Positions 1 to 64,000 of a DNA stretch of 64,000 nt are shown one piece after another. The stretch is from Acidimicrobiia bacterium (GTDB lineage Bacteria; Actinomycetota; Acidimicrobiia; Spongiisociales; UBA5794), in NCBI GenBank assembly GCA_026985095.1, contig JALSQW010000012.1, forward strand, positions 115,810 to 179,809, given 5' to 3'. Within the stretch, counting starts at the first letter, position 1. Every line of letters starts with the position of its first letter. Made by a program: the position numbers and the translations under genes. The notes beneath the pieces were generated by a model that did no database searches, was not told where the DNA came from, and saw only the letters and a program-made list of their open reading frames with translations.

Positions 1-738
1 GCCATGGCGAACGTCTCGTGGTACCTCGAGTCCGAGATGACCGTCGGCGAGCTCCTCGGCTACGACTTCGATCACGTCGCCGTCGCCACCGGGGCGACAT
101 GGCGCCGCGACGGGGCCGGACGCGTCCACACCCGACCGATCCCCGACGACGGGAGCGTCCCGGTCACCACGCCCGACGATCTCATGGCGGGAGACCTGCC
201 CGACGCCGGGCATGTCGTTGTCTACGACGACGACCGCTTCTACCTCGGGGGCGTCCTCGCCGAGTTCCTCACCCGGGAACACCGGCGGGTGACCTACGTG
301 ACCCCGACGGCGGTAGTGTCGTCGTGGACCGAGAACACGCTGGAGCAGCATCGCATCCAGACCCGGCTCCTCGAACTGGGCGTCGATATCGTCGCCCACC
401 GTGCCCTGACGTCCATCGCCGACGGCACGATCCGTCTCCGTTGCGTGTTCACGGGAACGGAGGAGTCGTTGCCGGCCGACGCCGTGGTGATGGTGACTGC
501 CCGACTCCCCAACGACGGGTTGGTCGTCGAGCTCCTGGAGAGACGGGGCGACTGGCCGGCGTCGCTGCGCACCGTCCGGGCCGTCGGCGACGCCCTGGCC
601 CCGGGCACCATCGCCGCCGCGGTGTGGGACGGCCGACGATTCGCCGAGGAGCTCGACGGCCCCGACGAGGCGGCACCGTTCCGCCGGGACGTGCCGGTGC
701 CGACGTTCAGTCTCCCGTCACGATCACCTCGTCCATGA
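1..738 (+). CDS. Trimethylamine dehydrogenase-like flavoprotein, C-terminal part (5' end outside window)
   Basis: The reading frame is open from the first base, so only the last 245 codons of a longer gene are present. The visible part resembles the C-terminal dinucleotide-binding region of the trimethylamine/dimethylamine dehydrogenase and 2,4-dienoyl-CoA reductase group. It has the HVAVATGATWR segment (ATG motif) and ends with an AVGDALAPGTIAAAVWDG motif typical of the FAD-binding end. The usual N-terminal TIM barrel with FMN and a [4Fe-4S] cluster would lie upstream and is not seen. The substrate cannot be named; N-methylated amines are the family guess. The next gene is convergent. Confidence 0.75.
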   Translation, partial: AMANVSWYLESEMTVGELLGYDFDHVAVATGATWRRDGAGRVHTRPIPDDGSVPVTTPDDLMAGDLPDAGHVVVYDDDRFYLGGVLAEFLTREHRRVTYVTPTAVVSSWTENTLEQHRIQTRLLELGVDIVAHRALTSIADGTIRLRCVFTGTEESLPADAVVMVTARLPNDGLVVELLERRGDWPASLRTVRAVGDALAPGTIAAAVWDGRRFAEELDGPDEAAPFRRDVPVPTFSLPSRSPRP

Positions 739-792
739 GCGCGTCGCCTCCTCGTCGTCGACCCGCCCGGAGACCGTCGGCACTCCGCGCGG

Positions 793-1449
793 TCAGGAGC
801 CCGCGGCCTGTGCCACCTGCCGAGACAGCTCCTCGATGCGGAGCCCCGTCAGCCGGATGCCGAGACGCGGAAGGCCTTCGCCTTCGGAGAAGTCCTGCAA
901 CTCGGATCGCACGACGCCGTTCTCCGTAACGGTGAAGACCCCGTCGAAGGTGGCCACGTAGTGTGTCGGCCTGACCACCGCGTCTCGCTCTTGATCGGGC
1001 GGAAGCTCGCGAAGGAACACCACGAGCTCCTGTCCAGGTGCAGGTGGACGGATCCCCTCGACGAGGATCGTGCGGCCAGGCTCGCCGTCGGGTCGGAGCT
1101 CGTGGGCCTCCCATGGAAACGACACGACGTCACCCGGCCGAGCATCCCCGGCCAGCACCTGGTCGATGATGATCTGGACGGTGACGACCTCCGAGCGGGT
1201 CTCACCGCCCGAGAGCGTCCGACCCGGTGCCCATCTCTGGACGTGCCCGAGGACGACGAGGTCGCTCGCGACAGCCATCTCCTCGAGCGATTCGAAGCGC
1301 TCGTACTCCGACGTCCTCTCGATCACCTCACCGCCGTCCTCGAGCCGGGCCCGCTCGCCGGCGCCCACACATCCCGCCACGAGGATCCCTGCCGTTACCA
1401 TGAGGACGAAGAGCCGCCGGGACGAAGACGAGGTGCGCTTCTGCGCCAT
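793..1449 (-). CDS. Putative secreted lipoprotein of unknown function
   Basis: This 218-residue protein starts with a short basic stretch (MAQKRTSSSSRR), a hydrophobic segment and a lipobox ending GILVAGC, so it is probably lipid-anchored outside the cell. The start at 1449 is chosen because it gives this signal peptide; the frame runs further upstream but that part looks non-coding. The mature part has a region typical of small actinobacterial proteins of unknown role (ASDLVVLGHVQRW near residue 60, then a beta-rich domain with PPAPGQELVVFLRE). I do not recognise a catalytic motif. It lies just downstream of the secreted metallopeptidase and may be co-transcribed with it. Confidence 0.65.
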   Translation of the reverse strand: MAQKRTSSSSRRLFVLMVTAGILVAGCVGAGERARLEDGGEVIERTSEYERFESLEEMAVASDLVVLGHVQRWAPGRTLSGGETRSEVVTVQIIIDQVLAGDARPGDVVSFPWEAHELRPDGEPGRTILVEGIRPPAPGQELVVFLRELPPDQERDAVVRPTHYVATFDGVFTVTENGVVRSELQDFSEGEGLPRLGIRLTGLRIEELSRQVAQAAGS

Positions 1450-1465
1450 CAGCAGTGCCCCCGCA

Positions 1466-2041
1466 TCATCGACCGTACTTCCCGTTGATGTGAGCAATGT
1501 CATGGGCATTGAGCTTTCCCTCGGGGCCACCACCGATACAGCCACCGTCGTTCGAACCGTCGTCCGCGCCGAGCGTATGCAGGATCTCATGGCAGACCTT
1601 CTGCCGCTTCCCGTCGACTGGTTGACCCGGATCATCGTCGAAGACCACGTGCCAGTGGTCGCATGCTGAGCCCGAGAGCGGCCTCTCGCACGTCGTCTTG
1701 CCACCCTTGGGTGCCGGAAGATCATCTGCCCACCAGGAGATGTCGACATACGGGTACCGCAGACCGGACCTGTAGTGATAGCTCACCTTCGCCGTCCGGA
1801 CCGCCGTTTTTCTCTCTATCTCGTTGTCCATGATGTCCGCGACCATCGGTCCCCATACCGGCACGTCGTATGACCTCGCGGAACCATTCCACCAAGTGTG
1901 GAGCGACGAGTCGGCATACCTCCCGGAGAAGTCGTGTGCGATGGCCGGAGACGAGGCCCCAGCCGTCGCCAAGACCCCCAAGAGAATGGCCACGACCATC
2001 CGTCGTCGCCTCGGCCCGACAACCATCACGCGCCGCATCAT
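1466..2041 (-). CDS. Secreted snapalysin-like zinc metallopeptidase
   Basis: The 191-residue product has a clear signal peptide (RRRR, hydrophobic core, cleavage after SPAIA) and a metzincin-type motif, HEILHTLGADD at 151-161. H151 and H155 are zinc ligands, E152 the catalytic base, and D161 sits where most metzincins have a third histidine. Asp as third ligand is the pattern of the Streptomyces snapalysin family. Four cysteines (118, 127, 150, 168) could form disulfides. The start at 2041 is preceded by a purine-rich site (aagggaag). It probably cleaves extracellular proteins; its substrate is unknown. Confidence 0.75.
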   Translation of the reverse strand: MMRRVMVVGPRRRRMVVAILLGVLATAGASSPAIAHDFSGRYADSSLHTWWNGSARSYDVPVWGPMVADIMDNEIERKTAVRTAKVSYHYRSGLRYPYVDISWWADDLPAPKGGKTTCERPLSGSACDHWHVVFDDDPGQPVDGKRQKVCHEILHTLGADDGSNDGGCIGGGPEGKLNAHDIAHINGKYGR

Positions 2042-2107
2042 CCCGGTCGCTTCCCTTCTGGCCAGACCAACACCTTCCGTACTGGCCGCACCACTGACCG
2101 TACATCC

Positions 2108-2121
2108 TGTGTGTGTGTCAA
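2108..2121 (-). promoter_or_regulatory. TTGACA box followed by CA dinucleotide run upstream of the metallopeptidase gene
   Basis: Read on the minus strand, a perfect TTGACA hexamer (2121-2116) runs directly into an alternating CA tract. It lies about 75 bp upstream of the peptidase start. No good -10 box is visible at 17 bp; TACGGT occurs at 13 bp. The rest of the 2042-2210 interval shows no gene. Confidence 0.35.
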
Positions 2122-2210
2122 CCTCGGATGCCCGACAGCGGATCCCGTCCGACTTCGGAGTCCCGTTCCGTCGCGCCAACGGACCCCCTCGAGACCTACC
2201 CACCGGCGGA

Positions 2211-2435
2211 TCAACCGCCCGAGAGCCTGGCCTTGATGGCCTTGCAGGTCGGACAGATGGGATAGCGGCTTGGGTCGCGGTTGGGGATCCAACGCTTGCC
2301 GCAGAGGGCCTCGACCTCGACGCCCTCGACGTTGGCTCGAACGATGTCGCCCTTCCTGACGTAGTGGGCGAAACGCTCGTGGTCGCCGTCGCCGGTGATC
2401 GGGCGGGTCTGGCGGACGGTGGTGGTCTCGGTCAT
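2211..2435 (-). CDS. DUF3039 family protein
   Basis: A 74-residue protein typical of the actinobacterial DUF3039 family. It has a conserved tail with one upstream cysteine and a CxxC pair (ALCGKRWIPNRDPSRYPICPTCKAI) that could bind zinc. The function of the family is not known. The start is well supported: a GATACT box lies 6 nt before the ATG on this strand, suggesting a leaderless transcript. It is divergent from the next gene, with only 35 bp between the two start codons. Confidence 0.85.
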   Translation of the reverse strand: MTETTTVRQTRPITGDGDHERFAHYVRKGDIVRANVEGVEVEALCGKRWIPNRDPSRYPICPTCKAIKARLSGG

Positions 2436-2470
2436 GGTCCCAGTATCGCAGACCCTACGATGGCCCGACC
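2436..2470. promoter_or_regulatory. Compact divergent promoter pair, probably leaderless on both sides
   Basis: In 35 bp there are two -10-like boxes facing opposite ways: GATACT (minus strand, 2447-2442), 6 nt from the DUF3039 start, and TACGAT (plus strand, 2456-2461), 9 nt from the plus-strand ATG. There is no Shine-Dalgarno sequence for either gene, so translation probably begins at or near the 5' end of each mRNA. Confidence 0.45.
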
Positions 2471-3280
2471 ATGGACACCCGCTTCCCCCACCGCATCGTC
2501 TGTCTCACCGAGGAGCCCACCGAGACGCTCTACGCGCTCGGGGAGCAGGAGCGGATCGTCGGGATCTCGCGCTTCACGGTGCGACCCCCCGAGGCGCGGA
2601 AGGACAAGCCCCGCGTCTCGGCGTTCACCGGCGCCGACGTCCCCGCGATCCTCGAGCTGGAGCCCGACCTCGTCGTGGGCTTCTCCGACATCCAGGCCGA
2701 CATCGCCCGCGAGCTGATCGGCGCCGGCGTCGAGGTGTGGATCGCCAACCACCGGTCCGTCGACGGGATCCTCTCCTACGTCCGACGCCTCGGTGCCATG
2801 GTCGGCGCTGCCGACCGGGCCGACGCTTACGCCCGGGAACTCGAAGCCCACGTCGAGGAGGTACGGCGGATGGCGACAACGCTCCCCCGACGCCCGCGGG
2901 TCTACTTCGAGGAATGGGACGACCCGCTCATCACCGGCATCGGCTGGGTGGCCGAGTTGATCCGCATCGCCGGCGGCGACGACATCTTCCCCGAACGCGC
3001 CGCGTCGTCTCTGGCCAAGGGCCGGATCCTCGAAGACCCCACCGCGGTGGTCGACCGGGCTCCCGACATCGTTCTCGTCTCCTGGTGCGGGAAACGCTAC
3101 CGACCCGGCACCGTCGAGGCGCGACCCGGATGGGAGGCGGTCCCTGCGATCCGTGATGGAGAGATCCACGAGATCGACTCGGCGATCGTCCTCCAACCCG
3201 GGCCCGCGGCGTTGACGGACGGGCTCGACGTCATCCATCGCGTCGTCATGGAATGGTCGACGACCAGCGAGCAGAGGTGA
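2471..3280 (+). CDS. BtuF-like cobalamin/iron-siderophore binding-fold protein without signal peptide
   Basis: This 269-residue protein has the periplasmic binding protein fold of class III (PF01497, BtuF/FhuD type). It opens with RIVCLTEEPTETLYALG, followed by PAILELEPDLVVGFSDIQADIARELIGAGVEVW. BtuF homologues bind vitamin B12 and deliver it to an ABC transporter. No signal peptide or lipobox is present, and no BtuC/BtuD genes are nearby, so it is probably cytoplasmic. Related stand-alone proteins are often annotated as cobalamin-binding proteins, but the ligand is not proven. The start follows the TACGAT box at 2456. Confidence 0.75.
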   Translation: MDTRFPHRIVCLTEEPTETLYALGEQERIVGISRFTVRPPEARKDKPRVSAFTGADVPAILELEPDLVVGFSDIQADIARELIGAGVEVWIANHRSVDGILSYVRRLGAMVGAADRADAYARELEAHVEEVRRMATTLPRRPRVYFEEWDDPLITGIGWVAELIRIAGGDDIFPERAASSLAKGRILEDPTAVVDRAPDIVLVSWCGKRYRPGTVEARPGWEAVPAIRDGEIHEIDSAIVLQPGPAALTDGLDVIHRVVMEWSTTSEQR

Positions 3281-3347
3281 CCGGCATCGCATGACCGACC
3301 TCGCACCGCTGATCGTCGAGGAGCTCGTCGGTCTCGGGTGACCGTGA

Positions 3348-3665
3348 CTATCGGATCCCGAGGATTGTTCGGGCCCGCTCGGACATCAGCTCGGGGGACC
3401 AGGGCGGCTCGTGGACGGCCCGCACGACGGCCCGGTCGACACCGGCGAGCGCGCGCAGCCTGGCTTCGGCCTCCTGGGCCAGATACGAGCCGAGCGGACA
3501 GACCGGGGTCGTGGTCGTCATGTCGACCGTGACGGTGCCGTCGTCGATTTCGACACCGTAGATCAACCCGAGGTCGGTGATGGGGAGACCCAGCTCCGGG
3601 TCGATCACCTGGGACAGGACGTCACGGACCGCCGCCTCGAGGTCGCGGTTGGGTTCGGTGTCCAT
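3348..3665 (-). CDS. MIP18/DUF59 family Fe-S assembly protein
   Basis: A 105-residue single-domain DUF59 protein related to SufT and PaaD. The family signature is the block VIDPELGLPITDLGLIY, followed by a TTTTPVCPLGSYL loop whose cysteine is conserved. Members help mature iron-sulfur proteins. The ATG is preceded at 6 nt by TAGCCT on the same strand, suggesting a leaderless transcript. No other suf genes are nearby. The next gene starts divergently 76 bp away. Confidence 0.8.
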   Translation of the reverse strand: MDTEPNRDLEAAVRDVLSQVIDPELGLPITDLGLIYGVEIDDGTVTVDMTTTTPVCPLGSYLAQEAEARLRALAGVDRAVVRAVHEPPWSPELMSERARTILGIR

Positions 3666-3741
3666 GACCCCAGGCTATCGCCGTCCCGGCGCCAGGGGCT
3701 CTCGACGGCCCCGGCGACCGCCGCATCGGTATCCTCGCCCG

Positions 3742-4836
3742 ATGGCCGTTCCCGTCCGCGCTCGCGCCGTTCCCGCCCTCGTCGCCGTCGCAGCCCTCGT
3801 CGCCGGGGTGTGGATGGGTCTGCTGCGGGCCGGTTTCGCTCTCGGAGCTCCACCGGCTCCCGGAACCCACGGCGCGATGCTCGTGCTCGGGTTCCTGGGC
3901 ACGGTCATCGGCATGGAGCGGGCAGTGGCCACCGGTCGGGGGTGGGCGTGGATCACTCCCTTCGGCGCCGCCGCGGCGGTCGTCGCGATGCTCGCCGGTC
4001 GCCCCGGCGCCGCCGCTGTCTCGCTGCTGGCGGCCGGCGCCGTCCTGGTCGCCGTGTTCGTCGCCGCCTACCGCGATCAACCCGAACCTCATCTCGTGTT
4101 GATGACCGCCGGCGCCTCGGCATGGGTCCTGGCCGCCTTCACCTGGACGCTCGGCGCATCGGTACCCTCGCTGGTGCCGTGGCTGTCGACGTTCCTGGTC
4201 CTGACCATCGCCGGCGAACGCCTCGAACTGGCTCGGACGATCGGGACATCGGACGTCGCCCGACGATGGCTGTGGGGATCCGCGGCGATCGTCGTCGCCG
4301 GGTCGGCCGTCGCCTGGGTGTCGCTTCAGGCCGGCGCCCGGCTGGCAGGCGCCGGGAATCTGCTCGTCGCCGTCTGGCTCCTCGGCAACGATCTCGCCCG
4401 GCGCACGATCCGCCTCGGCGGCGTGACCCGCTACATGGCAGCGGGGTTGCTCGCCGGCTACCTGTGGCTCGGCATCGCCGGCGCGTTGTGGATGGTGTCG
4501 GGCCTCATGCCGGGAACCACGGCGTACGACGCGGCCCTCCACTCGTTGTTCCTCGGGTTCGTGATGTCGATGATCATGGCCCACGCCCCGGTGGTCATCC
4601 CCGCCCTCGGAGGCGTCTCCTTCCCGTGGTCGCCGGCGTTGTGGGTACCCCTGGGGTTGCTCCACGGCTCCGTGCTCGTCCGTGTGGCCGGAGGTCTCGC
4701 GACCAGCGGCGCGATACAGCGGTGGGGCGCCGCTCTCAACGCGGTCGCCCTGGCGGTGTTCGCGGCCACCGCGATCGTGATCGTCGCCACCGGCCGGCGC
4801 CGACGACGAGCCCGCACCGGCCATCGGGCGACCTGA
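3742..4836 (+). CDS. NnrS-like polytopic membrane protein
   Basis: The product has 364 residues and about ten to twelve hydrophobic segments. Two histidine-bearing helices stand out: GTHGAMLVLGFLGTVIGMERAV near residue 46, and a later one with LHSLFLGFVMSMIMAHAPVV. These resemble the heme/copper-binding helices of NnrS-type proteins linked to nitric oxide stress. The start at 3742 is favoured because TATCCT lies 6 nt upstream and because the longer frame upstream is arginine-rich and shadow-like. It is followed after 3 bp by a methyltransferase-like gene, so the two are probably one operon. The assignment to NnrS itself is tentative. Confidence 0.6.
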   Translation: MAVPVRARAVPALVAVAALVAGVWMGLLRAGFALGAPPAPGTHGAMLVLGFLGTVIGMERAVATGRGWAWITPFGAAAAVVAMLAGRPGAAAVSLLAAGAVLVAVFVAAYRDQPEPHLVLMTAGASAWVLAAFTWTLGASVPSLVPWLSTFLVLTIAGERLELARTIGTSDVARRWLWGSAAIVVAGSAVAWVSLQAGARLAGAGNLLVAVWLLGNDLARRTIRLGGVTRYMAAGLLAGYLWLGIAGALWMVSGLMPGTTAYDAALHSLFLGFVMSMIMAHAPVVIPALGGVSFPWSPALWVPLGLLHGSVLVRVAGGLATSGAIQRWGAALNAVALAVFAATAIVIVATGRRRRRARTGHRAT

Positions 4837-4839
4837 ACC

Positions 4840-5319
4840 ATGACCTCGAGGAACCGCCGCCATGTCGCCACCGGCTGGACGCTCGTCGCCGTCCAAGCGG
4901 CCTTGATCGTCGGGATCGTCCTGGTCCCCGTCGGTGACGACTGGCCGTTGCCGTCGTGGGCAGCCACGACGGCAACGGCTCTCACCTGGATCGGGGGCCT
5001 GCTGATCGTGTGGGCCGTGCTCGTGTTCGGCCGAGGGGTGACCCCGTCGCCCGTCCCGTCGGACCGGGCCCGGCTCCGCACCCGGGGCCCGTACCGGTGG
5101 ATCCGCCATCCGATGTACAGCGGCGTCATGGTGCTCATGGCCGGCTCGGCGCTGGCCCGCCGCAACCTCCCGGCTGCCGCGCTGTGGGTCGTTCTCGTCG
5201 GCTTCTTCGTCGCCAAGGCCCGGTGGGAGGAACGACGCCTCGTCGAGACCTACCCCGGCTACCGCGAGTACCGAGACCGCACACCGCCGTTCGTGCCACG
5301 TGCGCGTCGAGAGCCATGA
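4840..5319 (+). CDS. Isoprenylcysteine carboxyl methyltransferase/phospholipid methyltransferase family protein
   Basis: A 159-residue membrane protein with three to four hydrophobic segments. Its C-terminal signature is that of the ICMT/PEMT family: RTRGPYRWIRHPMYSGVM, then EERRLVETYPGYREYRDRTP. These proteins use S-adenosylmethionine to methylate lipids or prenylated substrates at the membrane. Bacterial members are rarely characterised, so the substrate is unknown. It lies 3 bp behind the NnrS-like gene. Confidence 0.8.
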   Translation: MTSRNRRHVATGWTLVAVQAALIVGIVLVPVGDDWPLPSWAATTATALTWIGGLLIVWAVLVFGRGVTPSPVPSDRARLRTRGPYRWIRHPMYSGVMVLMAGSALARRNLPAAALWVVLVGFFVAKARWEERRLVETYPGYREYRDRTPPFVPRARREP

Positions 5320-5419
5320 ACCGCATCATCCCCCGACGGCGTCATCGGCGATCGCGGTCGACGGCCTCGGTCCTGGTACGAGGCGCTGCGCGCCCGGCGG
5401 ATCGGAACCCGAAGGTCCG

Positions 5420-6268
5420 CTACTTCTCCTGACCCAGCGCGAAGCCGCTCATGAACGGCTTCTGGAGGAGGATGAAGACGATCACCGGTGGGATCGAGGC
5501 GATGATCGCTGCCAGCATCAACGGGCCGTACGTGAGCCCGCCGTCGATGTTCTGCAGGGTCTGCAGACCCACCTGCACGACCTGGGACGACTGCTGCCGG
5601 ATGATCAACCGGGGCCAGAGGTACATGTTCCACGTGTAGACGAACTGGATCACCGCCAATGCCCCGATGACGTTCCACGACAGCGGGACGAGTACCCGAC
5701 GGAGGAACTGGAGCGGCGTGGCCCCGTCGATCTGGGCGGCCTCGAGCAGCTCGACAGGCATGTTGGCGAAATGCTGCCGGAACAGGAACGCTCCCGTCGC
5801 CGACGCCAGGAACGGGACCGTCAATGCCAGCATCGTGTCCTGCCAGCCGAAGCCCGACACGAGGCGGAACATGGCGAGGATCATCACCTCGGTCGGCATC
5901 ATCAGGGTCACGAGCACGAAGAAGAACACGATCCACTTGCCGCGGAACTTGAAGTACACGAACGCCAGGCCCGCCATCAACGACAGGATCGTCTTGCCGA
6001 TCGTCACGTAGATGGCCTGCTGGGTCGAGTTCCACATGTTCGTGCCGAAGTCGCGCACCACCCACACGTCGTTGAAGTTCGACGCCAGGGCGCTGCCGGG
6101 TGTGAGCTGGAAGGAGAAGACCTCGCCGTTGGTCTGGGTCGAGATCAGGGCCGCGTACAGGACGGGGAACCCGACCACCAGGATGGTCACCACGAGCAGC
6201 ACGTGGATAGGCCACTCCCGACCTCGGATGAGGCCCTTCTTCACGACCCCTGCGGACAGACCGGCCAC
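5420..6268 (-). CDS. Sugar ABC transporter permease, MalG/UgpE type
   Basis: A 282-residue inner membrane permease with six predicted helices. It has the EAA loop (EAAQIDGATPLQFLRRVLVPL) that docks the ATPase. It belongs to the CUT1 family for import of oligosaccharides or glycerol-3-phosphate-like solutes. Its start codon directly follows the stop of the upstream permease gene, indicating one operon with the next two genes. No ATPase gene is present locally, so a shared MsmK/UgpC-like ATPase elsewhere is expected. Confidence 0.9.
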   Translation of the reverse strand: MAGLSAGVVKKGLIRGREWPIHVLLVVTILVVGFPVLYAALISTQTNGEVFSFQLTPGSALASNFNDVWVVRDFGTNMWNSTQQAIYVTIGKTILSLMAGLAFVYFKFRGKWIVFFFVLVTLMMPTEVMILAMFRLVSGFGWQDTMLALTVPFLASATGAFLFRQHFANMPVELLEAAQIDGATPLQFLRRVLVPLSWNVIGALAVIQFVYTWNMYLWPRLIIRQQSSQVVQVGLQTLQNIDGGLTYGPLMLAAIIASIPPVIVFILLQKPFMSGFALGQEK

Positions 6269-7651
6269 TCATCCACCTCCGTAGCTGACGCGTTTGCCCG
6301 AGGTACGGAACTGCCACAGGGTGACACCGATGACCGCGGCGAACAGGAGGACCGACTGCGCCGCCCCCCGTCCGAGGTCGCCGTTGTCGACCCCGACCCG
6401 GACGATCTCGTAGATCGACACCGAGGTGGCGCCGGCGGGTGCCCCCTTGGTCATGTAGTCGATCGTGGCGAACACCTCGAAGAAGGCGTAGGTGAGGTTC
6501 GTCACGAGCAGGAAGAACGTGATCGGCGACAACGCCGGCATGACGATGTGGACGAACCGCTGCCACGGGGAGGCACCGTCGAGGACCGCCGCTTCGACCT
6601 GATCGACCGACACGGTCTGGAGACCGGCGAGGTAGAACAGGACGTTGTAACCGAGGATCTTCCATCCGCTGGCCATGATGATGGCCGCTTGCGCGAGGAG
6701 CGCGCTCTCGCGGTAGTTCGGCATCCGGATCCCGAACCACTCCTTGAGTCCGTTGCTGATGATGCCGGCGGTGGGGTCGAGGAGCATGAAGAAGAGGATC
6801 CCGGCGACCGCAGGTGAGATGGCGTAGGGCCAGATCAACAACGTGCGGTACATGGTGGCGCCCTTGACCTTCTGGAAGGCCAGATAGGCGACGGCGAGAC
6901 CGGCGGTCATCCCGAAGGCGACGATCCCGACCGAGATGATGACGGTGTTGACGTAGACGGGGCGGTACTTGACGGTGCCGTCGCCGCCGGGCGAGAAGAT
7001 GGCGTAGAGGGCGACGAAGACCGAGAGCATCGCCGCCACCGACGCCACCTCGGCGAACCGGTGGTTCCAGGTCCCCGGCTCGGTCCGCCGCATCCAGAAC
7101 CGGGCCCCGTAGACGGCGCCGACGGCGAGCAGCGGATACAGGACCAGCCTGGTGGGGTCCTGGATGAGGAGCTCGGAGAAGTTCGTCAGGCAGACGTCCA
7201 CGGTGCGGGGGGCGCCGAGGCGAGCGAGCTTCGTGGACAGGGTGAAGGTCTGGACCGCCGGCGTGTAGAGGAAGACCGCCAGGATGGCGAGGGTCGGGGC
7301 CAGCAGCGCCCAGGGGACCCACCAGCCGAGGCGGAATCCGCCGCTGCGGATCTCCCCGCCCATCGAGGACCCTGCGGCCTCGCGCGTACCGTCGCGAGCG
7401 TCGAAGACGGCTCGGGTGACGATGAGCGCCAGCCAGGCGCCTCCTGCCATCAGGGCGTAGGTGAGGACGTGGTCGACGCTGGTCGACTCGGCAGCGAACG
7501 TGCATCGGCCCAAGGCCAGCGGTGGTGCTGCCGCACCGAGGGTGGCGGTGCCGGCACCGATGGCGACCCGGGCGGGGGTGCGGTGTCCGACGGCGAACGC
7601 CATGTACGCAGCGCCGAAGAGCGCGGCGACGGTGAGCGCCGGGATCAGCAT
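6269..7651 (-). CDS. Sugar ABC transporter permease, MalF/UgpA type with extra N-terminal helices
   Basis: At 460 residues this is longer than the usual roughly 300. The core (about residues 110-455) is a MalF/UgpA permease with an EAA loop (VEAAVLDGASPWQRFVHIVMPAL). The first 85 residues add two or three hydrophobic segments, as in some MalF-like proteins. The start is uncertain because no strong ribosome site precedes 7651; an internal Met at residue 97 (GGEIRSGG) could begin a shorter form. It pairs with the MalG-type gene behind it. Confidence 0.85.
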   Translation of the reverse strand: MLIPALTVAALFGAAYMAFAVGHRTPARVAIGAGTATLGAAAPPLALGRCTFAAESTSVDHVLTYALMAGGAWLALIVTRAVFDARDGTREAAGSSMGGEIRSGGFRLGWWVPWALLAPTLAILAVFLYTPAVQTFTLSTKLARLGAPRTVDVCLTNFSELLIQDPTRLVLYPLLAVGAVYGARFWMRRTEPGTWNHRFAEVASVAAMLSVFVALYAIFSPGGDGTVKYRPVYVNTVIISVGIVAFGMTAGLAVAYLAFQKVKGATMYRTLLIWPYAISPAVAGILFFMLLDPTAGIISNGLKEWFGIRMPNYRESALLAQAAIIMASGWKILGYNVLFYLAGLQTVSVDQVEAAVLDGASPWQRFVHIVMPALSPITFFLLVTNLTYAFFEVFATIDYMTKGAPAGATSVSIYEIVRVGVDNGDLGRGAAQSVLLFAAVIGVTLWQFRTSGKRVSYGGG

Positions 7652-7696
7652 GTGGGGCGGATGGGTCGGTTCCGGTTCATCGTGGGTACCGGGTGC

Positions 7697-7724
7697 GGGG
7701 GACGGCGCTCACGCGCCGTCCCCC
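7697..7724 (-). terminator. Perfect 12-bp hairpin between binding-protein and permease genes
   Basis: The arms GGGGGACGGCGC (7697-7708) and GCGCCGTCCCCC (7713-7724) are exact inverse complements around a 4-nt loop. The hairpin lies 16 nt after the stop of the binding-protein gene, without a U run. In such operons a hairpin here often stabilises the upstream mRNA or lowers readthrough, giving more binding protein than permease. Confidence 0.7.
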
Positions 7725-7740
7725 TTCCCGGTCTCGAGGA

Positions 7741-9153
7741 TCAGCCTCCGAAGAGCTGCTCGTACTCGGAGAGGAGCTTGTTGGCTTCCTCGTTGGCTTG
7801 CGCCATCCGGTCGGCGACGTCGAGGTCGTTCACGAGGATGTCCTCGATCGCGATCGTGATCACGTCGCGGATGGAGACGAAGTTGCCGAGCAAGGCACCA
7901 CGGGTGGCCGGGGTGTCCTTGGCCGCGGCGAGCTGGTCGGAAGCGACCTTCGAGTTGGGGCTCTGCTCGTACCAGCCCTCGTCGTCGAGGAGCTTCTCGG
8001 CCGACTTCGTGATCGGGATGTAGCCGGTGATCTTGTGCCACTCGGCTGCGTTCTCCGGGTTGTTGAAGAACTGGAGGAACGCGAGCGCCCCGTCCTGGGT
8101 CTTCTCGTCCAACCCGTTGAGGAGCCACAGCGTGGCGCCGCCGATCAGGTTGCCTTCGTAGCTCTTGGCCTCGTTGTACGGCATGAAGCTGGCTTCCACG
8201 GTGAAGCCGTTGGCATCACCCGCTTCGGTCAGCGCCGTCGTATCGGACGACGAGTACACCAACATGGCGACTTCCTGCGCCTGGAAGGCGTTGGAGGTCC
8301 CGTCCCAGTCGCGCTGGGCACCGGTGTAGATGTAGTAGCCCTTGTCGGCCATGTCCTTCCACCACGAGATGTAGTCGATCATCCCGTCGGAGGTGAGGAA
8401 CACCTCGGTGGCGCGACCCGAGCGACCGTTGTCGTTGTTGGCCAGGAGCTCACCCTGCTGACCGAGGCTCTGCTCGACGAACCACGAGTGGTTGGGCCAG
8501 GTGATGCACGCCTTCGGGGCGTCGTCCATCGCCATGATCTTCTCGCACGCCGCCTCGACTTCGCCCCACGTGGCGGGGATCTTGTCGACACCGGCAGCCT
8601 TCAGCATGTCGGTGTTGGAGAACATGATGGCCGACGACGTGTTCCACGGCTGGGAGTAGAACGACCCCTCCACCGTGTAGTAGTTGCGGGCCGCGTCGAC
8701 GACGTCGTCGAGCACGACCGGCTCGCCGAGGATCGCGTCGCGCCCGGCGACCGCCTCGGTCACCGACTTGAACACGGGGTTGCCGGATGCGTCCACCGCG
8801 TCGAGGGCTTGGCGAGTCGCCGCCTCGAAGAAGTGGATGATGGCCGGCGGTTCGCCCGAGTCGACGGCCAGGACGGCCTGTTCGAACACCGTGTTGTAGG
8901 AGTCGAACTCCTGCACGACGACGTTGTACTCGGGATGGAGCTCGTTGAACTCCTTGGCGCGATCCTTGGTGAACCCGAGACGGGCTTCGTCGGAGAACGC
9001 GATCCACATACCGATCTCGATCGGAGCGTCGGAGCCGCCGCCATCCGAGCCGCCGCCGCTGGCCGCGGTGGTGTCGGTGGTGCCCCCACTGGAACATGCC
9101 GCCGCGACGATGGCGAAAACCGCCACCAGCGCGAGGTATCGGAGCTTGCTCAT
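7741..9153 (-). CDS. ABC transporter sugar-binding lipoprotein, UgpB/MalE family
   Basis: A 470-residue extracellular solute-binding protein (family 1). The signal peptide ends in a lipobox (VAAAC at 16-20), followed by a Ser/Gly/Thr-rich linker to about residue 42. The mature domain opens with IEIGMWIAFSDEARLGFTKDRAKEFN, and PATWGEVEAACEKIMA is typical of the family. It would capture a sugar or glycerol-phosphate derivative for the two permeases downstream. The start has a strong AGGAAGG site. The ligand cannot be read from sequence. Confidence 0.9.
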   Translation of the reverse strand: MSKLRYLALVAVFAIVAAACSSGGTTDTTAASGGGSDGGGSDAPIEIGMWIAFSDEARLGFTKDRAKEFNELHPEYNVVVQEFDSYNTVFEQAVLAVDSGEPPAIIHFFEAATRQALDAVDASGNPVFKSVTEAVAGRDAILGEPVVLDDVVDAARNYYTVEGSFYSQPWNTSSAIMFSNTDMLKAAGVDKIPATWGEVEAACEKIMAMDDAPKACITWPNHSWFVEQSLGQQGELLANNDNGRSGRATEVFLTSDGMIDYISWWKDMADKGYYIYTGAQRDWDGTSNAFQAQEVAMLVYSSSDTTALTEAGDANGFTVEASFMPYNEAKSYEGNLIGGATLWLLNGLDEKTQDGALAFLQFFNNPENAAEWHKITGYIPITKSAEKLLDDEGWYEQSPNSKVASDQLAAAKDTPATRGALLGNFVSIRDVITIAIEDILVNDLDVADRMAQANEEANKLLSEYEQLFGG

Positions 9154-9260
9154 TCGTGAGCCTTCCTTCTAGCGAATAGATGGTGCCGTGTAGGCAGAGG
9201 GTCCCACCGGCAACGCGAGGCTAGCCAACGGGCCGACGCCCGGCCATTCGGATCCTGCGC

Positions 9261-11546
9261 TCACCCGACGGACGTGGGCGCGGGAGCTTCGGCTGCCTCG
9301 ACCGCCATCGGCGGGAGAACGACGTCGAGCCCGCGCGGGATCCACCAGTTCCGGTCGCCGAGGAGCTCCATGGTGGCGGGGACCAGCAACATGCGGACGA
9401 CGGTGGCGTCCAAGGCGACGGCGGCGGCGAGGCCGAGGCCGAGGATCTTGACCGTGCGGGTGTCCTCCAGGAGGAAACTCCCGAAGACGAACACCATGAT
9501 CAGCGCGGCGGCGGTGATCACTCGCGCGGTGGCGGCGAGGCCGTCGGCGACGGCGGACGAGTTGTCGCGCCGAGCGCCGTATTCCTCGCGGATGCGGCTC
9601 AGCAGGAACACCTCGTAGTCCATGGACAACCCGAAGACGATGGCGAACATCATCATCGGGATGAACGGCTCGATCGGGCCCGGCGAGATCCCCAGCAGCG
9701 TCCCACCCCACCCCCACTGGAACACCGCAACGACGATGCCATAGGCGGCACCGATGGCGAGCAGGTTCATGCCGACGGCCTTCAACGGCACCAGTACGGA
9801 GCGGAAGACGGCCATGAGGAACACGAACGAGAGCGTCAACACGGCGCCGTAGAACCACCAGATCCGAGCGGCGAGGTAGTCGGAGAAGTCCAGGTTGGCC
9901 GCCACCGGTCCGGTCACCATGATCTCGACGCGGCTGTCGGCTTCGATGGTGGGGATGACGTCGTCGCGGAGGCGGTGGACGAGCCTCGCGGTGGCCTCCG
10001 ACTGCGGCGACGTCTCGGGCACCACCTCGATGAGGGCCGCCGTCGGGGCAGCCGGGTCGTTGGGGAACGGCGGCGAGACCGCGGCGACGCCGTCGACACC
10101 ACCGAGCGCCGCCGAGATGGTCCCGAGTCCGGTCGGATCGGTTCCGGCAGGCAACGTGGCGACGACGAACAGCGGGCCGTTGGCTCCCGACCCGAAGCCC
10201 TCCTCGAGCAGGTCGTAGGCGAGCCGCGTGGTGGTGCCCTCCGGGTCGTTGCCCGCGTCGGCGAATCCGAGTTGGATCGATGCCAGGGGCAGGGCCACGG
10301 TCGCCAGGAGGACGGAGCCGACCACGGTGATGGTGGCCGCCCGCCGCTGGACGAAACGGCTCCACCGGTACGATGCCGTCTCCTCGACGGGTGCTTCGTT
10401 CGAGATCGTGACGACCGCCGTGAGCGGGCCCCAGACGCGGCTCAGCGCCATCACCGCGAGGGCGAGGACGAGGGCGAGCCGCAAGACCGGGAGGTCGAGG
10501 GCCACTCCCACCAGGGCGACGGCCACCAGGAGCGCGGCGATGAGCCCCCCGCGGCGGGTGACGGCGATGCGGTCACCGAACCAGCCGACGAGCGCGGGCA
10601 GGAGCGTGATGGAGGCCACCATGGTCGCCAACACCGTCGTCGATGCGGCGATGGCCAGACCCGTCACGAAGGTGATGCCCATCAGCAGCATGCCGAGGAG
10701 CGAGACGACGACAGTCACCCCGGCGAACAGGACCGCTCGGCCGGCGGTTTCGAGCGCGGCGGCGACGGCCTCGGGGACCGCGGATCCTCGCTTGCGGAAC
10801 TCCTGGTACCTGGTGACGATGAAGAGGGCGTAGTCGATCCCCACGCCGAGGCCGATCATGACGCCGATCGTCGCGGCGAAGTCGGGCATCTCGATCAGGT
10901 TGCTCATCAGGGCGGTCGCGAGCACGCCCGTGCCGACCCCGGCGAGGGCGGTGGCGATGGGCAGGCCCATGGCCAGGACCGATCCGAAGGCGAAGATCAG
11001 GACCGCCATGGCGAAGGCCAGGCCGAGGGTCTCCGAGCTCGGTGGTCGGCGATCGCGGAAGACGTCGCCGCCGTAGGCGATCTCGAGGCCGTCGAGTGAT
11101 GGGGCGATGGCGGCGATCTCGTCGCGGATCGCGGCGCCCTCCTCGGTGGTGATGTCGGCGTCCAGTACGAGCCGCGCGTAGGCGATCGTTCCCCCCGGCG
11201 AGATCTGGCGTGCACTCGTCGGCGAGTACGGGTCGATGACGTTGACGACACCGTCGACGTTCCTGACGGAGCCGAGGAAGGACCGGATGGCGGCTTCGAC
11301 GGCGGGGTCGGTGACACCCTGCTCGGCGGCGAACACGATGGTGGCGGGCTCCCCGCCGGCGGCTGGGAACTCGGCGGCGAGGACGGCGAGGCCCCTGGTG
11401 CTCTCCGACTCGGGCGCGGTGATGTTCGTGGTGAACGCCGGACCGACGGCGAGGAGGGTGGCGACGAGGGCGGCGACGGCGACGAGCCAAGCGGCGGCGA
11501 ACCTGCGGGGATGGGTGGCAGCGGATCGACCGAGACGGGAGAGCAT
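9261..11546 (-). CDS. MMPL/RND family transporter
   Basis: This 761-residue membrane protein has two tandem six-helix units, each with a large extracellular loop, in the actinobacterial MmpL/YdfJ arrangement. Signature segments are MIGLGVGIDYALFIVTRYQEFRKRGS in the first unit and GLSMDYEVFLLSRIREEYG in the second; the acidic residue in each is expected to carry protons. Members export lipids, siderophores or drugs. The start at 11546 follows an AGGGG site. The longer upstream reading frame crosses the operator and is rejected. A divergent TetR gene probably represses it. Confidence 0.9.
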   Translation of the reverse strand: MLSRLGRSAATHPRRFAAAWLVAVAALVATLLAVGPAFTTNITAPESESTRGLAVLAAEFPAAGGEPATIVFAAEQGVTDPAVEAAIRSFLGSVRNVDGVVNVIDPYSPTSARQISPGGTIAYARLVLDADITTEEGAAIRDEIAAIAPSLDGLEIAYGGDVFRDRRPPSSETLGLAFAMAVLIFAFGSVLAMGLPIATALAGVGTGVLATALMSNLIEMPDFAATIGVMIGLGVGIDYALFIVTRYQEFRKRGSAVPEAVAAALETAGRAVLFAGVTVVVSLLGMLLMGITFVTGLAIAASTTVLATMVASITLLPALVGWFGDRIAVTRRGGLIAALLVAVALVGVALDLPVLRLALVLALAVMALSRVWGPLTAVVTISNEAPVEETASYRWSRFVQRRAATITVVGSVLLATVALPLASIQLGFADAGNDPEGTTTRLAYDLLEEGFGSGANGPLFVVATLPAGTDPTGLGTISAALGGVDGVAAVSPPFPNDPAAPTAALIEVVPETSPQSEATARLVHRLRDDVIPTIEADSRVEIMVTGPVAANLDFSDYLAARIWWFYGAVLTLSFVFLMAVFRSVLVPLKAVGMNLLAIGAAYGIVVAVFQWGWGGTLLGISPGPIEPFIPMMMFAIVFGLSMDYEVFLLSRIREEYGARRDNSSAVADGLAATARVITAAALIMVFVFGSFLLEDTRTVKILGLGLAAAVALDATVVRMLLVPATMELLGDRNWWIPRGLDVVLPPMAVEAAEAPAPTSVG

Positions 11547-11577
11547 GGGGACCCCTAGATAGGACGTTCTGTCTTGT

Positions 11578-11596
11578 ATGATACAGACTGTATCAT
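11578..11596. promoter_or_regulatory. 19-bp perfect palindrome, probable TetR operator
   Basis: ATGATACAG-A-CTGTATCAT is a perfect inverted repeat located 32 bp before the MMPL start and 45 bp before the TetR start. It lies where it would cover the promoters of both divergent genes. It is the obvious binding site for the adjacent TetR protein. Confidence 0.75.
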
Positions 11597-11640
11597 ATGG
11601 CACACTGGCAGCGACCGCCAACCGAGAGCGCAGCTCCCCG

Positions 11641-12219
11641 ATGCACGACCCGACGAACCCACAGGTCCAACGAACCCGACGTCTGATGCTCGAAGCCGCC
11701 GATCGGCTGCTCTCGGAGCACGGCCCCTCGGCCGTCACTCACCTCCGGATCGCCGCGGAGGCAGGCGTCTCCCGAGCGACCGTGTACCGCCACTGGCCGG
11801 ATCGAGGATCGATCCTCCTCGACCTGCTCCGGCGCAGTACGGAGTTGCAGGTCACGACCCCGCCCCGCGAGGTGGAGCTCGCCACGGGGGTGACGATCCT
11901 CCTCCGGTCCTTCGCCGCCGCGCTCTCCGGCGAGGGCGGACGGACCCTGGCGGCCATGGTGGGCCTCGCCGAATGGGACGAGGACGTCGCAGCGGCGCTC
12001 CGGCAGATGGCCACGATCGGCCCCGGGATGCTCGAAGAGCTCCTCCGACGCGGGGTCACCGAGGGCGAGCTGAACCCGTCGGTGGACGTGTCCCTCCTCG
12101 TCGATCGCCTCATCGGCCCGCTCTACCTCCGCCGCCTCCTCTACCGCGATCCCATCGACGACGACGTCGTCGAGCGGCTGGTGGCGGCGACGCTGGCGCC
12201 GCCGCTCCGACCGACCTGA
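11641..12219 (+). CDS. TetR family regulator, probable repressor of the MMPL gene
   Basis: A 192-residue TetR/AcrR protein. The helix-turn-helix is at about residues 28-57 (HLRIAAEAGVSRATVYRHWPDR). The C-terminal ligand domain has no recognisable specificity. The start at 11641 is chosen because the longer frame begins inside the palindromic operator. Transcribed away from the MMPL gene, it probably represses that gene and itself until an exported compound binds. Confidence 0.88.
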   Translation: MHDPTNPQVQRTRRLMLEAADRLLSEHGPSAVTHLRIAAEAGVSRATVYRHWPDRGSILLDLLRRSTELQVTTPPREVELATGVTILLRSFAAALSGEGGRTLAAMVGLAEWDEDVAAALRQMATIGPGMLEELLRRGVTEGELNPSVDVSLLVDRLIGPLYLRRLLYRDPIDDDVVERLVAATLAPPLRPT

Positions 12220-12370
12220 GGGGAACATCGCCTCATGGATGTTCATCGCTCCTGGTGGTGGCATCGGAGAACGTGGAGTCACCGGCCGCCGCGGCGGATC
12301 GGCCACGACAGCGGCGCAGGTTCCGTCTCGGTACACTCACCGGCACGAGACGCCACCTGAGGAGTGACCC

Positions 12371-12742
12371 GTGCGCCTGTTCGACATCTTCTGGACCATG
12401 TTGTGGTTCTTCATGTTCATCATCTGGATCTGGCTGCTGATCTCGATCTTCTCGGACATCTTCCGCAGCGAGATGTCGGGATGGGCCAAGGCCGGATGGA
12501 CGGTGTTCATCGTCTTCCTCCCCTTCCTCGGCGTCCTGATCTACCTCATCGTCAACGGGGGCAAGATGCAGGAACGAGCGCTCGCCCAGGCGGCGAAGAT
12601 GGAACAGGCCCAGCGTGCCTACATCCAGGAGGCCGCCGGCGTCTCGACCGCCGAAGAGCTGGCGAAACTCGCCGAGCTGAAGGACAAGGGCGTCATCTCC
12701 GACGAGGAGTTCGAGCGTCAGAAGGCCAAGCTCCTGGCCTGA
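12371..12742 (+). CDS. PLDc_N/SHOCT domain membrane protein
   Basis: The 123 residues contain two hydrophobic helices (FWTMLWFFMFIIWIWLLISIF and a second at about 37-62, GWTVFIVFLPFLGVLIYLIV), as in the phospholipase D N-terminal anchor domain. A cytoplasmic linker leads to a C-terminal SHOCT motif (LAELKDKGVISDEEFERQKAKLLA). SHOCT proteins are widespread in actinobacteria and thought to mediate oligomerisation; the role here is unknown. The start has a GAGGAGTGACCC region. Confidence 0.85.
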   Translation: MRLFDIFWTMLWFFMFIIWIWLLISIFSDIFRSEMSGWAKAGWTVFIVFLPFLGVLIYLIVNGGKMQERALAQAAKMEQAQRAYIQEAAGVSTAEELAKLAELKDKGVISDEEFERQKAKLLA

Positions 12743-12796
12743 ACCCGCGCCATCGACCCGATCCGTGCCCTCGCCCTCGGGCGGGCGCACGGCGCG

Positions 12797-13495
12797 TCAA
12801 CGCCGTCGAGGTCCCCCATCGCCCTGGCGCAGCAGCATCGCCACCGCCTCGACCCGGGAGTGGACCTCGAGCTTGCCCAGGATGTGCTGGACGTGGTTCC
12901 GAACCGTCGTCGGTGACAGGAAGAGCTCCTCGGCGATCTCCCGACCCGACCGCCCGTCGGCGAGAAGGCACAGGACCTCCCGTTCACGGTTGGAGAGGCG
13001 TTCGAGTCGCGCCGCGGCCTCGGGATCGGGCTCGATGGTGTGGCGCTCCGCACGGTCGGCGACGATCCGCTCCAGTTCCAGCGGGAACGCGATCTCCCTC
13101 ACGAGATGGACCAGGCGAACATCTCTCCGCAGCTCGGCGCGGGGCACGATCGTGGTCGCCCCGAGCCACATCGTGCGGCCGTCCTTGTCGTGTCCGACGA
13201 CGTCCCGGGTCGCGACGACCTCGTCCTCGGGGCCGGGCTCGGACGCCGAGCAGCACTCGTCGCACACGCCGTTGCCGCACCGGTCGGACCACTCCAGCAC
13301 GTCCCAGCAGGGACGACCGATGACCTCCTGAGGCTCGTAGCCGAACAGCTCGGTGGCGGCGGGGTTCCACCCGATCACCCGGAGGTCGCCGTCGATGGCG
13401 ATCATCGCGTCACCCGTACGGCCGAGCGCATCGAGCAACCCCGACACCTCGGCGGTGCGGTCACGCCGTCGGGATCGATCGGGCGCTGATGACAT
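12797..13495 (-). CDS. PAS-LuxR transcriptional regulator with a cysteine cluster in the PAS domain
   Basis: The 232-residue protein has an N-terminal PAS domain (about 20-130) and a C-terminal LuxR helix-turn-helix (about 165-225; LSNREREVLCLLADGRSGREIAEELFLSPTTVRNH). The PAS domain has five cysteines, C63, C73, C78, C81 and C82, in the run SDRCGNGVCDECC, which could hold a metal, an Fe-S cluster or a redox switch. The gene starts 22 bp after the LeuD-like gene on the same strand and may be the last gene of the large operon. A redox or oxygen-linked role fits the neighbouring low-potential enzymes but is inference. Confidence 0.82.
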   Translation of the reverse strand: MSSAPDRSRRRDRTAEVSGLLDALGRTGDAMIAIDGDLRVIGWNPAATELFGYEPQEVIGRPCWDVLEWSDRCGNGVCDECCSASEPGPEDEVVATRDVVGHDKDGRTMWLGATTIVPRAELRRDVRLVHLVREIAFPLELERIVADRAERHTIEPDPEAAARLERLSNREREVLCLLADGRSGREIAEELFLSPTTVRNHVQHILGKLEVHSRVEAVAMLLRQGDGGPRRR

Positions 13496-13517
13496 GATGC
13501 GAACTCCTCGCTCTCGA

Positions 13518-14027
13518 CTATACGGATCGTGGCGACGCGTCGTCAACGGTCACACCCGCCAGGATCCCCCCGGCAGCCAGGATCCGGCGCATCTCGTCGG
13601 GGAGCGGCTCGCCCACGGCAGACGCCCCGGTCGTCAGGTTCTCGAAGGTGCCCGCGGCGAGATCGACCTGCCCCTGCTGGCCGGTCTCGACGATCCCGTG
13701 CGCGTCCGGGCAGACGAGCACGGGAAGCCCGATCGCCACCGCGTTGCGCAGGAAGATGCGGGCGAACGACGCAGCGACGACACACGCGATCCCGAGGGCC
13801 GCCAGGTTCTCGGGTGCCGTCTCCCGACTCGAGCCGCACCCGAAGTTGCGCCCGGCCACCAGCAGATCCCCCGCTTCGACGGAACCGGCGAAGGTCGGAT
13901 CGACCGACTCGAGGACGTGCAGCCTGCGGATGTCCACCGGATCGACCGCGTACGCGCCCGGGGACAGGAGGTCGGTACTGATGTCGTCCCCGAACCGCCA
14001 GACCCGACCCCGCATCACATCATCCAT
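13518..14027 (-). CDS. Aconitase-superfamily small subunit (LeuD/DmdB type)
   Basis: A 169-residue swivel-domain subunit of the 3-isopropylmalate dehydratase/homoaconitase group. The signature is GRVWRFGDDISTDLLSPGAY near the start and NFGCGSSRETAPENLAALG in the middle. It overlaps the large-subunit gene by 8 bp, indicating coupled translation and an obligate complex. Because it sits in a CoA-ester and 2-oxoacid operon and not with leuB, a role in leucine synthesis is doubtful. Homoaconitate-like or dimethylmalate-like hydrations are alternatives. Confidence 0.85.
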   Translation of the reverse strand: MDDVMRGRVWRFGDDISTDLLSPGAYAVDPVDIRRLHVLESVDPTFAGSVEAGDLLVAGRNFGCGSSRETAPENLAALGIACVVAASFARIFLRNAVAIGLPVLVCPDAHGIVETGQQGQVDLAAGTFENLTTGASAVGEPLPDEMRRILAAGGILAGVTVDDASPRSV

Positions 14028-15276
14028 CGGCCACCTCCCTCGGATCGACCACCCGACCCGCCACCGCGGATGCCGCCACCGTGGCGGGCGACGCGAGGAA
14101 GATCTCGGCGTCCGCCGAACCCATCCGCCCCGGGAAGTTCCGGTTCGACGACGAGATGCCGCGCTCACCCGGGCCGAGGAGCCCACCGTGGCCACCGAAG
14201 CACGGACCACATCCGGGGGCGAGGATGGTCGCCCCGGCCTCCACGAGGGTGGCGATGTATCCGGCCGCCAGCGCATCCTCCATCACCCGTCGGGACGCCG
14301 GCGCGACCAGGAACCGGACCCCCGGGGCGACCGAGCGACCGGCCACGACGGACGCTGCGGCCTCCAGATCGTCCAACCTGCCGTTGGTGCAGGATCCGAG
14401 GAACGCCTGGTCGATGGCGACCCCGCCGGCCTCGGACGCGGCGACCACCAGGTCGACGTCGCTCGGCAGCGCCACCTGTGGCCCCAGCGAGGCGAGGTCG
14501 AGCGTGCGGATGTCGAGATACTCGGCGTCGGGATCCGGGCCCGGAACCTCCGTCGGTGGCTCCCCGAGGTACGCGAAGGTCGTCTCGTCGGCCGGGAAGA
14601 TCCCGAACTTGGCCCCAAGCTCGACGGCCATGTTGGCCACCGTGAGCCGTCCCGAGATCGGCGCCTCCACCGCGCCCGGCCCGCCGAACTCGAGGGACCG
14701 ATACTGGGCGCCGTCGGTGCCGATCATCCGGGCGACGGAGAGCACCACGTCCTTCCACGATGTCCAACGGTCGAGCGCCCCGTCGAGGTCGAACCGGATG
14801 GTCTCGGGGACGCGGAACCACAGCCTGCCGGTGGCCATCGCCGCGACCATATCGGAGGTCCCGACGCCCGTGGCGGCCGCGCCGAGCGCCCCGTAGGTGG
14901 TGGTGTGCGAGTCGGTACCGATGATGAGCATGCCCGGCTTCACGTGGCCCCGTTCGGGCAGGAGCTGATGGGAGATCCCCTCGCCGGCGTCGTAGAAGAT
15001 CCCGACGTCGAATCGCTTCACGTGCTCGCGGGTTCGGCGTTGGAGGTCGGCGATGGCCGCCGTGGGCGCCGGTACGAAATGATCGATGACGACCGCAACC
15101 TTCGTCGGGTCGAAGAGCTCCTCGATCCCATGGGCCAGGAGCGTATCGAACACCTTGGCGGCGAAGATGTCGTGGGTCATGGCGAGGTCGATCTCTCCGA
15201 CGACGAACTCGCCTGCCCGTACCTCTTCGCGCCCGGCCGCCCGAGCGAGGATCTTCTCGGCGACGGTCATGCCCAC
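14020..15276 (-). CDS. Aconitase-superfamily large subunit (LeuC/DmdA type)
   Basis: The 418-residue protein is of the shorter homoaconitase/archaeal LeuC type, not the roughly 470-residue enterobacterial LeuC. It carries the GTDSHTTTYGALGAAATGVGTSD segment, a cysteine in FLGSCTNGR, and the paired cysteines of LAPGCGPCFGGHGG, which together ligate a [4Fe-4S] cluster. It would isomerise or hydrate a branched 2- or 3-hydroxy acid with the small subunit. The same operon has an HMGL-type synthase, and the divergent one a PrpF isomerase, so all three may act on one tricarboxylate-like intermediate. Confidence 0.87.
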   Translation of the reverse strand: MGMTVAEKILARAAGREEVRAGEFVVGEIDLAMTHDIFAAKVFDTLLAHGIEELFDPTKVAVVIDHFVPAPTAAIADLQRRTREHVKRFDVGIFYDAGEGISHQLLPERGHVKPGMLIIGTDSHTTTYGALGAAATGVGTSDMVAAMATGRLWFRVPETIRFDLDGALDRWTSWKDVVLSVARMIGTDGAQYRSLEFGGPGAVEAPISGRLTVANMAVELGAKFGIFPADETTFAYLGEPPTEVPGPDPDAEYLDIRTLDLASLGPQVALPSDVDLVVAASEAGGVAIDQAFLGSCTNGRLDDLEAAASVVAGRSVAPGVRFLVAPASRRVMEDALAAGYIATLVEAGATILAPGCGPCFGGHGGLLGPGERGISSSNRNFPGRMGSADAEIFLASPATVAASAVAGRVVDPREVADG

Positions 15277-15289
15277 GACGCTGCCCCCC

Positions 15290-16024
15290 TCACGACCCCA
15301 CGCTCCGACCGCCGCAGACGTACAGGAGCTGACCGGTGACGTAGTCGGACTCGTCGGCGGCGAAGAACAGGACGGCGTTGGCGATGTCGGCCGGTGTCCC
15401 GACCCGCCGCATCGGGATGGTCTCGACGAGCTTCTCCTTGATCTCGTCCTTGAGCCCCTGGAACAAGGGGGTGTCGACGAGCGCCGGCGCCACCGTGTTG
15501 ACCGTGATCCCGAACCGCGCCAGCTCGAGCGCGAGGCTCCTCGTCAGCGAAACGACGCCGCCCTTGGACGCGGAGTAGTTCGCCTGACCCGCCCCACCCA
15601 ACCAGGCCCGCGACGAGATGTTGACGATCCTCCCGTACTCGCGCTCCATCATCTGGGGGATGACCGCCCGGGCGGTGAAGAACTGCGCGGTGAGGTTCAC
15701 CTTGATGACCGTCTCCCAGTCCTCGTCGCTCATCTTGGCGACGTAGCCGGGGCGGGAGATCCCGGCGTTGTTGACGAGGACGTCAACACGACCGAAGGCA
15801 TCGGCGGCGGCGGAGACGAGCTCGTTCGCTCCTTCGGAGGTGGAGATGTCGGCCACGACCGCCCGGGCGGCATCACCGATGTCGGCGGCGACGGCCTCGG
15901 CGCGGTCCGCGGCGACGTCGTTGACGACCACCCTCGCTCCGGCGTCGGCGAACGCCCTGGCGATGCCTTCACCGATCCCCTGTCCCGCTCCGGTGACGAC
16001 CGCGACACGTCCTTGCACTCCCAT
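15290..16024 (-). CDS. Short-chain dehydrogenase (FabG-like)
   Basis: A 244-residue classical SDR. It has the nucleotide-binding TGAGQGIGEGIA motif, the NNAG segment and the catalytic Ser-Tyr-Lys set (NISSRAWLGGAGQANYSASKGG). It probably oxidises a 3-hydroxyacyl-CoA or reduces a 3-oxoacyl thioester with NAD(P). It follows the crotonase gene by 3 bp, so the pair would carry out hydration and dehydrogenation in a beta-oxidation-like sequence. The exact substrate is unknown. Confidence 0.85.
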   Translation of the reverse strand: MGVQGRVAVVTGAGQGIGEGIARAFADAGARVVVNDVAADRAEAVAADIGDAARAVVADISTSEGANELVSAAADAFGRVDVLVNNAGISRPGYVAKMSDEDWETVIKVNLTAQFFTARAVIPQMMEREYGRIVNISSRAWLGGAGQANYSASKGGVVSLTRSLALELARFGITVNTVAPALVDTPLFQGLKDEIKEKLVETIPMRRVGTPADIANAVLFFAADESDYVTGQLLYVCGGRSVGS

Positions 16025-16027
16025 GTC

Positions 16028-16816
16028 CTATCTCCCTTTGAACTCGGGGGTCCGTTTCTCGACGAACGCCTTGATCCCCTCTTGGCGGTCCTCACTGTGG
16101 CGGAGAACCGCATGGCACATGGACTCGAAGGCCAGACCCGACTCCAGATCGACATCCTGGGATCGATCGACCGCGGCCTTGATACGCCCCAATGACAGCG
16201 GGGCGTTGCGGGCGATCTTGGCGGCGAGCTCATCGACGGCGCCGGCGAGCTCGCCGTCGGGGACGACCCGGTTGACCAGCCCCCACTCGAGGGCGGTGAC
16301 CGCCGAGATCCGCTCGCAGGTGAACATGAGCTCCTTGGCTCGGGCGGCGCCGATGAGTCTCGGCGTCCGCTGGGTGCCGCCGACCCCCGGCATCGACCCG
16401 ACCCTCGCCTCGGGGAAACCCAGCTGCGCTCCCTCGGTGGCGATCCTGAGGTCGCAGGCGAGGGCCATCTCGAGCCCACCGCCGAGGACGTAGCCGAACA
16501 CGGCAGCCACGATCGGCTTGTCGCTCGTCTCGAACCGTCGCTGCACGCGCCGGATCAGGTCGCCGAGCGGATCGTGGACGGTTCCCGCCTCGTACTCGGC
16601 GGCCCGCGCCTTGAGGTCGGCCCCGACACAGAACGCCTTCTCTCCCGCCGCCGTCAACACCAGCACCCGCAGCCCGGGATCGCCTTCGGCCTCCTCGACG
16701 ATCCGCTCGAGCGTCTCGAGCATGCCGACGGTGAGCGCGTTCATCGCTTCGGGTCGGTTCAGGGTGATGACCCCGACGCCGTCGCGGCGCTCCCATAGGA
16801 CCGGTTCGTCGCTCAC
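16028..16816 (-). CDS. Enoyl-CoA hydratase/isomerase (crotonase family)
   Basis: At 262 residues it has the normal crotonase length. Both hydratase glutamates are visible: E116 in [15 protein letters not shown] and E136 in [18 protein letters not shown]. The oxyanion-hole region is [10 protein letters not shown]. It should hydrate an enoyl-CoA made earlier in the pathway. It overlaps the class III CoA-transferase gene by 4 bp. A ring-opening BadI-like role is less likely, because BadI-type enzymes lack the paired glutamates. Confidence 0.87.
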
Positions 16817-18030
16817 GGTTCCTCCTTTCCTTCCGGTGTCGCCACGACGCCTCGCTCCACGAGGGCGTCGATCTGGTTCTGGTCGTAGCCGGCGGCCGCG
16901 AGCACCTCCCTCGTATGCTCGCCGGGACGCAACGGAGCCGCCGTGCGATGCCCGGCGGGGGTGGCCGAGAAGGTCGCCGGTTCCCGAACCGCCCGCAGCT
17001 CGCCGAGGTGGGGATGCCGGTAGCGAGGGAGGACGTCGATCCGCTCAACGTGATCCTCGGCGAGCAGGTCGGGATACGTCAGCAGCGGCCCGCACAGGAC
17101 GTCGACGGCCTCGAGTTCCGCCAGCCACTCCTTGGTCGTTCGGGTGGTGAAGATGGCCTCGAGTTCGGCATGGAGCTCGGCGCGGTTGGTCACCCGGCCC
17201 GCGTTCGTGGCGAACCTGGGATCGTCCACGAGGTGGCCCATGCCGAGGGCCTCACACAACCGGGGCCAGCGGTCGGGGGTGTAGGCGGCGACCTGGATCC
17301 ACCCGTCGGCGGTCCGGAACGCCTCGTTGGGCGCCGAATACGGAGCTGCGCTCCCCATCCTGCGCGGCGGCTCCCCGGACGCCAGGTACATCGAGATCGG
17401 CACGACCTGGAACGCCATGATCGACTCGAGCAGCGACAGGTCGACCCGCTGTCCCTTCCCGGTGCGCTCCCTGGCGTAGATGGCGGCGACGATGGCTTGG
17501 GAGGCGAAGATGCCGGCCACCATGTCGGCGGCGGGAACCCCGACCTTGACCGGGGTCCCGTCCTCGGTCCCGGTGACGCTCATGAGGCCCCCGATCGCCT
17601 GGACGATGCCGTCCACGCCCGGTCGGTCCCGCCACGGGCCCTCCTGGCCGAAGGCCGAGATCGTCGCGTACACCAGGCGCGGGTTCCTCCCCGACAACGC
17701 CCTGTACCCGACACCGAGACGATCGGCCACGCCGGGACGGAAGCTCTCGACGAATACGTCACTGGCATCTGCGAGCCGAGCGACCACGTCGGGCCCGCCC
17801 TCGGCCTTCAGATCCACCACGATCCCGCGCTTGTTCCGGTTCATCCCCATGAACGCGGCGGCGGTCCCTTCGAGGAACGGGGGACCGAGCCCTCTCCCCC
17901 ACTCGCCTCCGGGCGGCTCGACCTTGACGATCTCGGCGCCGAGATCCCCCAGGAACATGGTGGCGACCGGCCCGGCGGCACCTTGGGACAGGTCGAGGAT
18001 CCGGACGCCCGCCAGCGGCCCTTCGGTCAC
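16813..18030 (-). CDS. Class III CoA-transferase (CaiB/BaiF family)
   Basis: The 405-residue product has the family opening [37 protein letters not shown] and an aspartate in [20 protein letters not shown], where formyl-CoA transferase has its nucleophile. Homologues in aromatic degradation transfer CoA between succinyl-CoA and aryl acids. The start is GTG at 18030, which overlaps the TetR stop (GTGA). The large frame continuing upstream belongs to the shadow of other genes. The acid it activates is not known. Confidence 0.87.
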
Positions 18031-18632
18031 CGGCCCTCCTCGGAGACCACGGATCGCACGGCCAGGTCGGCGTAGCTCTTGGCGATCGCCTCCGGCGGGT
18101 AGCCGCCTCCGGGGCGGTACCACCGCACCGACGAGTTGCACATGCCGAGGATGGCCATCGCGGTGAGCCGCACGTCGAGTGGACGGAAATCGCCGGCGAC
18201 GATGCCCTCCTCGAGGATGTCGCGGAACATCCGCTCGTAGCGGTCGCGCTTGGCCAGGTACCCCTCGAGATGCTCGGGTCTCAGGTTCCGTCCCTCCTGG
18301 AGGAAGCAGGCCAGGTTGTCGCGGTCGCGCAGGCCTTCGATGAGATGGGTGGTGACGGCCCGTTCGAGCTTCTCCGCGGGAGCGAGGTCGGAGGCGACGA
18401 TGTCGGCGATCATCGGAGTGACTCGATCCACGGTGATCTGGACGATCTCGAGAAGGAGGGCTTCCTTGGACGGGAAGTGGTGGTAGAGGCTCGACTTGGT
18501 GATCCCGACGGCTTCGGACAGGTCCGCCATCGACGTACCTGCGTACCCGCGCTGTTCGAACAGGGCGGCAGCTTCCCGCAGGATCCGGATCCGAGTGTCG
18601 GTGGTGTCGGTGATGTCCATGACCAGCATCAT
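18027..18632 (-). CDS. TetR family regulator inside the oxidoreductase operon
   Basis: A 201-residue TetR protein with helix-turn-helix at about residues 33-57 (SMADLSEAVGITKSSLYHHFPSKEAL). Several TetR regulators of fatty acid or CoA-ester catabolism have this YHHFPSKE pattern. The start at 18632 is supported by a gaagggag site and a 4-bp overlap with the KorC-like gene. Its location inside the operon suggests it senses a CoA ester of the pathway. It is one of two candidates, with the TetR at 61680, to bind the GACCGNNCGGTC sites. Confidence 0.85.
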   Translation of the reverse strand: MMLVMDITDTTDTRIRILREAAALFEQRGYAGTSMADLSEAVGITKSSLYHHFPSKEALLLEIVQITVDRVTPMIADIVASDLAPAEKLERAVTTHLIEGLRDRDNLACFLQEGRNLRPEHLEGYLAKRDRYERMFRDILEEGIVAGDFRPLDVRLTAMAILGMCNSSVRWYRPGGGYPPEAIAKSYADLAVRSVVSEEGR

Positions 18633-19156
18633 CCCACCATCTCCCTTCCGGCGGCGAAGGCTTCGAGGTTGGCGTCCTCGAGGGCGGCCGGGACACGCTC
18701 GGCGATGGTGCCTCGCAGGATGTCGACGTCGAAGACGTCGAGCGACCGGGACAGCACACCGAGGCCGACCACACCCGAGGCCACGTCGGTGCCGACGATG
18801 CGACGGGCGGTCTCGACGATCGGCGCGACGAGAGCTCCGTTCCGCGGTGCGGCGACGTCGACATCGACGATGACGACCGCGTCGTCGGCGTGATCGTGCC
18901 CGTACTTCCGGTAGGCCTCGTCGGTCAACGCGACGACGATGTTCGGGCGCCGGACCAGCGGGAAGCCGACCGCACCGTCGGACACCACCACGTCCGACCG
19001 GCTCGCTCCACCCCGCGATGCGGGCCCGTAGGCCTTGGAATGCGCGGCCGAGCGACCCATCCGCAGGGCGGCGGCGGCGAGAACCTCGCCGGCCATGACG
19101 ATCCCCTGGCCCCCTGCACCTGCGAACCGAACGTCGAGCCGACCGTTGGTGGTCAC
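18629..19156 (-). CDS. korC: 2-oxoacid:ferredoxin oxidoreductase gamma subunit
   Basis: A 175-residue gamma-type subunit of the pyruvate/2-oxoacid:acceptor oxidoreductase superfamily, with FAGAGGQGIVMAGEVLAAAALRMG at the start and SRGGASRSDVVVSDG further on. It completes a three-gene set with the alpha and beta subunits immediately upstream, each overlapping by 4 bp. The complex decarboxylates a 2-oxoacid to an acyl-CoA and reduces ferredoxin. The 2-oxoglutarate (Kor) assignment is the closest by arrangement; phenylglyoxylate-type substrates cannot be excluded. Confidence 0.85.
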   Translation of the reverse strand: MTTNGRLDVRFAGAGGQGIVMAGEVLAAAALRMGRSAAHSKAYGPASRGGASRSDVVVSDGAVGFPLVRRPNIVVALTDEAYRKYGHDHADDAVVIVDVDVAAPRNGALVAPIVETARRIVGTDVASGVVGLGVLSRSLDVFDVDILRGTIAERVPAALEDANLEAFAAGREMVG

Positions 19157-19977
19157 GTCGCCCCTCCCGCACGTCCGGTGAACACGGGGCGGTGCTCGCG
19201 ATGGAGCGTGCCCAGCTCGACTCCCGGAGGGAGGTCCGGCGGGTCGATCGTCGGGATGGACCGTTTGCCGGCCAGCGGGATGGCGATCCGGTTGTCGCTC
19301 CGGGTGATCGCCGCCAACATCTCCGGGCCCGAGCCGAGCTTGTTGTAACGCCCGAAGTAGGTGGGACAGTCGCTGAGCACCTCGACGAACGAGAGCCCCT
19401 CGTGATCGAGTGCGTCAGCGAAGATCCGAGCCAGCGTGTACGGCTCCGAGGCCGCCGCCCTGGCGACGAACGTGGCACCGGCACCGATCATCAGCTTGCA
19501 CGCATCGAAGGGCGACTCGACGCTGCCCCGAGGCGCGGTGGAGGCGATGGCCCCGACGGACGTCGTAGGAGCGGCTTGCCCGCCGGTCATGCCGTAGATC
19601 TCGTTGTTGAACAGGACGACCGTCAGATCGATGTTGCGGCGGGCGGCGTGGATGAGGTGGTTCCCTCCGATGGCCAGACCGTCCCCGTCACCGGAGAACA
19701 CCGCAACGGTGAGCTCGGGCCGCGCCAGTTTGATCCCCGCCGCGAACGAGGGAGCCCGCCCGTGGGTGGCGTGCAGGGTGCAGAAGTCGAGGTAGCCGAC
19801 GAGCCGACTGGAACAGCCGATCCCGGCCACGACCGCCATCTGGTCGGGGTCGATGCCGACGTCGTCGACGGCGCTCAGGAAGGCTCGCCCGACGATACCG
19901 TGGGCGCACCCGGGGCACAGCACGTGCGGCATCGCCCATCCACGGAGGTGTTCTCTGACCTGGGCAGTGGTCGTCAT
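19153..19977 (-). CDS. korB: 2-oxoacid:ferredoxin oxidoreductase beta subunit (thiamine diphosphate-binding)
   Basis: The 274-residue protein has the diphosphate-binding motif GDGDGLAIGGNH, ending in FNNEIYGMTGGQ, and the N-terminal cysteines C21, C24 and C55 (LCPGCAHG, GIGCSSR) that bind a [4Fe-4S] cluster with a later cysteine. This is the catalytic half of KorAB/VorAB enzymes. Genes on both sides overlap by 4 bp. In Thauera aromatica a KorAB enzyme is known to reduce ferredoxin for benzoyl-CoA reductase, which fits the Bcr-type genes elsewhere in this window. Confidence 0.9.
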   Translation of the reverse strand: MTTTAQVREHLRGWAMPHVLCPGCAHGIVGRAFLSAVDDVGIDPDQMAVVAGIGCSSRLVGYLDFCTLHATHGRAPSFAAGIKLARPELTVAVFSGDGDGLAIGGNHLIHAARRNIDLTVVLFNNEIYGMTGGQAAPTTSVGAIASTAPRGSVESPFDACKLMIGAGATFVARAAASEPYTLARIFADALDHEGLSFVEVLSDCPTYFGRYNKLGSGPEMLAAITRSDNRIAIPLAGKRSIPTIDPPDLPPGVELGTLHREHRPVFTGRAGGAT

Positions 19978-21113
19978 GGCAGGGCTCCTTCCATGTCCCG
20001 GTCGAGGGCCGCGAGGATCTCGTCGGGATCGATCGGCTCGCCGTCACCGCGCAGGACCGCCGCGATCGGCACCGACCCGGCGACGACCCGCTCGACCTCC
20101 AAGAGCATCTGGCCGAGGTTCATCTCGCACACGACCACGAGCCGGGCCCCTCGCACCGCTTCGGCGATCTCGGCGTCGGGGAACGGCCACAGGGTCCGGG
20201 GTCGCACCAACCCGACCCGTCCCCCCTGCCGGCGCGCCATCGCGACGGCCTCCTCGGCGGCACGGGCGACGATCCCGTACGCGAAGATCACCACATCGGC
20301 GTCGTCGAGGTGGCTGGTGGCGACGTCGACGATCTCGGATCGATGGTTCTCCACCTTGGCGTGAAGACGGCGCAGCAAGGCTCCGGCCACGGCCGGATCG
20401 TCGCTGGGGAACCCGCGCTCGTCGTGGACGAGGCCGGTGACGTGGAACCGGTACCCATCTCCGAAGGCGGGCAGGGGCGGGACGCCGTCGTTAGCAGGCA
20501 GCATCGGGAGGAAGGCCTCGGGTTCAACCTCGGGCTTCCGGCGATCGGCCACGGTCACCTCCTCGGGGAGGGCCACGGTCTCCGCGGTGTGGCCCAGCAC
20601 CTCGTCGTAGAGCACGATCACCGGCATCCGCGTGCGTTCGGCCACGACGAAGGCCTTGACGGTGAGTTCGAAGATCTCCGCCACCGAGGCGGGAGCGAAC
20701 ACGATCGCCGGATGGTCGCCATGGGTGCCCCATCGAGCCTGCATGACGTCACCTTGGGACGGAGAGGTGGGGCGTCCCGTCGACGGCCCGCCCCGCATGA
20801 CGTCGACGATGACGCATGGAGCCTCGGCCATGACGGCGTAGCCGATGTGCTCCTGCATGAGGGAGAACCCCGGACCGGAGGTCGCGGTCATCGCCTTGGC
20901 GCCGGCGAACGCGGCGCCGATCACCGCGCCCAACGACGAGATCTCGTCCTCCATCTGGACGAAGACGCCGCCGACCTCGGGAAGCTCGCGGGCCATGTGC
21001 TCGGCGATCTCCGACGACGGCGTGATCGGGTAACCGCCGTAGAACCGGCAGCCCGCCGCGATGGCGGCGAGGGCACACGCTTCGTTGCCTCGGATCAAGC
21101 GGGGTTCGTTCAT
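19974..21113 (-). CDS. korA: 2-oxoacid:ferredoxin oxidoreductase alpha subunit
   Basis: A 379-residue KorA/VorB-type subunit without a fused gamma domain. It opens with RGNEACALAAIAAGCRFYGGYPITPSSEIAEHMA and carries MEDEISSLGAVIGAAFAGAKAMTATSGPGFSLM, both diagnostic of pyruvate:ferredoxin oxidoreductase domain I/II proteins. It overlaps the Ior-like gene upstream and KorB downstream by 4 bp. It would select the 2-oxoacid; the sequence alone does not say which. Confidence 0.9.
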   Translation of the reverse strand: MNEPRLIRGNEACALAAIAAGCRFYGGYPITPSSEIAEHMARELPEVGGVFVQMEDEISSLGAVIGAAFAGAKAMTATSGPGFSLMQEHIGYAVMAEAPCVIVDVMRGGPSTGRPTSPSQGDVMQARWGTHGDHPAIVFAPASVAEIFELTVKAFVVAERTRMPVIVLYDEVLGHTAETVALPEEVTVADRRKPEVEPEAFLPMLPANDGVPPLPAFGDGYRFHVTGLVHDERGFPSDDPAVAGALLRRLHAKVENHRSEIVDVATSHLDDADVVIFAYGIVARAAEEAVAMARRQGGRVGLVRPRTLWPFPDAEIAEAVRGARLVVVCEMNLGQMLLEVERVVAGSVPIAAVLRGDGEPIDPDEILAALDRDMEGALP

Positions 21114-21967
21114 GGGGCACCTCCCGACACGACCGCGGGGTCGCCCACCGAGATCCGGATCGCGAAGTCGGGGCAGAGCGCCTCGCAGAGCCTGCACCCG
21201 ATGCACGCCGCCTCGTCGACGACGACCAGCCGGTGGGCATGGTCCATGGCGAGACAGAACTCGGGGCAGACCGTTGGACAGATCCCGCAGTCCTTGCACC
21301 AGGAGTGGTCGACCTCGATCCGGTAGCTCCGCTGCTGGATCGGGTCGAGTCCCAGGTCGGGGATGGCCTCGGGCCGCACCGACCCGGCTTCCTGGCCCGC
21401 GTGGAACGCGGCGATGTTGAGTTCCTCGGTCCCGGGGGGCACGAACCGGGTGATCGCCTTCTCCCAGGCGACATCGTCGATGTCGAGGAACCGGGAGACG
21501 GCCCCCATGACCACGCTGTTGGCGGTCTTCGGGTTGCCGAGGCTCGCGGCGATACCGCTGGCGTCGATGAGCAGCACGTCGGCGACGCGGTGGGCGACGG
21601 TGGCGGTGTCCATGGCCGGGTACGGGACGCCCCAGGTGCGGTGGTCCTTGCACGCTCCCGGCGGAACGATGCGGCGGGCGTCGACGACCAGGGCGCCGCG
21701 GGGGGCCAGGTACGGCATCCACCGCAGCGCCTCGGCCCACTCGAAGGCCGCGAGCACGTCGGCCGACGCGAGCGGCACCACCGGGGATGCCACCGTCTCG
21801 CCGTACCGGATGTGGCTGACGACGGCGCCGCCGCGCTGGGCCATGCCGTGGACCTCGGACTGCTTCACCTCGAAGTCGGATCGGAGCGCCGCCTCGGCGA
21901 GGACGGCGGAGGCGAGGACGACACCTTGGCCGCCGACGCCGGCGAGAACGACGCCGCGGGCGCTCAT
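21110..21967 (-). CDS. iorB: Indolepyruvate oxidoreductase beta-type subunit fused to a two-cluster ferredoxin domain
   Basis: In this 285-residue protein, residues 1-185 are an IorB/gamma-type domain (VVLAGVGGQGVVLASAVLAEAALRS). The last 70 residues form a bacterial ferredoxin with two cysteine motifs (WCKDCGICPTVCPEFC and CIGCRLCEALCP), so two [4Fe-4S] clusters. The fusion adds an electron outlet to the aryl-pyruvate oxidoreductase formed with the IorA-like partner. Genes overlap by 4 bp on each side. Confidence 0.87.
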   Translation of the reverse strand: MSARGVVLAGVGGQGVVLASAVLAEAALRSDFEVKQSEVHGMAQRGGAVVSHIRYGETVASPVVPLASADVLAAFEWAEALRWMPYLAPRGALVVDARRIVPPGACKDHRTWGVPYPAMDTATVAHRVADVLLIDASGIAASLGNPKTANSVVMGAVSRFLDIDDVAWEKAITRFVPPGTEELNIAAFHAGQEAGSVRPEAIPDLGLDPIQQRSYRIEVDHSWCKDCGICPTVCPEFCLAMDHAHRLVVVDEAACIGCRLCEALCPDFAIRISVGDPAVVSGGAP

Positions 21968-23745
21968 GGGTGGACCTCCACCGGCACGATCGCCCGCGGT
22001 GGGCAGAGCTGGGCGCACAGGGTGCACCCGGTGCACATCGCGGCGTCGATCGTGACCTTGCGCCGGCCCTCGAAGACCTCGTCGGTCCACACGATCGCCG
22101 GACAACCCAGGTTCATGCACAGCTGGCAGGCCGTGCAGTTGTCGGGGATCACCTCGAAGGGACGGTCCTTGACCCGCAACGGCGCCTCCACGCACGGTCG
22201 ATGGGTGATCACGACCGAGGTCCCCCGGTACGCCATCGCCTGTTCGATGGCTCGCAGGGTGGCCGACACGTCGTAGGGGTCGACGACGTGGAGGTCCTCG
22301 ACGCCGACGGCGGTGCACAACGCCGGGATGTCGACGGCTCGGGCCTTCTCTCCGGCGAGGGTGGTCCCGGTGCCGGGGTGTTCCTGACCGCCGGTCATGG
22401 CGGTGGTGCCGTTGTCGAGGATGACGACGGTCATGTCGGCGTCGTTGTAGACGGCCTCCATGAGGGCGGGTACGCCGCCGTGGAGGAAGGTGGAGTCGCC
22501 GATCGTGGCGACGACCGGTTCGTCGGAGCCGCCGCTGGCGGCCATGCCGCTGGCCATACCGATGCTGGCACCCATGGAGATGCAGGTGTCCATGGTGGCC
22601 AGCGGCTCGAGGGCGGCGAGGGTGTAGCACCCGATGTCGCCGGTGACCGTGGCGCCGAGCCGCTTGATGGACCAGTACGGCACCATGTGCGGACATCCGG
22701 GACACATGAGCGGCGGGCGGGTGACGGTCGTGGGAGCGTCGGGGATGGGCGGCCGCGGGTCGGCGACGCCGAGGGCGGCCAGGCCGTCACGTACCAGGTC
22801 GGGGCTCAGCTCGCCGGTGCGGGGGAAGAACGCCTTCCCATCCGCTTCGAGACCCGCCGCCAAGAGCGCTTCTTCGAGGAACGGCTCGAGCTCCTCGACG
22901 ACCACGAGCCGGTCGACGGTCTCGGCGAACCGGCGGATGCGCTCGATCGGGATGGGGTAGCTCATGCCGAGCTTGAGGATCCGCAGGTCGGGGGCCACCT
23001 CCTTGACGTACTGGTACGGCACGCCGGCGGTGACGATCCCGACGCGGGTATCGGTTCCCTCCTCGACGGCGAGCTCGCCCGCGTACTCGGCGAGGCGCTC
23101 GAGACGTTCGAGGATGACCGGATGCCGGCCCCTGGCGTAGGCGGGCAGCATCACGTACTTGGCCGGGTCGCGACGGAACCCGCGCACCGGCACCTCGCGA
23201 CGCTCCTCGAGGGGGACGATGCCTCGATTGTGCGAGATGCGGGTCGTCGAACGCAGCAGGACCGGCGTGTCGAACTCCTCGGAGACGTCGAACGCCAGCT
23301 TCGTGTGGTCCTTCGCTTCGGCCGAGTCGGAAGGTTCGAGGAGCGGAACGAGACCGAGGCGGGCGTACAGGCGGGTGTCCTGCTCGTTCTGGGAGCTGTG
23401 CATCCCCGGGTCGTCGGCGACCATGATGACGAGGCCGCCGCCGACTCCCACGTACGAGGCCGTCATGAACGTGTCGGCGGCGACGTTGAGGCCGACGTGC
23501 TTCATGGCGGCGAACGCCCGCGCACCGCCGAGGGAGGCGCCGAGGGCCACGTCGACGGCGACCTTCTCGTTCGTCGCCCAGCGGGAGTCGACCTCGTCGT
23601 ATCGGGCCAGTGCCTGGAGCGTCTCGGTCGAGGGGGTCCCGGGATAGGCGGCGGCGACGTGCACGCCGGCTTCCCATGCGCCCCTGGCGATCGCCTCGTT
23701 GCCCGACAGGAGCGCCCGGTCCGCTCGGATCGACAGGGTGGTCAC
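21964..23745 (-). CDS. iorA: Indolepyruvate ferredoxin oxidoreductase alpha-type subunit
   Basis: This 593-residue IorA-type protein has an N-terminal pyrimidine-binding domain (LLSGNEAIARGAWEAGVHVAAAYPGTPSTE), a diphosphate-binding domain around 360-480 (CPGCPHMVPYWSIKRL, GDSTFLHGG, ILDNGTTAMTGGQEHPGTG) and a C-terminal ferredoxin domain (CTACQLCMNLGCP and CTGCTLCAQLCPP). Ior enzymes convert aryl-pyruvates to aryl-acetyl-CoA and reduce ferredoxin. The start is GTG at 23745, in a GTGA overlap with the synthase upstream. It may feed tyrosine- or phenylalanine-derived carbon into aromatic catabolism; this is inference. Confidence 0.9.
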   Translation of the reverse strand: MTTLSIRADRALLSGNEAIARGAWEAGVHVAAAYPGTPSTETLQALARYDEVDSRWATNEKVAVDVALGASLGGARAFAAMKHVGLNVAADTFMTASYVGVGGGLVIMVADDPGMHSSQNEQDTRLYARLGLVPLLEPSDSAEAKDHTKLAFDVSEEFDTPVLLRSTTRISHNRGIVPLEERREVPVRGFRRDPAKYVMLPAYARGRHPVILERLERLAEYAGELAVEEGTDTRVGIVTAGVPYQYVKEVAPDLRILKLGMSYPIPIERIRRFAETVDRLVVVEELEPFLEEALLAAGLEADGKAFFPRTGELSPDLVRDGLAALGVADPRPPIPDAPTTVTRPPLMCPGCPHMVPYWSIKRLGATVTGDIGCYTLAALEPLATMDTCISMGASIGMASGMAASGGSDEPVVATIGDSTFLHGGVPALMEAVYNDADMTVVILDNGTTAMTGGQEHPGTGTTLAGEKARAVDIPALCTAVGVEDLHVVDPYDVSATLRAIEQAMAYRGTSVVITHRPCVEAPLRVKDRPFEVIPDNCTACQLCMNLGCPAIVWTDEVFEGRRKVTIDAAMCTGCTLCAQLCPPRAIVPVEVHP

Positions 23746-24968
23746 GCGTCGCCACCCAGCACGGTCCGCATCTCGGTCTCCGACAGCACCCGGTTCGATG
23801 CCTTGGCGGCATCGAGGATGCGTTCGACGGCACCCGGGTCGATGGGCATGCCGTGTTGGAGGAGCCATGCCTCGGCGTTGGCCCTGCCCGACATCGGGCC
23901 GACGGTGATGACCTGGCCCCGCCCGATCATGTCGGCGGGCACCCCCGAGTAGACGCGGTTCGCGAGCCAGGTGTCGCCCTTGCGGAGGGCCTTGAGGACG
24001 GCGGCCGCGTGGACGCCGGTGCTGGTCTCGAAGGCGTCCTTCCCGAGGGCGGGGTAGTTGACCGGGATCGGCGTATCGGTGGCGTGCGACGCCGTCTCGC
24101 AGTACGCCGGCAACCCGGCGATGTCGCCGTCCCACCAGCCGAGCAGCTTGAGGTTGACGAGGAGCACGTCCATCGGCGTGTTCCCACATCGTTCGCCGAT
24201 GCCGAGGGCGCAGCCGTGGACCCGGTCGGCGCCGGAGGCGAGGGCGGCGAGGGAGTTGGGAACCGAGAGGCCCCGGTCGCGGTGGCCGTGGTAATCGATC
24301 TTCACGTCCTGGCCGGTCTCGTCGACGATCCGGCGGGCGAACCGCATCAAGGCGCTCACACCCCATGGCGTGGCATGGCCGACGGTGTCCGAGAAGCAGA
24401 TCCGTCGAGCGCCCGCTTCGATGGCCGTCGTGTAGAGCCGCCGCAGGTCGTCGGGATGGGCTCGGGTCGTGTCCTCGGTCACGTACATCACCTCGAGGCC
24501 GAGGCTCCTGGCGTACCGGACCGCCTCGTCGGTGGTCTGGAGGAGGAAGTCGAAGTCCCAGCCTTCGGCGAAGCGACGGATGGGACTCGACCCGAGGAAC
24601 AGGGACGCTTCGATCGGGACGCCGGTGCGCTGCTGGGCCTCGGCGATGGGGTCGATGTCGGCTCGGTGGGTTCGACCTGCGCAGTTGGCGGCGACGTCGA
24701 GCCCGGCCTGGTCGATCTCCTTGGCGAGGGCGATGACATCGAGGAAGGTCTGCTCTCCGGCGCCGGCGTAGCCGATGTCGGCTCCCTGGATGCCGAGTTC
24801 GGCGATCCGATGGAGGATCTCGATCTTCTCGGCCGTCGTCGGGCATCGAACCGACGGGCTCTGCAGCCCGTCACGCAAGGTCTCATCGTCGAGTTCGATG
24901 GTCGCGGGCCTGGCGGGGGTCTCACCGCCGAGGGCGTTCCAGTCGTAGAGGAGCTCGTCGTGGTCCAT
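23742..24968 (-). CDS. HMGL-like DRE-TIM metallolyase (isopropylmalate/homocitrate synthase-related)
   Basis: The 408-residue protein has the DRE-TIM opening LDDETLRDGLQSPSVRCP and the metal-binding DYHGHRDRGLSVPN, then HGCALGIGERCGNTPMD, which resembles homocitrate/isopropylmalate synthases. The DGLQ variant of the first motif also recalls HMG-CoA lyase. It could condense an acyl-CoA with a 2-oxoacid or run the reverse cleavage. A C-terminal regulatory domain of LeuA is absent. The start at 24968 gives GGAGGG the best spacing; ATGs at 24974 and 24995 are alternatives. It is the first gene of the large operon. Confidence 0.8.
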   Translation of the reverse strand: MDHDELLYDWNALGGETPARPATIELDDETLRDGLQSPSVRCPTTAEKIEILHRIAELGIQGADIGYAGAGEQTFLDVIALAKEIDQAGLDVAANCAGRTHRADIDPIAEAQQRTGVPIEASLFLGSSPIRRFAEGWDFDFLLQTTDEAVRYARSLGLEVMYVTEDTTRAHPDDLRRLYTTAIEAGARRICFSDTVGHATPWGVSALMRFARRIVDETGQDVKIDYHGHRDRGLSVPNSLAALASGADRVHGCALGIGERCGNTPMDVLLVNLKLLGWWDGDIAGLPAYCETASHATDTPIPVNYPALGKDAFETSTGVHAAAVLKALRKGDTWLANRVYSGVPADMIGRGQVITVGPMSGRANAEAWLLQHGMPIDPGAVERILDAAKASNRVLSETEMRTVLGGDA

Positions 24969-25000
24969 GGGCATCGTCCCTCCGTGCTCGGGCACCGTCC

Positions 25001-25012
25001 GGCCGTTCGGTC
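25001..25012. promoter_or_regulatory. Inverted repeat GGCCGTTCGGTC, GACCGNNCGGTC-type operator before the HMGL operon
   Basis: It has one mismatch to the shared motif GACCGNNCGGTC and sits 33 bp upstream of the first gene of the minus-strand operon. This is the position expected for a repressor site over the promoter. Confidence 0.6.
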
Positions 25013-25168
25013 GGTTCTAGCTTCCTGTCCACGACGCTGACGGTCAATCCTGCGATCGACCCCTTTCGATGATGCATTCGCCCCTGATATGAAGCATTCT
25101 CATCAGGGAAAGCCCGCGCTCGCACCATTGACGGGACGCCCGCGGAGGCGGACACTCACAGGGAACTT

Positions 25169-25180
25169 GACCGAACGGTC
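25169..25180. promoter_or_regulatory. Inverted repeat GACCGAACGGTC, probable TetR operator
   Basis: A perfect GACCG-NN-CGGTC inverted repeat 50 bp before the plus-strand DUF35 gene. The same motif recurs at 55068 and 61618, and with one mismatch at 25001, 27908 and 55096. The rest of 24969-25229 holds no gene. Confidence 0.75.
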
Positions 25181-25229
25181 GGACGGGAGTTGCCGGGATC
25201 ATCGATCCCCGCGCCCCGAGGAGGTGAAG

Positions 25230-25640
25230 ATGACCACCCAGACGCCGGTGTCCTTCCGGCCCCATGACCTCGTCGTCGCCGACGACGGGACCGGCTACCT
25301 CCGCGGCAGCCGGTGCCCGAGTTGCGGCGCCCACTACTTCCCCACCCGAGAGGTCTGCGCCGGTTGCCTGACCGAAGACCTCGAGACCATCCCCCTGCCG
25401 ACCCGGGGCACCCTCTACACCTACACGGTGGTCCACCGATCGACGCCGGCCTTCGAGGTCCCCTATGTGCTGGGCTACGTCGATCTCCCCGGGCCCGTCC
25501 GGGTCCTCGGCCAGATCGACGCCGAACCCGACCAGGTCACGATCGGCATGGACGTCCAGCTCGAGATCGTCCCTTGGGGAACCGACGCCGAGGGGACACC
25601 ACTGCTCGGGTACCGTTTCGCACCAGGAGGCCACGCATGA
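25230..25640 (+). CDS. DUF35 OB-fold protein with zinc ribbon, thiolase partner
   Basis: A 136-residue protein with an N-terminal rubredoxin-like zinc ribbon (C29, C32, C43, C46 in RCPSCGAHYFPTREVCAGC) and a C-terminal OB fold (TLYTYTVVHRSTPAFEVPYVLGYV). Such proteins form tight complexes with thiolases, for example BbsA with BbsB in benzylsuccinate oxidation and the archaeal acetoacetyl-CoA thiolase complex. The start has a GAGGAGGTGAAG site. It overlaps the thiolase gene by 4 bp, supporting a complex. Confidence 0.88.
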   Translation: MTTQTPVSFRPHDLVVADDGTGYLRGSRCPSCGAHYFPTREVCAGCLTEDLETIPLPTRGTLYTYTVVHRSTPAFEVPYVLGYVDLPGPVRVLGQIDAEPDQVTIGMDVQLEIVPWGTDAEGTPLLGYRFAPGGHA

Positions 25641-26782
25641 CCGACGTGTACGTCATCGGGATCGGGATGACCCAGTTCGGCAAGCATCCCGACCGAACCG
25701 CCGCCGGCCTCGGAGCCGAGGCCGTGCGCGGCGCCATCCACGACGCCGAGATCGATCCCCGAGCCATCCGCACCGCCTACGCCGGGCATGTGTTCCAGCC
25801 GATGGTGACGGGTCAACAGGTCCTCGGGCAGGTCGGGCTCGCCGGCATCCCCCTCGCCAACGTGGAGAACGCTTGTTCGTCGGGCGCGACGGCGATCCGG
25901 GGGAGCTTCCTCGACATCCTCGCCGGGGAAGCCGACGTGTCGCTGGCTTTCGGTACCGAGCATCTCACCGGCGCCTTCAAAGGGGCCTTCACCCCGGGCG
26001 AGGACGACCCGGAGGCCGCGGTCGGCGCCACGATGCCTGCGGTGTACGCCATGCGGGCGCGCCGCTACATGGAGGAGTTCGATCTGACCCGCGAGCAGCT
26101 CGCCCGCATCTCGGTCAAGAACAAGCGGAACGCGGCGTTGAACCCCCTCGCCCATTTCAAGAAGGACATCACGATCGACGACGTGCTGATGGCCAAGCCG
26201 ATCGCCGAGCCCTTCGGGCTGCTGGACTGCTCACCGGTGTCCGACGGCGCCGCCGCGGTCCTCCTGGCCTCCGGCGACTGGGTCCAACGCCACGGCGACC
26301 CCTCTCGGGCCATCCGACTCGCCGCCTCGGCGCTGCGGACCGGCAAGGTCGAGACGGCTCCCGGGTCGATGACCTTCGAGGAGCTCACCCGCGACACCGC
26401 CGACGACGCCTACGAGCGGGCCGGGATCGGGCCTGCCGACATCGACTTCGCCGAGGTCCACGACTGCTTCACGATCGCCGAGGTCCTGAGGATCGAGGGC
26501 CTGGGCTTGTGGGAGCAAGGCACCTATCCCGCCGCCGTCGAACGAGGCGAGGCCGACATCGGGGGGCGACTCCCGGTGAACCCGTCGGGAGGCCTGCTCG
26601 GCAAAGGCCATCCGCTGGCGGCCACCGGCGTCGCTCAGGTCGTCGAGCTGGTCAAGCAGCTCCGCGGCGAGGCCGGGTCCCGCCAGATCGAGGGAGCGAG
26701 CGTCGGGATCGCCCACTGCCGCGGCGGCAAGACCGTCGGGGTGGAAGGAGCCGCGTGCACGGTGCAGATCCTCACCAGGTGA
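25637..26782 (+). CDS. Thiolase (SCP2/BbsB-like acetyl-CoA acyltransferase)
   Basis: The 381-residue thiolase has its nucleophilic cysteine at C80 (NVENACSSGATAIRGS), a later EVHDCFTIAE motif and the histidine of NPSGGLLGKGHPLAATG. It ends in the SCP2-type GIAHCRGGKTVGVEGAACTVQILTR. With its DUF35 partner it should cleave or form a 3-oxoacyl-CoA. Candidate substrates are the ring-opened acyl-CoA from benzoyl-CoA reduction or an aryl-beta-keto thioester. It is translationally coupled to both neighbours. Confidence 0.88.
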   Translation: MTDVYVIGIGMTQFGKHPDRTAAGLGAEAVRGAIHDAEIDPRAIRTAYAGHVFQPMVTGQQVLGQVGLAGIPLANVENACSSGATAIRGSFLDILAGEADVSLAFGTEHLTGAFKGAFTPGEDDPEAAVGATMPAVYAMRARRYMEEFDLTREQLARISVKNKRNAALNPLAHFKKDITIDDVLMAKPIAEPFGLLDCSPVSDGAAAVLLASGDWVQRHGDPSRAIRLAASALRTGKVETAPGSMTFEELTRDTADDAYERAGIGPADIDFAEVHDCFTIAEVLRIEGLGLWEQGTYPAAVERGEADIGGRLPVNPSGGLLGKGHPLAATGVAQVVELVKQLRGEAGSRQIEGASVGIAHCRGGKTVGVEGAACTVQILTR

Positions 26783-27888
26783 CCGACCACCCCGAGATGG
26801 GCGCGATCCCGTTCGTGCTCATGCGCGGCGGGACATCGAAGGCGCCGTTCCTGCGGGGCCGGGATCTCCCTCCGCCGGGAGCCGCGCGCGACCGCTTCGT
26901 CCTGCGGCTGTTCGGGAGTCCCGATCCCCGCCAGATCGACGGCCTCGGCGGCGCCGACCTGCTGACCAGCAAGCTGGCGATCATCGATCCGCCGTCTCGT
27001 GACGATGCCGACCTCGACTACACGTTCGCCCAGGTCTCGATCACCGAACCCGTCGTCGACTACGACATCAACTGCGGGAACATCTCGGCCGCGGTCGGCG
27101 CCTACGCCGTCGACGAGGGCCTGGTGCCGGCCACCGAGCCGACGACGACCGTGCGCATCCACAACACCAACACCGGCACGATCCTCGTCGCCTACGTCCC
27201 GGTCGTGGCAGGACGAGCCGCCGTGACGGGTGATCTCGTCATCGACGGGGTCCCCGGCTCGGGTGCCCCGATCGCCCTCGACTACTCGGCCACCGCGGGC
27301 GGGGTCACCGGCTCGTTACTGCCGACGGGAACGAGCCGTGACCTCCTGGACACCGCCATCGGCCCCGTCGAGGCGACCATCGTCGATCTCGCCAACCTGT
27401 CGGTGTTCTTCCCGGCCGCAACGGCCGGGATGACCGGAACCGAGGGTCCCGGCGACCTCACCGCCGAGCACGTGACGGCCGCAGAGGCGATCAAGGCTGC
27501 CGCGGCGAAGGTCGTGGGTATCGACGGCGACGGGCTGATCCCCGTGCCCGTCGCCGTCGCCCCACCCACCCCGTACCGCACCATCTCCGGCGCACAGATC
27601 ACCGACGCCGACCTGTGCGCCCGGGTGATCGGCGGCCGCCCCTCCACGTTGCACAAGGCCTATCCGGGAACGGTGTCGGCCACCACGGCGGTGGCCTCCG
27701 GCCTGATCGGCTCGGTCGTGGCCGAGGCGGTCGGAGGCGTCCGCTCGGGGCGGCTCCGGATCGGCCATCCCAGCGGGATCATGGAGGCGTCGGCCCGGGT
27801 GCCGGACGGCCGGCAGATCGTCGAGGAAGCGACCTATCTCAGGACCGCCCGCCGTCTCGCAGAAGGCGTCGCCTACGTCGTCGGATGA
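26779..27888 (+). CDS. PrpF/DUF453 family isomerase (aconitate or oxalomesaconate type)
   Basis: A 369-residue DUF453 protein related to PrpF (2-methylaconitate isomerase) and 4-oxalomesaconate tautomerase. The opening IPFVLMRGGTSKAPFLRG and the segment VDYDINCGNISAAVGAYAVDEGLV with its conserved cysteine are typical. Members move double bonds in tricarboxylate-like acids by proton transfer. It starts with GTG at 26779, overlapping the thiolase stop; ATG at 26797 is an alternative. With LeuCD-like and synthase genes in the divergent operon, a shared branched-acid pathway is possible. Confidence 0.82.
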   Translation: MTDHPEMGAIPFVLMRGGTSKAPFLRGRDLPPPGAARDRFVLRLFGSPDPRQIDGLGGADLLTSKLAIIDPPSRDDADLDYTFAQVSITEPVVDYDINCGNISAAVGAYAVDEGLVPATEPTTTVRIHNTNTGTILVAYVPVVAGRAAVTGDLVIDGVPGSGAPIALDYSATAGGVTGSLLPTGTSRDLLDTAIGPVEATIVDLANLSVFFPAATAGMTGTEGPGDLTAEHVTAAEAIKAAAAKVVGIDGDGLIPVPVAVAPPTPYRTISGAQITDADLCARVIGGRPSTLHKAYPGTVSATTAVASGLIGSVVAEAVGGVRSGRLRIGHPSGIMEASARVPDGRQIVEEATYLRTARRLAEGVAYVVG

Positions 27889-27907
27889 TCCGCCTCGACG
27901 AGATCCT

Positions 27908-27919
27908 GACCGGATGGTC
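27908..27919. promoter_or_regulatory. Imperfect operator GACCGGATGGTC before the Hcr genes
   Basis: One mismatch to GACCGNNCGGTC, located 43 bp before the Hcr small-subunit start and 20 bp after the PrpF-like gene. It may give the Hcr genes their own regulated promoter inside the operon. Confidence 0.4.
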
Positions 27920-27961
27920 GGGAGTCGGCGCTACGATGGCTCCACCATCGGGAGGAGCACC

Positions 27962-28429
27962 TTGGAGCCGGTGACCCTGCATGTCAACGGGATCGAGCGG
28001 CGACTGTTCGTCGCCTCCCATCGCACGCTCCTCGAGACCCTGCGGGAGGATCTCGGACTCACCGGCACCAAGCACGGCTGCGAGCTGGGCGAGTGCGGTG
28101 CCTGCACGGTGCTCGTCGACGGCGTCCCGATCCTGTCGTGCCTGGCCTTGACGCTCGACGCCGACGACGCGGAGATCGTCACGATCGAAGGCGTCGGTTC
28201 GGTCGGGAACCCCCACCCGCTCCAGCGCTCCTTCGCCGACCACGGCGCCGCCCAGTGCGGCTACTGCACCCCCGCGATGGTGCTCACGGCCAAGGCGCTC
28301 CTCGACCGGGTCCCGCATCCCTCGGACGCCGACATCACCGAGGCCATCGCCGGGAACATGTGCCGATGCACCGGCTATCTCCCGATCGTCCGTGCCATCG
28401 CCGCCGTCGCCGCCGGGGAAGCGCCATGA
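27962..28429 (+). CDS. hcrC: 4-Hydroxybenzoyl-CoA reductase gamma subunit ([2Fe-2S] subunit)
   Basis: A 155-residue small subunit of the xanthine oxidase family with two [2Fe-2S] clusters. C40, C45, C48 and C60 (GCELGECGACTVLVDGVPILSC) bind the plant-type cluster; C99, C102, C134 and C136 (QCGYC, MCRC) bind the second. TTG at 27962 is taken as start because GGAGGAG lies just upstream; GTG at 27971 is possible. It overlaps the large-subunit gene by 4 bp. It passes electrons between the flavin/[4Fe-4S] subunit and the molybdenum site. Confidence 0.88.
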   Translation: MEPVTLHVNGIERRLFVASHRTLLETLREDLGLTGTKHGCELGECGACTVLVDGVPILSCLALTLDADDAEIVTIEGVGSVGNPHPLQRSFADHGAAQCGYCTPAMVLTAKALLDRVPHPSDADITEAIAGNMCRCTGYLPIVRAIAAVAAGEAP

Positions 28430-30795
28430 GGATCGATCCTCACCACGGTGTCGTGGGCCGGGCGGCGCCCCGCACCGACGCCCTCGCCCAGGCGGCCGGG
28501 GGGCTCGTGTACGTCGACGATCTGTCCTATCCGGGGATGCTGCACGGATCGATCCTCCGCTCGCCCCATGCCCACGCCCGGATCGTGTCGATGGACGTGT
28601 CGGCGGCCGCCGAGCTCGACGGGGTCCACGCCGTCCTCACCGGAGCCGACCTGCCGGTCGCCTACGGGCTTCTCCCCGTCGCCCAGGACGAGCATGCCCT
28701 CGCCGTCGACAAGGTCCGCCAGGTGGGAGACGCCGTCGCCGCGGTCGCCGCCGACGACCCGGACATCGCCCAACGGGCGATCGAGCTCATCGACGTGGTC
28801 TACGAACCCCTTCCGGTGATCGCCACCATGGACGACGCCGTCGAGGTCGCCGACGAGCCGATCCACGGCGACGGACCACGCGACAACCGCCACCGCGAGG
28901 TGTCCCTCGATTTCGGTGACGTCGAGGCCGGCTTCGGACGCGCCGATCACCTCCGCGAGGACGTCTTCTTCTACCAGGGGAACAACCATGCCGCCCTCGA
29001 GCCGCATGGCGCGGTGGCGCTCGTCGAGGACGACGGTCGGCTGCGCCTGTGGTCGGCCACCCAGGTCCCCCACTACCTGCACCGCATCGTCGCCAAGGTG
29101 CTCGAGGTTCCCGAGCACCGGATCCGTGTGACCGCCAACCCGACCGGCGGAGGGTTCGGCGCCAAGACCGACGTCTTCGCCCACGAGCTGGTCGCCGCCA
29201 AGCTGGCGCTGGTCACCGGTCGACCCGTCAAGATCGTCCTCACCCGGGAAGAGGTCTTCTACGCTCACCGCGGACGTCACCCGGTGCTGATGTGGATCAA
29301 GACCGGGTTCACCGCCGACGGCGAGATCACCGCCATGTGGTTCAAGACCTACGTCGACGGCGGGGCCTACGGCTCCTACGGACCGGCGTCGTTGCTGTAC
29401 ACCGGGCAACTCCAGACGACGACGTACCGGATCCCGGCCTACCGGTTCCAGGGCGTCCGGTTCTTCACCAACAAGCCCGCGTGCGGACCCAAACGCGGCC
29501 ATGGGACGCCGCAACCGCGGTTCGGGCTCGAGGTGCATCTCGACCGGGCCGCCGACGATCTCGGGCTCGACCCGGTGACGATCCGGGAACGCAACCTCGT
29601 GCGACCCTTCTCGACGACGGTGAACCACCTTCGCATCACGAGCTGTGGGTTGGCCGAGTGCATCGACCGGGTCGTGGAGGCCTCGGACTTCCATGCCAAG
29701 CGCCGGAACCTGCCCTCGGGTCGCGGTGTCGGCCTGGCCGTCGGCGCCTACATGTCGGGCGCGGGGTTGCCCATCTACTTCAACGACATGCCCCAGTCCG
29801 AGGTGCTGCTCAAGGTGGACCGGGGCGGCCTGGTCACGGTCTACTCCATGGCCGCGGACTGCGGCCAGGGATCCACGACGATGCTGGCGACCGTCGTCGG
29901 CGAGGCGCTCGGCCTCGAACCGTCCGACCTGGCGGTGATCACCGCCGATACCGATCTGACGCCGATCGACCTCGGGTCGTACTCGTCGCGGGTCACGTTC
30001 ATGGCCGGGAACGCCGCCCTGGAGGCGGCGATGCGGCTGGCCGACCTGATCCTCACCGCCGTCGCCGACGAGCTGGAGCTCGACACCGACGACGTGACCC
30101 TCGGGCGCGGGGTGGTGGTCGCCGGTGATCGACGGGTTCCCTGGGTCGAGGCGGTACGGATGGCCGAAGCCCGCTGGGGGCTCCTCACCGCCGCCGGCTC
30201 CTACAAGCCGCCGAAGGACATCAGGGGCGACTACAAGGGCGCCGGTGTCGGCCCGTCGCCCGCCTACTCGTACTCGGCGTGCGTGGCCCAGGTGGACTGT
30301 GATCCCGAGACGGGGTTCGTCGGCGTCGACAAGATCTGGCTGGCGCACGACATCGGGCGGGCGATCAACCCGCTCCTGGTTCGCGGCCAGATCGAAGGCA
30401 GCGTCCACATGGCGCTCGGGGAGACCCTGATGGAGGAGCAGGCCTTCCGGGGAGCGCTCCACGACGGCCCCTCGCTCCTCGACTACAAGATCCCCACCGC
30501 CCTCGAGATGCCGCCGGTGGAGTCGATCCTCGTCGAGTCGATCGATCCGGAGGGACCCTTCGGCGCCAAGGAGGTGGGTCAGGGCCCGCTCCTGCCGGTG
30601 ATGCCGGCGGTGGCCAACGCCGTCCACGACGCCCTCGGGATCCGCGTCGATGAGGTCCCGCTGCGACCCGACAAGGTCCTGGCCGCCCTTCGCGACCTGG
30701 AGCGCGGCGGCGAGGGACGCTTCGGGCCGACGGAGCTCCCGCCCTACGAGTTCCGGCGCCCGCTGCCGGTCGATCCCCCACCGGAGCTGCGCTGA
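28426..30795 (+). CDS. hcrA: 4-Hydroxybenzoyl-CoA reductase alpha subunit (molybdenum cofactor)
   Basis: This 789-residue molybdopterin subunit has family motifs GGGFGAKTDVFAHE, the segment NKPACGPKRGHGTPQPRFGLE that is very like HcrA proteins, and GAKEVGQGPLLPV with the glutamate expected near the Mo centre. With the two partners it would remove the para-hydroxyl of 4-hydroxybenzoyl-CoA using low-potential electrons, giving benzoyl-CoA. Assignment to HcrA over xanthine or CO dehydrogenase rests on these motifs and on the special beta subunit behind it. A related aryl-CoA substrate is possible. Confidence 0.88.
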   Translation: MRIDPHHGVVGRAAPRTDALAQAAGGLVYVDDLSYPGMLHGSILRSPHAHARIVSMDVSAAAELDGVHAVLTGADLPVAYGLLPVAQDEHALAVDKVRQVGDAVAAVAADDPDIAQRAIELIDVVYEPLPVIATMDDAVEVADEPIHGDGPRDNRHREVSLDFGDVEAGFGRADHLREDVFFYQGNNHAALEPHGAVALVEDDGRLRLWSATQVPHYLHRIVAKVLEVPEHRIRVTANPTGGGFGAKTDVFAHELVAAKLALVTGRPVKIVLTREEVFYAHRGRHPVLMWIKTGFTADGEITAMWFKTYVDGGAYGSYGPASLLYTGQLQTTTYRIPAYRFQGVRFFTNKPACGPKRGHGTPQPRFGLEVHLDRAADDLGLDPVTIRERNLVRPFSTTVNHLRITSCGLAECIDRVVEASDFHAKRRNLPSGRGVGLAVGAYMSGAGLPIYFNDMPQSEVLLKVDRGGLVTVYSMAADCGQGSTTMLATVVGEALGLEPSDLAVITADTDLTPIDLGSYSSRVTFMAGNAALEAAMRLADLILTAVADELELDTDDVTLGRGVVVAGDRRVPWVEAVRMAEARWGLLTAAGSYKPPKDIRGDYKGAGVGPSPAYSYSACVAQVDCDPETGFVGVDKIWLAHDIGRAINPLLVRGQIEGSVHMALGETLMEEQAFRGALHDGPSLLDYKIPTALEMPPVESILVESIDPEGPFGAKEVGQGPLLPVMPAVANAVHDALGIRVDEVPLRPDKVLAALRDLERGGEGRFGPTELPPYEFRRPLPVDPPPELR

Positions 30796-31766
30796 TGCTG
30801 CGACTCCCGGTCGTGCGCCATGTCGCGCCGACGAGCCTCGACGAGGTCATCGAGCTGCTGGCGGGGGACGGGGCGATGCTCGCCGCCGGAGGGACCGACC
30901 TGGTCCCGAACCTGAAGCGGCGCCAGTATCCCGAGGCCAAGACGATCGTGTCGCTGCGCCGGGTCGCAGGCCTCGACGGGGTGAGCGTCGCCGACGGAGG
31001 GACGATCCGGATCGGGGCGCTCACGACCGTGGCTCGCCTCGCCACCGACGATGCGGTCCCCGAGGCCCTCCGGGAGGCCGCCGGGGCGGTGGCCTCCCCC
31101 CAGCTCCGCAACCGGGGCACCGTCGGCGGCAACCTCTGCGTCGACACCCGATGCCACTGGCTCAACGTTCCCGACACCTGGCGTCAGGCCGCCGAACCAT
31201 GTCTCAAGGCCGGCGGAGAGATGTGCTGGGTGGCGCCGGCCAAGAAGATCTGCTGGGCGGTGTCGTCGTCGGACCTGGCTCCGGCGATGATCGCCCTCGA
31301 CGCGTCGGTGCGACTGGTCGGGCCCGACGGGGAGCGCACCGCGCCGGTCGGCGAGCTGTACCGCGACGACGGCCTGGTTCATCTCGCCAAGGCGCCGAAC
31401 GAGATCCTCGTCGAGGTGATCGTGCCTGCTCCTCAGGGCCGTCGGGCCGGGTACCGCAAGCTCCGTCGCCGTGGGTCGATCGACTTCCCGATCCTCGGGG
31501 TCGCCGCGTCCTTCCGACTCGAGGACGGACGGGTGAACGACCCACGCCTGGTCCTCGGGGCGGTGGCGTCCTCACCGGTGCGGGTGACCGCCGCCGAGGA
31601 ACTCCTCGCGGGCCGTCCGCTCACCGATGCCCTGATCGCGGAGGCCGCCGAGCTGGCGGGCAAGTCCGTGCGCCCGATGTCCAACACCGACCTCACGTCG
31701 CGCTACCGCAAGCGGATGGTCCCGGTGTTCGTCCGCCGGCTCCTGGAGGACCTGGCAGCCGACTGA
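30795..31766 (+). CDS. hcrB: 4-Hydroxybenzoyl-CoA reductase beta subunit (FAD and extra [4Fe-4S] cluster)
   Basis: A 323-residue FAD-binding subunit. It carries the insertion that marks 4-hydroxybenzoyl-CoA reductase: cysteines C120, C136, C144 and C153 (RCHWLN, PCLKAGGEMCWVAP, KICWA). Their spacing of 16, 8 and 9 equals the Thauera HcrB cluster ligands as I recall them (122, 138, 146, 155). FAD motifs AAGGTDLVPNLK and NRGTVGGNL are present. The start codon overlaps the alpha stop (TGATG). This cluster lets the enzyme run in the reductive direction with ferredoxin. Confidence 0.92.
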   Translation: MLRLPVVRHVAPTSLDEVIELLAGDGAMLAAGGTDLVPNLKRRQYPEAKTIVSLRRVAGLDGVSVADGGTIRIGALTTVARLATDDAVPEALREAAGAVASPQLRNRGTVGGNLCVDTRCHWLNVPDTWRQAAEPCLKAGGEMCWVAPAKKICWAVSSSDLAPAMIALDASVRLVGPDGERTAPVGELYRDDGLVHLAKAPNEILVEVIVPAPQGRRAGYRKLRRRGSIDFPILGVAASFRLEDGRVNDPRLVLGAVASSPVRVTAAEELLAGRPLTDALIAEAAELAGKSVRPMSNTDLTSRYRKRMVPVFVRRLLEDLAAD

Positions 31767-31804
31767 GCAGGTCTCGCACCGGCGGTACCGCTACCTTACG
31801 TGCG

Positions 31805-32569
31805 ATGGAACACCCGAACGATCACCCCATGGATGTCGAAGCGCGCCAGGAACGCATCCGAGAGCTCCTCGACGCGGGCGGGGCCGTCCGAGTCAAGGAC
31901 CTCGCCGATCGGTTCGGCGTGTCGGAGATGACGATCCGACGCGACCTGGAAGAGCTCGAACGACTCGGCGTCCTGCGACGGGTCCGGGGCGGCGCACGCC
32001 CCCTGGGGCCCCGTCCTTTCCCCGAACGTCATCGTCGCAATGCGCGACGCAAGGCGGCGATCGCGAAGAAGCTCCAGCCCCTGGTGCCCGAAGCCGGAGC
32101 GATCGCCTTCGATGCCTCGACGACCGTCCTGGCCCTGGCGGGGAGACTCACCGGTGCCCGTCGCCTCTCGGTGATCACCAACGGGATCGCCTCCTATCGA
32201 ACCCTCGTGGCCCTGCCAGGCATCCGGCCCGTCTTGACCGGCGGATTCCACGAGCCCGAGACCGACAGCCTGGTCGGGCCGATCGCCTGCGATGCCGCGC
32301 GAGCCTTCGCCTTCAGCCGGTTCTTCACCTCGGCGGCAGCGCTCGACGTCGCGGTGGGTGCCACGGAGGCGGCATGCGAGGAGGCCGAAGTGAAACGCGC
32401 CATCGCCTCGGGGGCGTCCGAGATCGTCTTGGCCGTCGACTCGACGAAGCTGGGCCGTCGGTCCATCGCCCGCACGTTCGATCTCGCGGCTGTGGATCTG
32501 CTCGTGACGGATCTGGATCCGGACGACGCACGGTTACAGCCGTATCGCGAAGCGGTGGAGATCCTCTGA
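31805..32569 (+). CDS. DeoR family regulator of the rhamnose region
   Basis: The 254-residue DeoR protein has an N-terminal winged helix (RQERIRELLDAGGAVRVKDLADRFGVSEMTIRRDLEELERLGVLRRVRGGA) and a C-terminal sugar-phosphate sensor domain with AFDASTTVLALAGRL and VDSTKLGRRS. DeoR proteins often respond to phosphorylated sugars; here rhamnulose-1-phosphate is the natural candidate. TACCTT ends 7 nt before the ATG, suggesting a leaderless mRNA. It may bind the two matching sites at 34209 and 40617. Confidence 0.85.
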   Translation: MEHPNDHPMDVEARQERIRELLDAGGAVRVKDLADRFGVSEMTIRRDLEELERLGVLRRVRGGARPLGPRPFPERHRRNARRKAAIAKKLQPLVPEAGAIAFDASTTVLALAGRLTGARRLSVITNGIASYRTLVALPGIRPVLTGGFHEPETDSLVGPIACDAARAFAFSRFFTSAAALDVAVGATEAACEEAEVKRAIASGASEIVLAVDSTKLGRRSIARTFDLAAVDLLVTDLDPDDARLQPYREAVEIL

Positions 32570-32623
32570 CGGGGAACGATCGAGAAACCACGGCGTCGGT
32601 CGTGGGGCACACGACGGGTACGG

Positions 32624-33625
32624 TCACCAGGCAGCGGACGTCCGAGCCGGTCGAGGTCCGGCCCCGCCCGCATCGTAGATGCGGTCGATGAGCCGCAACG
32701 CCTCGACGGCGTCGCGTAGGCCCACCTGGGGTTCCTGATCACCCTGCACCACGTCGATGAAGTGGGCCAGTTCGGGCACGTAACCGGCGAGGACGATCGT
32801 TCGGTTCTCGTCGATCGGCACCGAGAAGTTCGGCTCCCAGAAGGTTCCCGGTGCTCCGTCGGCGGTCGTTCCCACGACCCGGACCAGGTTCTCCACGGCG
32901 ACCGATGGCCCAACGCCGGTCACCTCCACACGCTCGTTGTCGGCTCGCCACGACCGCATCGTCGACAGGTGGAGCGATCCGACCGCCCCGTCGGTGAATC
33001 CCAAGACGACGGCGTACGCCACGCGACCCTCGGGACCGGCGGTCCGACGCACGTCCAGGTCGGCGACGTCGCCCATCAGCCATCGTGCCAGGTCCACCAG
33101 GTGGATCGAGTTGTCGACGAGGAACGTGTAGTCGTCCCCGTAGAGGCCACCCCCCATCGAGAACCGACCTTCGAAGTAGGTGGGACGCCCGAACGTCGGG
33201 GCAGCGATCTGGTCGGCCATCAGACGGTAGGCGGTCGCGAACCGCTTCATGAAACCCACCAGCACCGGCACGCCCGCCTTCGAAGCGGCGACAGCGAGCT
33301 GCTCGGCCTCTGCCGCGCTCGCCGCTGCAGGCTTCTCTGCCCAACAGGCCACACCGCGAGCGATGACGTCATCCAGGATCGCGCCGTAGGCCGGGGCCGG
33401 GACGGCCACGACGACACCGTCGAGTTCCCCCTCGCCGGCGAGAAGCGCACGATGGTCGCCGTACCATCGGCGGGCACCGAAGCGCCGCGCCGTGCGTTCG
33501 GCGCGCTCCGCCTCCCGACATGCCACGGCGACCAGATCGACATCGAGGAGCGCCAGCGACGGATAGAGCACCCGTGTCGCGTGCCGCCCGCATCCGATGA
33601 ACCCGATCCTCGGTCGGCGTTCCAT
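32624..33625 (-). CDS. Gfo/Idh/MocA family oxidoreductase
   Basis: A 333-residue NAD(P)-dependent oxidoreductase. It begins with the Rossmann motif IGFIGCGRHATRVLYPSLA, has the family signature WAEKPAAASAAEAEQL with its EKP lysine, and a C-terminal domain containing DNSIHLVDLARWLMGD. Members oxidise or epimerise sugars and sugar lactones. It sits among rhamnose genes and is divergent from the VOC gene, so a rhamnose- or uronate-derived substrate is plausible. The start has a GAGGTGAG site. Confidence 0.85.
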   Translation of the reverse strand: MERRPRIGFIGCGRHATRVLYPSLALLDVDLVAVACREAERAERTARRFGARRWYGDHRALLAGEGELDGVVVAVPAPAYGAILDDVIARGVACWAEKPAAASAAEAEQLAVAASKAGVPVLVGFMKRFATAYRLMADQIAAPTFGRPTYFEGRFSMGGGLYGDDYTFLVDNSIHLVDLARWLMGDVADLDVRRTAGPEGRVAYAVVLGFTDGAVGSLHLSTMRSWRADNERVEVTGVGPSVAVENLVRVVGTTADGAPGTFWEPNFSVPIDENRTIVLAGYVPELAHFIDVVQGDQEPQVGLRDAVEALRLIDRIYDAGGAGPRPARTSAAW

Positions 33626-33671
33626 TGCGCTCACCTCCGTGCCGGTTCCCGCCGGTGTTAGCGTCATCGAC

Positions 33672-34178
33672 ATGAACGACTTCGCACATCCTCGCACACC
33701 CGCCATGGATCCACCACCGTCAGGGCCTCGGTTCCCCGACGTCGTCAGCCACTTCGCCGTGGTCGTCGACGACCTGGAGACCGCGATGGCCCGACACGCC
33801 GAGCTCATGGGGATCACCTGGCCCCCGATCCGGGAGCTGGACCGGAGCTTCCGCCGCGGCGACGGAACGGCGTTCCATGCCCGGCTGCGGGTGGTCTACT
33901 CCCGACAAGGGCCACCGTATCTGGAACTCATCGAAGCCGTACCCCATAGCCCCTGGGTGATGGACCCAACGGGCGGCCTCCACCATATCGCGCTGTGGTC
34001 GGATCATCTGGTCGAGGATTCGGCCAGGCTGTCGAAAGCCGGCGCCCCTCTGGAGCTCACCTACGACACGACCGAAGCGGTCCATGGATTCGCGTACCAT
34101 CGTGAGCCGTCCGGAGGGCGTCTCGAGATCATCGACACCGCCCTCAGGCCCACCATCGAGGCGTGGATCGGCTCGTGA
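33672..34178 (+). CDS. VOC/glyoxalase superfamily protein
   Basis: The 168-residue protein has two betaalphabetabetabeta modules of the vicinal oxygen chelate fold. Likely metal ligands are H in VSHFAVVVDDLETAM, E in YLELIEAV, H in GLHHIALWS and E in GRLEIID, a pattern near methylmalonyl-CoA epimerase. TAGCGT lies 7 nt before the ATG, suggesting leaderless expression. A sugar-acid or lactone substrate is a guess based only on neighbours. Confidence 0.75.
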   Translation: MNDFAHPRTPAMDPPPSGPRFPDVVSHFAVVVDDLETAMARHAELMGITWPPIRELDRSFRRGDGTAFHARLRVVYSRQGPPYLELIEAVPHSPWVMDPTGGLHHIALWSDHLVEDSARLSKAGAPLELTYDTTEAVHGFAYHREPSGGRLEIIDTALRPTIEAWIGS

Positions 34179-34208
34179 CGAGACACCGGTTGCCCGGTGA
34201 TCGTTTGC

Positions 34209-34232
34209 GTGATACCGTGCAATATCGCACAT
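34209..34232. promoter_or_regulatory. Rhamnose-region operator, site 1
   Basis: A 24-bp element beginning GTGATACCGTGC and ending GCACAT, with an inner inverted repeat GTGC-N6-GCAC. It matches the site at 40617-40640 in 18 of 24 positions. It lies 15 bp before the start of the solute-binding protein gene. Confidence 0.6.
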
Positions 34233-34247
34233 CACGGAGGAGGAGCC

Positions 34248-35936
34248 ATGGGCGACGATCGGAGGGAACTCGACCGGAGAACGTTCATCCGCCTCGTGGG
34301 GATCACCGCCGCAGGCATCCCGGTCCTTGCCGCCTGCGGTCCCTCGTCGACCACGACGACCGTCGGTGCCGGCGCGACGACGACCGCCGGCGGAGTCACG
34401 ACCACCGCCACGACGACCGCGGCCGCGGGGCCGGCCAAGGGCGGAGAGCTCGTCATCGTCACCGGCGACGGCGTCGGCGGGACCTTCGCTTCCAGTGCGT
34501 CGCTGGGACCGCACGCCGTCGCTCACCGGCAGTTCCTGTGGGGCCTGTACGGGCAGAACAACGCCTATGAGGTGGTGCCGGCGCTCGCCGAGGGCTACGA
34601 GCGCTCCGACGACGGCTTCGTGCACACGTTCAGGATCCGGGAAGGACTGACCTTCCACGACGGATCGCCGCTCACGGCCGCCGAGGTCGCCGAGAACCTC
34701 AATATGTACTTCGATCCCACTCACCCGTTGCGTGATCAGGCCGGGATCTATCTCCAGGTCATCCTCTTCTTCGGCTTCCCCCGAGAGGGCTTCGTCTTCG
34801 AGGCTCGAGCGATCGACGATCTGACCGTGGAGGTCCGCAGCCCCGAGCCGAGGCCCGATCTCAGAGGACCGATGGCGTCGCTGTACATCTACAACCCGCG
34901 CGTCATCGAAGGCAACGTCGATACCTACGGCACCGACCCGGATCTGTTGGCCGCCGTGGGATCGGGTGCCTTCCAGCTCACGTCCTTCGACCCGGGCAAG
35001 TCGGCCGAGTTCGCCAGGGTCGAAGGCTTCTTCGACGAGGCCTACCTCGACCGGCTGCGACTGCAACTGGTGCCCGACGCCGCTGCCCGCTTCCTCGCGC
35101 TCCAGAGCGGCGACGCCCAGGCGGCCTACGCGCTGTCGAACCCCGACTGGAACCAGGTGGTCGGTGACACCGAACGCTGGCGGACCCATATCGGGAAGCT
35201 CGATACCTCGGTGTTCCTCAGCCTCAATCTGGATCTCGAACCCGCGTGGGCCGACGAACGGGTGCGGAAGGCGGTCGCATATGCCACCAACCGGGAAGGC
35301 TACGTGGAGGCCTTCTGGGGGACGGGCCTGGCCCAGCCGTCCGGCATCGTGGCCCTCGCCCCGGGATCCGATCCTCGGGCGCTCCCCGACGTTCCGCCCC
35401 CGCCCTACGACCCGGAGAAGGCCAAGGAACTCCTCGCGGAGGCCGGTTATGGGGACGGCCTCGAGCTGACCATCGCCGATCCGACGGCGTTCACGAACGT
35501 GCCCGAACTGAAGGCGATGATGGAGGCCATGGCCGCCGATCTGGCCAAGGTGGGGATCGACCTCAAGATCAACGTGGTGGATCCCGGGAGCTGGATCCCG
35601 GCGACGGCAGAGAACGACTGCTCGGTGGTTCCCTACGGCAACCAGCCGGGCGTCGAGGCATCCACGGCCTCCCTCTACTTCAACCGGTCCCCCCGCCAGT
35701 ACCAGACCCCGACCACCGATCGGTGGCGACAGATGATCACCGAGGCGCGGACCTCCCTCGATGCCGACGCTGCGTACTCGACCTTGTCCCAGTTGCTCAC
35801 CGAGGCTACCGATGCGATGGCCGGGGTCCCGATCGCCTTCGCCGGTGTCGGGATCGCCTCGGCCCCGCAGGTGCGGGATCTGGGCGTGTACCTGGCCGGG
35901 ATCGCCTCCCATCACAAGGCGTGGATCGAGGCCTGA
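34248..35936 (+). CDS. Opp/Dpp-type ABC solute-binding lipoprotein with Tat signal
   Basis: A 562-residue family 5 extracellular solute-binding protein. The N-terminus has a twin-arginine motif (DRRTFIRLVG) and a lipobox (PVLAAC, cysteine at 29), then a Thr-rich linker, so it is probably exported folded and lipid-anchored. Core motifs include GLTFHDGSPLTAAEVAENL and VRKAVAYATNREGYVEAFWG. Although called peptide-binding, this family also imports oligosaccharides. The nearby rhamnosidase and rhamnose genes suggest rhamno-oligosaccharides or rhamnosides. Confidence 0.88.
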   Translation: MGDDRRELDRRTFIRLVGITAAGIPVLAACGPSSTTTTVGAGATTTAGGVTTTATTTAAAGPAKGGELVIVTGDGVGGTFASSASLGPHAVAHRQFLWGLYGQNNAYEVVPALAEGYERSDDGFVHTFRIREGLTFHDGSPLTAAEVAENLNMYFDPTHPLRDQAGIYLQVILFFGFPREGFVFEARAIDDLTVEVRSPEPRPDLRGPMASLYIYNPRVIEGNVDTYGTDPDLLAAVGSGAFQLTSFDPGKSAEFARVEGFFDEAYLDRLRLQLVPDAAARFLALQSGDAQAAYALSNPDWNQVVGDTERWRTHIGKLDTSVFLSLNLDLEPAWADERVRKAVAYATNREGYVEAFWGTGLAQPSGIVALAPGSDPRALPDVPPPPYDPEKAKELLAEAGYGDGLELTIADPTAFTNVPELKAMMEAMAADLAKVGIDLKINVVDPGSWIPATAENDCSVVPYGNQPGVEASTASLYFNRSPRQYQTPTTDRWRQMITEARTSLDADAAYSTLSQLLTEATDAMAGVPIAFAGVGIASAPQVRDLGVYLAGIASHHKAWIEA

Positions 35937-35957
35937 TCACACCCGCGGCAGGAACGC

Positions 35958-36956
35958 TCAGCGCACTGCGGGATCGGGAAGCCGCACCTCCCGCGGGAAG
36001 TGGCAGGCGACGTGGTGGCCGCCCCCGAGATCGACGAGTTCCGGGGTCACGCTCCGACAGACGGACCGCGTCGGATCGTGGAGCGGGCCAACCGGACAAC
36101 GAGGCCAGAACCGACACCCCGGCGGTGGATCGATCGGCGATGGCGGATCGCCTTCGAGGACGTACCGGCGCCGAACCTCTCGCGGGTAGCGGCCGGGGGC
36201 GGCGGCCAGGAGCGCCACCGTGTAGGGATGGGCCGGGTCCCGGAACAGCGTCTCGGTGGAGGTTCGCTCGACGACGGTCCCCAGGTACATCACCGTCACC
36301 CGCTCGGAGAGCCGCTCCACTGCCGAAAGGTCGTGCGAGATGAACAGGTAGGCGAGACCGAGCCGCTCACGCAGTTCGAGGAGCAACTCGACGATCTGTT
36401 CCCCGACCGACACGTCGAGCGAGGCGATCGCCTCATCGGCCACGATGAACCGAGGACGCACCGCCAGGGCCCGAGCGATGGCGATCCGCTGGCGTTGCCC
36501 TCCGGAGAACGCATCGGGATACCGAGCCGCGACGTCGGCATCGAGGCCGACGAGCTCCAGGAGTTCTGCGACCTCGACCTCGACGTCGCGTCCGCGTGAC
36601 CGACCGTGGGCCCGAGCCGCCTCGCCGATCGCCCGACCGACCGGCATGCGGGGATTGAGGGACGACCAGGGGCTCTGGAAGATCATCTGCATCTGGGCGC
36701 GAGCACGCCGCAGGGAGCGACCCCGCAAGGCGGTGATGTCGACACCGCCGATGGCCACCGTTCCCGACCGCAACGGAACGAGCCGCAACAGGGCGCGACC
36801 CAGCGTGGTCTTGCCACACCCCGACTCGCCCACCACACCATGGATCTCGGCCGGCGCGACATCGATGTCCACGCCATCGAGGGCCCGCACCTCGTGATCG
36901 TCGACACGGAACACGACCCGGAGATCCTCGGCCTTCAAGAGAGGAGCTGCCGTCAT
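35958..36956 (-). CDS. Oligopeptide-type ABC transporter ATPase (DppF/OppF)
   Basis: This 332-residue ATPase has Walker A (GESGCGKTTLGRALL), the signature FSGGQRQRIAIARALAV, Walker B (FIVADEAIASLDVS) and the H-loop histidine (FISHDLSAV). The C-terminal oligopeptide domain carries a cysteine motif (CRFWPRCPVGPLHDPTRSVC) as in DppF, which can bind an Fe-S cluster. It forms a heterodimer with the DppD-like protein whose gene overlaps by 4 bp. It is the last gene of the importer operon. Confidence 0.92.
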   Translation of the reverse strand: MTAAPLLKAEDLRVVFRVDDHEVRALDGVDIDVAPAEIHGVVGESGCGKTTLGRALLRLVPLRSGTVAIGGVDITALRGRSLRRARAQMQMIFQSPWSSLNPRMPVGRAIGEAARAHGRSRGRDVEVEVAELLELVGLDADVAARYPDAFSGGQRQRIAIARALAVRPRFIVADEAIASLDVSVGEQIVELLLELRERLGLAYLFISHDLSAVERLSERVTVMYLGTVVERTSTETLFRDPAHPYTVALLAAAPGRYPREVRRRYVLEGDPPSPIDPPPGCRFWPRCPVGPLHDPTRSVCRSVTPELVDLGGGHHVACHFPREVRLPDPAVR

Positions 36957-37900
36957 CTCACCGCACCGACCCAGCAGGCGACGCGATGGCTGTCGCGGCC
37001 TTCGAGAACGGGGTCATCGCTGCACGCAGCGATCCGCCGAGAACATCGGGGCGCGTAGGCGCAACCGGTGATCATGCTCGACAGATCGGGCGGCGCACCC
37101 GGGATGGCCCGTCGATCGCGGCCGAACGCGAGCTCGAGGAGCGCACGGGTGTATGGGTGCGCGGGTCTGGCGAACACCTCGTCTACGGACCCCTCCTCGA
37201 CGATCCTCCCGGCGTAGAAGACCAGGACGCGGTCGCACACCTCTGCGACGACCCGCAGGTCGTGGCTGATGAGCACGATGGCAGCGCCGGTGCGGGCGGT
37301 GAGATCCTCGAGAAGCAGCAGGATCTGGGCCTCCACGGTGACATCTAGAGCCGTCGTCGGCTCATCGGCCACGAGCACCGCCGGCTCGTTGGCGAGCGCC
37401 ATGGCGATCATCACCCGCTGCCGCATGCCGCCCGACAGCTCGTGAGGGTACGCCCTAGCCCGCCGATCCGGATCAGGGAGACCGACGAGCCTGAGGAGCT
37501 CGGCGACACGTCGCCGGCGTGATCCACGGTCCTGCCAGCCGTGATACGTGAGGACGTCCTCGATCTGGCGACCGATCCGAGCCACCGGGTTCAACGAGCT
37601 CATGGGGTCCTGGAACACCATCGCGATCTCGGACCCTCGGATCGCCCGCAGGTCCGCCGCCGCGGCCGAGAGCAGTTCCTTGCCCCGGACACGGATGGAA
37701 CCTTCCACGATCCGACCGGGCGGATCCACCAGACCCAGCAGGGCGGTGGCCGTGACCGACTTGCCACATCCTGACTCGCCGACGATCCCGAGCCGTTCTC
37801 CTGCCGCGAGGGTGAATCCGACACCGCGGACCGCCCGTACCGGCGGGTCCGTGGCGAACTCGACGTGGAGGTCGCGAACCTCGAGGACAGCGTCGGTCAT
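36953..37900 (-). CDS. Oligopeptide-type ABC transporter ATPase (DppD/OppD)
   Basis: The 315-residue product has Walker A ([16 protein letters not shown]), signature ([15 protein letters not shown]), Walker B ([14 protein letters not shown]) and a C-terminal oligopeptide-transport tail with cysteines ([14 protein letters not shown]). It pairs with the DppF-like protein. The start at 37900 overlaps the permease stop. The long frame extending upstream on this strand is a shadow of the permease genes. Confidence 0.92.
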
Positions 37901-38748
37901 CTTCCCCCGCCGACATCGAAGAGATCCCCCAGGGCGTCCCCGAGGAGATTGAACCCCAAGATGGACAACGAGATGGCTGCACCGGGTACCAGCACCGCCA
38001 CCGGGTTCTGCAGCAGATAGGTGCGGCTGTCGACCAGGATGGCGCCCCACTCCGGTGCCGGCGGCTGCACACCGAGCCCGATGAACCCGAGTCCCGCCAC
38101 CTCGAGTACGGCGATGCCGAGCGCGATGGAAGCCTGGACGGTCACCGGCCCGATCCCGTTGGGCAGCACGTGCCGGAACAGCACCCGGGAAGGACTGAGC
38201 CCGATCGCCCGAGCTGCCAGCACGTACTCGCGTTCGGTGATGGCCAACGATTGCGAGCGCATGAGACGAGCGAAACGCGGGATCGCCGGGACGGACACCG
38301 CCAGGATGGTGTTGCCCACACCCGGACCCCGGGCGGCAGCGATCACCAGCGCCAGCAACAGTGGAGGGAAGGCGAGGAGGATGTCCACGATCCGCATGAC
38401 GAGCACGTCGAACCATCCCCGCACGAACCCCGAGACGAGACCGAGGCCGCTCCCGACCGTCAGGGCGATCATCACCGACACCACCGAGATGAGCAGCGTG
38501 ACGCGTCCACCGTAGAGGACCCGAGCGAGGAGGTCGCGACCCTGCACGTCGGTGCCCAGGGGATGGGCGGCGGTCGGACCCTCGAGACGATGAACGAGAT
38601 CGGTCGCGAGCGGGTCGACGCGCCAGAGGAGCGGACCGACCACGACCACGGCGACGATCCCGACGACCAGCAGGACACCCAGGAACGAGAGCCGGTTGCG
38701 GCGCAGCCGTCGGAGGGCGAGCGTGCGAGAGGAGACGGCGACGGTCAT
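37897..38748 (-). CDS. Oligopeptide-type ABC transporter permease (DppC)
   Basis: A 283-residue permease with the conserved N-terminal segment for this subfamily (HPLGTDVQGRDLLARVLYGGRVTL), about six helices and the EAA-like loop YVLAARAIGLSPSRVLFRHVLPN. It forms the membrane channel with the DppB-like protein. Start and stop both overlap neighbours by 4 bp. Confidence 0.92.
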   Translation of the reverse strand: MTVAVSSRTLALRRLRRNRLSFLGVLLVVGIVAVVVVGPLLWRVDPLATDLVHRLEGPTAAHPLGTDVQGRDLLARVLYGGRVTLLISVVSVMIALTVGSGLGLVSGFVRGWFDVLVMRIVDILLAFPPLLLALVIAAARGPGVGNTILAVSVPAIPRFARLMRSQSLAITEREYVLAARAIGLSPSRVLFRHVLPNGIGPVTVQASIALGIAVLEVAGLGFIGLGVQPPAPEWGAILVDSRTYLLQNPVAVLVPGAAISLSILGFNLLGDALGDLFDVGGGR

Positions 38749-39755
38749 CCGCGCTCTCGGATCCTCGGATCGAGGAGTCCATACGACAGATCCACGACCA
38801 AGCTCGCCAACACGTACAGGACGGCGAGGAGGAGGGTCACCGCCTGCACGACGGCGTAGTCCCGGCCCTGGATCGCCGACAGGAGGTAGGTACCCAGTCC
38901 CGGCCACGAGAAGACGACCTCGATGAGCACGGCCCCCCCGAGAAGCGCAGGGAGCAAGACCCCGAAGAGCGTCACCAACGGCAACATCGCGTTCCGTGCG
39001 ACGTATCGCCACACGATGACCCGCTCTGGGATCCCGAAGGCCCGCGCGGTGCGAATGTGAGGAGATGCGAGCTGCTCGGCGAACGCGCCCCTCGCGTAAC
39101 GAGCGGTGAGTGCGATCGGGATCACGGCCAAGGTGATCGCCGGAAGGGCCAGGTGGCGGAGGGCTTCGACGAAGCCACCGACGTCTCCGGCCAACATGGC
39201 ATCCACCAACGCGACGCCCGTTCGGCGTTCGATCTCGGTGAACGCGGGCAGCTCTCCGCCGAAGGGCAGCCATCCGAGCTTGACCGAAAAGGCCCAGACG
39301 AGAAGCAACGCCAGCCAGAAGGAGGGAAGGGACAGCCCGAGGAGCGCCACCGTACGGGCGGCGTGATCGATGAGTCCGTCGCGTCGCACCGCGGCGAGCA
39401 CGCCGAGGCCCGCGCCGATGGGAAGGCCGATGAGCACTGCCGCGGCCGTGAGGCTGAGCGATGTGGGGAGACGCTCCATGATCTCGGTGGCGACCGGGCG
39501 ACCGGTGAACAGCGACGTCCCGAGATCTCCATGAACCAGACGCGAGACGTAGGTGATGTATTGCACCGGCAGCGGCTGATCGAGCCCGAGGCGCACCCGC
39601 ATCGCGTCCACCGCCTCGGGCGGCGCGAGGGGACCACCGGCCAGGATCTCGGCCGGGTCACCTGGGATCAGGTGGATGGCGAGGAACGTCACTGCGGTCA
39701 CGCCGAGCAGGGTGATCGGGAGCAACAAGAGACGACGACGGAGGAGCCGCTTCAC
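38745..39755 (-). CDS. Oligopeptide-type ABC transporter permease (DppB)
   Basis: The 336-residue permease begins with the typical DppB helix (LLLLPITLLGVTAVTFLAIHLIPGDPA) and contains the loop IRTARAFGIPERVIVWRYVARNA. It starts with GTG. It follows the alpha/beta hydrolase gene by 63 bp on the same strand, so hydrolase and importer genes are probably one operon controlled from the 40617 site. Confidence 0.92.
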   Translation of the reverse strand: MKRLLRRRLLLLPITLLGVTAVTFLAIHLIPGDPAEILAGGPLAPPEAVDAMRVRLGLDQPLPVQYITYVSRLVHGDLGTSLFTGRPVATEIMERLPTSLSLTAAAVLIGLPIGAGLGVLAAVRRDGLIDHAARTVALLGLSLPSFWLALLLVWAFSVKLGWLPFGGELPAFTEIERRTGVALVDAMLAGDVGGFVEALRHLALPAITLAVIPIALTARYARGAFAEQLASPHIRTARAFGIPERVIVWRYVARNAMLPLVTLFGVLLPALLGGAVLIEVVFSWPGLGTYLLSAIQGRDYAVVQAVTLLLAVLYVLASLVVDLSYGLLDPRIRERG

Positions 39756-39818
39756 GTCGCTCTCGCTCCCCGCTCGAAGGTGCCCGCCACGTCCGTCACT
39801 CCATCGGCCACCGATGCA

Positions 39819-40616
39819 TCATCGCGTCAGTCCCGAGGGTTTGTCGAGCGGCCAGGCTCGGCTCACCGTCGACGGGTCGACGACGACGTCGATGAGACCC
39901 GGAGCCAGCCCGAGAGGGGCACCGGCCTCGGCGGCGATTCGCTCCGCCAGATCGAGCGGGTGGAGCGGGTCGTCGGGCCATCCCACGACGAAGGCCTGAG
40001 GGAGCCGCCGGAGCTCGTCGCTCTCGAAGACGACCCACCGGGCCACCGTCCGCAAGGCGGCACGCAGCTGAGCGGGCCGATGCGCGGAGAAGCGGCGGAC
40101 CGCCGTCTCCATCTCCACGGGGACGTCGCGACTGCGTTGCCACGCCACCAGCTCCTCGATGCAGGCCTCCATGTCGTCTCCGGCCAGGAACCCCGCCATG
40201 TCCACCAAGATCGATGCATCGGGGTTGGGGCGGTCCGACAGGGCCGGACCACCGAGGAAGACCCGCCGTACGCGATCGGGATGATCGAGGGCGAGGCGGA
40301 GGGCCACCGCGGCACCCATCGACGTCCCGCCCACGTCGACCCGATCCCACCCCAGTTCGTCGAGCACCGCCCGAGCGTCGTCGACGAAGGCCCCGAGCGA
40401 ATAGTCCGCCTCGGTCGTGGGCCAGTCGAGGTCCCCGTGTCCTCTCTGGTACGGCAGCGCGAGGCGGTATCCCCGCGGCGCCTCCAACGCGGCAACGTCG
40501 GGAGTCGCCGTGAGGCCGTGGAGGTACAGCAACGGCGGTCCCGCGCCACGGAGCTCGACCCGCGTCCTGCCTACGGGCAATTGGACGTTCCGAACCATCA
40601 AGGCGTGTGAGTTCAT
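39819..40616 (-). CDS. Alpha/beta hydrolase
   Basis: A 265-residue alpha/beta hydrolase. The oxyanion segment is LLYLHGLTATP, the nucleophile elbow is GGTSMGAAVAL (serine nucleophile), and likely acid and histidine lie in the C-terminal third (GWPDDPLHPLDLAERI). It could deacylate esters such as acetylated or aryl-esterified rhamnosides before or after import. The start at 40616 abuts the operator; ATG at 40598 is an alternative, and neither has a ribosome site, so the mRNA may be leaderless. It heads the importer operon. Confidence 0.8.
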   Translation of the reverse strand: MNSHALMVRNVQLPVGRTRVELRGAGPPLLYLHGLTATPDVAALEAPRGYRLALPYQRGHGDLDWPTTEADYSLGAFVDDARAVLDELGWDRVDVGGTSMGAAVALRLALDHPDRVRRVFLGGPALSDRPNPDASILVDMAGFLAGDDMEACIEELVAWQRSRDVPVEMETAVRRFSAHRPAQLRAALRTVARWVVFESDELRRLPQAFVVGWPDDPLHPLDLAERIAAEAGAPLGLAPGLIDVVVDPSTVSRAWPLDKPSGLTR

Positions 40617-40640
40617 GTGGTAACGTACATTACAGCACAT
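40617..40640. promoter_or_regulatory. Rhamnose-region operator, site 2
   Basis: A 24-bp element containing the near-palindrome GTAACGTACATTAC and ending GCACAT. It matches the site at 34209-34232 in 18 of 24 positions. It lies between the divergent hydrolase-importer operon and the rhamnose catabolic operon and could control both. Confidence 0.65.
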
Positions 40641-40670
40641 GCACTCGTCGGTGCCGTCCACGGAGGATCC

Positions 40671-42698
40671 ATGCCCAGCCCCACGCTCCATCCCGAGGTC
40701 GTCGACCTGATCGAACGCTCACGGTCCCTCGGCTCGGAACCGACGATCACGAACTACGGCGGAGGGAACACCTCGTGCAAGATCGAGGCCGAGGACCCAG
40801 TCACCGGAGAACACCGCCGCCTCCTGTACGTGAAGGGCTCCGGAGGTCACCTGGGATCTCTCACCGCCGACGGTCTCGCCGTCCTGGACCTCGACCGGGT
40901 CCGTTCCCTCGACCGTCTCTACACCGATCAGGAACACGAAGACGAGCTCGTCTCCTATCTCGGGTACTGCCGCTTCGGCCCGCCCGGGCCGGCCCCGTCG
41001 CTCGACACCGCGTTCCATGCCTTGCTTCCCGCCGCCCACATCGATCACATGCACGCCGCGGCGGTGATCACCCTTGCGACCAGCGCCGAGGGAGCCAAGC
41101 TCACCGCAGAGTGTTTCCAGGGTCGCGTGGGGTGGGTCGACTGGCGCCGACCCGGGTTCACCCTGGCCCACGACCTCCTGGCGCTCCTGGAGGACGAGCC
41201 CACCCTCGACGGTGTCGTCCTCGGTGGACACGGGCTCGTCTCATGGGGAGACTCGGCCGCCGGGTGCGAGGACACGACTCGATCGATCATCGCCACCGCG
41301 GAACGGTTCGTCTCGCGACGAACCACCTACCCCGCAGCCCGAGTGGTCGACCAGGATGCTCCACGGCGCGCGACCGCGGTCGCTCCGATCCTCCGGGCGG
41401 CGTGCTCATCGGACCGGGCCATGGTGGCGGAGTTCCGTTGCGATCCGGATGTCCTCGCCTATCTCGGGTCGCCCCGGGCCGCCGCCTTGGCCGACGCGGG
41501 AACATCGTGTCCCGACCACTTCCTCCGCACCAGGGCTCGACCGTTGTTCGTACCGGTCGCCGAAGACGCCCCCGTCGAGCGGATACGCGACGAGATCGGC
41601 GTGGCCACCGAACGGTATCGCCGCATGTACCGGGACTACTACCGTCGCCGCGCCCGGGCCGATTCACCACCGATGCGCGGCGCCGACCCCACGGTCGCCC
41701 TCATCCCCGGCCTCGGCATGTGGGCCTTCGGCCCCACGGCGCGAGACGCTTCCATCACCGCCGATCTGTATCACCAAGCGATGGGGATCATGCACTCCGC
41801 CGACCAACTCGGAGGCTACGAGCCACTCTCCGACGACGAGCGTTTCCGGATCGAGTACTGGGACCTCGAGGTCGCCAAGCTCGACCGACGCCCGCCTCCA
41901 CCGCCGCTTCAGGGACGGATCGCCCTGGTCGCCGGCGCCGCTTCGGGTATCGGGCGGAGCGTCGCCCGGACCCTCGCCGACGCCGGAGCGGCGGTCACGG
42001 TCGCCGACCTCGACCACGAGCGAGCCCGCGAAGCCGCCGCCGATCTCGGCTCCTCCGGGTCACAGGTCGACGCCGTGGCGATCGACCTCACCGACGAGCG
42101 ATCCGTCCGGGACGCGGTCGGAGCCGTGGTCCTGGCCCGAGGCGGCCTGGACTTCGTGGTGAACAGCGCAGGCATCGCCATGGCCGACGGCCTGGAGCAC
42201 ACCACGGCCGCGGATTGGGACTCCATGGCGGCGATCTTCGCCCGCGGATCGTTCCTCCTCTCGCGCGAAGCGGCGCGAGTGATGGTGGACCAGGGGATGG
42301 GAGGCCACATCGTGCACATCGTCTCCAAGAACGCCGTGGTGGCGACACCCGGCAACGCCGCCTACGCGTCGGCCAAAGCGGCCCAGCTCCATCTGGTTCG
42401 GCTCCTGGCTACCGAGCTGGCGCCCCACGGGATCCAGGTCAACGCCGTCAACCCCGACGGCGTCGTACGCGGCAGCGGCCTGTTCGACAACGAGTGGGGC
42501 CGAGCCCGGGCCGAAGCCCACGGCGTCACGGTCGAGGACCTACCCGCGTTCTACGCGGCCCGGACGCTCCTAGGGGAGGAGGTCCGCCCCGAGCACGTCG
42601 CCCGGGCGGTCCTCGCCCTGGTCGACGGCACGCTCCCTCGTACGACCGGTTCCTATCTTCCCGTAGACGGCGGCCTGACGGCCGCGTTCCCCAGGTGA
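40671..42698 (+). CDS. Bifunctional rhamnulose-1-phosphate aldolase/lactaldehyde dehydrogenase
   Basis: The 675-residue fusion has an N-terminal class II aldolase domain (about 1-410) with zinc-ligand histidines (HIDHMHAAAVI and, later, GGHGLVSWG). Its C-terminal domain is an SDR (from about 425; LVAGAASGIGRSVARTLADAG, with YASAKAAQ as the catalytic Tyr-Lys). This is the RhaE-W/YuxG architecture: it splits rhamnulose-1-phosphate into DHAP and lactaldehyde and oxidises the latter. The start at 40671 follows GGAGGAT. It is the first gene of the catabolic operon. Confidence 0.92.
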   Translation: MPSPTLHPEVVDLIERSRSLGSEPTITNYGGGNTSCKIEAEDPVTGEHRRLLYVKGSGGHLGSLTADGLAVLDLDRVRSLDRLYTDQEHEDELVSYLGYCRFGPPGPAPSLDTAFHALLPAAHIDHMHAAAVITLATSAEGAKLTAECFQGRVGWVDWRRPGFTLAHDLLALLEDEPTLDGVVLGGHGLVSWGDSAAGCEDTTRSIIATAERFVSRRTTYPAARVVDQDAPRRATAVAPILRAACSSDRAMVAEFRCDPDVLAYLGSPRAAALADAGTSCPDHFLRTRARPLFVPVAEDAPVERIRDEIGVATERYRRMYRDYYRRRARADSPPMRGADPTVALIPGLGMWAFGPTARDASITADLYHQAMGIMHSADQLGGYEPLSDDERFRIEYWDLEVAKLDRRPPPPPLQGRIALVAGAASGIGRSVARTLADAGAAVTVADLDHERAREAAADLGSSGSQVDAVAIDLTDERSVRDAVGAVVLARGGLDFVVNSAGIAMADGLEHTTAADWDSMAAIFARGSFLLSREAARVMVDQGMGGHIVHIVSKNAVVATPGNAAYASAKAAQLHLVRLLATELAPHGIQVNAVNPDGVVRGSGLFDNEWGRARAEAHGVTVEDLPAFYAARTLLGEEVRPEHVARAVLALVDGTLPRTTGSYLPVDGGLTAAFPR

Positions 42699-42707
42699 GG
42701 TGACATC

Positions 42708-43997
42708 ATGCCGAGGATCGATCCGGAACTCATCGACCGAGAGAACGACCGCCGCGCCGCCGATCATCATCGCCGTGTCGACCATCTCGCTGCGACGCTC
42801 GAGCGCGGAAGGAGCGACCCCGAACACGTCATCTCGGCCATCGCGGCCTTCGACGTTGCGATCCCCTCGTGGGCGCTGGGGACGGGGGGCACGCGCTTCG
42901 GTCGGTTCCCCATCGGCGGGGAACCACGAACCACCGAGGAGAAGATCGACGACACCGCGGCGCTCCATGCCCTGACGGCAGCGAATCCCCGGATCAGCCT
43001 CCACGTGCCCTGGGACGATCCGGACGATCCGGCCGGTCTGCGGGAACACGCCGAGGCACGAGGGATCGGCTTCGACGCGGTGAACTCGAATACGTTCCAG
43101 GACCTCCCCCGATCGACGGGAGATGGTGCGGTCTCCTACAAGTTCGGCAGCATGGCCCATTCGGACCCCGCGGTGAGAGAAGTGGCGCTCGCCCACAACC
43201 TGGAGGTCCTCCAACTTGGGATCGCCCTCGGTTCCACCGCCTTGACGGTGTGGCTCGCCGACGGCACCAACCATCCAGGGCAGGCGAGCTTCCGCGCGCA
43301 GTTCGAGCGGGTCGCCGCCTGCCTGGCCGAGTTGCATGCCGCGATGCCCGACGACTGGACCCTCCTCGTCGAGCACAAGCCATATGAGCCCGCCTTCTAC
43401 GCCTCCGTCAACACCGACTGGGGTAGCTCCCTCCTCCTCGCCCAGCACGCCGGGCCCCGAGCCCGCTGCATCGTCGATCTGGGCCACCACCTTCCCAACA
43501 CGAACATCGAGCAGGTGGTGAGCCGCCTCGCCATGGTGGAACGCCTCGGTGGCTTCCACTTCAACGACTCCAAGTACGGAGACGACGACCTGACCACCGG
43601 CTCGATCAAACCCTTCCAACTGTTCCTGATCATGATGGAGCTGCTCGAGGCGGGCGGCGGTCGGCTGCCCGACCTGGCGTACATGATCGACCAGTCGCAC
43701 AACCTCAAGGATCCCCTCGAGGATCTCCTCCAATCGACCGAGGCGCTCCAGATCGCCCTCGCCCAGGCGCTCGTGGTGGATCGCGAGGCCTTGGTCGACG
43801 CTCAGGACGCCAACGATCCTGCCCTGGCCGGGGAGATCCTCATGGCGGGGTACCGCACCGACGTACGTCCCCTGGTGGCGGAGGCCCGACGTCGCCACGG
43901 AGGAGCCATCGAGCTCGTGGCGACGTACCGAGCTGCGGAGTATCGGAACCTCGCCATCGCCGAGCGCGGAGCGGACGCCCGCTCGACGGGTCTGTGA
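42708..43997 (+). CDS. rhaI: L-rhamnose isomerase (TIM-barrel RhaI type)
   Basis: A 429-residue isomerase of the Pseudomonas stutzeri RhaI/YulE family. Metal-site segments are visible: VEHKPYEPAFYA (Glu), CIVDLGHHLPNTNIEQ (Asp, His) and GGFHFNDSKYGDDDLT (His, Asp). It interconverts L-rhamnose and L-rhamnulose. It is followed by the kinase with a GTGA overlap and preceded at 9 bp by the aldolase gene, so the catabolic order isomerase-kinase-aldolase is complete. Confidence 0.92.
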   Translation: MPRIDPELIDRENDRRAADHHRRVDHLAATLERGRSDPEHVISAIAAFDVAIPSWALGTGGTRFGRFPIGGEPRTTEEKIDDTAALHALTAANPRISLHVPWDDPDDPAGLREHAEARGIGFDAVNSNTFQDLPRSTGDGAVSYKFGSMAHSDPAVREVALAHNLEVLQLGIALGSTALTVWLADGTNHPGQASFRAQFERVAACLAELHAAMPDDWTLLVEHKPYEPAFYASVNTDWGSSLLLAQHAGPRARCIVDLGHHLPNTNIEQVVSRLAMVERLGGFHFNDSKYGDDDLTTGSIKPFQLFLIMMELLEAGGGRLPDLAYMIDQSHNLKDPLEDLLQSTEALQIALAQALVVDREALVDAQDANDPALAGEILMAGYRTDVRPLVAEARRRHGGAIELVATYRAAEYRNLAIAERGADARSTGL

Positions 43998-45310
43998 CGT
44001 CACGGATCGCCGCCGTCGACCTGGGGGCCTCATCGGTACGTGTGGCGGTCGTCGACCTGGAAGCGGATCGTCCTGAGGTGGAGATCGTCTCCCGGGTCGC
44101 TCACCGACCGACGCGACGAGGCGACGGCACCCTCCGGTGGGAGCTCGACCGCATCGTATCTGCAGTCCACACCGGCATCGAGCGCGCCCTGGAAGACGGC
44201 CGGCTGGCATCGATCGGCGTCGACACCTGGGGAGTCGACTATGGGCTCCTGGATGCCGACGGCATCCCGCTCGCCGATCCGGTCGCCTATCGAGACGCGA
44301 GGACCACGTCGTGGCGCCAGACGGTCGAACGGGTCGGCGAGCGGAGGCTCTACGAGCTGGCGGGGCTCCAGCTCGTCCCGTACACGACACTCTTCCAACT
44401 CGCGGCGCACGACCGCGATGAGCTGGCATCCGCATCCCGGCTCCTCATGATGCCCGAGCTGGTGACCCATCTCCTGGCGGACGGCATCGACCACGTCGTC
44501 GGGCGAACGCCGGCGGGCACCACCGGTCTGATCGGCATCGACGACGGCGGGTGGTCCGACGAGCTGGTCGCGGCGGCGGGTATCCCCCACCGCCTGCTCC
44601 CCACGGTCATCACCGAGCCTCGACCCGTCGGACGCTTTCGAGGCGTACCCGTGCAGCTCACGGCAGGGCACGACACGGCATGTGCCTTCGCCGCCGCGGC
44701 GGGCCCGGAGGCGATCGTGCTTTCCGCCGGCACCTGGCTGCTCGTCGGGATGCTCGTCGCCGACCCGTTCACCGGCGAAGATGCCTTCGACGCCAACCTG
44801 TCCAATGAGCCCGCCTATCCAGCGGGCTTCCGCCTGCTGCGCAACGTCGCGGGCATGTGGCTCCTCGACCGCTGTCTGGATGCATGGGGCATCTCGATCC
44901 GGGACGCCACCGAGCACCTCGATGTCGAGCTCGACGGACCCACCTTCGACGCCACCGATACGCGGTTCCTCGCCCCCGACGACATGCCCGCGGCCATCGC
45001 CGCCGCGGCCGGCCTGCCCGACCCCGCAGACACACGAACCGTCACCAGCTGCATCCTCCGCTCGCTGGCCACGACCACAGCCGGCATCGTCGACGATCTC
45101 CGAACGGTGACCAGCCGCTCACCCACCGAGATCGTCATCGTCGGTGGCGGGAGTCGCATCGCCGCCTTGAACGGACTCCTCGAGCTCGCCTGTGGCCTTC
45201 CGGTTCGGGTCGGGCCGGTGGAGGCCACGGCCCTCGGGAACGCGCTCATCCAGGGGATCGGGTTGCGACGCTTCGCGTCATTGCAGGAGGCCCAACGATG
45301 GATGCGCTGA
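43994..45310 (+). CDS. rhaB: Rhamnulokinase
   Basis: The 438-residue FGGY-family kinase begins AAVDLGASSVRVAVVDL (phosphate loop) and has the sugar-binding block SIGVDTWGVDYGLLD typical of RhaB. The second nucleotide motif is EIVIVGGGSRIAALNGLLELACGLPV. It phosphorylates L-rhamnulose at C1. It starts at GTG in a 4-bp overlap with the isomerase, and its end overlaps the rhamnosidase start by 13 bp. Confidence 0.92.
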   Translation: MTSRIAAVDLGASSVRVAVVDLEADRPEVEIVSRVAHRPTRRGDGTLRWELDRIVSAVHTGIERALEDGRLASIGVDTWGVDYGLLDADGIPLADPVAYRDARTTSWRQTVERVGERRLYELAGLQLVPYTTLFQLAAHDRDELASASRLLMMPELVTHLLADGIDHVVGRTPAGTTGLIGIDDGGWSDELVAAAGIPHRLLPTVITEPRPVGRFRGVPVQLTAGHDTACAFAAAAGPEAIVLSAGTWLLVGMLVADPFTGEDAFDANLSNEPAYPAGFRLLRNVAGMWLLDRCLDAWGISIRDATEHLDVELDGPTFDATDTRFLAPDDMPAAIAAAAGLPDPADTRTVTSCILRSLATTTAGIVDDLRTVTSRSPTEIVIVGGGSRIAALNGLLELACGLPVRVGPVEATALGNALIQGIGLRRFASLQEAQRWMR

Positions 45311-47697
45311 GTCGATCCTTCGAGGAGCGCCATCGGCGGCGGTGGTCGGCACGGTGGATATGGGACCATCGACCGGGAGAAGTTCACCTCGCCGGCGACG
45401 AAGACGCCGCTTTCGGGGAGCGCTGGGTTGCGTTCCGCAAGGTCCTGTCCCTACCCGACGTCCCTCCCTCGGTCCCTGCACGCCTGTTCGCCGACGGGCG
45501 GTTCGTCTGCTGGGTCAACGGGGCGGAGACCTGTCGCGGGCCCGCACGGGCACTCCGCGGGGCGGCTCGGTACGTCGCGGTCGACCTGGCGCCGTTCCTC
45601 CAGCCTGGGCGGAACGTCATCGCCGTCGTCGTCCATCACCCTGGACGAGCGATGCCTTGGTGGGTGCCCGAACAACCTGTGGGCGAGTTGGGACGCGGGG
45701 CCTTCGCCATGGAGGTCGACCTCGCCGGCCACCACGTGGGCACCGACACCTCATGGCGCTGCTCCGCCGACATCGGCAGGGCCACGCTCCACGACGCCGG
45801 CATCAGAGCGCTTCCCGCCGAACGGATCGCGCTGCGCCGCGCACCGGGCTGGACGCTGCCGGACTACGACGCGTCCGAATGGTCGTCGGCGATCGAGCTC
45901 GACCCGAGGACACCGGGGAGCCCGGACGCGGTCGGCCCACCATCACCTCCGTATGGGCCTCTCCTTCCGCCGCCGAGCCGACCGGCAGACGGCCGACGCC
46001 TGTCCCTGCGCCTCGTCGATCTCCATGGCCGGCACATCCCTCCACGTCTCGCAGAAGCCCTCTCGACCTATCTCGGGAGCGTCCCTCCGATCGGTCTGTG
46101 GATGGCCGACGCCGAGCACGTCACGGTCGGCACCGTCGAGATCGACGGCAGCGCGACCGCCGACTTCCGCTTCGTCCTGGTCGCCGGTGAGCTCCGCGAC
46201 GGTACCGACCTCGGTGCCGACCTCCTCGCGTTGGGTGACGGCGGTCCGGGAAGGTTCCACATCGAGACCTTCCATCCCCGGGGGTTCCGAATGCTGGCGA
46301 TGGCGGTCGCGACCGAGGGGGCGGTGGCCGTGGACGGATGCGCGGTCGTCGAGCGCTTCTCGGTGCCCGCGCGGACCGCCCGGTTCGCCTGTTCGGACCC
46401 GCGCCTGGTGCAGATCTTCGAAGCCGGTCGCGCCACGGTGGATCGCTGCGCCCTCGACACGTATGTCGACTGTCCCACACGCGAGCAGCGCGCCTGGTCG
46501 GTGGATCCGGTGGTCCAGACGATGGTCGACCTGGCGACGTCGGATCGGTGGGACCTGCCCCGCTGGTCGCTCGAGCTCCGCTCGACGCCGAGGCCCGATG
46601 GGATGCTGCCGATGGTGGTGGCCTCCGATCTCGAGGGTGCCCTCACCATCCCGGCCGTGGTCTCCCATCAACTCCGCGCCCTGCGGGAGCTCTGGTGGTA
46701 CACCGGCGACCGCGCGCTCATCGCCGATCTCCTGCCGGCCTTCCGCCGTTCGATGCGGACACTGGCCACCTCGCAACGGTCCGACGGGCTCTTGTGGGAT
46801 GTCCCCGGCTGGAACTTCATCGACTGGGCAGCCGTCGAAACGTCCGGGGCCTCGAGCATCCTCAACGGACTCTGGGGGCGAGCGTTGCTCGACCTGACGG
46901 AGCTGGCCGATGCCGCCGACGATCGCGGGACCGTCGCGTGGGCGCGGGCTCGCCATGCGGAGCTCTGTCGCGGCTTCGAGCGCTTCTGGGATCGCCGGCA
47001 CCTTCGGTACCGGGACCACCTGAACGAGGACGGCTCGTCACAGGCCAGCCAGCACGGCCAGGCTGCCGCCATCGTCGGCGGGCTCGTGCCTGCCGATCGC
47101 CTGGAAGCCCTTGGAGCCTCCATGCTCGACTCGACCCGCATCGTGGAGGCTCGGTGGGGGGTCCCGCCCTCCGGACCACGCCCCGAGGGAAGCGACGTCG
47201 TCCCGCCGGGAACGATCTGGCGCACGCATCCCGATCCATGGTGGAATGTCGACGACCAGCTCGTGGCCGCCCAGCCGTTCTTCCGCTATGTCGTCCACGA
47301 CGCCGCCGTCGCTGCCGGACGGCCCGGGACCATCCCGGGCCTCTGTCTGGACTGGAGCCGGCTCCTCGATCGCGGCGGCTCCACCTTGCCGGAGACCTGG
47401 GAGACCGGCACGACCTGCCACGGCTGGTCCGCGACCCCTACTCGCGATCTGGTCACCGCCACGGTGGGTGTTCGTCCCGCGGTGCCGGGGTTCACCGCGG
47501 CGGCGGTCCGCCCCCATCTCGGCATCCTCTCGTGGGTGTCTGCCACGTTGCCGCATCCCGCCGGGGACCTCACCGTCGAGGTCTCGCCGAACGCGGTCTC
47601 GATCCGTTCTCCCGTGCCGGTCCGGTTCGATCCGGTCAACCTGTGGGGCGGATCGCCGCGGGAGCTCCCGCCGGGTCGGCATCGGCTGGGTCCGTGA
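45298..47697 (+). CDS. Alpha-L-rhamnosidase (GH78-like), intracellular
   Basis: A 799-residue protein with an N-terminal beta-sandwich region (about 1-200; SARWIWDHRP, then RYVAVDLAPFLQPGRNVIAVVVHH) and an (alpha/alpha)6 barrel. Catalytic-region acids are expected in DTYVDCPTREQRAW and further in DGLLWDVPGWNFIDW. It would release L-rhamnose from imported rhamnosides. No signal peptide is present, so substrates must enter first, which matches the ABC importer. Its 3' end overlaps the convergent cupin gene by 62 bp. Confidence 0.85.
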   Translation: MDALSRSFEERHRRRWSARWIWDHRPGEVHLAGDEDAAFGERWVAFRKVLSLPDVPPSVPARLFADGRFVCWVNGAETCRGPARALRGAARYVAVDLAPFLQPGRNVIAVVVHHPGRAMPWWVPEQPVGELGRGAFAMEVDLAGHHVGTDTSWRCSADIGRATLHDAGIRALPAERIALRRAPGWTLPDYDASEWSSAIELDPRTPGSPDAVGPPSPPYGPLLPPPSRPADGRRLSLRLVDLHGRHIPPRLAEALSTYLGSVPPIGLWMADAEHVTVGTVEIDGSATADFRFVLVAGELRDGTDLGADLLALGDGGPGRFHIETFHPRGFRMLAMAVATEGAVAVDGCAVVERFSVPARTARFACSDPRLVQIFEAGRATVDRCALDTYVDCPTREQRAWSVDPVVQTMVDLATSDRWDLPRWSLELRSTPRPDGMLPMVVASDLEGALTIPAVVSHQLRALRELWWYTGDRALIADLLPAFRRSMRTLATSQRSDGLLWDVPGWNFIDWAAVETSGASSILNGLWGRALLDLTELADAADDRGTVAWARARHAELCRGFERFWDRRHLRYRDHLNEDGSSQASQHGQAAAIVGGLVPADRLEALGASMLDSTRIVEARWGVPPSGPRPEGSDVVPPGTIWRTHPDPWWNVDDQLVAAQPFFRYVVHDAAVAAGRPGTIPGLCLDWSRLLDRGGSTLPETWETGTTCHGWSATPTRDLVTATVGVRPAVPGFTAAAVRPHLGILSWVSATLPHPAGDLTVEVSPNAVSIRSPVPVRFDPVNLWGGSPRELPPGRHRLGP

Positions 47698-48301
47698 GAT
47701 GCCAGGCCACGACGGGCCCGCCGAGATCGCCGGGCACCTCGTCACCTTCCCGAAGCTCCATGATCGTGCGCCGGCCGACGTCCACGAGGATCACCGCCCC
47801 TTGGACGACGGTGGACGAGCCACCCGCCAGACGCCCCACGCGGACCCGACCATGACGGACGATGGGATGCCACCGGCCAGCGGGGCCGGCGACCGGGGAA
47901 CCGCCCGAGAGCGGATAGCAAGCGATCGGTGCGGTCGGCGACTCGGGCTCGTCGAGTAGCCAACTCGGGGGCCGATCGAAACGGGCCACGGCGAGGGTCG
48001 CGTGACGGGTGTGGGTATGGATCCGGGGGGTTCCCGCCGGGATGACGGTGTAGGTGTCTGTCGGCGTCTCGAGCCCCGAGTAGGCGAGGTCGCCCTCCAA
48101 AGTGAGGTATCCCTCCTCGACGTCGAGGTAGGCGGCACCTGGACGGGTGAAGCCCGGCGGGAACCGCACGACCGTCCACGCAGATCCGTCGGCCGCGATC
48201 CCGAGACGAGCCACTCGAACCTCCCGATGGCCCCCGGGAAGCCGAAGCGGCACGAATCCCCGCTCCAGAGGACCCGGCCTGATCCGCCCACGGTCCGCCA
48301 T
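47636..48301 (-). CDS. Cupin-domain protein
   Basis: A 221-residue two-part cupin. The N-terminal barrel contains a GAAYLDVEEGYLTLEGDL strand set and PRIHTHTRHATLAVARFD with histidines. The start at 48301 has GAGGG just upstream; the longer frame runs into the repeat array and is rejected. Cupins near sugar genes can be isomerases or sugar sensors. The metal ligands are not complete enough to name an activity. Confidence 0.65.
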   Translation of the reverse strand: MADRGRIRPGPLERGFVPLRLPGGHREVRVARLGIAADGSAWTVVRFPPGFTRPGAAYLDVEEGYLTLEGDLAYSGLETPTDTYTVIPAGTPRIHTHTRHATLAVARFDRPPSWLLDEPESPTAPIACYPLSGGSPVAGPAGRWHPIVRHGRVRVGRLAGGSSTVVQGAVILVDVGRRTIMELREGDEVPGDLGGPVVAWHLTDPADADPAGAPAAIRPTG

Positions 48302-48430
48302 CGTGCCCTCTGCGACCTCCGCCCGACTCTCGATCAGCCTAGCCGCGGGGCAGTTGGACCGACCGCTCTCCGATGCCCCCGCCGCGAAGGCCGCCGAGCC
48401 GGCAGGCAAGGCCGTACCAGAGGGTACGGC

Positions 48431-48541
48431 GAACCCAGGGTTCAGGACACCCCTCTCGGGGTACAGCGAACCCAGGGTTCAGGACACCCCTCTCGGGGTA
48501 CGGCGAACCCAGGGTTCAGGACACCCCTCTCGGGGTGTCCC
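48431..48541. repeat. Three tandem 37-bp repeats forming hairpins
   Basis: Units begin at 48431, 48468 and 48505 with GAACCCAGGGTTC (a palindrome) followed by ACCCC-TCTC-GGGGT (a hairpin). The last unit has a longer perfect stem, GGACACCCC with GGGGTGTCC. The array lies just beyond the HAD gene stop and before the cupin start on the same strand, so it may act as a terminator or mRNA 3' structure. The remaining 48302-48430 shows only a further CCGTACC/GGTACGG stem. Confidence 0.85.
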
Positions 48542-48558
48542 CGGCCCACGGTTCGGCG

Positions 48559-49356
48559 TCATCGACTCCACGAGTCGATGACGGCCGGGAGCTCGGCGAT
48601 GGAGGCCGCCACCACGTCGGGTCGGTGGGTGTCGTCGGCGGCCTCGGCATCCGCCTGCGTGCTCGACCCGGTGAGGACGAGCACCGTCCGCATCCCGGCG
48701 GCCTTCCCCATGGCGATGTCGGTGGCGAGCTGATCACCGACGACGACGGTGCGCCGAGGGGTGGCACCGAGGATCCTGGCGGCCATGCGTCCGGCCCACG
48801 GCGACGGCTTGCCGGTGACCAGCGGGGCGACACCGGTGGCGTAGGCGACGGCTTCGATCATCGGACCGGTCCCCGGAGCGAACCCCTCCGCGACGGGGAC
48901 CTTGGGGTCGGCGTTGGTGGCGACGAACTCGGCGCCGCCCCAGATGGCGCGGCAGACGATCTCCAGACGCCCCTGATCGAAGGCCGGGTCCTTCCCCATC
49001 ACAACCACCTCGGCCCGGTCCGCCTCTTCCCACCCGACGAGGTCGATGCCCTTCGCCTGAAGAGCTTCGGTCAACCCGACGTTCCCCACCGCCAGGACGG
49101 GTCGGCCCGGATGCAGCTCGGCGACGGCCTCGGCGGCGACGAGCGCCGAGGTGACGACCTCGCCGGGGGCGGCGTCGATCCCCATGGCGGCGAGCTTGTC
49201 GACCCATCGGGCCACCGGGCTCTGATTGTCGTTGGTGAAGAAGGCGTACCGGACACCGCGCGCCCGCAGCTCGGCGAGGGCCTCGAGGGCGCCGGGGAGG
49301 GCCTTCCGACCGCGGGCCACCGTGCCGTCGATGTCGAGGACGGCGCCGTCGATCAT
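48559..49356 (-). CDS. HAD superfamily phosphatase, NagD type
   Basis: The 265-residue HAD-IIA protein has motif I (VLDIDGTVARG), motif II (AFFTNDNQSP), motif III lysine (VTGKPSPW) and motif IV (VVGDQLATDIAMGKAAGM). It should remove phosphate from a small molecule such as a nucleotide or phosphoglycolate. Its start overlaps the UbiD stop by 4 bp, so it is translated with the decarboxylase. A link to prenylated-flavin or aromatic metabolism is not evident from sequence. Confidence 0.87.
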   Translation of the reverse strand: MIDGAVLDIDGTVARGRKALPGALEALAELRARGVRYAFFTNDNQSPVARWVDKLAAMGIDAAPGEVVTSALVAAEAVAELHPGRPVLAVGNVGLTEALQAKGIDLVGWEEADRAEVVVMGKDPAFDQGRLEIVCRAIWGGAEFVATNADPKVPVAEGFAPGTGPMIEAVAYATGVAPLVTGKPSPWAGRMAARILGATPRRTVVVGDQLATDIAMGKAAGMRTVLVLTGSSTQADAEAADDTHRPDVVAASIAELPAVIDSWSR

Positions 49357-50789
49357 CCGCCGACGTACTCCTCCCAGTGGTCGCGCACGAATCGCTCCAT
49401 CTCGGGATCGAGTCGGATCGGGATGGGCCGTTCCTCCTCCGGCCACTCGTACGGCGTCGTGCAGTCGATGATCAGCCGGTTGGTCAAGAACCGGGCCGAG
49501 CGCGGCAGCGACGGGTCGAGCGGGGTGGAGCGGCCGCGATGGAGCACCTGGCTGCCGAACCCGGGTTGGAACTTGAAGCTCATGGCGTACAGCACCTGGT
49601 CCATGTTCTCCGGATCGATGTCCTCGTCGACGACGATGACGGTCTTGAGTCCGTAGTTGCCGGTGGTCGACGCGAAGGCGGCGAGGGCCACCTGGGTCGA
49701 GTGCCCCGGGTACATGGGCCGCATGGAGATGATCGCCAGCATCCGTCCCGCCGACGGGGGCGGGCCGTAGACGGCCTTGATGCCCGGGATCTGGGCTCGT
49801 TTCAGGTCGTTCCACAACGATGCGGTCCGGTTGACGCCCATCACCATGTGGGTGTCGGTGGTGGGTCGTCCCACCGTCGTGGACCACAGGATCGGCTCGG
49901 TGCGGTGGGTGATGGCCTGGACGTGCATGAAGTACGTCGGCTCGTCACCTTTGCCCGAGTAGTGCCCGGTGTACTCCCCGAAGGGGCCTTCGGCGATCCG
50001 CTCGCCCGGCATCATGACACCTTCGACGACCCACTCGGCCGCCGCCGGCACGAGCAGGTCGCTCGTCTCGGCCTCGACGACCTTCACCGGCGCGCCGCGG
50101 AGGGCTCCGGCGACGTCGTACTCGGATTCCTCGAGACCGAACAGCGTGCTCCCACACATGAACAGGGTCGGGTCCGCGCCCGAGACGTAGGCGATGGGCA
50201 TGGGGATGCCGGCTTCCTCGTAGGCGCGGTGGTCGATCTCGCCGTCCTTGCCCTTGATCATGTAGACGCAGAGCTTGTCGTCGTCCTTGATCATGGCCCG
50301 GTAGGTGCCGAGGTTGAGCCGTCCGGTCTCGAGGTTGCGGGTGATGGCGTACCCGGCGGTCCCGAAGTAGCGACCGCCGTCGAGGGGGTAGAACCACGGC
50401 GCCGGGATCTTGGACAGCTTGGCGTCGTCGCCGACGAGCACGTTCTCCTTCGTCGGGGCATCGGATCGATCCACCTCGACCGGGGGCACCATGTTGCCGT
50501 GGATCCGTTCGACCCACTCCTGGGACAGATGCATGAGACTGGTGTCGGGAGGCATCTCGAGCGCCAACGCGAGGCGCTCCCTGGCGGTCAGCGCGCTCGT
50601 GAACACCCGGTGACCCGGGTAGTCCTTGATGTGCTCGAACAGCAGTGCCTTGCCGCCGCCTTGGCGTTCCTCGTTCACCTTGGCCACGTGGCTCAGTTCG
50701 AGGTTCCAGTCGACCTCGCGCTTGACCCGGAGGAGCTCTCCCTCCTGGTCGAGTCGGTCGAGGAAGCTGCGTAGGTCGTCGTAGGGCAT
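49353..50789 (-). CDS. UbiD-family prenylated-FMN decarboxylase
   Basis: This 478-residue UbiD-type enzyme has the cofactor-binding and catalytic segment GERIAEGPFGEYTGHYSG, whose glutamate residues act with an arginine (YAITRNLETGRLNLGTYR region). It also has MIKGKDGEIDHRAYEEAGIPMPIAYVSGADP. Such enzymes decarboxylate, or in reverse carboxylate, aromatic and alpha,beta-unsaturated acids. The UbiX-like gene nearby would supply prenyl-FMN. The IclR gene upstream is likely its regulator. An aromatic acid substrate fits the region. Confidence 0.9.
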   Translation of the reverse strand: MPYDDLRSFLDRLDQEGELLRVKREVDWNLELSHVAKVNEERQGGGKALLFEHIKDYPGHRVFTSALTARERLALALEMPPDTSLMHLSQEWVERIHGNMVPPVEVDRSDAPTKENVLVGDDAKLSKIPAPWFYPLDGGRYFGTAGYAITRNLETGRLNLGTYRAMIKDDDKLCVYMIKGKDGEIDHRAYEEAGIPMPIAYVSGADPTLFMCGSTLFGLEESEYDVAGALRGAPVKVVEAETSDLLVPAAAEWVVEGVMMPGERIAEGPFGEYTGHYSGKGDEPTYFMHVQAITHRTEPILWSTTVGRPTTDTHMVMGVNRTASLWNDLKRAQIPGIKAVYGPPPSAGRMLAIISMRPMYPGHSTQVALAAFASTTGNYGLKTVIVVDEDIDPENMDQVLYAMSFKFQPGFGSQVLHRGRSTPLDPSLPRSARFLTNRLIIDCTTPYEWPEEERPIPIRLDPEMERFVRDHWEEYVGG

Positions 50790-50811
50790 GGTCGCTCTCC
50801 TCCTTGGTCGT

Positions 50812-51573
50812 TCACAGATCGGCGCCGAGTCGCCGTGAGATCTCGTCCGCCGCCTCCAGGGCGGCCTTGATCGCCACCTCGCCGGGTTGGTCCTCACTGC
50901 GGGCAGTGAACCCGACGATGGTGAGGCCGGCCACGACCCGGTCGTCGACCCCCCGCAGCGGCACCGAGACGGCCCGGACTCCGAGCAGGTACTCCTCCCG
51001 GTCGTCGACCGCGTACCCCTGGCGACGGACCTCGGCCAGCTCGGCCTCGAGCTCGTCGGGATCGGTGATGGTCGCCGGGGTGAACGCCTCGAGGCCGTGG
51101 CGGGCGATGAGTCGGTCGACGTCCGAGGAGGGCATCCAGGCCAGGAACACCCGTCCGAAGGACCCCGCGGAGAACGGGATGTGCTGACCGATGGTGGCCG
51201 ACACATGGAGCCCGCCGATGGGATCGACCTTGTCGATGACGACGATGTGGTCGTCGTGGAAGGTGCCGAGGAGCACGGTCTTGCGGGTCTCGGCGACGAG
51301 GGTCTCCATGAACGGCCGGGCGATGCGACGGACGTCGGTCTGCTCGTGGGCGAGATGCCCGAGCCGGATGAGGGCGGGTCCGAGGCGGTACCGGAGCGTG
51401 GTCGGGTCGCGGAGGAGGAACCGGTCGGCGACGAGGGTGGCGAGGATCCCATGCGCCGTCGACTTGTTGAGGTCGAGGTGGTCGACGAGCTCCGACAGCG
51501 ACCACTCGTCGCGGGTCTCGAAGGCCCGCAGGATGCCGATCGCTCGCTCGACCGCGGACACCTTGCCGGCCAT
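50812..51573 (-). CDS. IclR family regulator
   Basis: A 253-residue IclR protein with an N-terminal winged helix (SAVERAIGILRAFETRDEWSLSELVDHLDLNKSTAHGILATL) and a C-terminal effector domain including RVFLAWMPSSDVDRLI. It sits 22 bp before the UbiD gene on the same strand and probably controls it. IclR regulators often respond to aromatic acids. A candidate site lies at 51635. Confidence 0.88.
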   Translation of the reverse strand: MAGKVSAVERAIGILRAFETRDEWSLSELVDHLDLNKSTAHGILATLVADRFLLRDPTTLRYRLGPALIRLGHLAHEQTDVRRIARPFMETLVAETRKTVLLGTFHDDHIVVIDKVDPIGGLHVSATIGQHIPFSAGSFGRVFLAWMPSSDVDRLIARHGLEAFTPATITDPDELEAELAEVRRQGYAVDDREEYLLGVRAVSVPLRGVDDRVVAGLTIVGFTARSEDQPGEVAIKAALEAADEISRRLGADL

Positions 51574-51634
51574 CAGGCTCCCATCGTGATGCGGCCGAAG
51601 GATGGCCGCTGGGTTGTTCGCATCACAGAACTCC

Positions 51635-51650
51635 GTTCGCTATATAGAAC
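51635..51650. promoter_or_regulatory. Probable IclR operator, GTTCGCTATATAGAAC
   Basis: The 16-bp element has GTTC and GAAC ends around a CTATATAG palindrome and lies 62 bp before the IclR start. It is the only AT-rich symmetric element in this stretch (51574-51703), so it may also contain the promoter. Confidence 0.5.
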
Positions 51651-51703
51651 ACCTCGAACGTAGCCCACCGCCCGAGGTGCTGTCAAGGGACGACCGGGTT
51701 CGG

Positions 51704-52267
51704 CTACCCCCCGGACCAGCGATCGGTCAGGTCGTTGGCGAGTCCGAGGAGGTCGAGGACCCGGCCCACCGTGTGGTCGATGATCTGGGCCACCGACGTG
51801 GGGCGGTGATAGAGCGCGGGGACCGGGGGCATCACGATGGCGCCGATCTCGATCGCCTGGACGAGGAGGCGAGCATGCCCGAGATGCAGCGGCGTCTCAC
51901 GGGGCAACAGGACGAGCGGGCGCCGCTCCTTGAGCGTCACGTCGGCCGCTCGCAGGAGCAGGTTGGCCGAGTAGGAGTTGGCGATCCCCGACAGCGTCTT
52001 CATCGAGCACGGGGCCACGACCATCCCGGCCGTACGGAACGAACCGGACGAGACCGAGGCGGCGATGTCGTCGATCGGATGTACCACGTCGGCGAGCGCC
52101 TCGACGGCGGACACGTCGAGGTCCGTCTCGAGCTCGATGGTCCGTCGGGCTCCTCCGCTCACGATGAGATGGGTCTCGATCTCGCGGCGCTCGCGCAGCA
52201 CCTCCAGGACCCGGATCCCGTACGCCACCCCGCTGGCTCCGGCGAGCCCGACGACGATGCGTTCCAC
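51704..52267 (-). CDS. ubiX: UbiX-like flavin prenyltransferase
   Basis: A 187-residue flavoprotein of the UbiX/Pad1 family. It begins IVVGLAGASGVAYGIRVLEVL and has the flavin and prenyl-phosphate segments VVAPCSMKTLSGIANSYSANLLLRAADVTLKERRPLVLLPRETPLH. It attaches a dimethylallyl group to FMN to make the UbiD cofactor. The GTG start at 52267 has a strong GGGAGGG site; the frame upstream is longer but lacks one. It stands in the same direction as IclR-UbiD, separated by a promoter region. Confidence 0.92.
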   Translation of the reverse strand: MERIVVGLAGASGVAYGIRVLEVLRERREIETHLIVSGGARRTIELETDLDVSAVEALADVVHPIDDIAASVSSGSFRTAGMVVAPCSMKTLSGIANSYSANLLLRAADVTLKERRPLVLLPRETPLHLGHARLLVQAIEIGAIVMPPVPALYHRPTSVAQIIDHTVGRVLDLLGLANDLTDRWSGG

Positions 52268-52350
52268 AGCGCTCCCTCCCGCGACGACGCCCCGAGCGTA
52301 GCCCACGGGAGCTGGCCCGCTACGCTCGGGGATCCCACCCGAGGAGGCCG

Positions 52351-52794
52351 ATGGACGAGCTTCGTGACGCCGCCCTGGCCGTGCTCGCCGGCTGTGAGGT
52401 GGCGACCCTGGCCACCGCCGGTCCCGACGGGCCGTGGGCCTCGCCGGTCTTCTACGCCCCGGACGGCTTCGACCTCATCTTCGTCTCGTCGCCCCGCAGC
52501 CGTCATGCCCGCCAGCTCGCCGCCGACCCCCGCTGCGCCGCCGCGATCCATCCCGAACCCGAGGACTGGCGGACGATCACCGGCGTCCAGCTCGGCGGCC
52601 GGGTCGAGACGCTGCACGGCGCGGGCCGAGCCTCCGCGATGGCCCGCTACGTCCGCCGCTTCCCTTTCGTCGATCCCGAACACGCCCCCGAGATGGTGCG
52701 TCGAGCCCTCGCCGGGATCGCCTGGTACCGCTTCGTCGCCGAGGAGGTCTACCTCGTCGACAACACCCGCGGCTTCGGCCGGATCGAGGTGTGA
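52351..52794 (+). CDS. Pyridoxamine 5'-phosphate oxidase-like flavin/F420-binding protein
   Basis: A 147-residue split-barrel protein (PNPOx-like) with LATLATAGPDGPWASPVFYAP-type opening strands (VATLATAGPDGPWASP) and SSPRSRHARQLAADPRCAAAIHPE. It probably binds FMN or F420. The start follows GAGGAGG. It is divergent from the UbiX gene. Its substrate is unknown. Confidence 0.8.
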   Translation: MDELRDAALAVLAGCEVATLATAGPDGPWASPVFYAPDGFDLIFVSSPRSRHARQLAADPRCAAAIHPEPEDWRTITGVQLGGRVETLHGAGRASAMARYVRRFPFVDPEHAPEMVRRALAGIAWYRFVAEEVYLVDNTRGFGRIEV

Positions 52795-52921
52795 GCGATG
52801 ACCCTCGCCGCCCTTCCCTGTCCTCTTCTCCGCCGCGGACGCGGGGTACGTCGATCGCGCGGGAATGCTGGCGCGGTGCCAGATCTACGGACACAGGGGG
52901 CACAACTGGTGGGGGGTGCTG

Positions 52922-53176
52922 ATGAGCACCGGACTGCCCGTGGCGCGGATGGCGATCGCCGCGTCGGTGTTCCTCGCCGCTTGTTCGTCGGCGTCCGCGC
53001 CACCGTCTGCCACCACCCCGGTCCCCGATCCGACCTCCACACGAGACCTCGCCGACACCGGGGGCGGCTCGATCCGGCCGATCGCCCTCGCCGAGCTCCC
53101 GGCCATCTCCACCGCCGCCATCGAGGCCACCATCGTCGACATCGACGGACTGGCCCGTGCCGTCGAGGGCGGATAG
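52922..53176 (+). CDS. Small putative lipoprotein
   Basis: The 84-residue product starts with MSTGLPVARMAIAASVFLAAC, a signal peptide with lipobox cysteine at residue 21, followed by a Ser/Pro/Thr-rich linker and a short acidic tail. A GGGGGG tract precedes the ATG. No domain is recognised. Its small size leaves some doubt that it is a real gene. Confidence 0.45.
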   Translation: MSTGLPVARMAIAASVFLAACSSASAPPSATTPVPDPTSTRDLADTGGGSIRPIALAELPAISTAAIEATIVDIDGLARAVEGG

Positions 53177-53185
53177 CGAACGGCT

Positions 53186-53278
53186 TCACGGGTCCACGAA
53201 GAAGCGTCTCTCCTCGAGCTCGAACCGGAACCCAAGCTCGGCGGCCGCGGCGAGACGTCGGGCGCGCGGCGTTCGGCG
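53186..53278 (-). pseudogene. Remnant of an aryl-CoA ligase C-terminus
   Basis: Read on the minus strand, a 30-codon stretch ends FRFELEERRFFVDP and stop, which resembles the ending PRFELKAKRFFVQA of the PaaK-type ligase 0.4 kb upstream. It is cut off by an in-frame stop and has no start, so it looks like the tail of a lost second ligase gene. The match is short and could be coincidence. Confidence 0.4.
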
Positions 53279-53315
53279 TCACCGCGCCGGGCCATGAACG
53301 GGCGGCCCCATCGCC

Positions 53316-53594
53316 TCAATGCGCCATGGCGAAGATGAGGAAACCGAAGAGGAACACTGCGGCGAGGACGGCGAAGAGGGCGATGAACGTCCCCACCCGC
53401 CCGAGGACGACCGCGATCGACGCCAGATCCCGCCCTCGCGGTGAGCGCCGACCGGCGTCGATGGCCTGCAGCTCTCTGCGACCCAGGTACCACGCGACGG
53501 GAGCCAGGATCCCGAGACTCAGGAGGCCGAGCACCCCCAAGGCCAGGGCGAGAGCCGCTCGGCTCTCCTCCGGATAGCGATCCGGCGTGCTCAC
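53316..53594 (-). CDS. DUF4190-like small membrane protein
   Basis: A 92-residue protein with two hydrophobic helices (ALALGVLGLLSLGILAPVAWYLG and a C-terminal one, GTFIALFAVLAAVFLFGFLIFAM), joined by a short loop with GRRELQAIDAGRRSPRGRDLA. This matches the two-helix DUF4190 pattern common in actinobacteria. The GTG start follows GGAGGCG. Its role is unknown. Confidence 0.7.
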   Translation of the reverse strand: MSTPDRYPEESRAALALALGVLGLLSLGILAPVAWYLGRRELQAIDAGRRSPRGRDLASIAVVLGRVGTFIALFAVLAAVFLFGFLIFAMAH

Positions 53595-53661
53595 TGAACG
53601 CCTCCGTCGGGCACCGGCAGGGAACCCCCGGGCCGGCAGCGCGGTCGGCCGACACCACCCA

Positions 53662-54969
53662 TCATGCCTGGACGAAGAACCGTTTGGCCTTGAGTTCGAA
53701 GCGAGGCAGGGTGCCTCGGGGGACGGGAACGACCTCGGGCCGTAGGGCCAGGTCGCGGGCGAACCCCTCCGCCACCACGCCGGCGACACCGGCGGCGTCA
53801 CGGCCCTCGGCGCACTCGATCTCGATGAGGAGGTGGGCCATCTCACGCCGACGGGTGACCGTCACCCGGTACTCGTCGATCCCGTCGTGCCGCCGCACCA
53901 ACTCCTCCACCGCCGACGGGAACACGTTCACCCCCCGGACCACCACCATGTCGTCGGCGCGCCCGATGACGCCACCGGCGAGACGCAGGAACGTACGACC
54001 GCACGGACACGGCTCCGGATCGATCTCGACGAGATCACCGGTGCGGTACCGGATGACGGGGAAGCCGACCCGCCCGAGGTTGGTGAGCACGAGCTCTCCG
54101 CGCTCTCCCGGACCCACCGGTCGCTCGCCCCCCGGCTCCACCACCTCGGCGACGAACTCGGACTCGATCACGTGGACGCTCCCGGGCTGGGGTGCGCACT
54201 CGAAGCTGAAGGCGCCCACCTCCGAGGCCCCGGCATGGTCGTAGGCCCGGACTCCCCAGGTCCGCTCGATCCGGGCCTTGGTGGCGGGCACGCTGGCCCC
54301 GGGCTCGCCGGCGTGGACGGTGGTCCGCACACCGAGACGGGCCGGGTCGATGCCCTCCTCCCGGGCCACCTCGGCGAGGCGGAGCGCGTAGGTGGGCGTG
54401 CAGCACATGGCGGTGACACCCAAGCGCTCGATCAGGGCGAGCCGCTGCACGGAGGTCTGCCCACCGCCGGGGATCATCATCGCCCCGATCCGGCTCGCTC
54501 CCCCGACCGCCGCCCAGAAGCCGATGAACGGACCGAACGAGAAGGGCAGGAGCAGACGGTCCGCGGCGGTGAGCCCGGCCCCGGCGAGCACGAACCCCCA
54601 GCATCGTCCCCACCAGTCCCAGCTCTCGGCGGTGTCGTAGACTCGCAGCGGCTCGCCGGTCGTACCCGAGGTCTGATGGAAGCGCGTGTAGGCCTCCTCT
54701 CCGAACGTGCAGTTGCTCGACAGCGGAGCCCCCTCGTGCTGGGCGGCGACCAGCTCGACCTTCGTGGTGAAGGGCAGGCGGGCCAGGTCGTCCAGGTCGC
54801 GCAGATCCTCGGGACCGAAGCCGGTCGCTCCGAGCTTGTCCGTGTAGAAACGGTTCCGCCCCCAGATCTCGCCCAGGAGCCTCGAGAGCCGGTCGAGCTG
54901 GAGGGCACGGAGACGCTCCGGCGGTGCGGTCTCCACTGCCTCGTCGAAGAACCCGGGTCGCTCGCTCAT
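53662..54969 (-). CDS. Phenylacetate-CoA ligase family (PaaK-type) aryl-CoA ligase
   Basis: The 435-residue adenylate-forming enzyme has the PaaK length and motifs: HQTSGTTGEPLRVYDT (ATP loop), YDHAGASEVGAFSFEC, RYRTGDLVEIDPEPCPCGRTFLR and the hinge region IGRADDMVVVRGVNVFPSAVEE. It should form an acyl-AMP and then an aryl-CoA thioester. Its promoter region faces the Bcr operon, so it is a natural candidate for activating the aromatic acid that enters that pathway. Which acid it uses cannot be told. Confidence 0.88.
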   Translation of the reverse strand: MSERPGFFDEAVETAPPERLRALQLDRLSRLLGEIWGRNRFYTDKLGATGFGPEDLRDLDDLARLPFTTKVELVAAQHEGAPLSSNCTFGEEAYTRFHQTSGTTGEPLRVYDTAESWDWWGRCWGFVLAGAGLTAADRLLLPFSFGPFIGFWAAVGGASRIGAMMIPGGGQTSVQRLALIERLGVTAMCCTPTYALRLAEVAREEGIDPARLGVRTTVHAGEPGASVPATKARIERTWGVRAYDHAGASEVGAFSFECAPQPGSVHVIESEFVAEVVEPGGERPVGPGERGELVLTNLGRVGFPVIRYRTGDLVEIDPEPCPCGRTFLRLAGGVIGRADDMVVVRGVNVFPSAVEELVRRHDGIDEYRVTVTRRREMAHLLIEIECAEGRDAAGVAGVVAEGFARDLALRPEVVPVPRGTLPRFELKAKRFFVQA

Positions 54970-55067
54970 GGCCCGGCAGTCTCGCACATCACCGCCGCTC
55001 GTCGCATCGGCGAGCCTGAGAATGATGCAGACGCGTCACGGTGATGACGCGGCGGCTGCTTGTCACC

Positions 55068-55079
55068 GACCGTTCGGTC
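55068..55079. promoter_or_regulatory. Operator GACCGTTCGGTC before the Bcr operon
   Basis: A perfect GACCG-NN-CGGTC inverted repeat, 49 bp before the first gene of the reductase operon and 99 bp before the divergent ligase start. It could control both. Confidence 0.75.
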
Positions 55080-55095
55080 GGGCATGATACTTGCT

Positions 55096-55107
55096 GACCG
55101 GACAGTC
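55096..55107. promoter_or_regulatory. Second operator half-match GACCGGACAGTC before the Bcr operon
   Basis: It differs from the consensus in one base and starts 28 bp after the first site, on nearly the same face of the helix expected for two bound dimers. It is 21 bp from the start codon. Confidence 0.5.
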
Positions 55108-55127
55108 AGTCTCACACGGGGAGCATC

Positions 55128-56294
55128 ATGACCGCCGAGACCGTCGAGAGCATCGTCGACGAGACCCGCACCATCATCGAGGACCCGTCCTACCCGATGG
55201 CTCGCCGATGGCTCGAGGAGCATCCCGGCGGGAAGGTCCTCGGCCACTTCCAGGTCTACTTCCCTGAGGAGCTGGCCCACGCCGCGGGCGTCCTTCCCCT
55301 CAAGGTCGCCGGGTTCGACACCGCCTTGCCCATCCGCAAGGCCGACGCCCATCTCGCCGCCTTCGTGTGCTCCATCGCACGCAGCGCCCTCGAGCTGGTC
55401 ATGTCCGGGACGTTCGATCTCCTCGACATGTTCGTGTTCCCCCCGATCTGCGACGTCGCCCGCCACTCGTGTGCGGTGTGGGCACGGAACTTCGAGGACG
55501 TCGACTGTCAGATCATCTACCTCCCCCACAACGCGGCCTCACCGGCAGCGGTTCCCTACCTCACCGGGGAGTACCGGCGCATCCTCCGCGAGATCGAGGA
55601 GGTCGCCTCCACCCGCGTCTCCGACGAGGCCCTGCGCCGGTCGATCGACGTGTTCAACGAGAACCGTCGCCTCCTTCGGGAGCTGTACCGGATCAAGCGC
55701 GACACCCCATGGAACCTGTCCGCGGTCGAGGCCTACATCCTGACCCGGGCGGCCGGGGTCATGCCCCGTGAGCAGCACAACGACATCCTGCGCCGGGCCC
55801 TGGCCGCCATCGAACGACGCGACGCCAAACCCCAGGACCGCATCAAGGTCGTCTTCTCCGGCGGGTTCTGCGAGCAGCCGCCCCTCGACCTCATCTCGGT
55901 GCTCCAGGACGCCTGCTACATCGTCGACGACGACTTCATGGTGGGGCTCCGCTGGATCCTCGAGGACGTCGCCGCCGACGGCGACCCGCTCGAAGCCCTC
56001 GCCGACGCCTACCTCAACCACTCCGATTACAGCCCCGTCCAACACGACCCCCGCAAACCCAAAGAGGACATGCTGCTGCACAAGATCGAGGCGGCGGGCG
56101 CCGAAGCAGCGATCATCGCCGCGGCCAAGATGTGCGAACCGGGGCTCGAGGAGCAGGTCGGCTACAGCCAACGGCTCTACGACGTCGGGATCCCCCATCT
56201 CGTCATGGAGTTCGAGGAGAAGTCCAACACGTTCGAACAGACCCGCATGGAGGTCGAGACCTTCGCCGAGTCGCTGCTGTTCGAGTTCGCCTGA
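55128..56294 (+). CDS. bcrC: Benzoyl-CoA reductase catalytic subunit, BcrC/BzdN type
   Basis: A 388-residue member of the 2-hydroxyglutaryl-CoA dehydratase D-component family (PF06050). Segments typical of BcrC/BadD/BzdN are GKVLGHFQVYFPEELAHAAG, FPPICDVARHSCAVW, SGGFCEQPPLDLI, DDDFMVGLRWILEDV and AAKMCEPGLEEQV. Cysteines at 81, 108, 115, 248, 263 and 336 include likely [4Fe-4S] ligands. It is the first gene of an operon with a second D-component and two ATPases, the composition of class I benzoyl-CoA reductase. The related dehydratases are the main alternative. Confidence 0.85.
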   Translation: MTAETVESIVDETRTIIEDPSYPMARRWLEEHPGGKVLGHFQVYFPEELAHAAGVLPLKVAGFDTALPIRKADAHLAAFVCSIARSALELVMSGTFDLLDMFVFPPICDVARHSCAVWARNFEDVDCQIIYLPHNAASPAAVPYLTGEYRRILREIEEVASTRVSDEALRRSIDVFNENRRLLRELYRIKRDTPWNLSAVEAYILTRAAGVMPREQHNDILRRALAAIERRDAKPQDRIKVVFSGGFCEQPPLDLISVLQDACYIVDDDFMVGLRWILEDVAADGDPLEALADAYLNHSDYSPVQHDPRKPKEDMLLHKIEAAGAEAAIIAAAKMCEPGLEEQVGYSQRLYDVGIPHLVMEFEEKSNTFEQTRMEVETFAESLLFEFA

Positions 56295-56309
56295 CCGGGA
56301 GGAACACCG

Positions 56310-57632
56310 ATGACATCCCCTACCAAGCACGAACGCCGCATCGTGATCCGGCCGCCCCTGTCGCTGGCCGGTACGACCCGCGACGAGAACCGCACGCTCA
56401 TCCGAGACTGGTGGGCCGACCTCGACGCGGCCGAAAACGAAGGCCGGCCCGTCGCCAATGTGTTCGTGATGGGATCGATGGCGGAGATCCTGCGCACCTT
56501 CGACATGCCCATCTCGTTCCCCGAGATGACGTCGCTGCAGACCGCGGTCCGGGGCCGATCGTTGGAGTACATCACCACCGCGGAGGACGCCGGCTACTCC
56601 CCCGACATCTGCGGCTACGTCAAGGCCGATGTGGGGGTCCACCTCCAAGGCGGAGACCATCCGATGGGTCACCTCCCCAAGCCCTCGTTGGTGGTGGCGA
56701 CGAACCTGTGCAACACCTACATCAAGTGGGGCGAGATCTGGGAGCGGATGTACGAGTGCCCGGTCTTCGTCTTCGACATCCCCGGCTGGCGCGGCAGCGG
56801 ATTCGAGACGAAGAAGGGTTCAGGCACGTTCCGGGACGACGTCCGCTACGTCGAGGCCCAGATCCATGAGCTGATCGCCCTCGCCGAGGAGGTCACGGGC
56901 AGGAGGTTCGACATCGACGAGTTCCGCGAGACCCTCGGCCACGTCAACGAGCTGTCCCGCCTCTTCCAGGAGGTGCTCGAGCTCAACCAGCATCGGCCTG
57001 CGCCGTTCAACGCGCTGACCGAAGGCATCAACCTGATGGGCATCGTCAACGCCTATCGGGGAAGCCCGAAGGGCACCCACTTCCTCGAGACCGCCAAGGC
57101 CGAGTTCGAAGAGCGCATCGCCAACGGCGTCGGGGCGGTGCCCGACGAACGCTTCCGCCTGCTCCTGGTCGGGACCGCCTGCTACTCCAACTTCCGGGAC
57201 TTCGCCGGGCTCTTCGAGGACTGGCAGGGAGTGTTCGCCCATTCCGACTACATGTCGTTCGCCGGCGGGGCCCTCGATCGAGGCATCGTCTACGACCTCG
57301 ATCGACCCTTCGAGTCGATGGCCGAACAGATGGTCCTCAGCACCCAAGAGGCCATGGGCGGCATGTTCTGGGGTCAGGACTGGCTCACCGAGGTCGTCCG
57401 CGACTGGGACGTCGACGGCATCGTCTTCCACGGCGTGAAGTCATGTCGCACCGTCTCGACCGGCCTCCCCGACGAACGGGAATGGCTGCTCCGCCACCGG
57501 GACATCCCCGGCCTGTTCATCCAGTCCGATCTCGTCGATCCCCGGCTGTGGTCCGAGGCCCAGCTCAAGAACCGGATCGACGCGTTCTTCGAGTCACTCG
57601 AGAGTCGCCGGGCCGCCGGCGCGAGGAGGTAG
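56310..57632 (+). CDS. bcrB: Benzoyl-CoA reductase catalytic subunit, BcrB/BzdO type
   Basis: The 440-residue second D-component protein matches the length of BcrB/BzdO. Typical parts are ICGYVKADVGVHLQGGDHPMGHLPKPSLVV (C101), NLCNTYIKWGEIWERMYECPVFVFDIPG (C134) and GVKSCRTVSTGLPDEREWLL near the C-terminus. With BcrC it should hold the [4Fe-4S] clusters and the aromatic CoA ester. It is 15 bp behind BcrC and followed at 4 bp by the first ATPase gene. Confidence 0.85.
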   Translation: MTSPTKHERRIVIRPPLSLAGTTRDENRTLIRDWWADLDAAENEGRPVANVFVMGSMAEILRTFDMPISFPEMTSLQTAVRGRSLEYITTAEDAGYSPDICGYVKADVGVHLQGGDHPMGHLPKPSLVVATNLCNTYIKWGEIWERMYECPVFVFDIPGWRGSGFETKKGSGTFRDDVRYVEAQIHELIALAEEVTGRRFDIDEFRETLGHVNELSRLFQEVLELNQHRPAPFNALTEGINLMGIVNAYRGSPKGTHFLETAKAEFEERIANGVGAVPDERFRLLLVGTACYSNFRDFAGLFEDWQGVFAHSDYMSFAGGALDRGIVYDLDRPFESMAEQMVLSTQEAMGGMFWGQDWLTEVVRDWDVDGIVFHGVKSCRTVSTGLPDEREWLLRHRDIPGLFIQSDLVDPRLWSEAQLKNRIDAFFESLESRRAAGARR

Positions 57633-57636
57633 CACG

Positions 57637-58443
57637 ATGCTCGTCGCAGGCGTCGACGTCGGATCCACCCAGACGAAAGCCGTCGTCATGAACGAGAAGC
57701 GCGAGGTCCTCGGCAAAGGTCTCGTCCCCACCGGCGCCCGACTCAACGAGGCCGGTCAGGCGGCCTTCGAGGAGGCCCTGGCCCGGGCCGGCGCCAAGGA
57801 GTCCGAGGTCGGGTTCGTGGTCGGAACCGGATATGGACGCTATCGGGTCGAGTTCGGCGACGCCCAGGTGACCGAGATCTCCTGCCACGCCCGTGGCGCC
57901 GTGTTCCTGTTCCCGAACACCCGCACGGTGCTCGACATCGGCGGGCAGGACACGAAGGGCATCAAGGTCGGCCCCGACGGCCAGGTCATCGACTTCAACA
58001 TGAACGACAAGTGCGCTGCCGGCACCGGGCGGTTCCTCGGGGCGGCGTCCGAGGCGCTCGAGGTACCCCTTCCCGACCTGGGCGCCTTGGCGCTGTCGGG
58101 ACGGAACCCGGTCAAGATGACCACCACCTGCACGGTGTTCGCCGAATCGGAGATCCTCGGTTGGCTGGCGAAGGGTCGCCATGTCGAGGACGTCGTCGCC
58201 GGTGTCCACAAGGCGATCGCCTCCCGAAGCGTCGGGCTCCTGCGACGGGTCGGGATCGAACCGGAGGTCACCTTCACCGGCGGGGTCTCCAACAACGAGG
58301 CCATGGTCGAGCTCATCTCGGAGCTCGTCGGGATGCCGGTGAACACCAGCTCGGAGACCCACCACTGCGGGGCCCTGGGGGCGGCGTTGTTCGCCCTCGA
58401 ACAGATCCTGACCGGAGCGATGACCGAAAGGCAGACCGTATGA
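57637..58443 (+). CDS. BcrAD/BadFG-type ATPase subunit 1 of benzoyl-CoA reductase
   Basis: A 268-residue acetate/sugar kinase-fold ATPase. It has the phosphate-binding GVDVGSTQTKAVV, the DIGGQDTKGIK loop, and C126 (NDKCAAGTGRFL) and C165 (TTTCTVFAESE), which in this family bind a bridging [4Fe-4S] cluster. It would use ATP to drive low-potential electrons into the catalytic subunits. Its size is that of the short BzdP/BzdQ or BcrD type. It overlaps the next ATPase by 4 bp. Confidence 0.87.
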   Translation: MLVAGVDVGSTQTKAVVMNEKREVLGKGLVPTGARLNEAGQAAFEEALARAGAKESEVGFVVGTGYGRYRVEFGDAQVTEISCHARGAVFLFPNTRTVLDIGGQDTKGIKVGPDGQVIDFNMNDKCAAGTGRFLGAASEALEVPLPDLGALALSGRNPVKMTTTCTVFAESEILGWLAKGRHVEDVVAGVHKAIASRSVGLLRRVGIEPEVTFTGGVSNNEAMVELISELVGMPVNTSSETHHCGALGAALFALEQILTGAMTERQTV

Positions 58444-59258
58444 GCGACATCACCGCAGGTATCGACCTGGGCTCGACCTACACCAAGGCGGTCCTCGTCG
58501 CGGCCGATGGTACGATCCTGGGCCGCCACGAAGGCAAGACCGGGTTCCATTTCGCCAAGGCGGCGGATCGGGCGCTGCGCGAGTCGTTGGACGACGCCGG
58601 CGTCGACCGTGACGACGTCACCTACGTCGCGACGACCGGCTTCGGGCGGTACGCCGCGGACCTGCGGGACCTGGCCATCACCGAGCTGACCTGCCACGCC
58701 TACGCGGTGCATGTGTTGTTCCCCGACGTCCGGACGGTCCTCGATGTCGGCGGCCAGCTCGTCAAGGCGATCCGGATGGACGACAAGGGTCGGGTCCAGG
58801 GCTTCCGCCTCAACGACAAGTGCGCCGCAGGGTCGGGTGCGTTCCTGGAGAAGACCGTCCGCTACCTCGGCCACGACGTGAACGCCATCACCGGCTACTC
58901 GGAGAAGGCGACCAAGCCGGTGAGCGTGTCCTCGGTGTGCGCCGTGTTCGCCGAGTCCGAGATCATCAATCACCTCGCCGCCGGCGAGAAGGAGGAGGAC
59001 GTCACGGCCGGGGCCGTCGTGGCGTTGGCCGGACGGGCCGCTCAGGTCCTCAAGCGGGTCAAGCCCGAGCCGCCGTGCGCGTTGACGGGTGGGCTCACCC
59101 GGGTGCCGCTGGTCCGTCGACAGCTCGAAGAGATCCTCGGCTTCGAGTTCCGCGTGCCCGACCGGGACCTGGGGGCCTTCGCCGGTGCCTACGGAGCAGG
59201 CCTCCTGGCCCACCAGCGGCTCCGCAAGGTGCGGGCCACCGAACCCGTCGCGGTCTGA
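58440..59258 (+). CDS. BcrAD/BadFG-type ATPase subunit 2 of benzoyl-CoA reductase
   Basis: A 272-residue homologue of the ATPase before it, with GIDLGSTYTKAVL, C128 (NDKCAAGSGAFL) and C167 (SSVCAVFAESE). The ATP loop reads VGGQLVKAIR; the usual aspartate of GGQD is leucine here. Having two non-identical ATPases argues for a heteromeric benzoyl-CoA reductase, because the dehydratase activators are single homodimeric proteins. It ends 1 bp before the next start. Confidence 0.86.
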   Translation: MSDITAGIDLGSTYTKAVLVAADGTILGRHEGKTGFHFAKAADRALRESLDDAGVDRDDVTYVATTGFGRYAADLRDLAITELTCHAYAVHVLFPDVRTVLDVGGQLVKAIRMDDKGRVQGFRLNDKCAAGSGAFLEKTVRYLGHDVNAITGYSEKATKPVSVSSVCAVFAESEIINHLAAGEKEEDVTAGAVVALAGRAAQVLKRVKPEPPCALTGGLTRVPLVRRQLEEILGFEFRVPDRDLGAFAGAYGAGLLAHQRLRKVRATEPVAV

Positions 59259-59259
59259 G

Positions 59260-60111
59260 ATGCCGGCCCGGTTCCTCGACCCCGAGGAGGCCGTCGCGCT
59301 CGTCGAGCCAGGCTCGACGGTGGCCGTCGGCGGCATGCAGCTCACCGCTGCTCCGATGACCCTCGTGCGCGGCCTCATCCGGCGCCGGGTGCGGATCGGT
59401 CGGCTGGTGACCAGCCCGTCGGCGTCGCTGCAGGCCGAGCTCCCGATCGCCGCCGGGCTCGTCGACGAGATCGTCAGCCCCTATGTCGGGTTCGAGCATC
59501 TCGGCCTGGCTCCGGCCTTCCGGCGGGCGGCCGAGACCGGAACGCTGCGGATCCTCGAGATCGACGAGGGGTCGCTCACCCATGCGCTCCATGCCGGGGC
59601 CGGCGGGATCCCCTTCGTGCCGTGCCCTCCTGGCGTCGACCTCACCGACATCCCGAGGGTCGATCCCGAGCTGTTCCGGCGAGTCGTCGATCCCTTCACG
59701 GGCTCCGAGCACTGGGCCGTGCCGGCCATCCGACCCGACACGACGCTGCTCGCCGGCGCGGTCGCCGACGAACGGGGCAATGTCGCCCTCGATCGGTTCC
59801 CGTTCACCGACCGCGAGATGGCGCTCGCCGCCCGACGGTTGATCGTCGAGGTCGAAGAGGTCGTCCCGGCCGGGGCGCTCGCCGACCGCGCACCGGGAAC
59901 GACCCTGCCTTCGTTCCTCGTCGACGCCGTGGTCGTCGCCCCGGGCGGCTGCCACCCCACCGAGTACCCGGAGCGGTACGGCCGGGACGAAGCAGCGATC
60001 GTCGACTATCTGCAGCTGGCCAAGGACCCCGCCGGACTGGAGGACCGGGTGGCGGAGCTCGTCGCCGAGAGCGAGGATGCCTATCGAGCACGTCGGGGAG
60101 GGACCTCGTGA
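59260..60111 (+). CDS. CoA-transferase-fold alpha subunit, IpdA/GctA-like
   Basis: The 283-residue protein belongs to class I CoA-transferase alpha subunits (GSTVAVGGMQLTAAPMTLVRGLIR, SPYVGFEHLGLAPAFRRAAETG, E100 and E103 in LEIDEGSLTHALHAGAGGIPFVP). It is close in size and character to IpdA, which with IpdB hydrolyses a ring C-C bond in steroid degradation. In the partner the transferase glutamate is replaced by glycine. It could hydrolytically open the reduced ring from the Bcr reaction, or be a true CoA-transferase. Confidence 0.75.
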   Translation: MPARFLDPEEAVALVEPGSTVAVGGMQLTAAPMTLVRGLIRRRVRIGRLVTSPSASLQAELPIAAGLVDEIVSPYVGFEHLGLAPAFRRAAETGTLRILEIDEGSLTHALHAGAGGIPFVPCPPGVDLTDIPRVDPELFRRVVDPFTGSEHWAVPAIRPDTTLLAGAVADERGNVALDRFPFTDREMALAARRLIVEVEEVVPAGALADRAPGTTLPSFLVDAVVVAPGGCHPTEYPERYGRDEAAIVDYLQLAKDPAGLEDRVAELVAESEDAYRARRGGTS

Positions 60112-60866
60112 CCGGCTGGAGCACGTCCGAGTTGATGGCGATCGTGATGGCCCGCGCCTTCGACGACGGTGAGGTGGTGGTGATGGGGGCGGTCCCGGCG
60201 CTCCCGATGGCAGCCTGCCGCCTCGCCCGTGCCACCCACGCCCCGAACCTGGAGTTCATCGTCGGGGGAAGCGGCACGGTCAGCCCGGAGCCCGACCGGC
60301 TCCCCGCGTCGTCCTGCGGTGGCGACCTCGCACCTGCCGCCACCACCTTGGCCCTACCCGACGTCGTCCTCCTCGAGGGGCGCGGCGACGCGTTCGACGT
60401 CTTCTGCGCCGGCGGCCTCCAGATCGACGCCCACGGCAACTGCAACCTGATCGTCGTCGGCGACTGGGAGCGCCCGAAGCTCAGGGGTCCAGGCACCGTC
60501 GGGCTCCCGTTCCTGCCCAACACCAGGCGCTCGATCATCTACACCCAGAGCCACACGCCGCGGACCTTCGTCGAGAAGGTCGACTTCGTCGGCGGGCCCG
60601 GACATCCTTCGGGACCCGAACAGGCGCGACCGTACCGCAAGGAAGGCCCGACGCTGGTGGTCACTCCCTTGGCGACCTTCGACTTCGACGCGACCGGCCG
60701 GATGCGCCTCTCCACCGTGCATCCGGGCGTGACCGTGGACGAGGTGCTGGCGGCCACCGGCTTCATCCCGGCACCCGGACCCGGGCCGACCGTCACCCCG
60801 GAACCCACCGACGAGGAGCTGGGGACCCTCCGGGCCATCGATCCCGACGGAGTACTGCGAAGATAA
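60108..60866 (+). CDS. CoA-transferase-fold beta subunit, IpdB/GctB-like, lacking the catalytic Glu
   Basis: The 252-residue partner starts with GTG in a GTGA overlap. Residues 51-56 read IVGGSG where class I transferases have ESG; GctB uses Glu54 and this protein has Gly54. Further parts resemble IpdB: AGGLQIDAHGNCN, FVEKVDFVGGPGH, ATFDFDATGRMRLSTVHPGVTVDE. IpdAB is known to cleave a cyclohexenone-type ring of a CoA ester without a transferase glutamate. A ring-opening role here is inferred, not shown. Confidence 0.75.
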   Translation: MTGWSTSELMAIVMARAFDDGEVVVMGAVPALPMAACRLARATHAPNLEFIVGGSGTVSPEPDRLPASSCGGDLAPAATTLALPDVVLLEGRGDAFDVFCAGGLQIDAHGNCNLIVVGDWERPKLRGPGTVGLPFLPNTRRSIIYTQSHTPRTFVEKVDFVGGPGHPSGPEQARPYRKEGPTLVVTPLATFDFDATGRMRLSTVHPGVTVDEVLAATGFIPAPGPGPTVTPEPTDEELGTLRAIDPDGVLRR

Positions 60867-60875
60867 GGAGACACC

Positions 60876-61619
60876 ATGGAGTTCGAGAACGAGATCGTCC
60901 TGGTCACCGGCGGCGCCAGCGGCATCGGTGCAGCCACGGTCGCCGCCTTCGCCGCGGAGGGGGCCACGGTCGGGATCTGCGACGTCGACGTCGACGGCGC
61001 CGACGCCGTCGCCCGGCAACATGCGAACGCCTTCGTCGTAGAGATGGACGTCACCGACGCGGAGGGAGTGAAGGCCGCGGTCGACGACATCGCCGCCGAG
61101 CACGGTCGGATCGACGTGCTGGCCAACGTGGCCGGGTGGGACCGGGTCATGGCGTTCGTCGACACCACCCCGGAGTTCTGGGACCGGGTCATCGCCATCA
61201 ACTACCGCGGGATCCTTGCCACCTGCCACGCGGTGCTCCCGCACATGATCGAGGCCGGCGGCGGCGCCATCGTGAACACGGCGTCGGAGGCCGGGCGGAA
61301 CGGGTCGTCGGGTGAGGCCGTCTACTCGGGGACCAAAGGCGGCGTCATCGCCTTCTCCAAGGCCGTCGCCCGAGAGGTGTCCCGTCACGGGATCCGCGTC
61401 AACGTCGTGGCCCCCGGCCTCATCGAGACGCCCCTGCTGCGAGGGATGATCGACGAGGGTCACGGGCGTCTCATGGAGGCCATCGTCAAGGCGACCCCCA
61501 TCCGTCGCTTCGGTCGCCCCGAGGAGGTCGCCGACGCCATCGTCTTCCTCGCCTCGGACCGGGCGAGCTTCGTCACCGGTCAGACCCTCGGAGTGAGTGG
61601 CGGGTTGGTGATGGGCTGA
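60876..61619 (+). CDS. SDR dehydrogenase, BadH-like (2-hydroxycyclohexanecarboxyl-CoA dehydrogenase)
   Basis: A 247-residue SDR with TGGASGIGAATVAAFA, the active set S137, Y150 and K154, and stretches that closely match BadH of Rhodopseudomonas palustris as I recall it: AGWDRVMAFVDTTPEFW, GSSGEAVYSGTKGG and TGQTLGVSGGLVMG. BadH oxidises the alicyclic hydroxy-CoA before ring opening. A GATAAGGAGACACC site precedes the ATG. Its position behind Bcr and IpdAB-like genes supports this role. Confidence 0.8.
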   Translation: MEFENEIVLVTGGASGIGAATVAAFAAEGATVGICDVDVDGADAVARQHANAFVVEMDVTDAEGVKAAVDDIAAEHGRIDVLANVAGWDRVMAFVDTTPEFWDRVIAINYRGILATCHAVLPHMIEAGGGAIVNTASEAGRNGSSGEAVYSGTKGGVIAFSKAVAREVSRHGIRVNVVAPGLIETPLLRGMIDEGHGRLMEAIVKATPIRRFGRPEEVADAIVFLASDRASFVTGQTLGVSGGLVMG

Positions 61620-61629
61620 CCGGACGGTC
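61618..61629. promoter_or_regulatory. Operator GACCGGACGGTC before the TetR gene
   Basis: A perfect GACCG-NN-CGGTC inverted repeat that overlaps the last codon of the BadH-like gene and lies 51 bp before the TetR start. It suggests autoregulation by this TetR protein. Confidence 0.72.
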
Positions 61630-61679
61630 GGCTACGCTTCCGTGCCGGGATGCGCCCAACCGGAGGGACCCGAACATCC

Positions 61680-62297
61680 ATGAGCACCGACGACACACTG
61701 GTCGACGTCAACGACCTCACCGCGAAACAGGAGCATCTGGTCCGCACCGGCTACCAGGTGTTCTCCGAACAAGGCATCGACGGGGCGTCGCTCCAGGAGA
61801 TCGCCGACCGGGCCGAGGTGTCCAAAGGGCTGATCCTCTATCACTTCGGTTCCAAGGAGGCCTTCGCCCTGGCGACGATGGAGTGGGCACTCACTCGCAC
61901 CGCCGAGAGGATCCGTCGCTCCCTGGCGACCGCAGCCTCCCCCGAGGAGCGGATCTCGGCGATGCTGCGAGCCATCTTCCACAACGCCGCCGCCAACCGG
62001 CGGTTCTACCTGACCTACCTCGACCTGCTGACCCGCGCGGCCCGGGTGGACAGCTTCGGGCAGGTGAACGACACCTTCCGGACCATCGTCAACTCGCTCT
62101 ACCGCGACGTGGTCGCCCAGGGTGTCGAGGAGGGCGTCTTCGACGTCGGTGACCTCGACGAGGCCGCCGAGGCGGTGCGGGCCATCATCGACGGCACCTT
62201 CCTCCTGTGGCTCCAGGAGACGCACTGGCGCCGGGAACACGCCGCCTACCGGGACCGCTGCCGGCGTGCCCTGCTGCGCTACCTGGGCTGCCGCTGA
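61680..62297 (+). CDS. TetR family regulator, probable master of the aromatic regulon
   Basis: A 205-residue TetR protein with helix-turn-helix at about residues 37-60 (LQEIADRAEVSKGLILYHFGSKEAF). The start at 61680 is chosen over 61650 because GGAGGG lies upstream at 61662. It has a matching operator directly in front and follows the Bcr operon, so it is the best candidate to bind GACCGNNCGGTC at all sites. An aryl-CoA effector is likely but not shown. Confidence 0.86.
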   Translation: MSTDDTLVDVNDLTAKQEHLVRTGYQVFSEQGIDGASLQEIADRAEVSKGLILYHFGSKEAFALATMEWALTRTAERIRRSLATAASPEERISAMLRAIFHNAAANRRFYLTYLDLLTRAARVDSFGQVNDTFRTIVNSLYRDVVAQGVEEGVFDVGDLDEAAEAVRAIIDGTFLLWLQETHWRREHAAYRDRCRRALLRYLGCR

Positions 62298-62329
62298 GCG
62301 AGGCCGCCTCCTCAGTCCAGCTCGGTCAC
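62282..62329. repeat. 48-bp direct repeat, copy 1
   Basis: This stretch covers the last TetR codons, an inter-gene hairpin and the last codons of the TSP3 gene. It matches 63647-63694 in 45 of 48 bases. Confidence 0.85.
62292..62313. terminator. Bulged hairpin between convergent TetR and TSP3 genes
   Basis: CTGAG and GAGG (with one bulged C) pair with CCTCCTCAG to make a short GC-rich stem. It lies at the junction of two convergent genes and may serve both directions. There is no clear U tract. Confidence 0.4.
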
Positions 62330-63488
62330 GTCGCGGATCTTGTCGACGACGTAGTAGATGGTGGCGTTGGAGCAGCTCCCCTTCTTGCCTCTCACCGATC
62401 CGCGGCCCGTGGAGGTGATCTTGACGGAGCTCCACTTGCCCGTGTTCTCGGCCAGGAAGGCGAAGCTGTGGCCTTCCCGATTGGTCAGGTCGAAGGACGA
62501 CTCGAACGACAGTGACGAGGGGTCCCGCATCAGATCGAGGGCGACGTCGACGGGGATGTCACCCGACGCACGCAGCACGGCCGAGGTCTGCCCGGGGGCC
62601 AGCACGACGGACCGATCCAGGGCCAGGGTCAGGGTCTGGACGGTCGTGAACGCCGTCGGATCGTCGGGGCGGCGACGCAGGACCGTGACCGACAGATCGG
62701 TCAACTCGAAGCTGACGTCGCCGACGTTGCGGATCTGCAGTCCGATCGCCAAGGTCCCGCCGTTGAGCTGGACGCCTTCGCTGCGCGACAGCTCGAGCGC
62801 TCGGTCGTAGTGCTGCTGGGAGGCCTGGGTGGACGACTCGGTGAAACTGCGCTGCTGCTCGTTCGAGTAGCCGTTGGTGGCCGCGTACTGGTACGAGCCC
62901 TTGACCGAGAATGCCTTCGGGAACGCGGCTTCCGCCTCGACACCGACCGTGTCGGTGGACTCGTCCCAGACCTTGAGCGTCTGGGGGTCCGTCGAGCTGG
63001 TGGTGCGTTCGGTCGACTGCACGAGGCCGGTCTCGATCGTCTCGATCCGGGTCGAGTCCTCGGTACGGACCGCATCGAGGGTGATGGCGGTTTGGCCCGC
63101 CAGGGTCAGTTCCATCTGCGGAACGTTGGCGATGAGGGGATCGAACGGATCACGCCGTTCGATGACCTCGACGTAGTCGTCGATGGCATCGCCGTCGGTA
63201 TCGGCCAGGGTGGGGGACGTGCCGAGCTCGGTCGCTTCGCTGCCGTCGAACAGGCGGGGGTTCCCGCGAGAGTCGCCGTCGGTATCGACCGCCAACGGCG
63301 AACTCCCCCCAGGTCTCGAGCTCGGCGCGGTCGTCGAGGCCGTCACCGTCGGTGTCCGCCAAGGTCGGATCGGTACCGTCGAGGCGCTCGGCGTCGTCGC
63401 ATCGTCCGTCGCCGTCGGAGTCGGTGTTCGTGGGACTCGACGCCACCGTGCGGGCGGCCCCGACGCCGTTCCCGTCGGTGACGATCAC
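62312..63488 (-). pseudogene. Thrombospondin type 3 repeat protein, frameshifted and lacking a start
   Basis: The 3' part (62312 to about 63305) encodes calcium-binding repeats (LAVDTDGDSRGNP, LADTDGDAIDDY) and then a beta-rich domain of about 280 residues. The 5' part (63305-63488 and above) has TDSDGDGRCDDAERLDG and LADTDGDGLDDRAELE in another frame. The frames join at a run of six C (63305-63310); removing one base restores an unbroken repeat pattern. Upstream no in-frame ATG or signal peptide is found. It was probably a secreted Ca-binding protein and is now decayed, unless the shift is a sequencing error. Confidence 0.7.
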
Positions 63489-63646
63489 CGCCCAGCAGGC
63501 CCGACCGTCGCGACCCGCTCCGGGGGACGGCGTGGGCCTGCATGATGTCTTTCCTTCGGTTCGATGAGGCGAACACCTTACCGGGCGACCTCGTCGGCCG
63601 CATGGGACGCCGCCCGCGGGGGCCCGGTGCGACGGCAGCCTCGCTC

Positions 63647-63694
63647 CCTGGGCTGTCGCTGAGCGACGCCGCCTCCTCAGTCCAGCTCGGCCAC
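63647..63694. repeat. 48-bp direct repeat, copy 2
   Basis: It matches the TetR-TSP3 junction at 62282-62329 in 45 of 48 bases. On the minus strand it includes the codons VAELD and stop, like the VTELD end of the TSP3 gene. It looks like a leftover from a duplicated neighbour. The stretch 63695-63852 has no gene I can support. Confidence 0.85.
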
Positions 63695-63765
63695 CCCAAC
63701 GCCACCCATCGACGAGCCCACCGGCAACCCGACCCGGTCGAGTCCAGACCGGCCCTCACCGGGCC

Positions 63766-63785
63766 TTGACGTGTGTGTGTGTGTG
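63766..63785 (+). promoter_or_regulatory. TTGACG box followed by a GT dinucleotide run
   Basis: A TTGACG hexamer at 63766 runs directly into an alternating GT tract of seven units, about 85 bp before the last gene. This mirrors the TTGACA-CA element in front of the metallopeptidase gene. No clear -10 box is seen. Confidence 0.3.
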
Positions 63786-63852
63786 ACAGACTCGACGTGA
63801 ATGGGTCGTTGGCGGCGTATCGGGCAGCCCTGATGAACGAAAGGAGACGACC

Positions 63853-64000
63853 ATGCGGTTCTTCGACCCCCGTCAGGAGGACGTGCCGGTTCGCTCGTTC
63901 CTCGCACGCTCGTTCCTCGCAGCCATCCTCGTCGTGGCGACGCTCGTGGCAGCCGTCCCCGCATCGGGGCTCAGCGCGAGTTGCACGGCGAAGGTCTACT
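63853..64000 (+). CDS. Secreted or membrane-anchored protein, N-terminal part (3' end outside window)
   Basis: Only 49 codons are visible. They encode MRFFDPRQEDVPVRSFLARS, then a hydrophobic segment (FLAAILVVATLVAAVPASG) and ASCTAKVY, which looks like a signal peptide with cleavage after LSA. AAAGGAGACGACC precedes the ATG. The function cannot be told from this fragment. Confidence 0.65.
   Translation, partial: MRFFDPRQEDVPVRSFLARSFLAAILVVATLVAAVPASGLSASCTAKVY

Follow-up and report, generated by a model that had tools for sequence, protein, structure and literature searches.

An MBR-lineage class I benzoyl-CoA reductase operon from an uncultured acidimicrobial bacterium runs on into a CoA-transferase-fold pair proposed to open the ring

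Class I reductases carry out the dearomatisation that forms a key step in anoxic carbon cycling, and the ring opening that follows it is viewed as one conserved Dch-Had-Oah sequence. The locus described here lies within a 64,000-nucleotide stretch of DNA (the window) from an uncultured member of the Acidimicrobiia (Actinomycetota), and it raises the question of which reductase its genes encode and how the reduced ring would be oxidised and opened. In our main reading, to which we assign a probability of about 0.72, an MBR-lineage benzoyl-CoA reductase is followed by oxidation through a short-chain dehydrogenase and by ring opening through TrAB, a pair of the CoA-transferase superfamily. As far as we found, a benzoyl-CoA reductase operon that runs on into TrAB and a BadH-like dehydrogenase, in a genome with no canonical Had, Oah or Dch match at the thresholds given below, is new.

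Inspection of the open reading frames in the window revealed four tightly packed plus-strand genes at 55128-59258 with exact boundaries. In order, they encode a C/gamma subunit of the MbdN/BcrC type (55128..56294, 388 residues), a B/beta subunit of the MbdO/BcrB type, which is the predicted carrier of the active-site [4Fe-4S] cluster (56310..57632, 440 residues), an A/alpha ATPase subunit of the MbdQ type, the putative electron activator (57637..58443, 268 residues), and a D/delta ATPase subunit of the MbdP type (58440..59258, 272 residues). The sequences GGFCEQPPLDLI and AAKMCEPGLEEQV were both found in the 388-residue protein, and the genes and motifs that a first-pass annotation had described were all present. 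Two different HGD-D domains (PF06050) were found genome-wide only at the places of the 388- and 440-residue genes. The four subunits matched solved structures with E-values between 1e-66 and 1e-125, and dozens of named genomes showed an identical four-gene order, so that the observation is far beyond chance. Additionally, base composition was uniform across the window and a 98%-identical copy was present in another genome of the same genus, making a binning artefact unlikely; with the length of the contig also considered, contamination or misbinning was rejected.

The four subunits paired one-to-one with those of 3-methylbenzoyl-CoA reductase (MBR, MbdNOQP; PDB 9g87/9gai), which provided the top PDB match in all four cases. 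The C subunit matched MbdN (9g87_B) with 420 bits, compared with 162 for HadC and 117 for BzdN, and the B subunit matched MbdO (9g87_A) with 399 bits, compared with 105 for HadB and 98 for BzdO. The A subunit matched MbdQ (9gai_D) with 358 bits and the HgdC activator with 224, while the D subunit matched MbdP (9gai_C) with 227 bits and the runner-up, MbdQ, with 170. We considered these sequence matches decisive for the predicted fold. In the C-subunit tree, whose reference branches were long, the window protein was placed in the MBR clade with a support of 99, and HadC and BzdN fell outside; within this clade it belonged to a mainly actinobacterial branch of 14 rows (support 99) beside the branch with MbdN. 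In the C subunit, Cys81, Cys108 and Cys336 were conserved and Cys248 (GGFC) was specific to the MBR lineage. Three cluster cysteines of the B subunit aligned with BzdO Cys95/128/380, and its Glu72 was shared with MbdO. The cluster cysteines of the A ATPase were located in NDKCAAGTG and TTCTVFAE, and those of the D ATPase in NDKCAAGSG and SVCAVFAE. Subunit composition, tree placement and cluster ligands all agreed with membership of the MBR lineage. As judged from sequence, the four genes are a four-subunit, ATP-dependent class I benzoyl-CoA reductase of this lineage; the PDB matches and the tree bear out the earlier assignment to class I, with two catalytic and two ATPase subunits.

The likeness to MBR extended to the B-subunit cluster ligands and the shared superclade; in contrast, the B subunit was only 45% identical to MbdO, the branch was a separate one, and the window reductase genes are followed by TrAB and the short-chain dehydrogenase. 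The first-pass annotation had compared the composition to BcrCBAD/BzdNOPQ, which held for the four-subunit class I architecture but not for the lineage. The BZD type (BzdNOPQ, PDB 8s02) shares two catalytic and two ATPase subunits and the three BzdO cluster cysteines. However, the identity of the B subunit was about 25%, the window C subunit, like MbdN, retained only three of the six cysteines that serve the [8Fe-9S] cluster in BzdN, and BzdO His131 was replaced by Tyr (Phe in MbdO). A BZD-type assignment was rejected on the basis of scores, tree and cysteine ligands, and a double-cubane protein was rejected on the same grounds. The BCR type of Thauera (BcrCBAD), represented by NCBIfam models only and not by the T. 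aromatica BcrC/BcrB sequences, provided the best NCBIfam models of both catalytic subunits. However, the C subunit reached 302 bits against TIGR02263 (cut-off 421), the B subunit reached 212 bits against TIGR02260 (cut-off 487), and the A ATPase has 268 residues, compared with 432 positions in the BcrA model; a BCR-type assignment was rejected on scores, tree and cysteine ligands as well. All four subunits were below the NCBIfam Bcr equivalog cut-offs, as were MbdN and MbdO themselves.

It is very improbable that the four genes instead encode a 2-hydroxyacyl-CoA dehydratase of the HadBC, HgdAB or FldBC type with its activators. Both enzyme groups belong to superfamily PF06050, and HadBC provided the second-best solved-structure matches; however, MBR scored above HadBC by 258 and 294 bits, the two ATPases are distinct and match MbdQ and MbdP, the cysteine ligands also spoke against a dehydratase, and the gene context is aromatic. 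The first-pass annotation had noted that its call would fail if the proteins fell with these dehydratases; in the tree, the C subunit, a D-component protein, was found outside them, in the well-supported clade with MbdN.

We regard benzoyl-CoA as the probable substrate because the contig encodes 4-hydroxybenzoyl-CoA reductase, UbiD/UbiX, 2-oxoacid:ferredoxin oxidoreductases, benzoate-CoA ligase and aerobic BoxBC. The three subunits of 4-hydroxybenzoyl-CoA reductase are encoded on the plus strand at 27914..31766 (gamma 27914-28429, alpha 28426-30795, beta 30795-31766). Their best models were TIGR03194 for alpha (814 bits) and TIGR03195 for beta (268 bits), gamma being tied among related models; the beta subunit contained an insert with Cys120/136/144/153, and orthologues were present in G007, a genome of the same family, and at the related loci L049 and L050. 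On the minus strand, we found a UbiD-family (de)carboxylase nearest to phenylphosphate carboxylase beta (49353..50789; TIGR02724, 410 bits, cut-off 469; UbiD-family model TIGR00148, 327 bits, cut-off 245), an IclR-family regulator (50812..51573; Pfam IclR_C and HTH_IclR), a UbiX flavin prenyltransferase (51704..52267; NF004685, 261 bits, cut-off 188) and, divergent from the reductase operon, a PaaK-like aryl-CoA ligase (53662..54969; NCBIfam PaaK models, 265 and 228 bits, below cut-offs), which also adjoins the reductase in L049, L050 and L052 and partly in L051. About 16 kb downstream on the same contig are a benzoate-CoA ligase (625 bits, cut-off 375), BoxC (873, cut-off 712) and BoxB (858, cut-off 499), and the organisms may thus process benzoyl-CoA with or without oxygen. 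Benzoyl-CoA would be supplied by the aryl-CoA ligases and 4-hydroxybenzoyl-CoA reductase, with UbiD/UbiX acting further upstream.

Another aryl-CoA, such as 3-/4-methyl-, hydroxy- or halobenzoyl-CoA or a heteroaryl-CoA, is an unlikely substrate, although 3-methylbenzoyl-CoA reductase is the closest of the characterised enzymes, the identity of the B subunit to MbdO is low and the upstream ligase is PaaK-like rather than a benzoate-CoA ligase. Against this, the nearby 4-hydroxybenzoyl-CoA reductase, benzoate-CoA ligase and BoxBC all converge on benzoyl-CoA, and orthologues of the peripheral genes go with a canonical Had-Oah-Dch benzoyl-CoA cluster in G007. That genome carries an MbdN-branch reductase (40-61% identity) together with orthologues of UbiD (77%), UbiX (75%), IclR (70%), HcrABC (68-80%) and BoxBC (83-85%). 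The first-pass annotation had also taken benzoyl-CoA as the substrate; this is still an inference, which gene context now backs far more than composition did.

The operon continues on the plus strand with TrA (59260..60111), the alpha subunit of the CoA-transferase-superfamily pair and a proposed ring-opening hydrolase, its beta partner TrB (60108..60866), a short-chain dehydrogenase (60876..61619), and a TetR-family regulator at the operon end (61680..62297; Pfam TetR_N and TetR_C_6) that is conserved in L050-L052 and L054. The best NCBIfam model of the dehydrogenase was BadH (TIGR03206, 255 bits, cut-off 431), its gene is kept after TrAB across phyla, and we propose it as a 6-hydroxycyclohexene-carbonyl-CoA dehydrogenase that replaces Had. 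Upon alignment with glutaconate CoA-transferase (1poi), the position of the catalytic Glu54 was an invariant Gly in all TrB sequences aligned, and a plain class I CoA-transferase was rejected from this missing residue. The same loss has been described for IpdB of the steroid ring hydrolase IpdAB (PDB 6co6), whose substrate COCHEA-CoA is a substituted 6-oxocyclohex-1-ene-1-carboxyl-CoA (PMC5380842); the Oah substrate has this ring system too. TrA belongs to a set of orthologues that occur with benzoyl-CoA reductases, and its Glu100 and Glu103 were invariant in 12 orthologues; both are shared with IpdA, and the second is absent in AibA. IpdAB and TrAB are thus alike in being CoA-transferase-fold pairs with a lost beta Glu and two retained acidic residues, and in the 6-oxocyclohexene-carbonyl-CoA core of the IpdAB substrate. 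In contrast, the similarity was low (98 bits to IpdA), TrAB lies within a benzoyl-CoA reductase operon and not a steroid cluster, and TrA formed its own clade outside that of IpdA in a tree in which the placement of IpdA and AibA, both distant, is unsure.

In the proposed scheme, the A and D ATPases would carry a shared [4Fe-4S] cluster, and ATP would drive low-potential electrons into the B/C dimer. Reduced ferredoxin would be the source, probably from the KorAB and IorAB-type 2-oxoacid:ferredoxin oxidoreductases encoded nearby (19153..23745, minus strand; NF006412, 557 bits, cut-off 411; TIGR03336, 676 bits, cut-off 651). The cysteine-bound cluster of the B subunit would reduce the ring to a cyclic dienoyl-CoA, which an enoyl-CoA hydratase would hydrate; the short-chain dehydrogenase would oxidise the product to a beta-oxo ring thioester, and TrAB, acting like IpdAB, would open it hydrolytically in place of the crotonase-type Oah.

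Canonical Dch/Had/Oah (TIGR03189/03201/03200) occupy the equivalent pathway position and were found beside sister-branch reductases in related genomes. The window genome yielded no canonical Oah and no Dch match of any kind at 1e-30, none of its genes was assigned as a dienoyl-CoA hydratase, and canonical Had gave no match at 1e-60, and the TrAB relatives of the same branch yielded no canonical Dch, Had or Oah match at the thresholds used, Dch being tested in five. Among 49 related genomes, TrAB was found in 14, canonical Oah in 13, both in none and neither in 22 (Fisher p 0.01), although the tree provides no more than 3-4 independent contrasts for this exclusion; canonical Had was absent in all 14 TrAB genomes. 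In that Oah search, BadI-like crotonases of other TrAB genomes gave values of roughly 1e-35 to 1e-48. Such a crotonase goes with TrAB in several other genomes, where the role of TrAB may differ.

A tentative alternative, clearly less probable than our main reading, is that an MBR-type reductase does use benzoyl-CoA while TrAB is an AibAB-like decarboxylase (for example, of glutaconyl-CoA in the lower pathway) or an aromatic-acid CoA-transferase, and an unrecognised crotonase opens the ring. The best solved-structure match of TrA was indeed AibA (119 bits), other TrAB operons hold a BadI/MenB-like crotonase able in principle to open the ring, and the window genome has many crotonase candidates. 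However, none of these was Oah-like at 1e-30, the Gly in every aligned TrB and the second acidic residue of TrA speak against it, and a decarboxylase would leave unexplained why Had and Oah are missing in a coordinated way.

Beyond this operon, we give even odds to TrAB and the dehydrogenase forming a second, non-homologous oxidation and ring-opening route (TrAB for Oah, the dehydrogenase for Had), with the cassette travelling alongside an early-branching group within the MBR lineage across Actinomycetota, Dormibacterota and Chloroflexota, and with members of one family having swapped one complete reductase module for the other behind a shared peripheral pathway. If so, Oah-based marker-gene surveys would miss a group of aromatic degraders, the CoA-transferase fold would gain a new reaction context, and a natural module-swap system would become available for work on pathway assembly.

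The actinobacterial host given by the first-pass annotation was correct, but the extension of range that it expected was not upheld, and we dropped this as the main point: reductase relatives are spread across many phyla, and bcrBC together with boxBC were reported earlier in Acidimicrobiia MAGs of the order UBA5794 (PMC12008989). Relatives in plasmid records showed only about 25-33% identity and, where annotated, are assigned to the 2-hydroxyacyl-CoA dehydratase family.

The four plus-strand open reading frames that the first-pass annotation had assigned to a class I benzoyl-CoA reductase (BCR) were all found at exactly the positions it gave: the catalytic subunits C (388 residues, 55128-56294) and B (440 residues, 56310-57632) and the ATPases A (268 residues, 57637-58443) and D (272 residues, 58440-59258). 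The solved-structure search revealed that the best matches of C, B, A and D were MbdN (420 bits), MbdO (399), MbdQ (358) and MbdP (227), which are the four subunits of 3-methylbenzoyl-CoA reductase (MBR), one per window subunit. Matches to the 2-hydroxyacyl-CoA dehydratase HadC/HadB (162/105 bits) and to BzdN/BzdO (117/98 bits) were weaker. NCBIfam BcrC and BcrB were the top models for window C and B, yet the scores were below their cut-offs; because MbdN and MbdO miss them too, these cut-offs cannot exclude the MBR lineage.

The BzdO cluster cysteines, Cys95, Cys128 and Cys380 (PMC11971306), were all conserved in window B, which also shared Glu72 with MbdO, whereas BzdO His131 was replaced by Tyr in window B and by Phe in MbdO. 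Of the six [8Fe-9S] cysteines in BzdN, window C kept only three, and its Cys248 was common to MbdN and the other aligned MBR-clade sequences; we infer that the C-subunit cluster would be smaller than the BzdN double cubane. The cysteine pair predicted to ligate the bridging cluster was retained in both ATPases.

When the named genome collection was scanned once, 343 relatives were recovered and 80 of them kept; the groups represented included Actinomycetota, Chloroflexota, Gemmatimonadota, Acidobacteriota, Planctomycetota, Dormibacterota, Zixiibacteriota, Armatimonadota and Archaea. In the C-subunit tree, rooted uncertainly owing to the long branches of HadC and BzdN, the MBR clade (support 99) divided into three: X1 (Dormibacterota, L064 and L080); X2 (support 99), 14 rows comprising the window, Thermoleophilia, further Acidimicrobiia and others; and Y (support 100), 51 rows among which are MbdN and additional Acidimicrobiia. 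Since relatives and clade span many phyla, and bcrBC with boxBC was reported in 2025 from marine-sediment Acidimicrobiia (UBA5794) (PMC12008989), the extension of taxonomic range proposed earlier is not new in itself. MBR-lineage BcrC also occurred in the marine archaeal MAGs L121 and L126 (one Poseidoniales); the L121 genome additionally encoded canonical Had, plus Oah just below the cut-off. The host genome (2.93 Mb, 70 contigs, completeness 100%, contamination 0.25%) had no HGD-D genes besides the BCR pair, base composition was uniform throughout the window, and a congeneric 'Acidimicrobiia bacterium' MAG (L052, G001) carried a 98% identical BCR copy.

The operon continued from D without a gap into a CoA-transferase-fold pair, TrA (59260-60111) and TrB (60108-60866), a short-chain dehydrogenase (SDR, 60876-61619) and a TetR regulator. 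The order C-B-A-D-(crotonase)-TrA-TrB-SDR recurred in Acidimicrobiia, Thermoleophilia, Dormibacterota and Chloroflexota. Neither canonical Oah nor Had was identified in the window genome at the thresholds used, and the Dch model likewise had no match. Among 49 distinct genomes tested for both, 14 had TrA orthologues (45-100% identity), 13 had canonical Oah and none had both; this exclusion (plain Fisher p = 0.01) is suggestive, because the tree holds no more than 3-4 independent contrasts. Canonical Had was absent from all 14 TrAB genomes. Across 397 sampled Actinomycetota genomes, close TrA orthologues were confined to the window genome and G069, both with this BCR branch. The submitter label of L053, titled Acidobacteria, appears doubtful, as L053 and G069:C46 are one contig, and the latter is listed in the window's phylum.

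An invariant Gly of TrB occupied the position of the glutaconate CoA-transferase catalytic Glu54. The Oah substrate, 6-oxocyclohex-1-ene-1-carbonyl-CoA, has the same ring as the substrate of the steroid ring hydrolase IpdAB. Two Glu of TrA were also present in IpdA, one of which we take to be its catalytic Glu105. The Gly-for-Glu replacement seen in TrB is also reported in IpdB, and IpdAB transfers no CoA and hydrolyses COCHEA-CoA, a substituted 6-oxocyclohex-1-ene-1-carboxyl-CoA (PMC5380842). TrA nevertheless formed a clade of its own, and its best solved-structure match, by a small margin, was the decarboxylase AibA, so that ring opening by TrAB has a probability of about 0.5. Since the X1 genomes and some of X2 had a BadI/MenB-like crotonase between D and TrA, TrAB may work downstream of this enzyme or jointly with it. 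Genome G484 carried boxC, boxB, a 349-residue crotonase, TrA, TrB and SDR consecutively (L156, 6081-13594), with a branch-Y BCR about 20 kb away on the same contig; the crotonase-TrA-TrB-SDR cassette, directly 3' of these benzoyl-CoA epoxidase genes, is thus tied to benzoyl-CoA, not exclusively to an adjacent BCR.

Genome G007, of the same family, allowed a natural comparison. It had orthologues of window genes (UbiD 77%, UbiX 75%, IclR 70%, HAD phosphatase 65%, HcrABC 68-80%) and of the downstream BoxC/BoxB (83-85%), whereas its BCR was of the sister type (40-61% identity per subunit) beside canonical Had-Oah-Dch. Its C subunit was omitted from the tree for an internal in-frame stop; that of its congener G024 fell in Y. 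Within X2, L054, with TrAB, was sister to L055 and L057, with canonical Oah and Had and no TrAB. One peripheral pathway thus feeds either downstream module; this favours benzoyl-CoA as the substrate common to both and a replacement of Oah/Had by TrAB/SDR. Between UbiX and UbiD, G007 had 380- and 606-residue genes (L165, 9425-12473) that by eye look like a PEP-synthase-type phenylphosphate synthase, suggesting a phenol-to-4-hydroxybenzoate route there; the window lacked this pair.

The window also encoded a UbiD/UbiX pair, a PaaK-like ligase divergent from the BCR operon and KorAB/IorAB-type ferredoxin-reducing enzymes (19153-23745). It further carried the genes of a 4-hydroxybenzoyl-CoA reductase (27914-31766); the beta subunit of this enzyme bore an insert with Cys120, Cys136, Cys144 and Cys153, presumably spaced as for the extra [4Fe-4S] cluster of the Thauera enzyme. 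Past the window end, the contig continued with an aerobic benzoyl-CoA cluster (L162, G000:C12:183193-192685), at a distance of about 16 kb from the BCR operon, that comprised benzoate-CoA ligase, a five-gene branched-chain-type ABC transporter, BoxC and BoxB. The genome encoded an aa3-type cytochrome oxidase, and the simplest reading is a facultative lifestyle using benzoyl-CoA aerobically (Box) and anaerobically (BCR). Genes at 13518-24974 (minus strand) and 25230-27888 (plus strand) for LeuC/LeuD-like proteins, SDR, enoyl-CoA hydratase, CaiB transferase, TetR, 2-oxoacid oxidoreductases and LeuA-like, DUF35/thiolase and PrpF-like proteins may serve aromatic degradation as a side pathway or a downstream one; in G056 (L164) several of their orthologues (59-72%) adjoined the canonical BCR cluster, and L097 had others. 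L-rhamnose catabolic genes (RhaD-type aldolase/dehydrogenase, isomerase, rhamnulokinase-like; 40671-45310) separated the two aromatic islands, and AT skew was strong (0.23) at 36001-40000, where ABC transporter-like genes lie on the minus strand.
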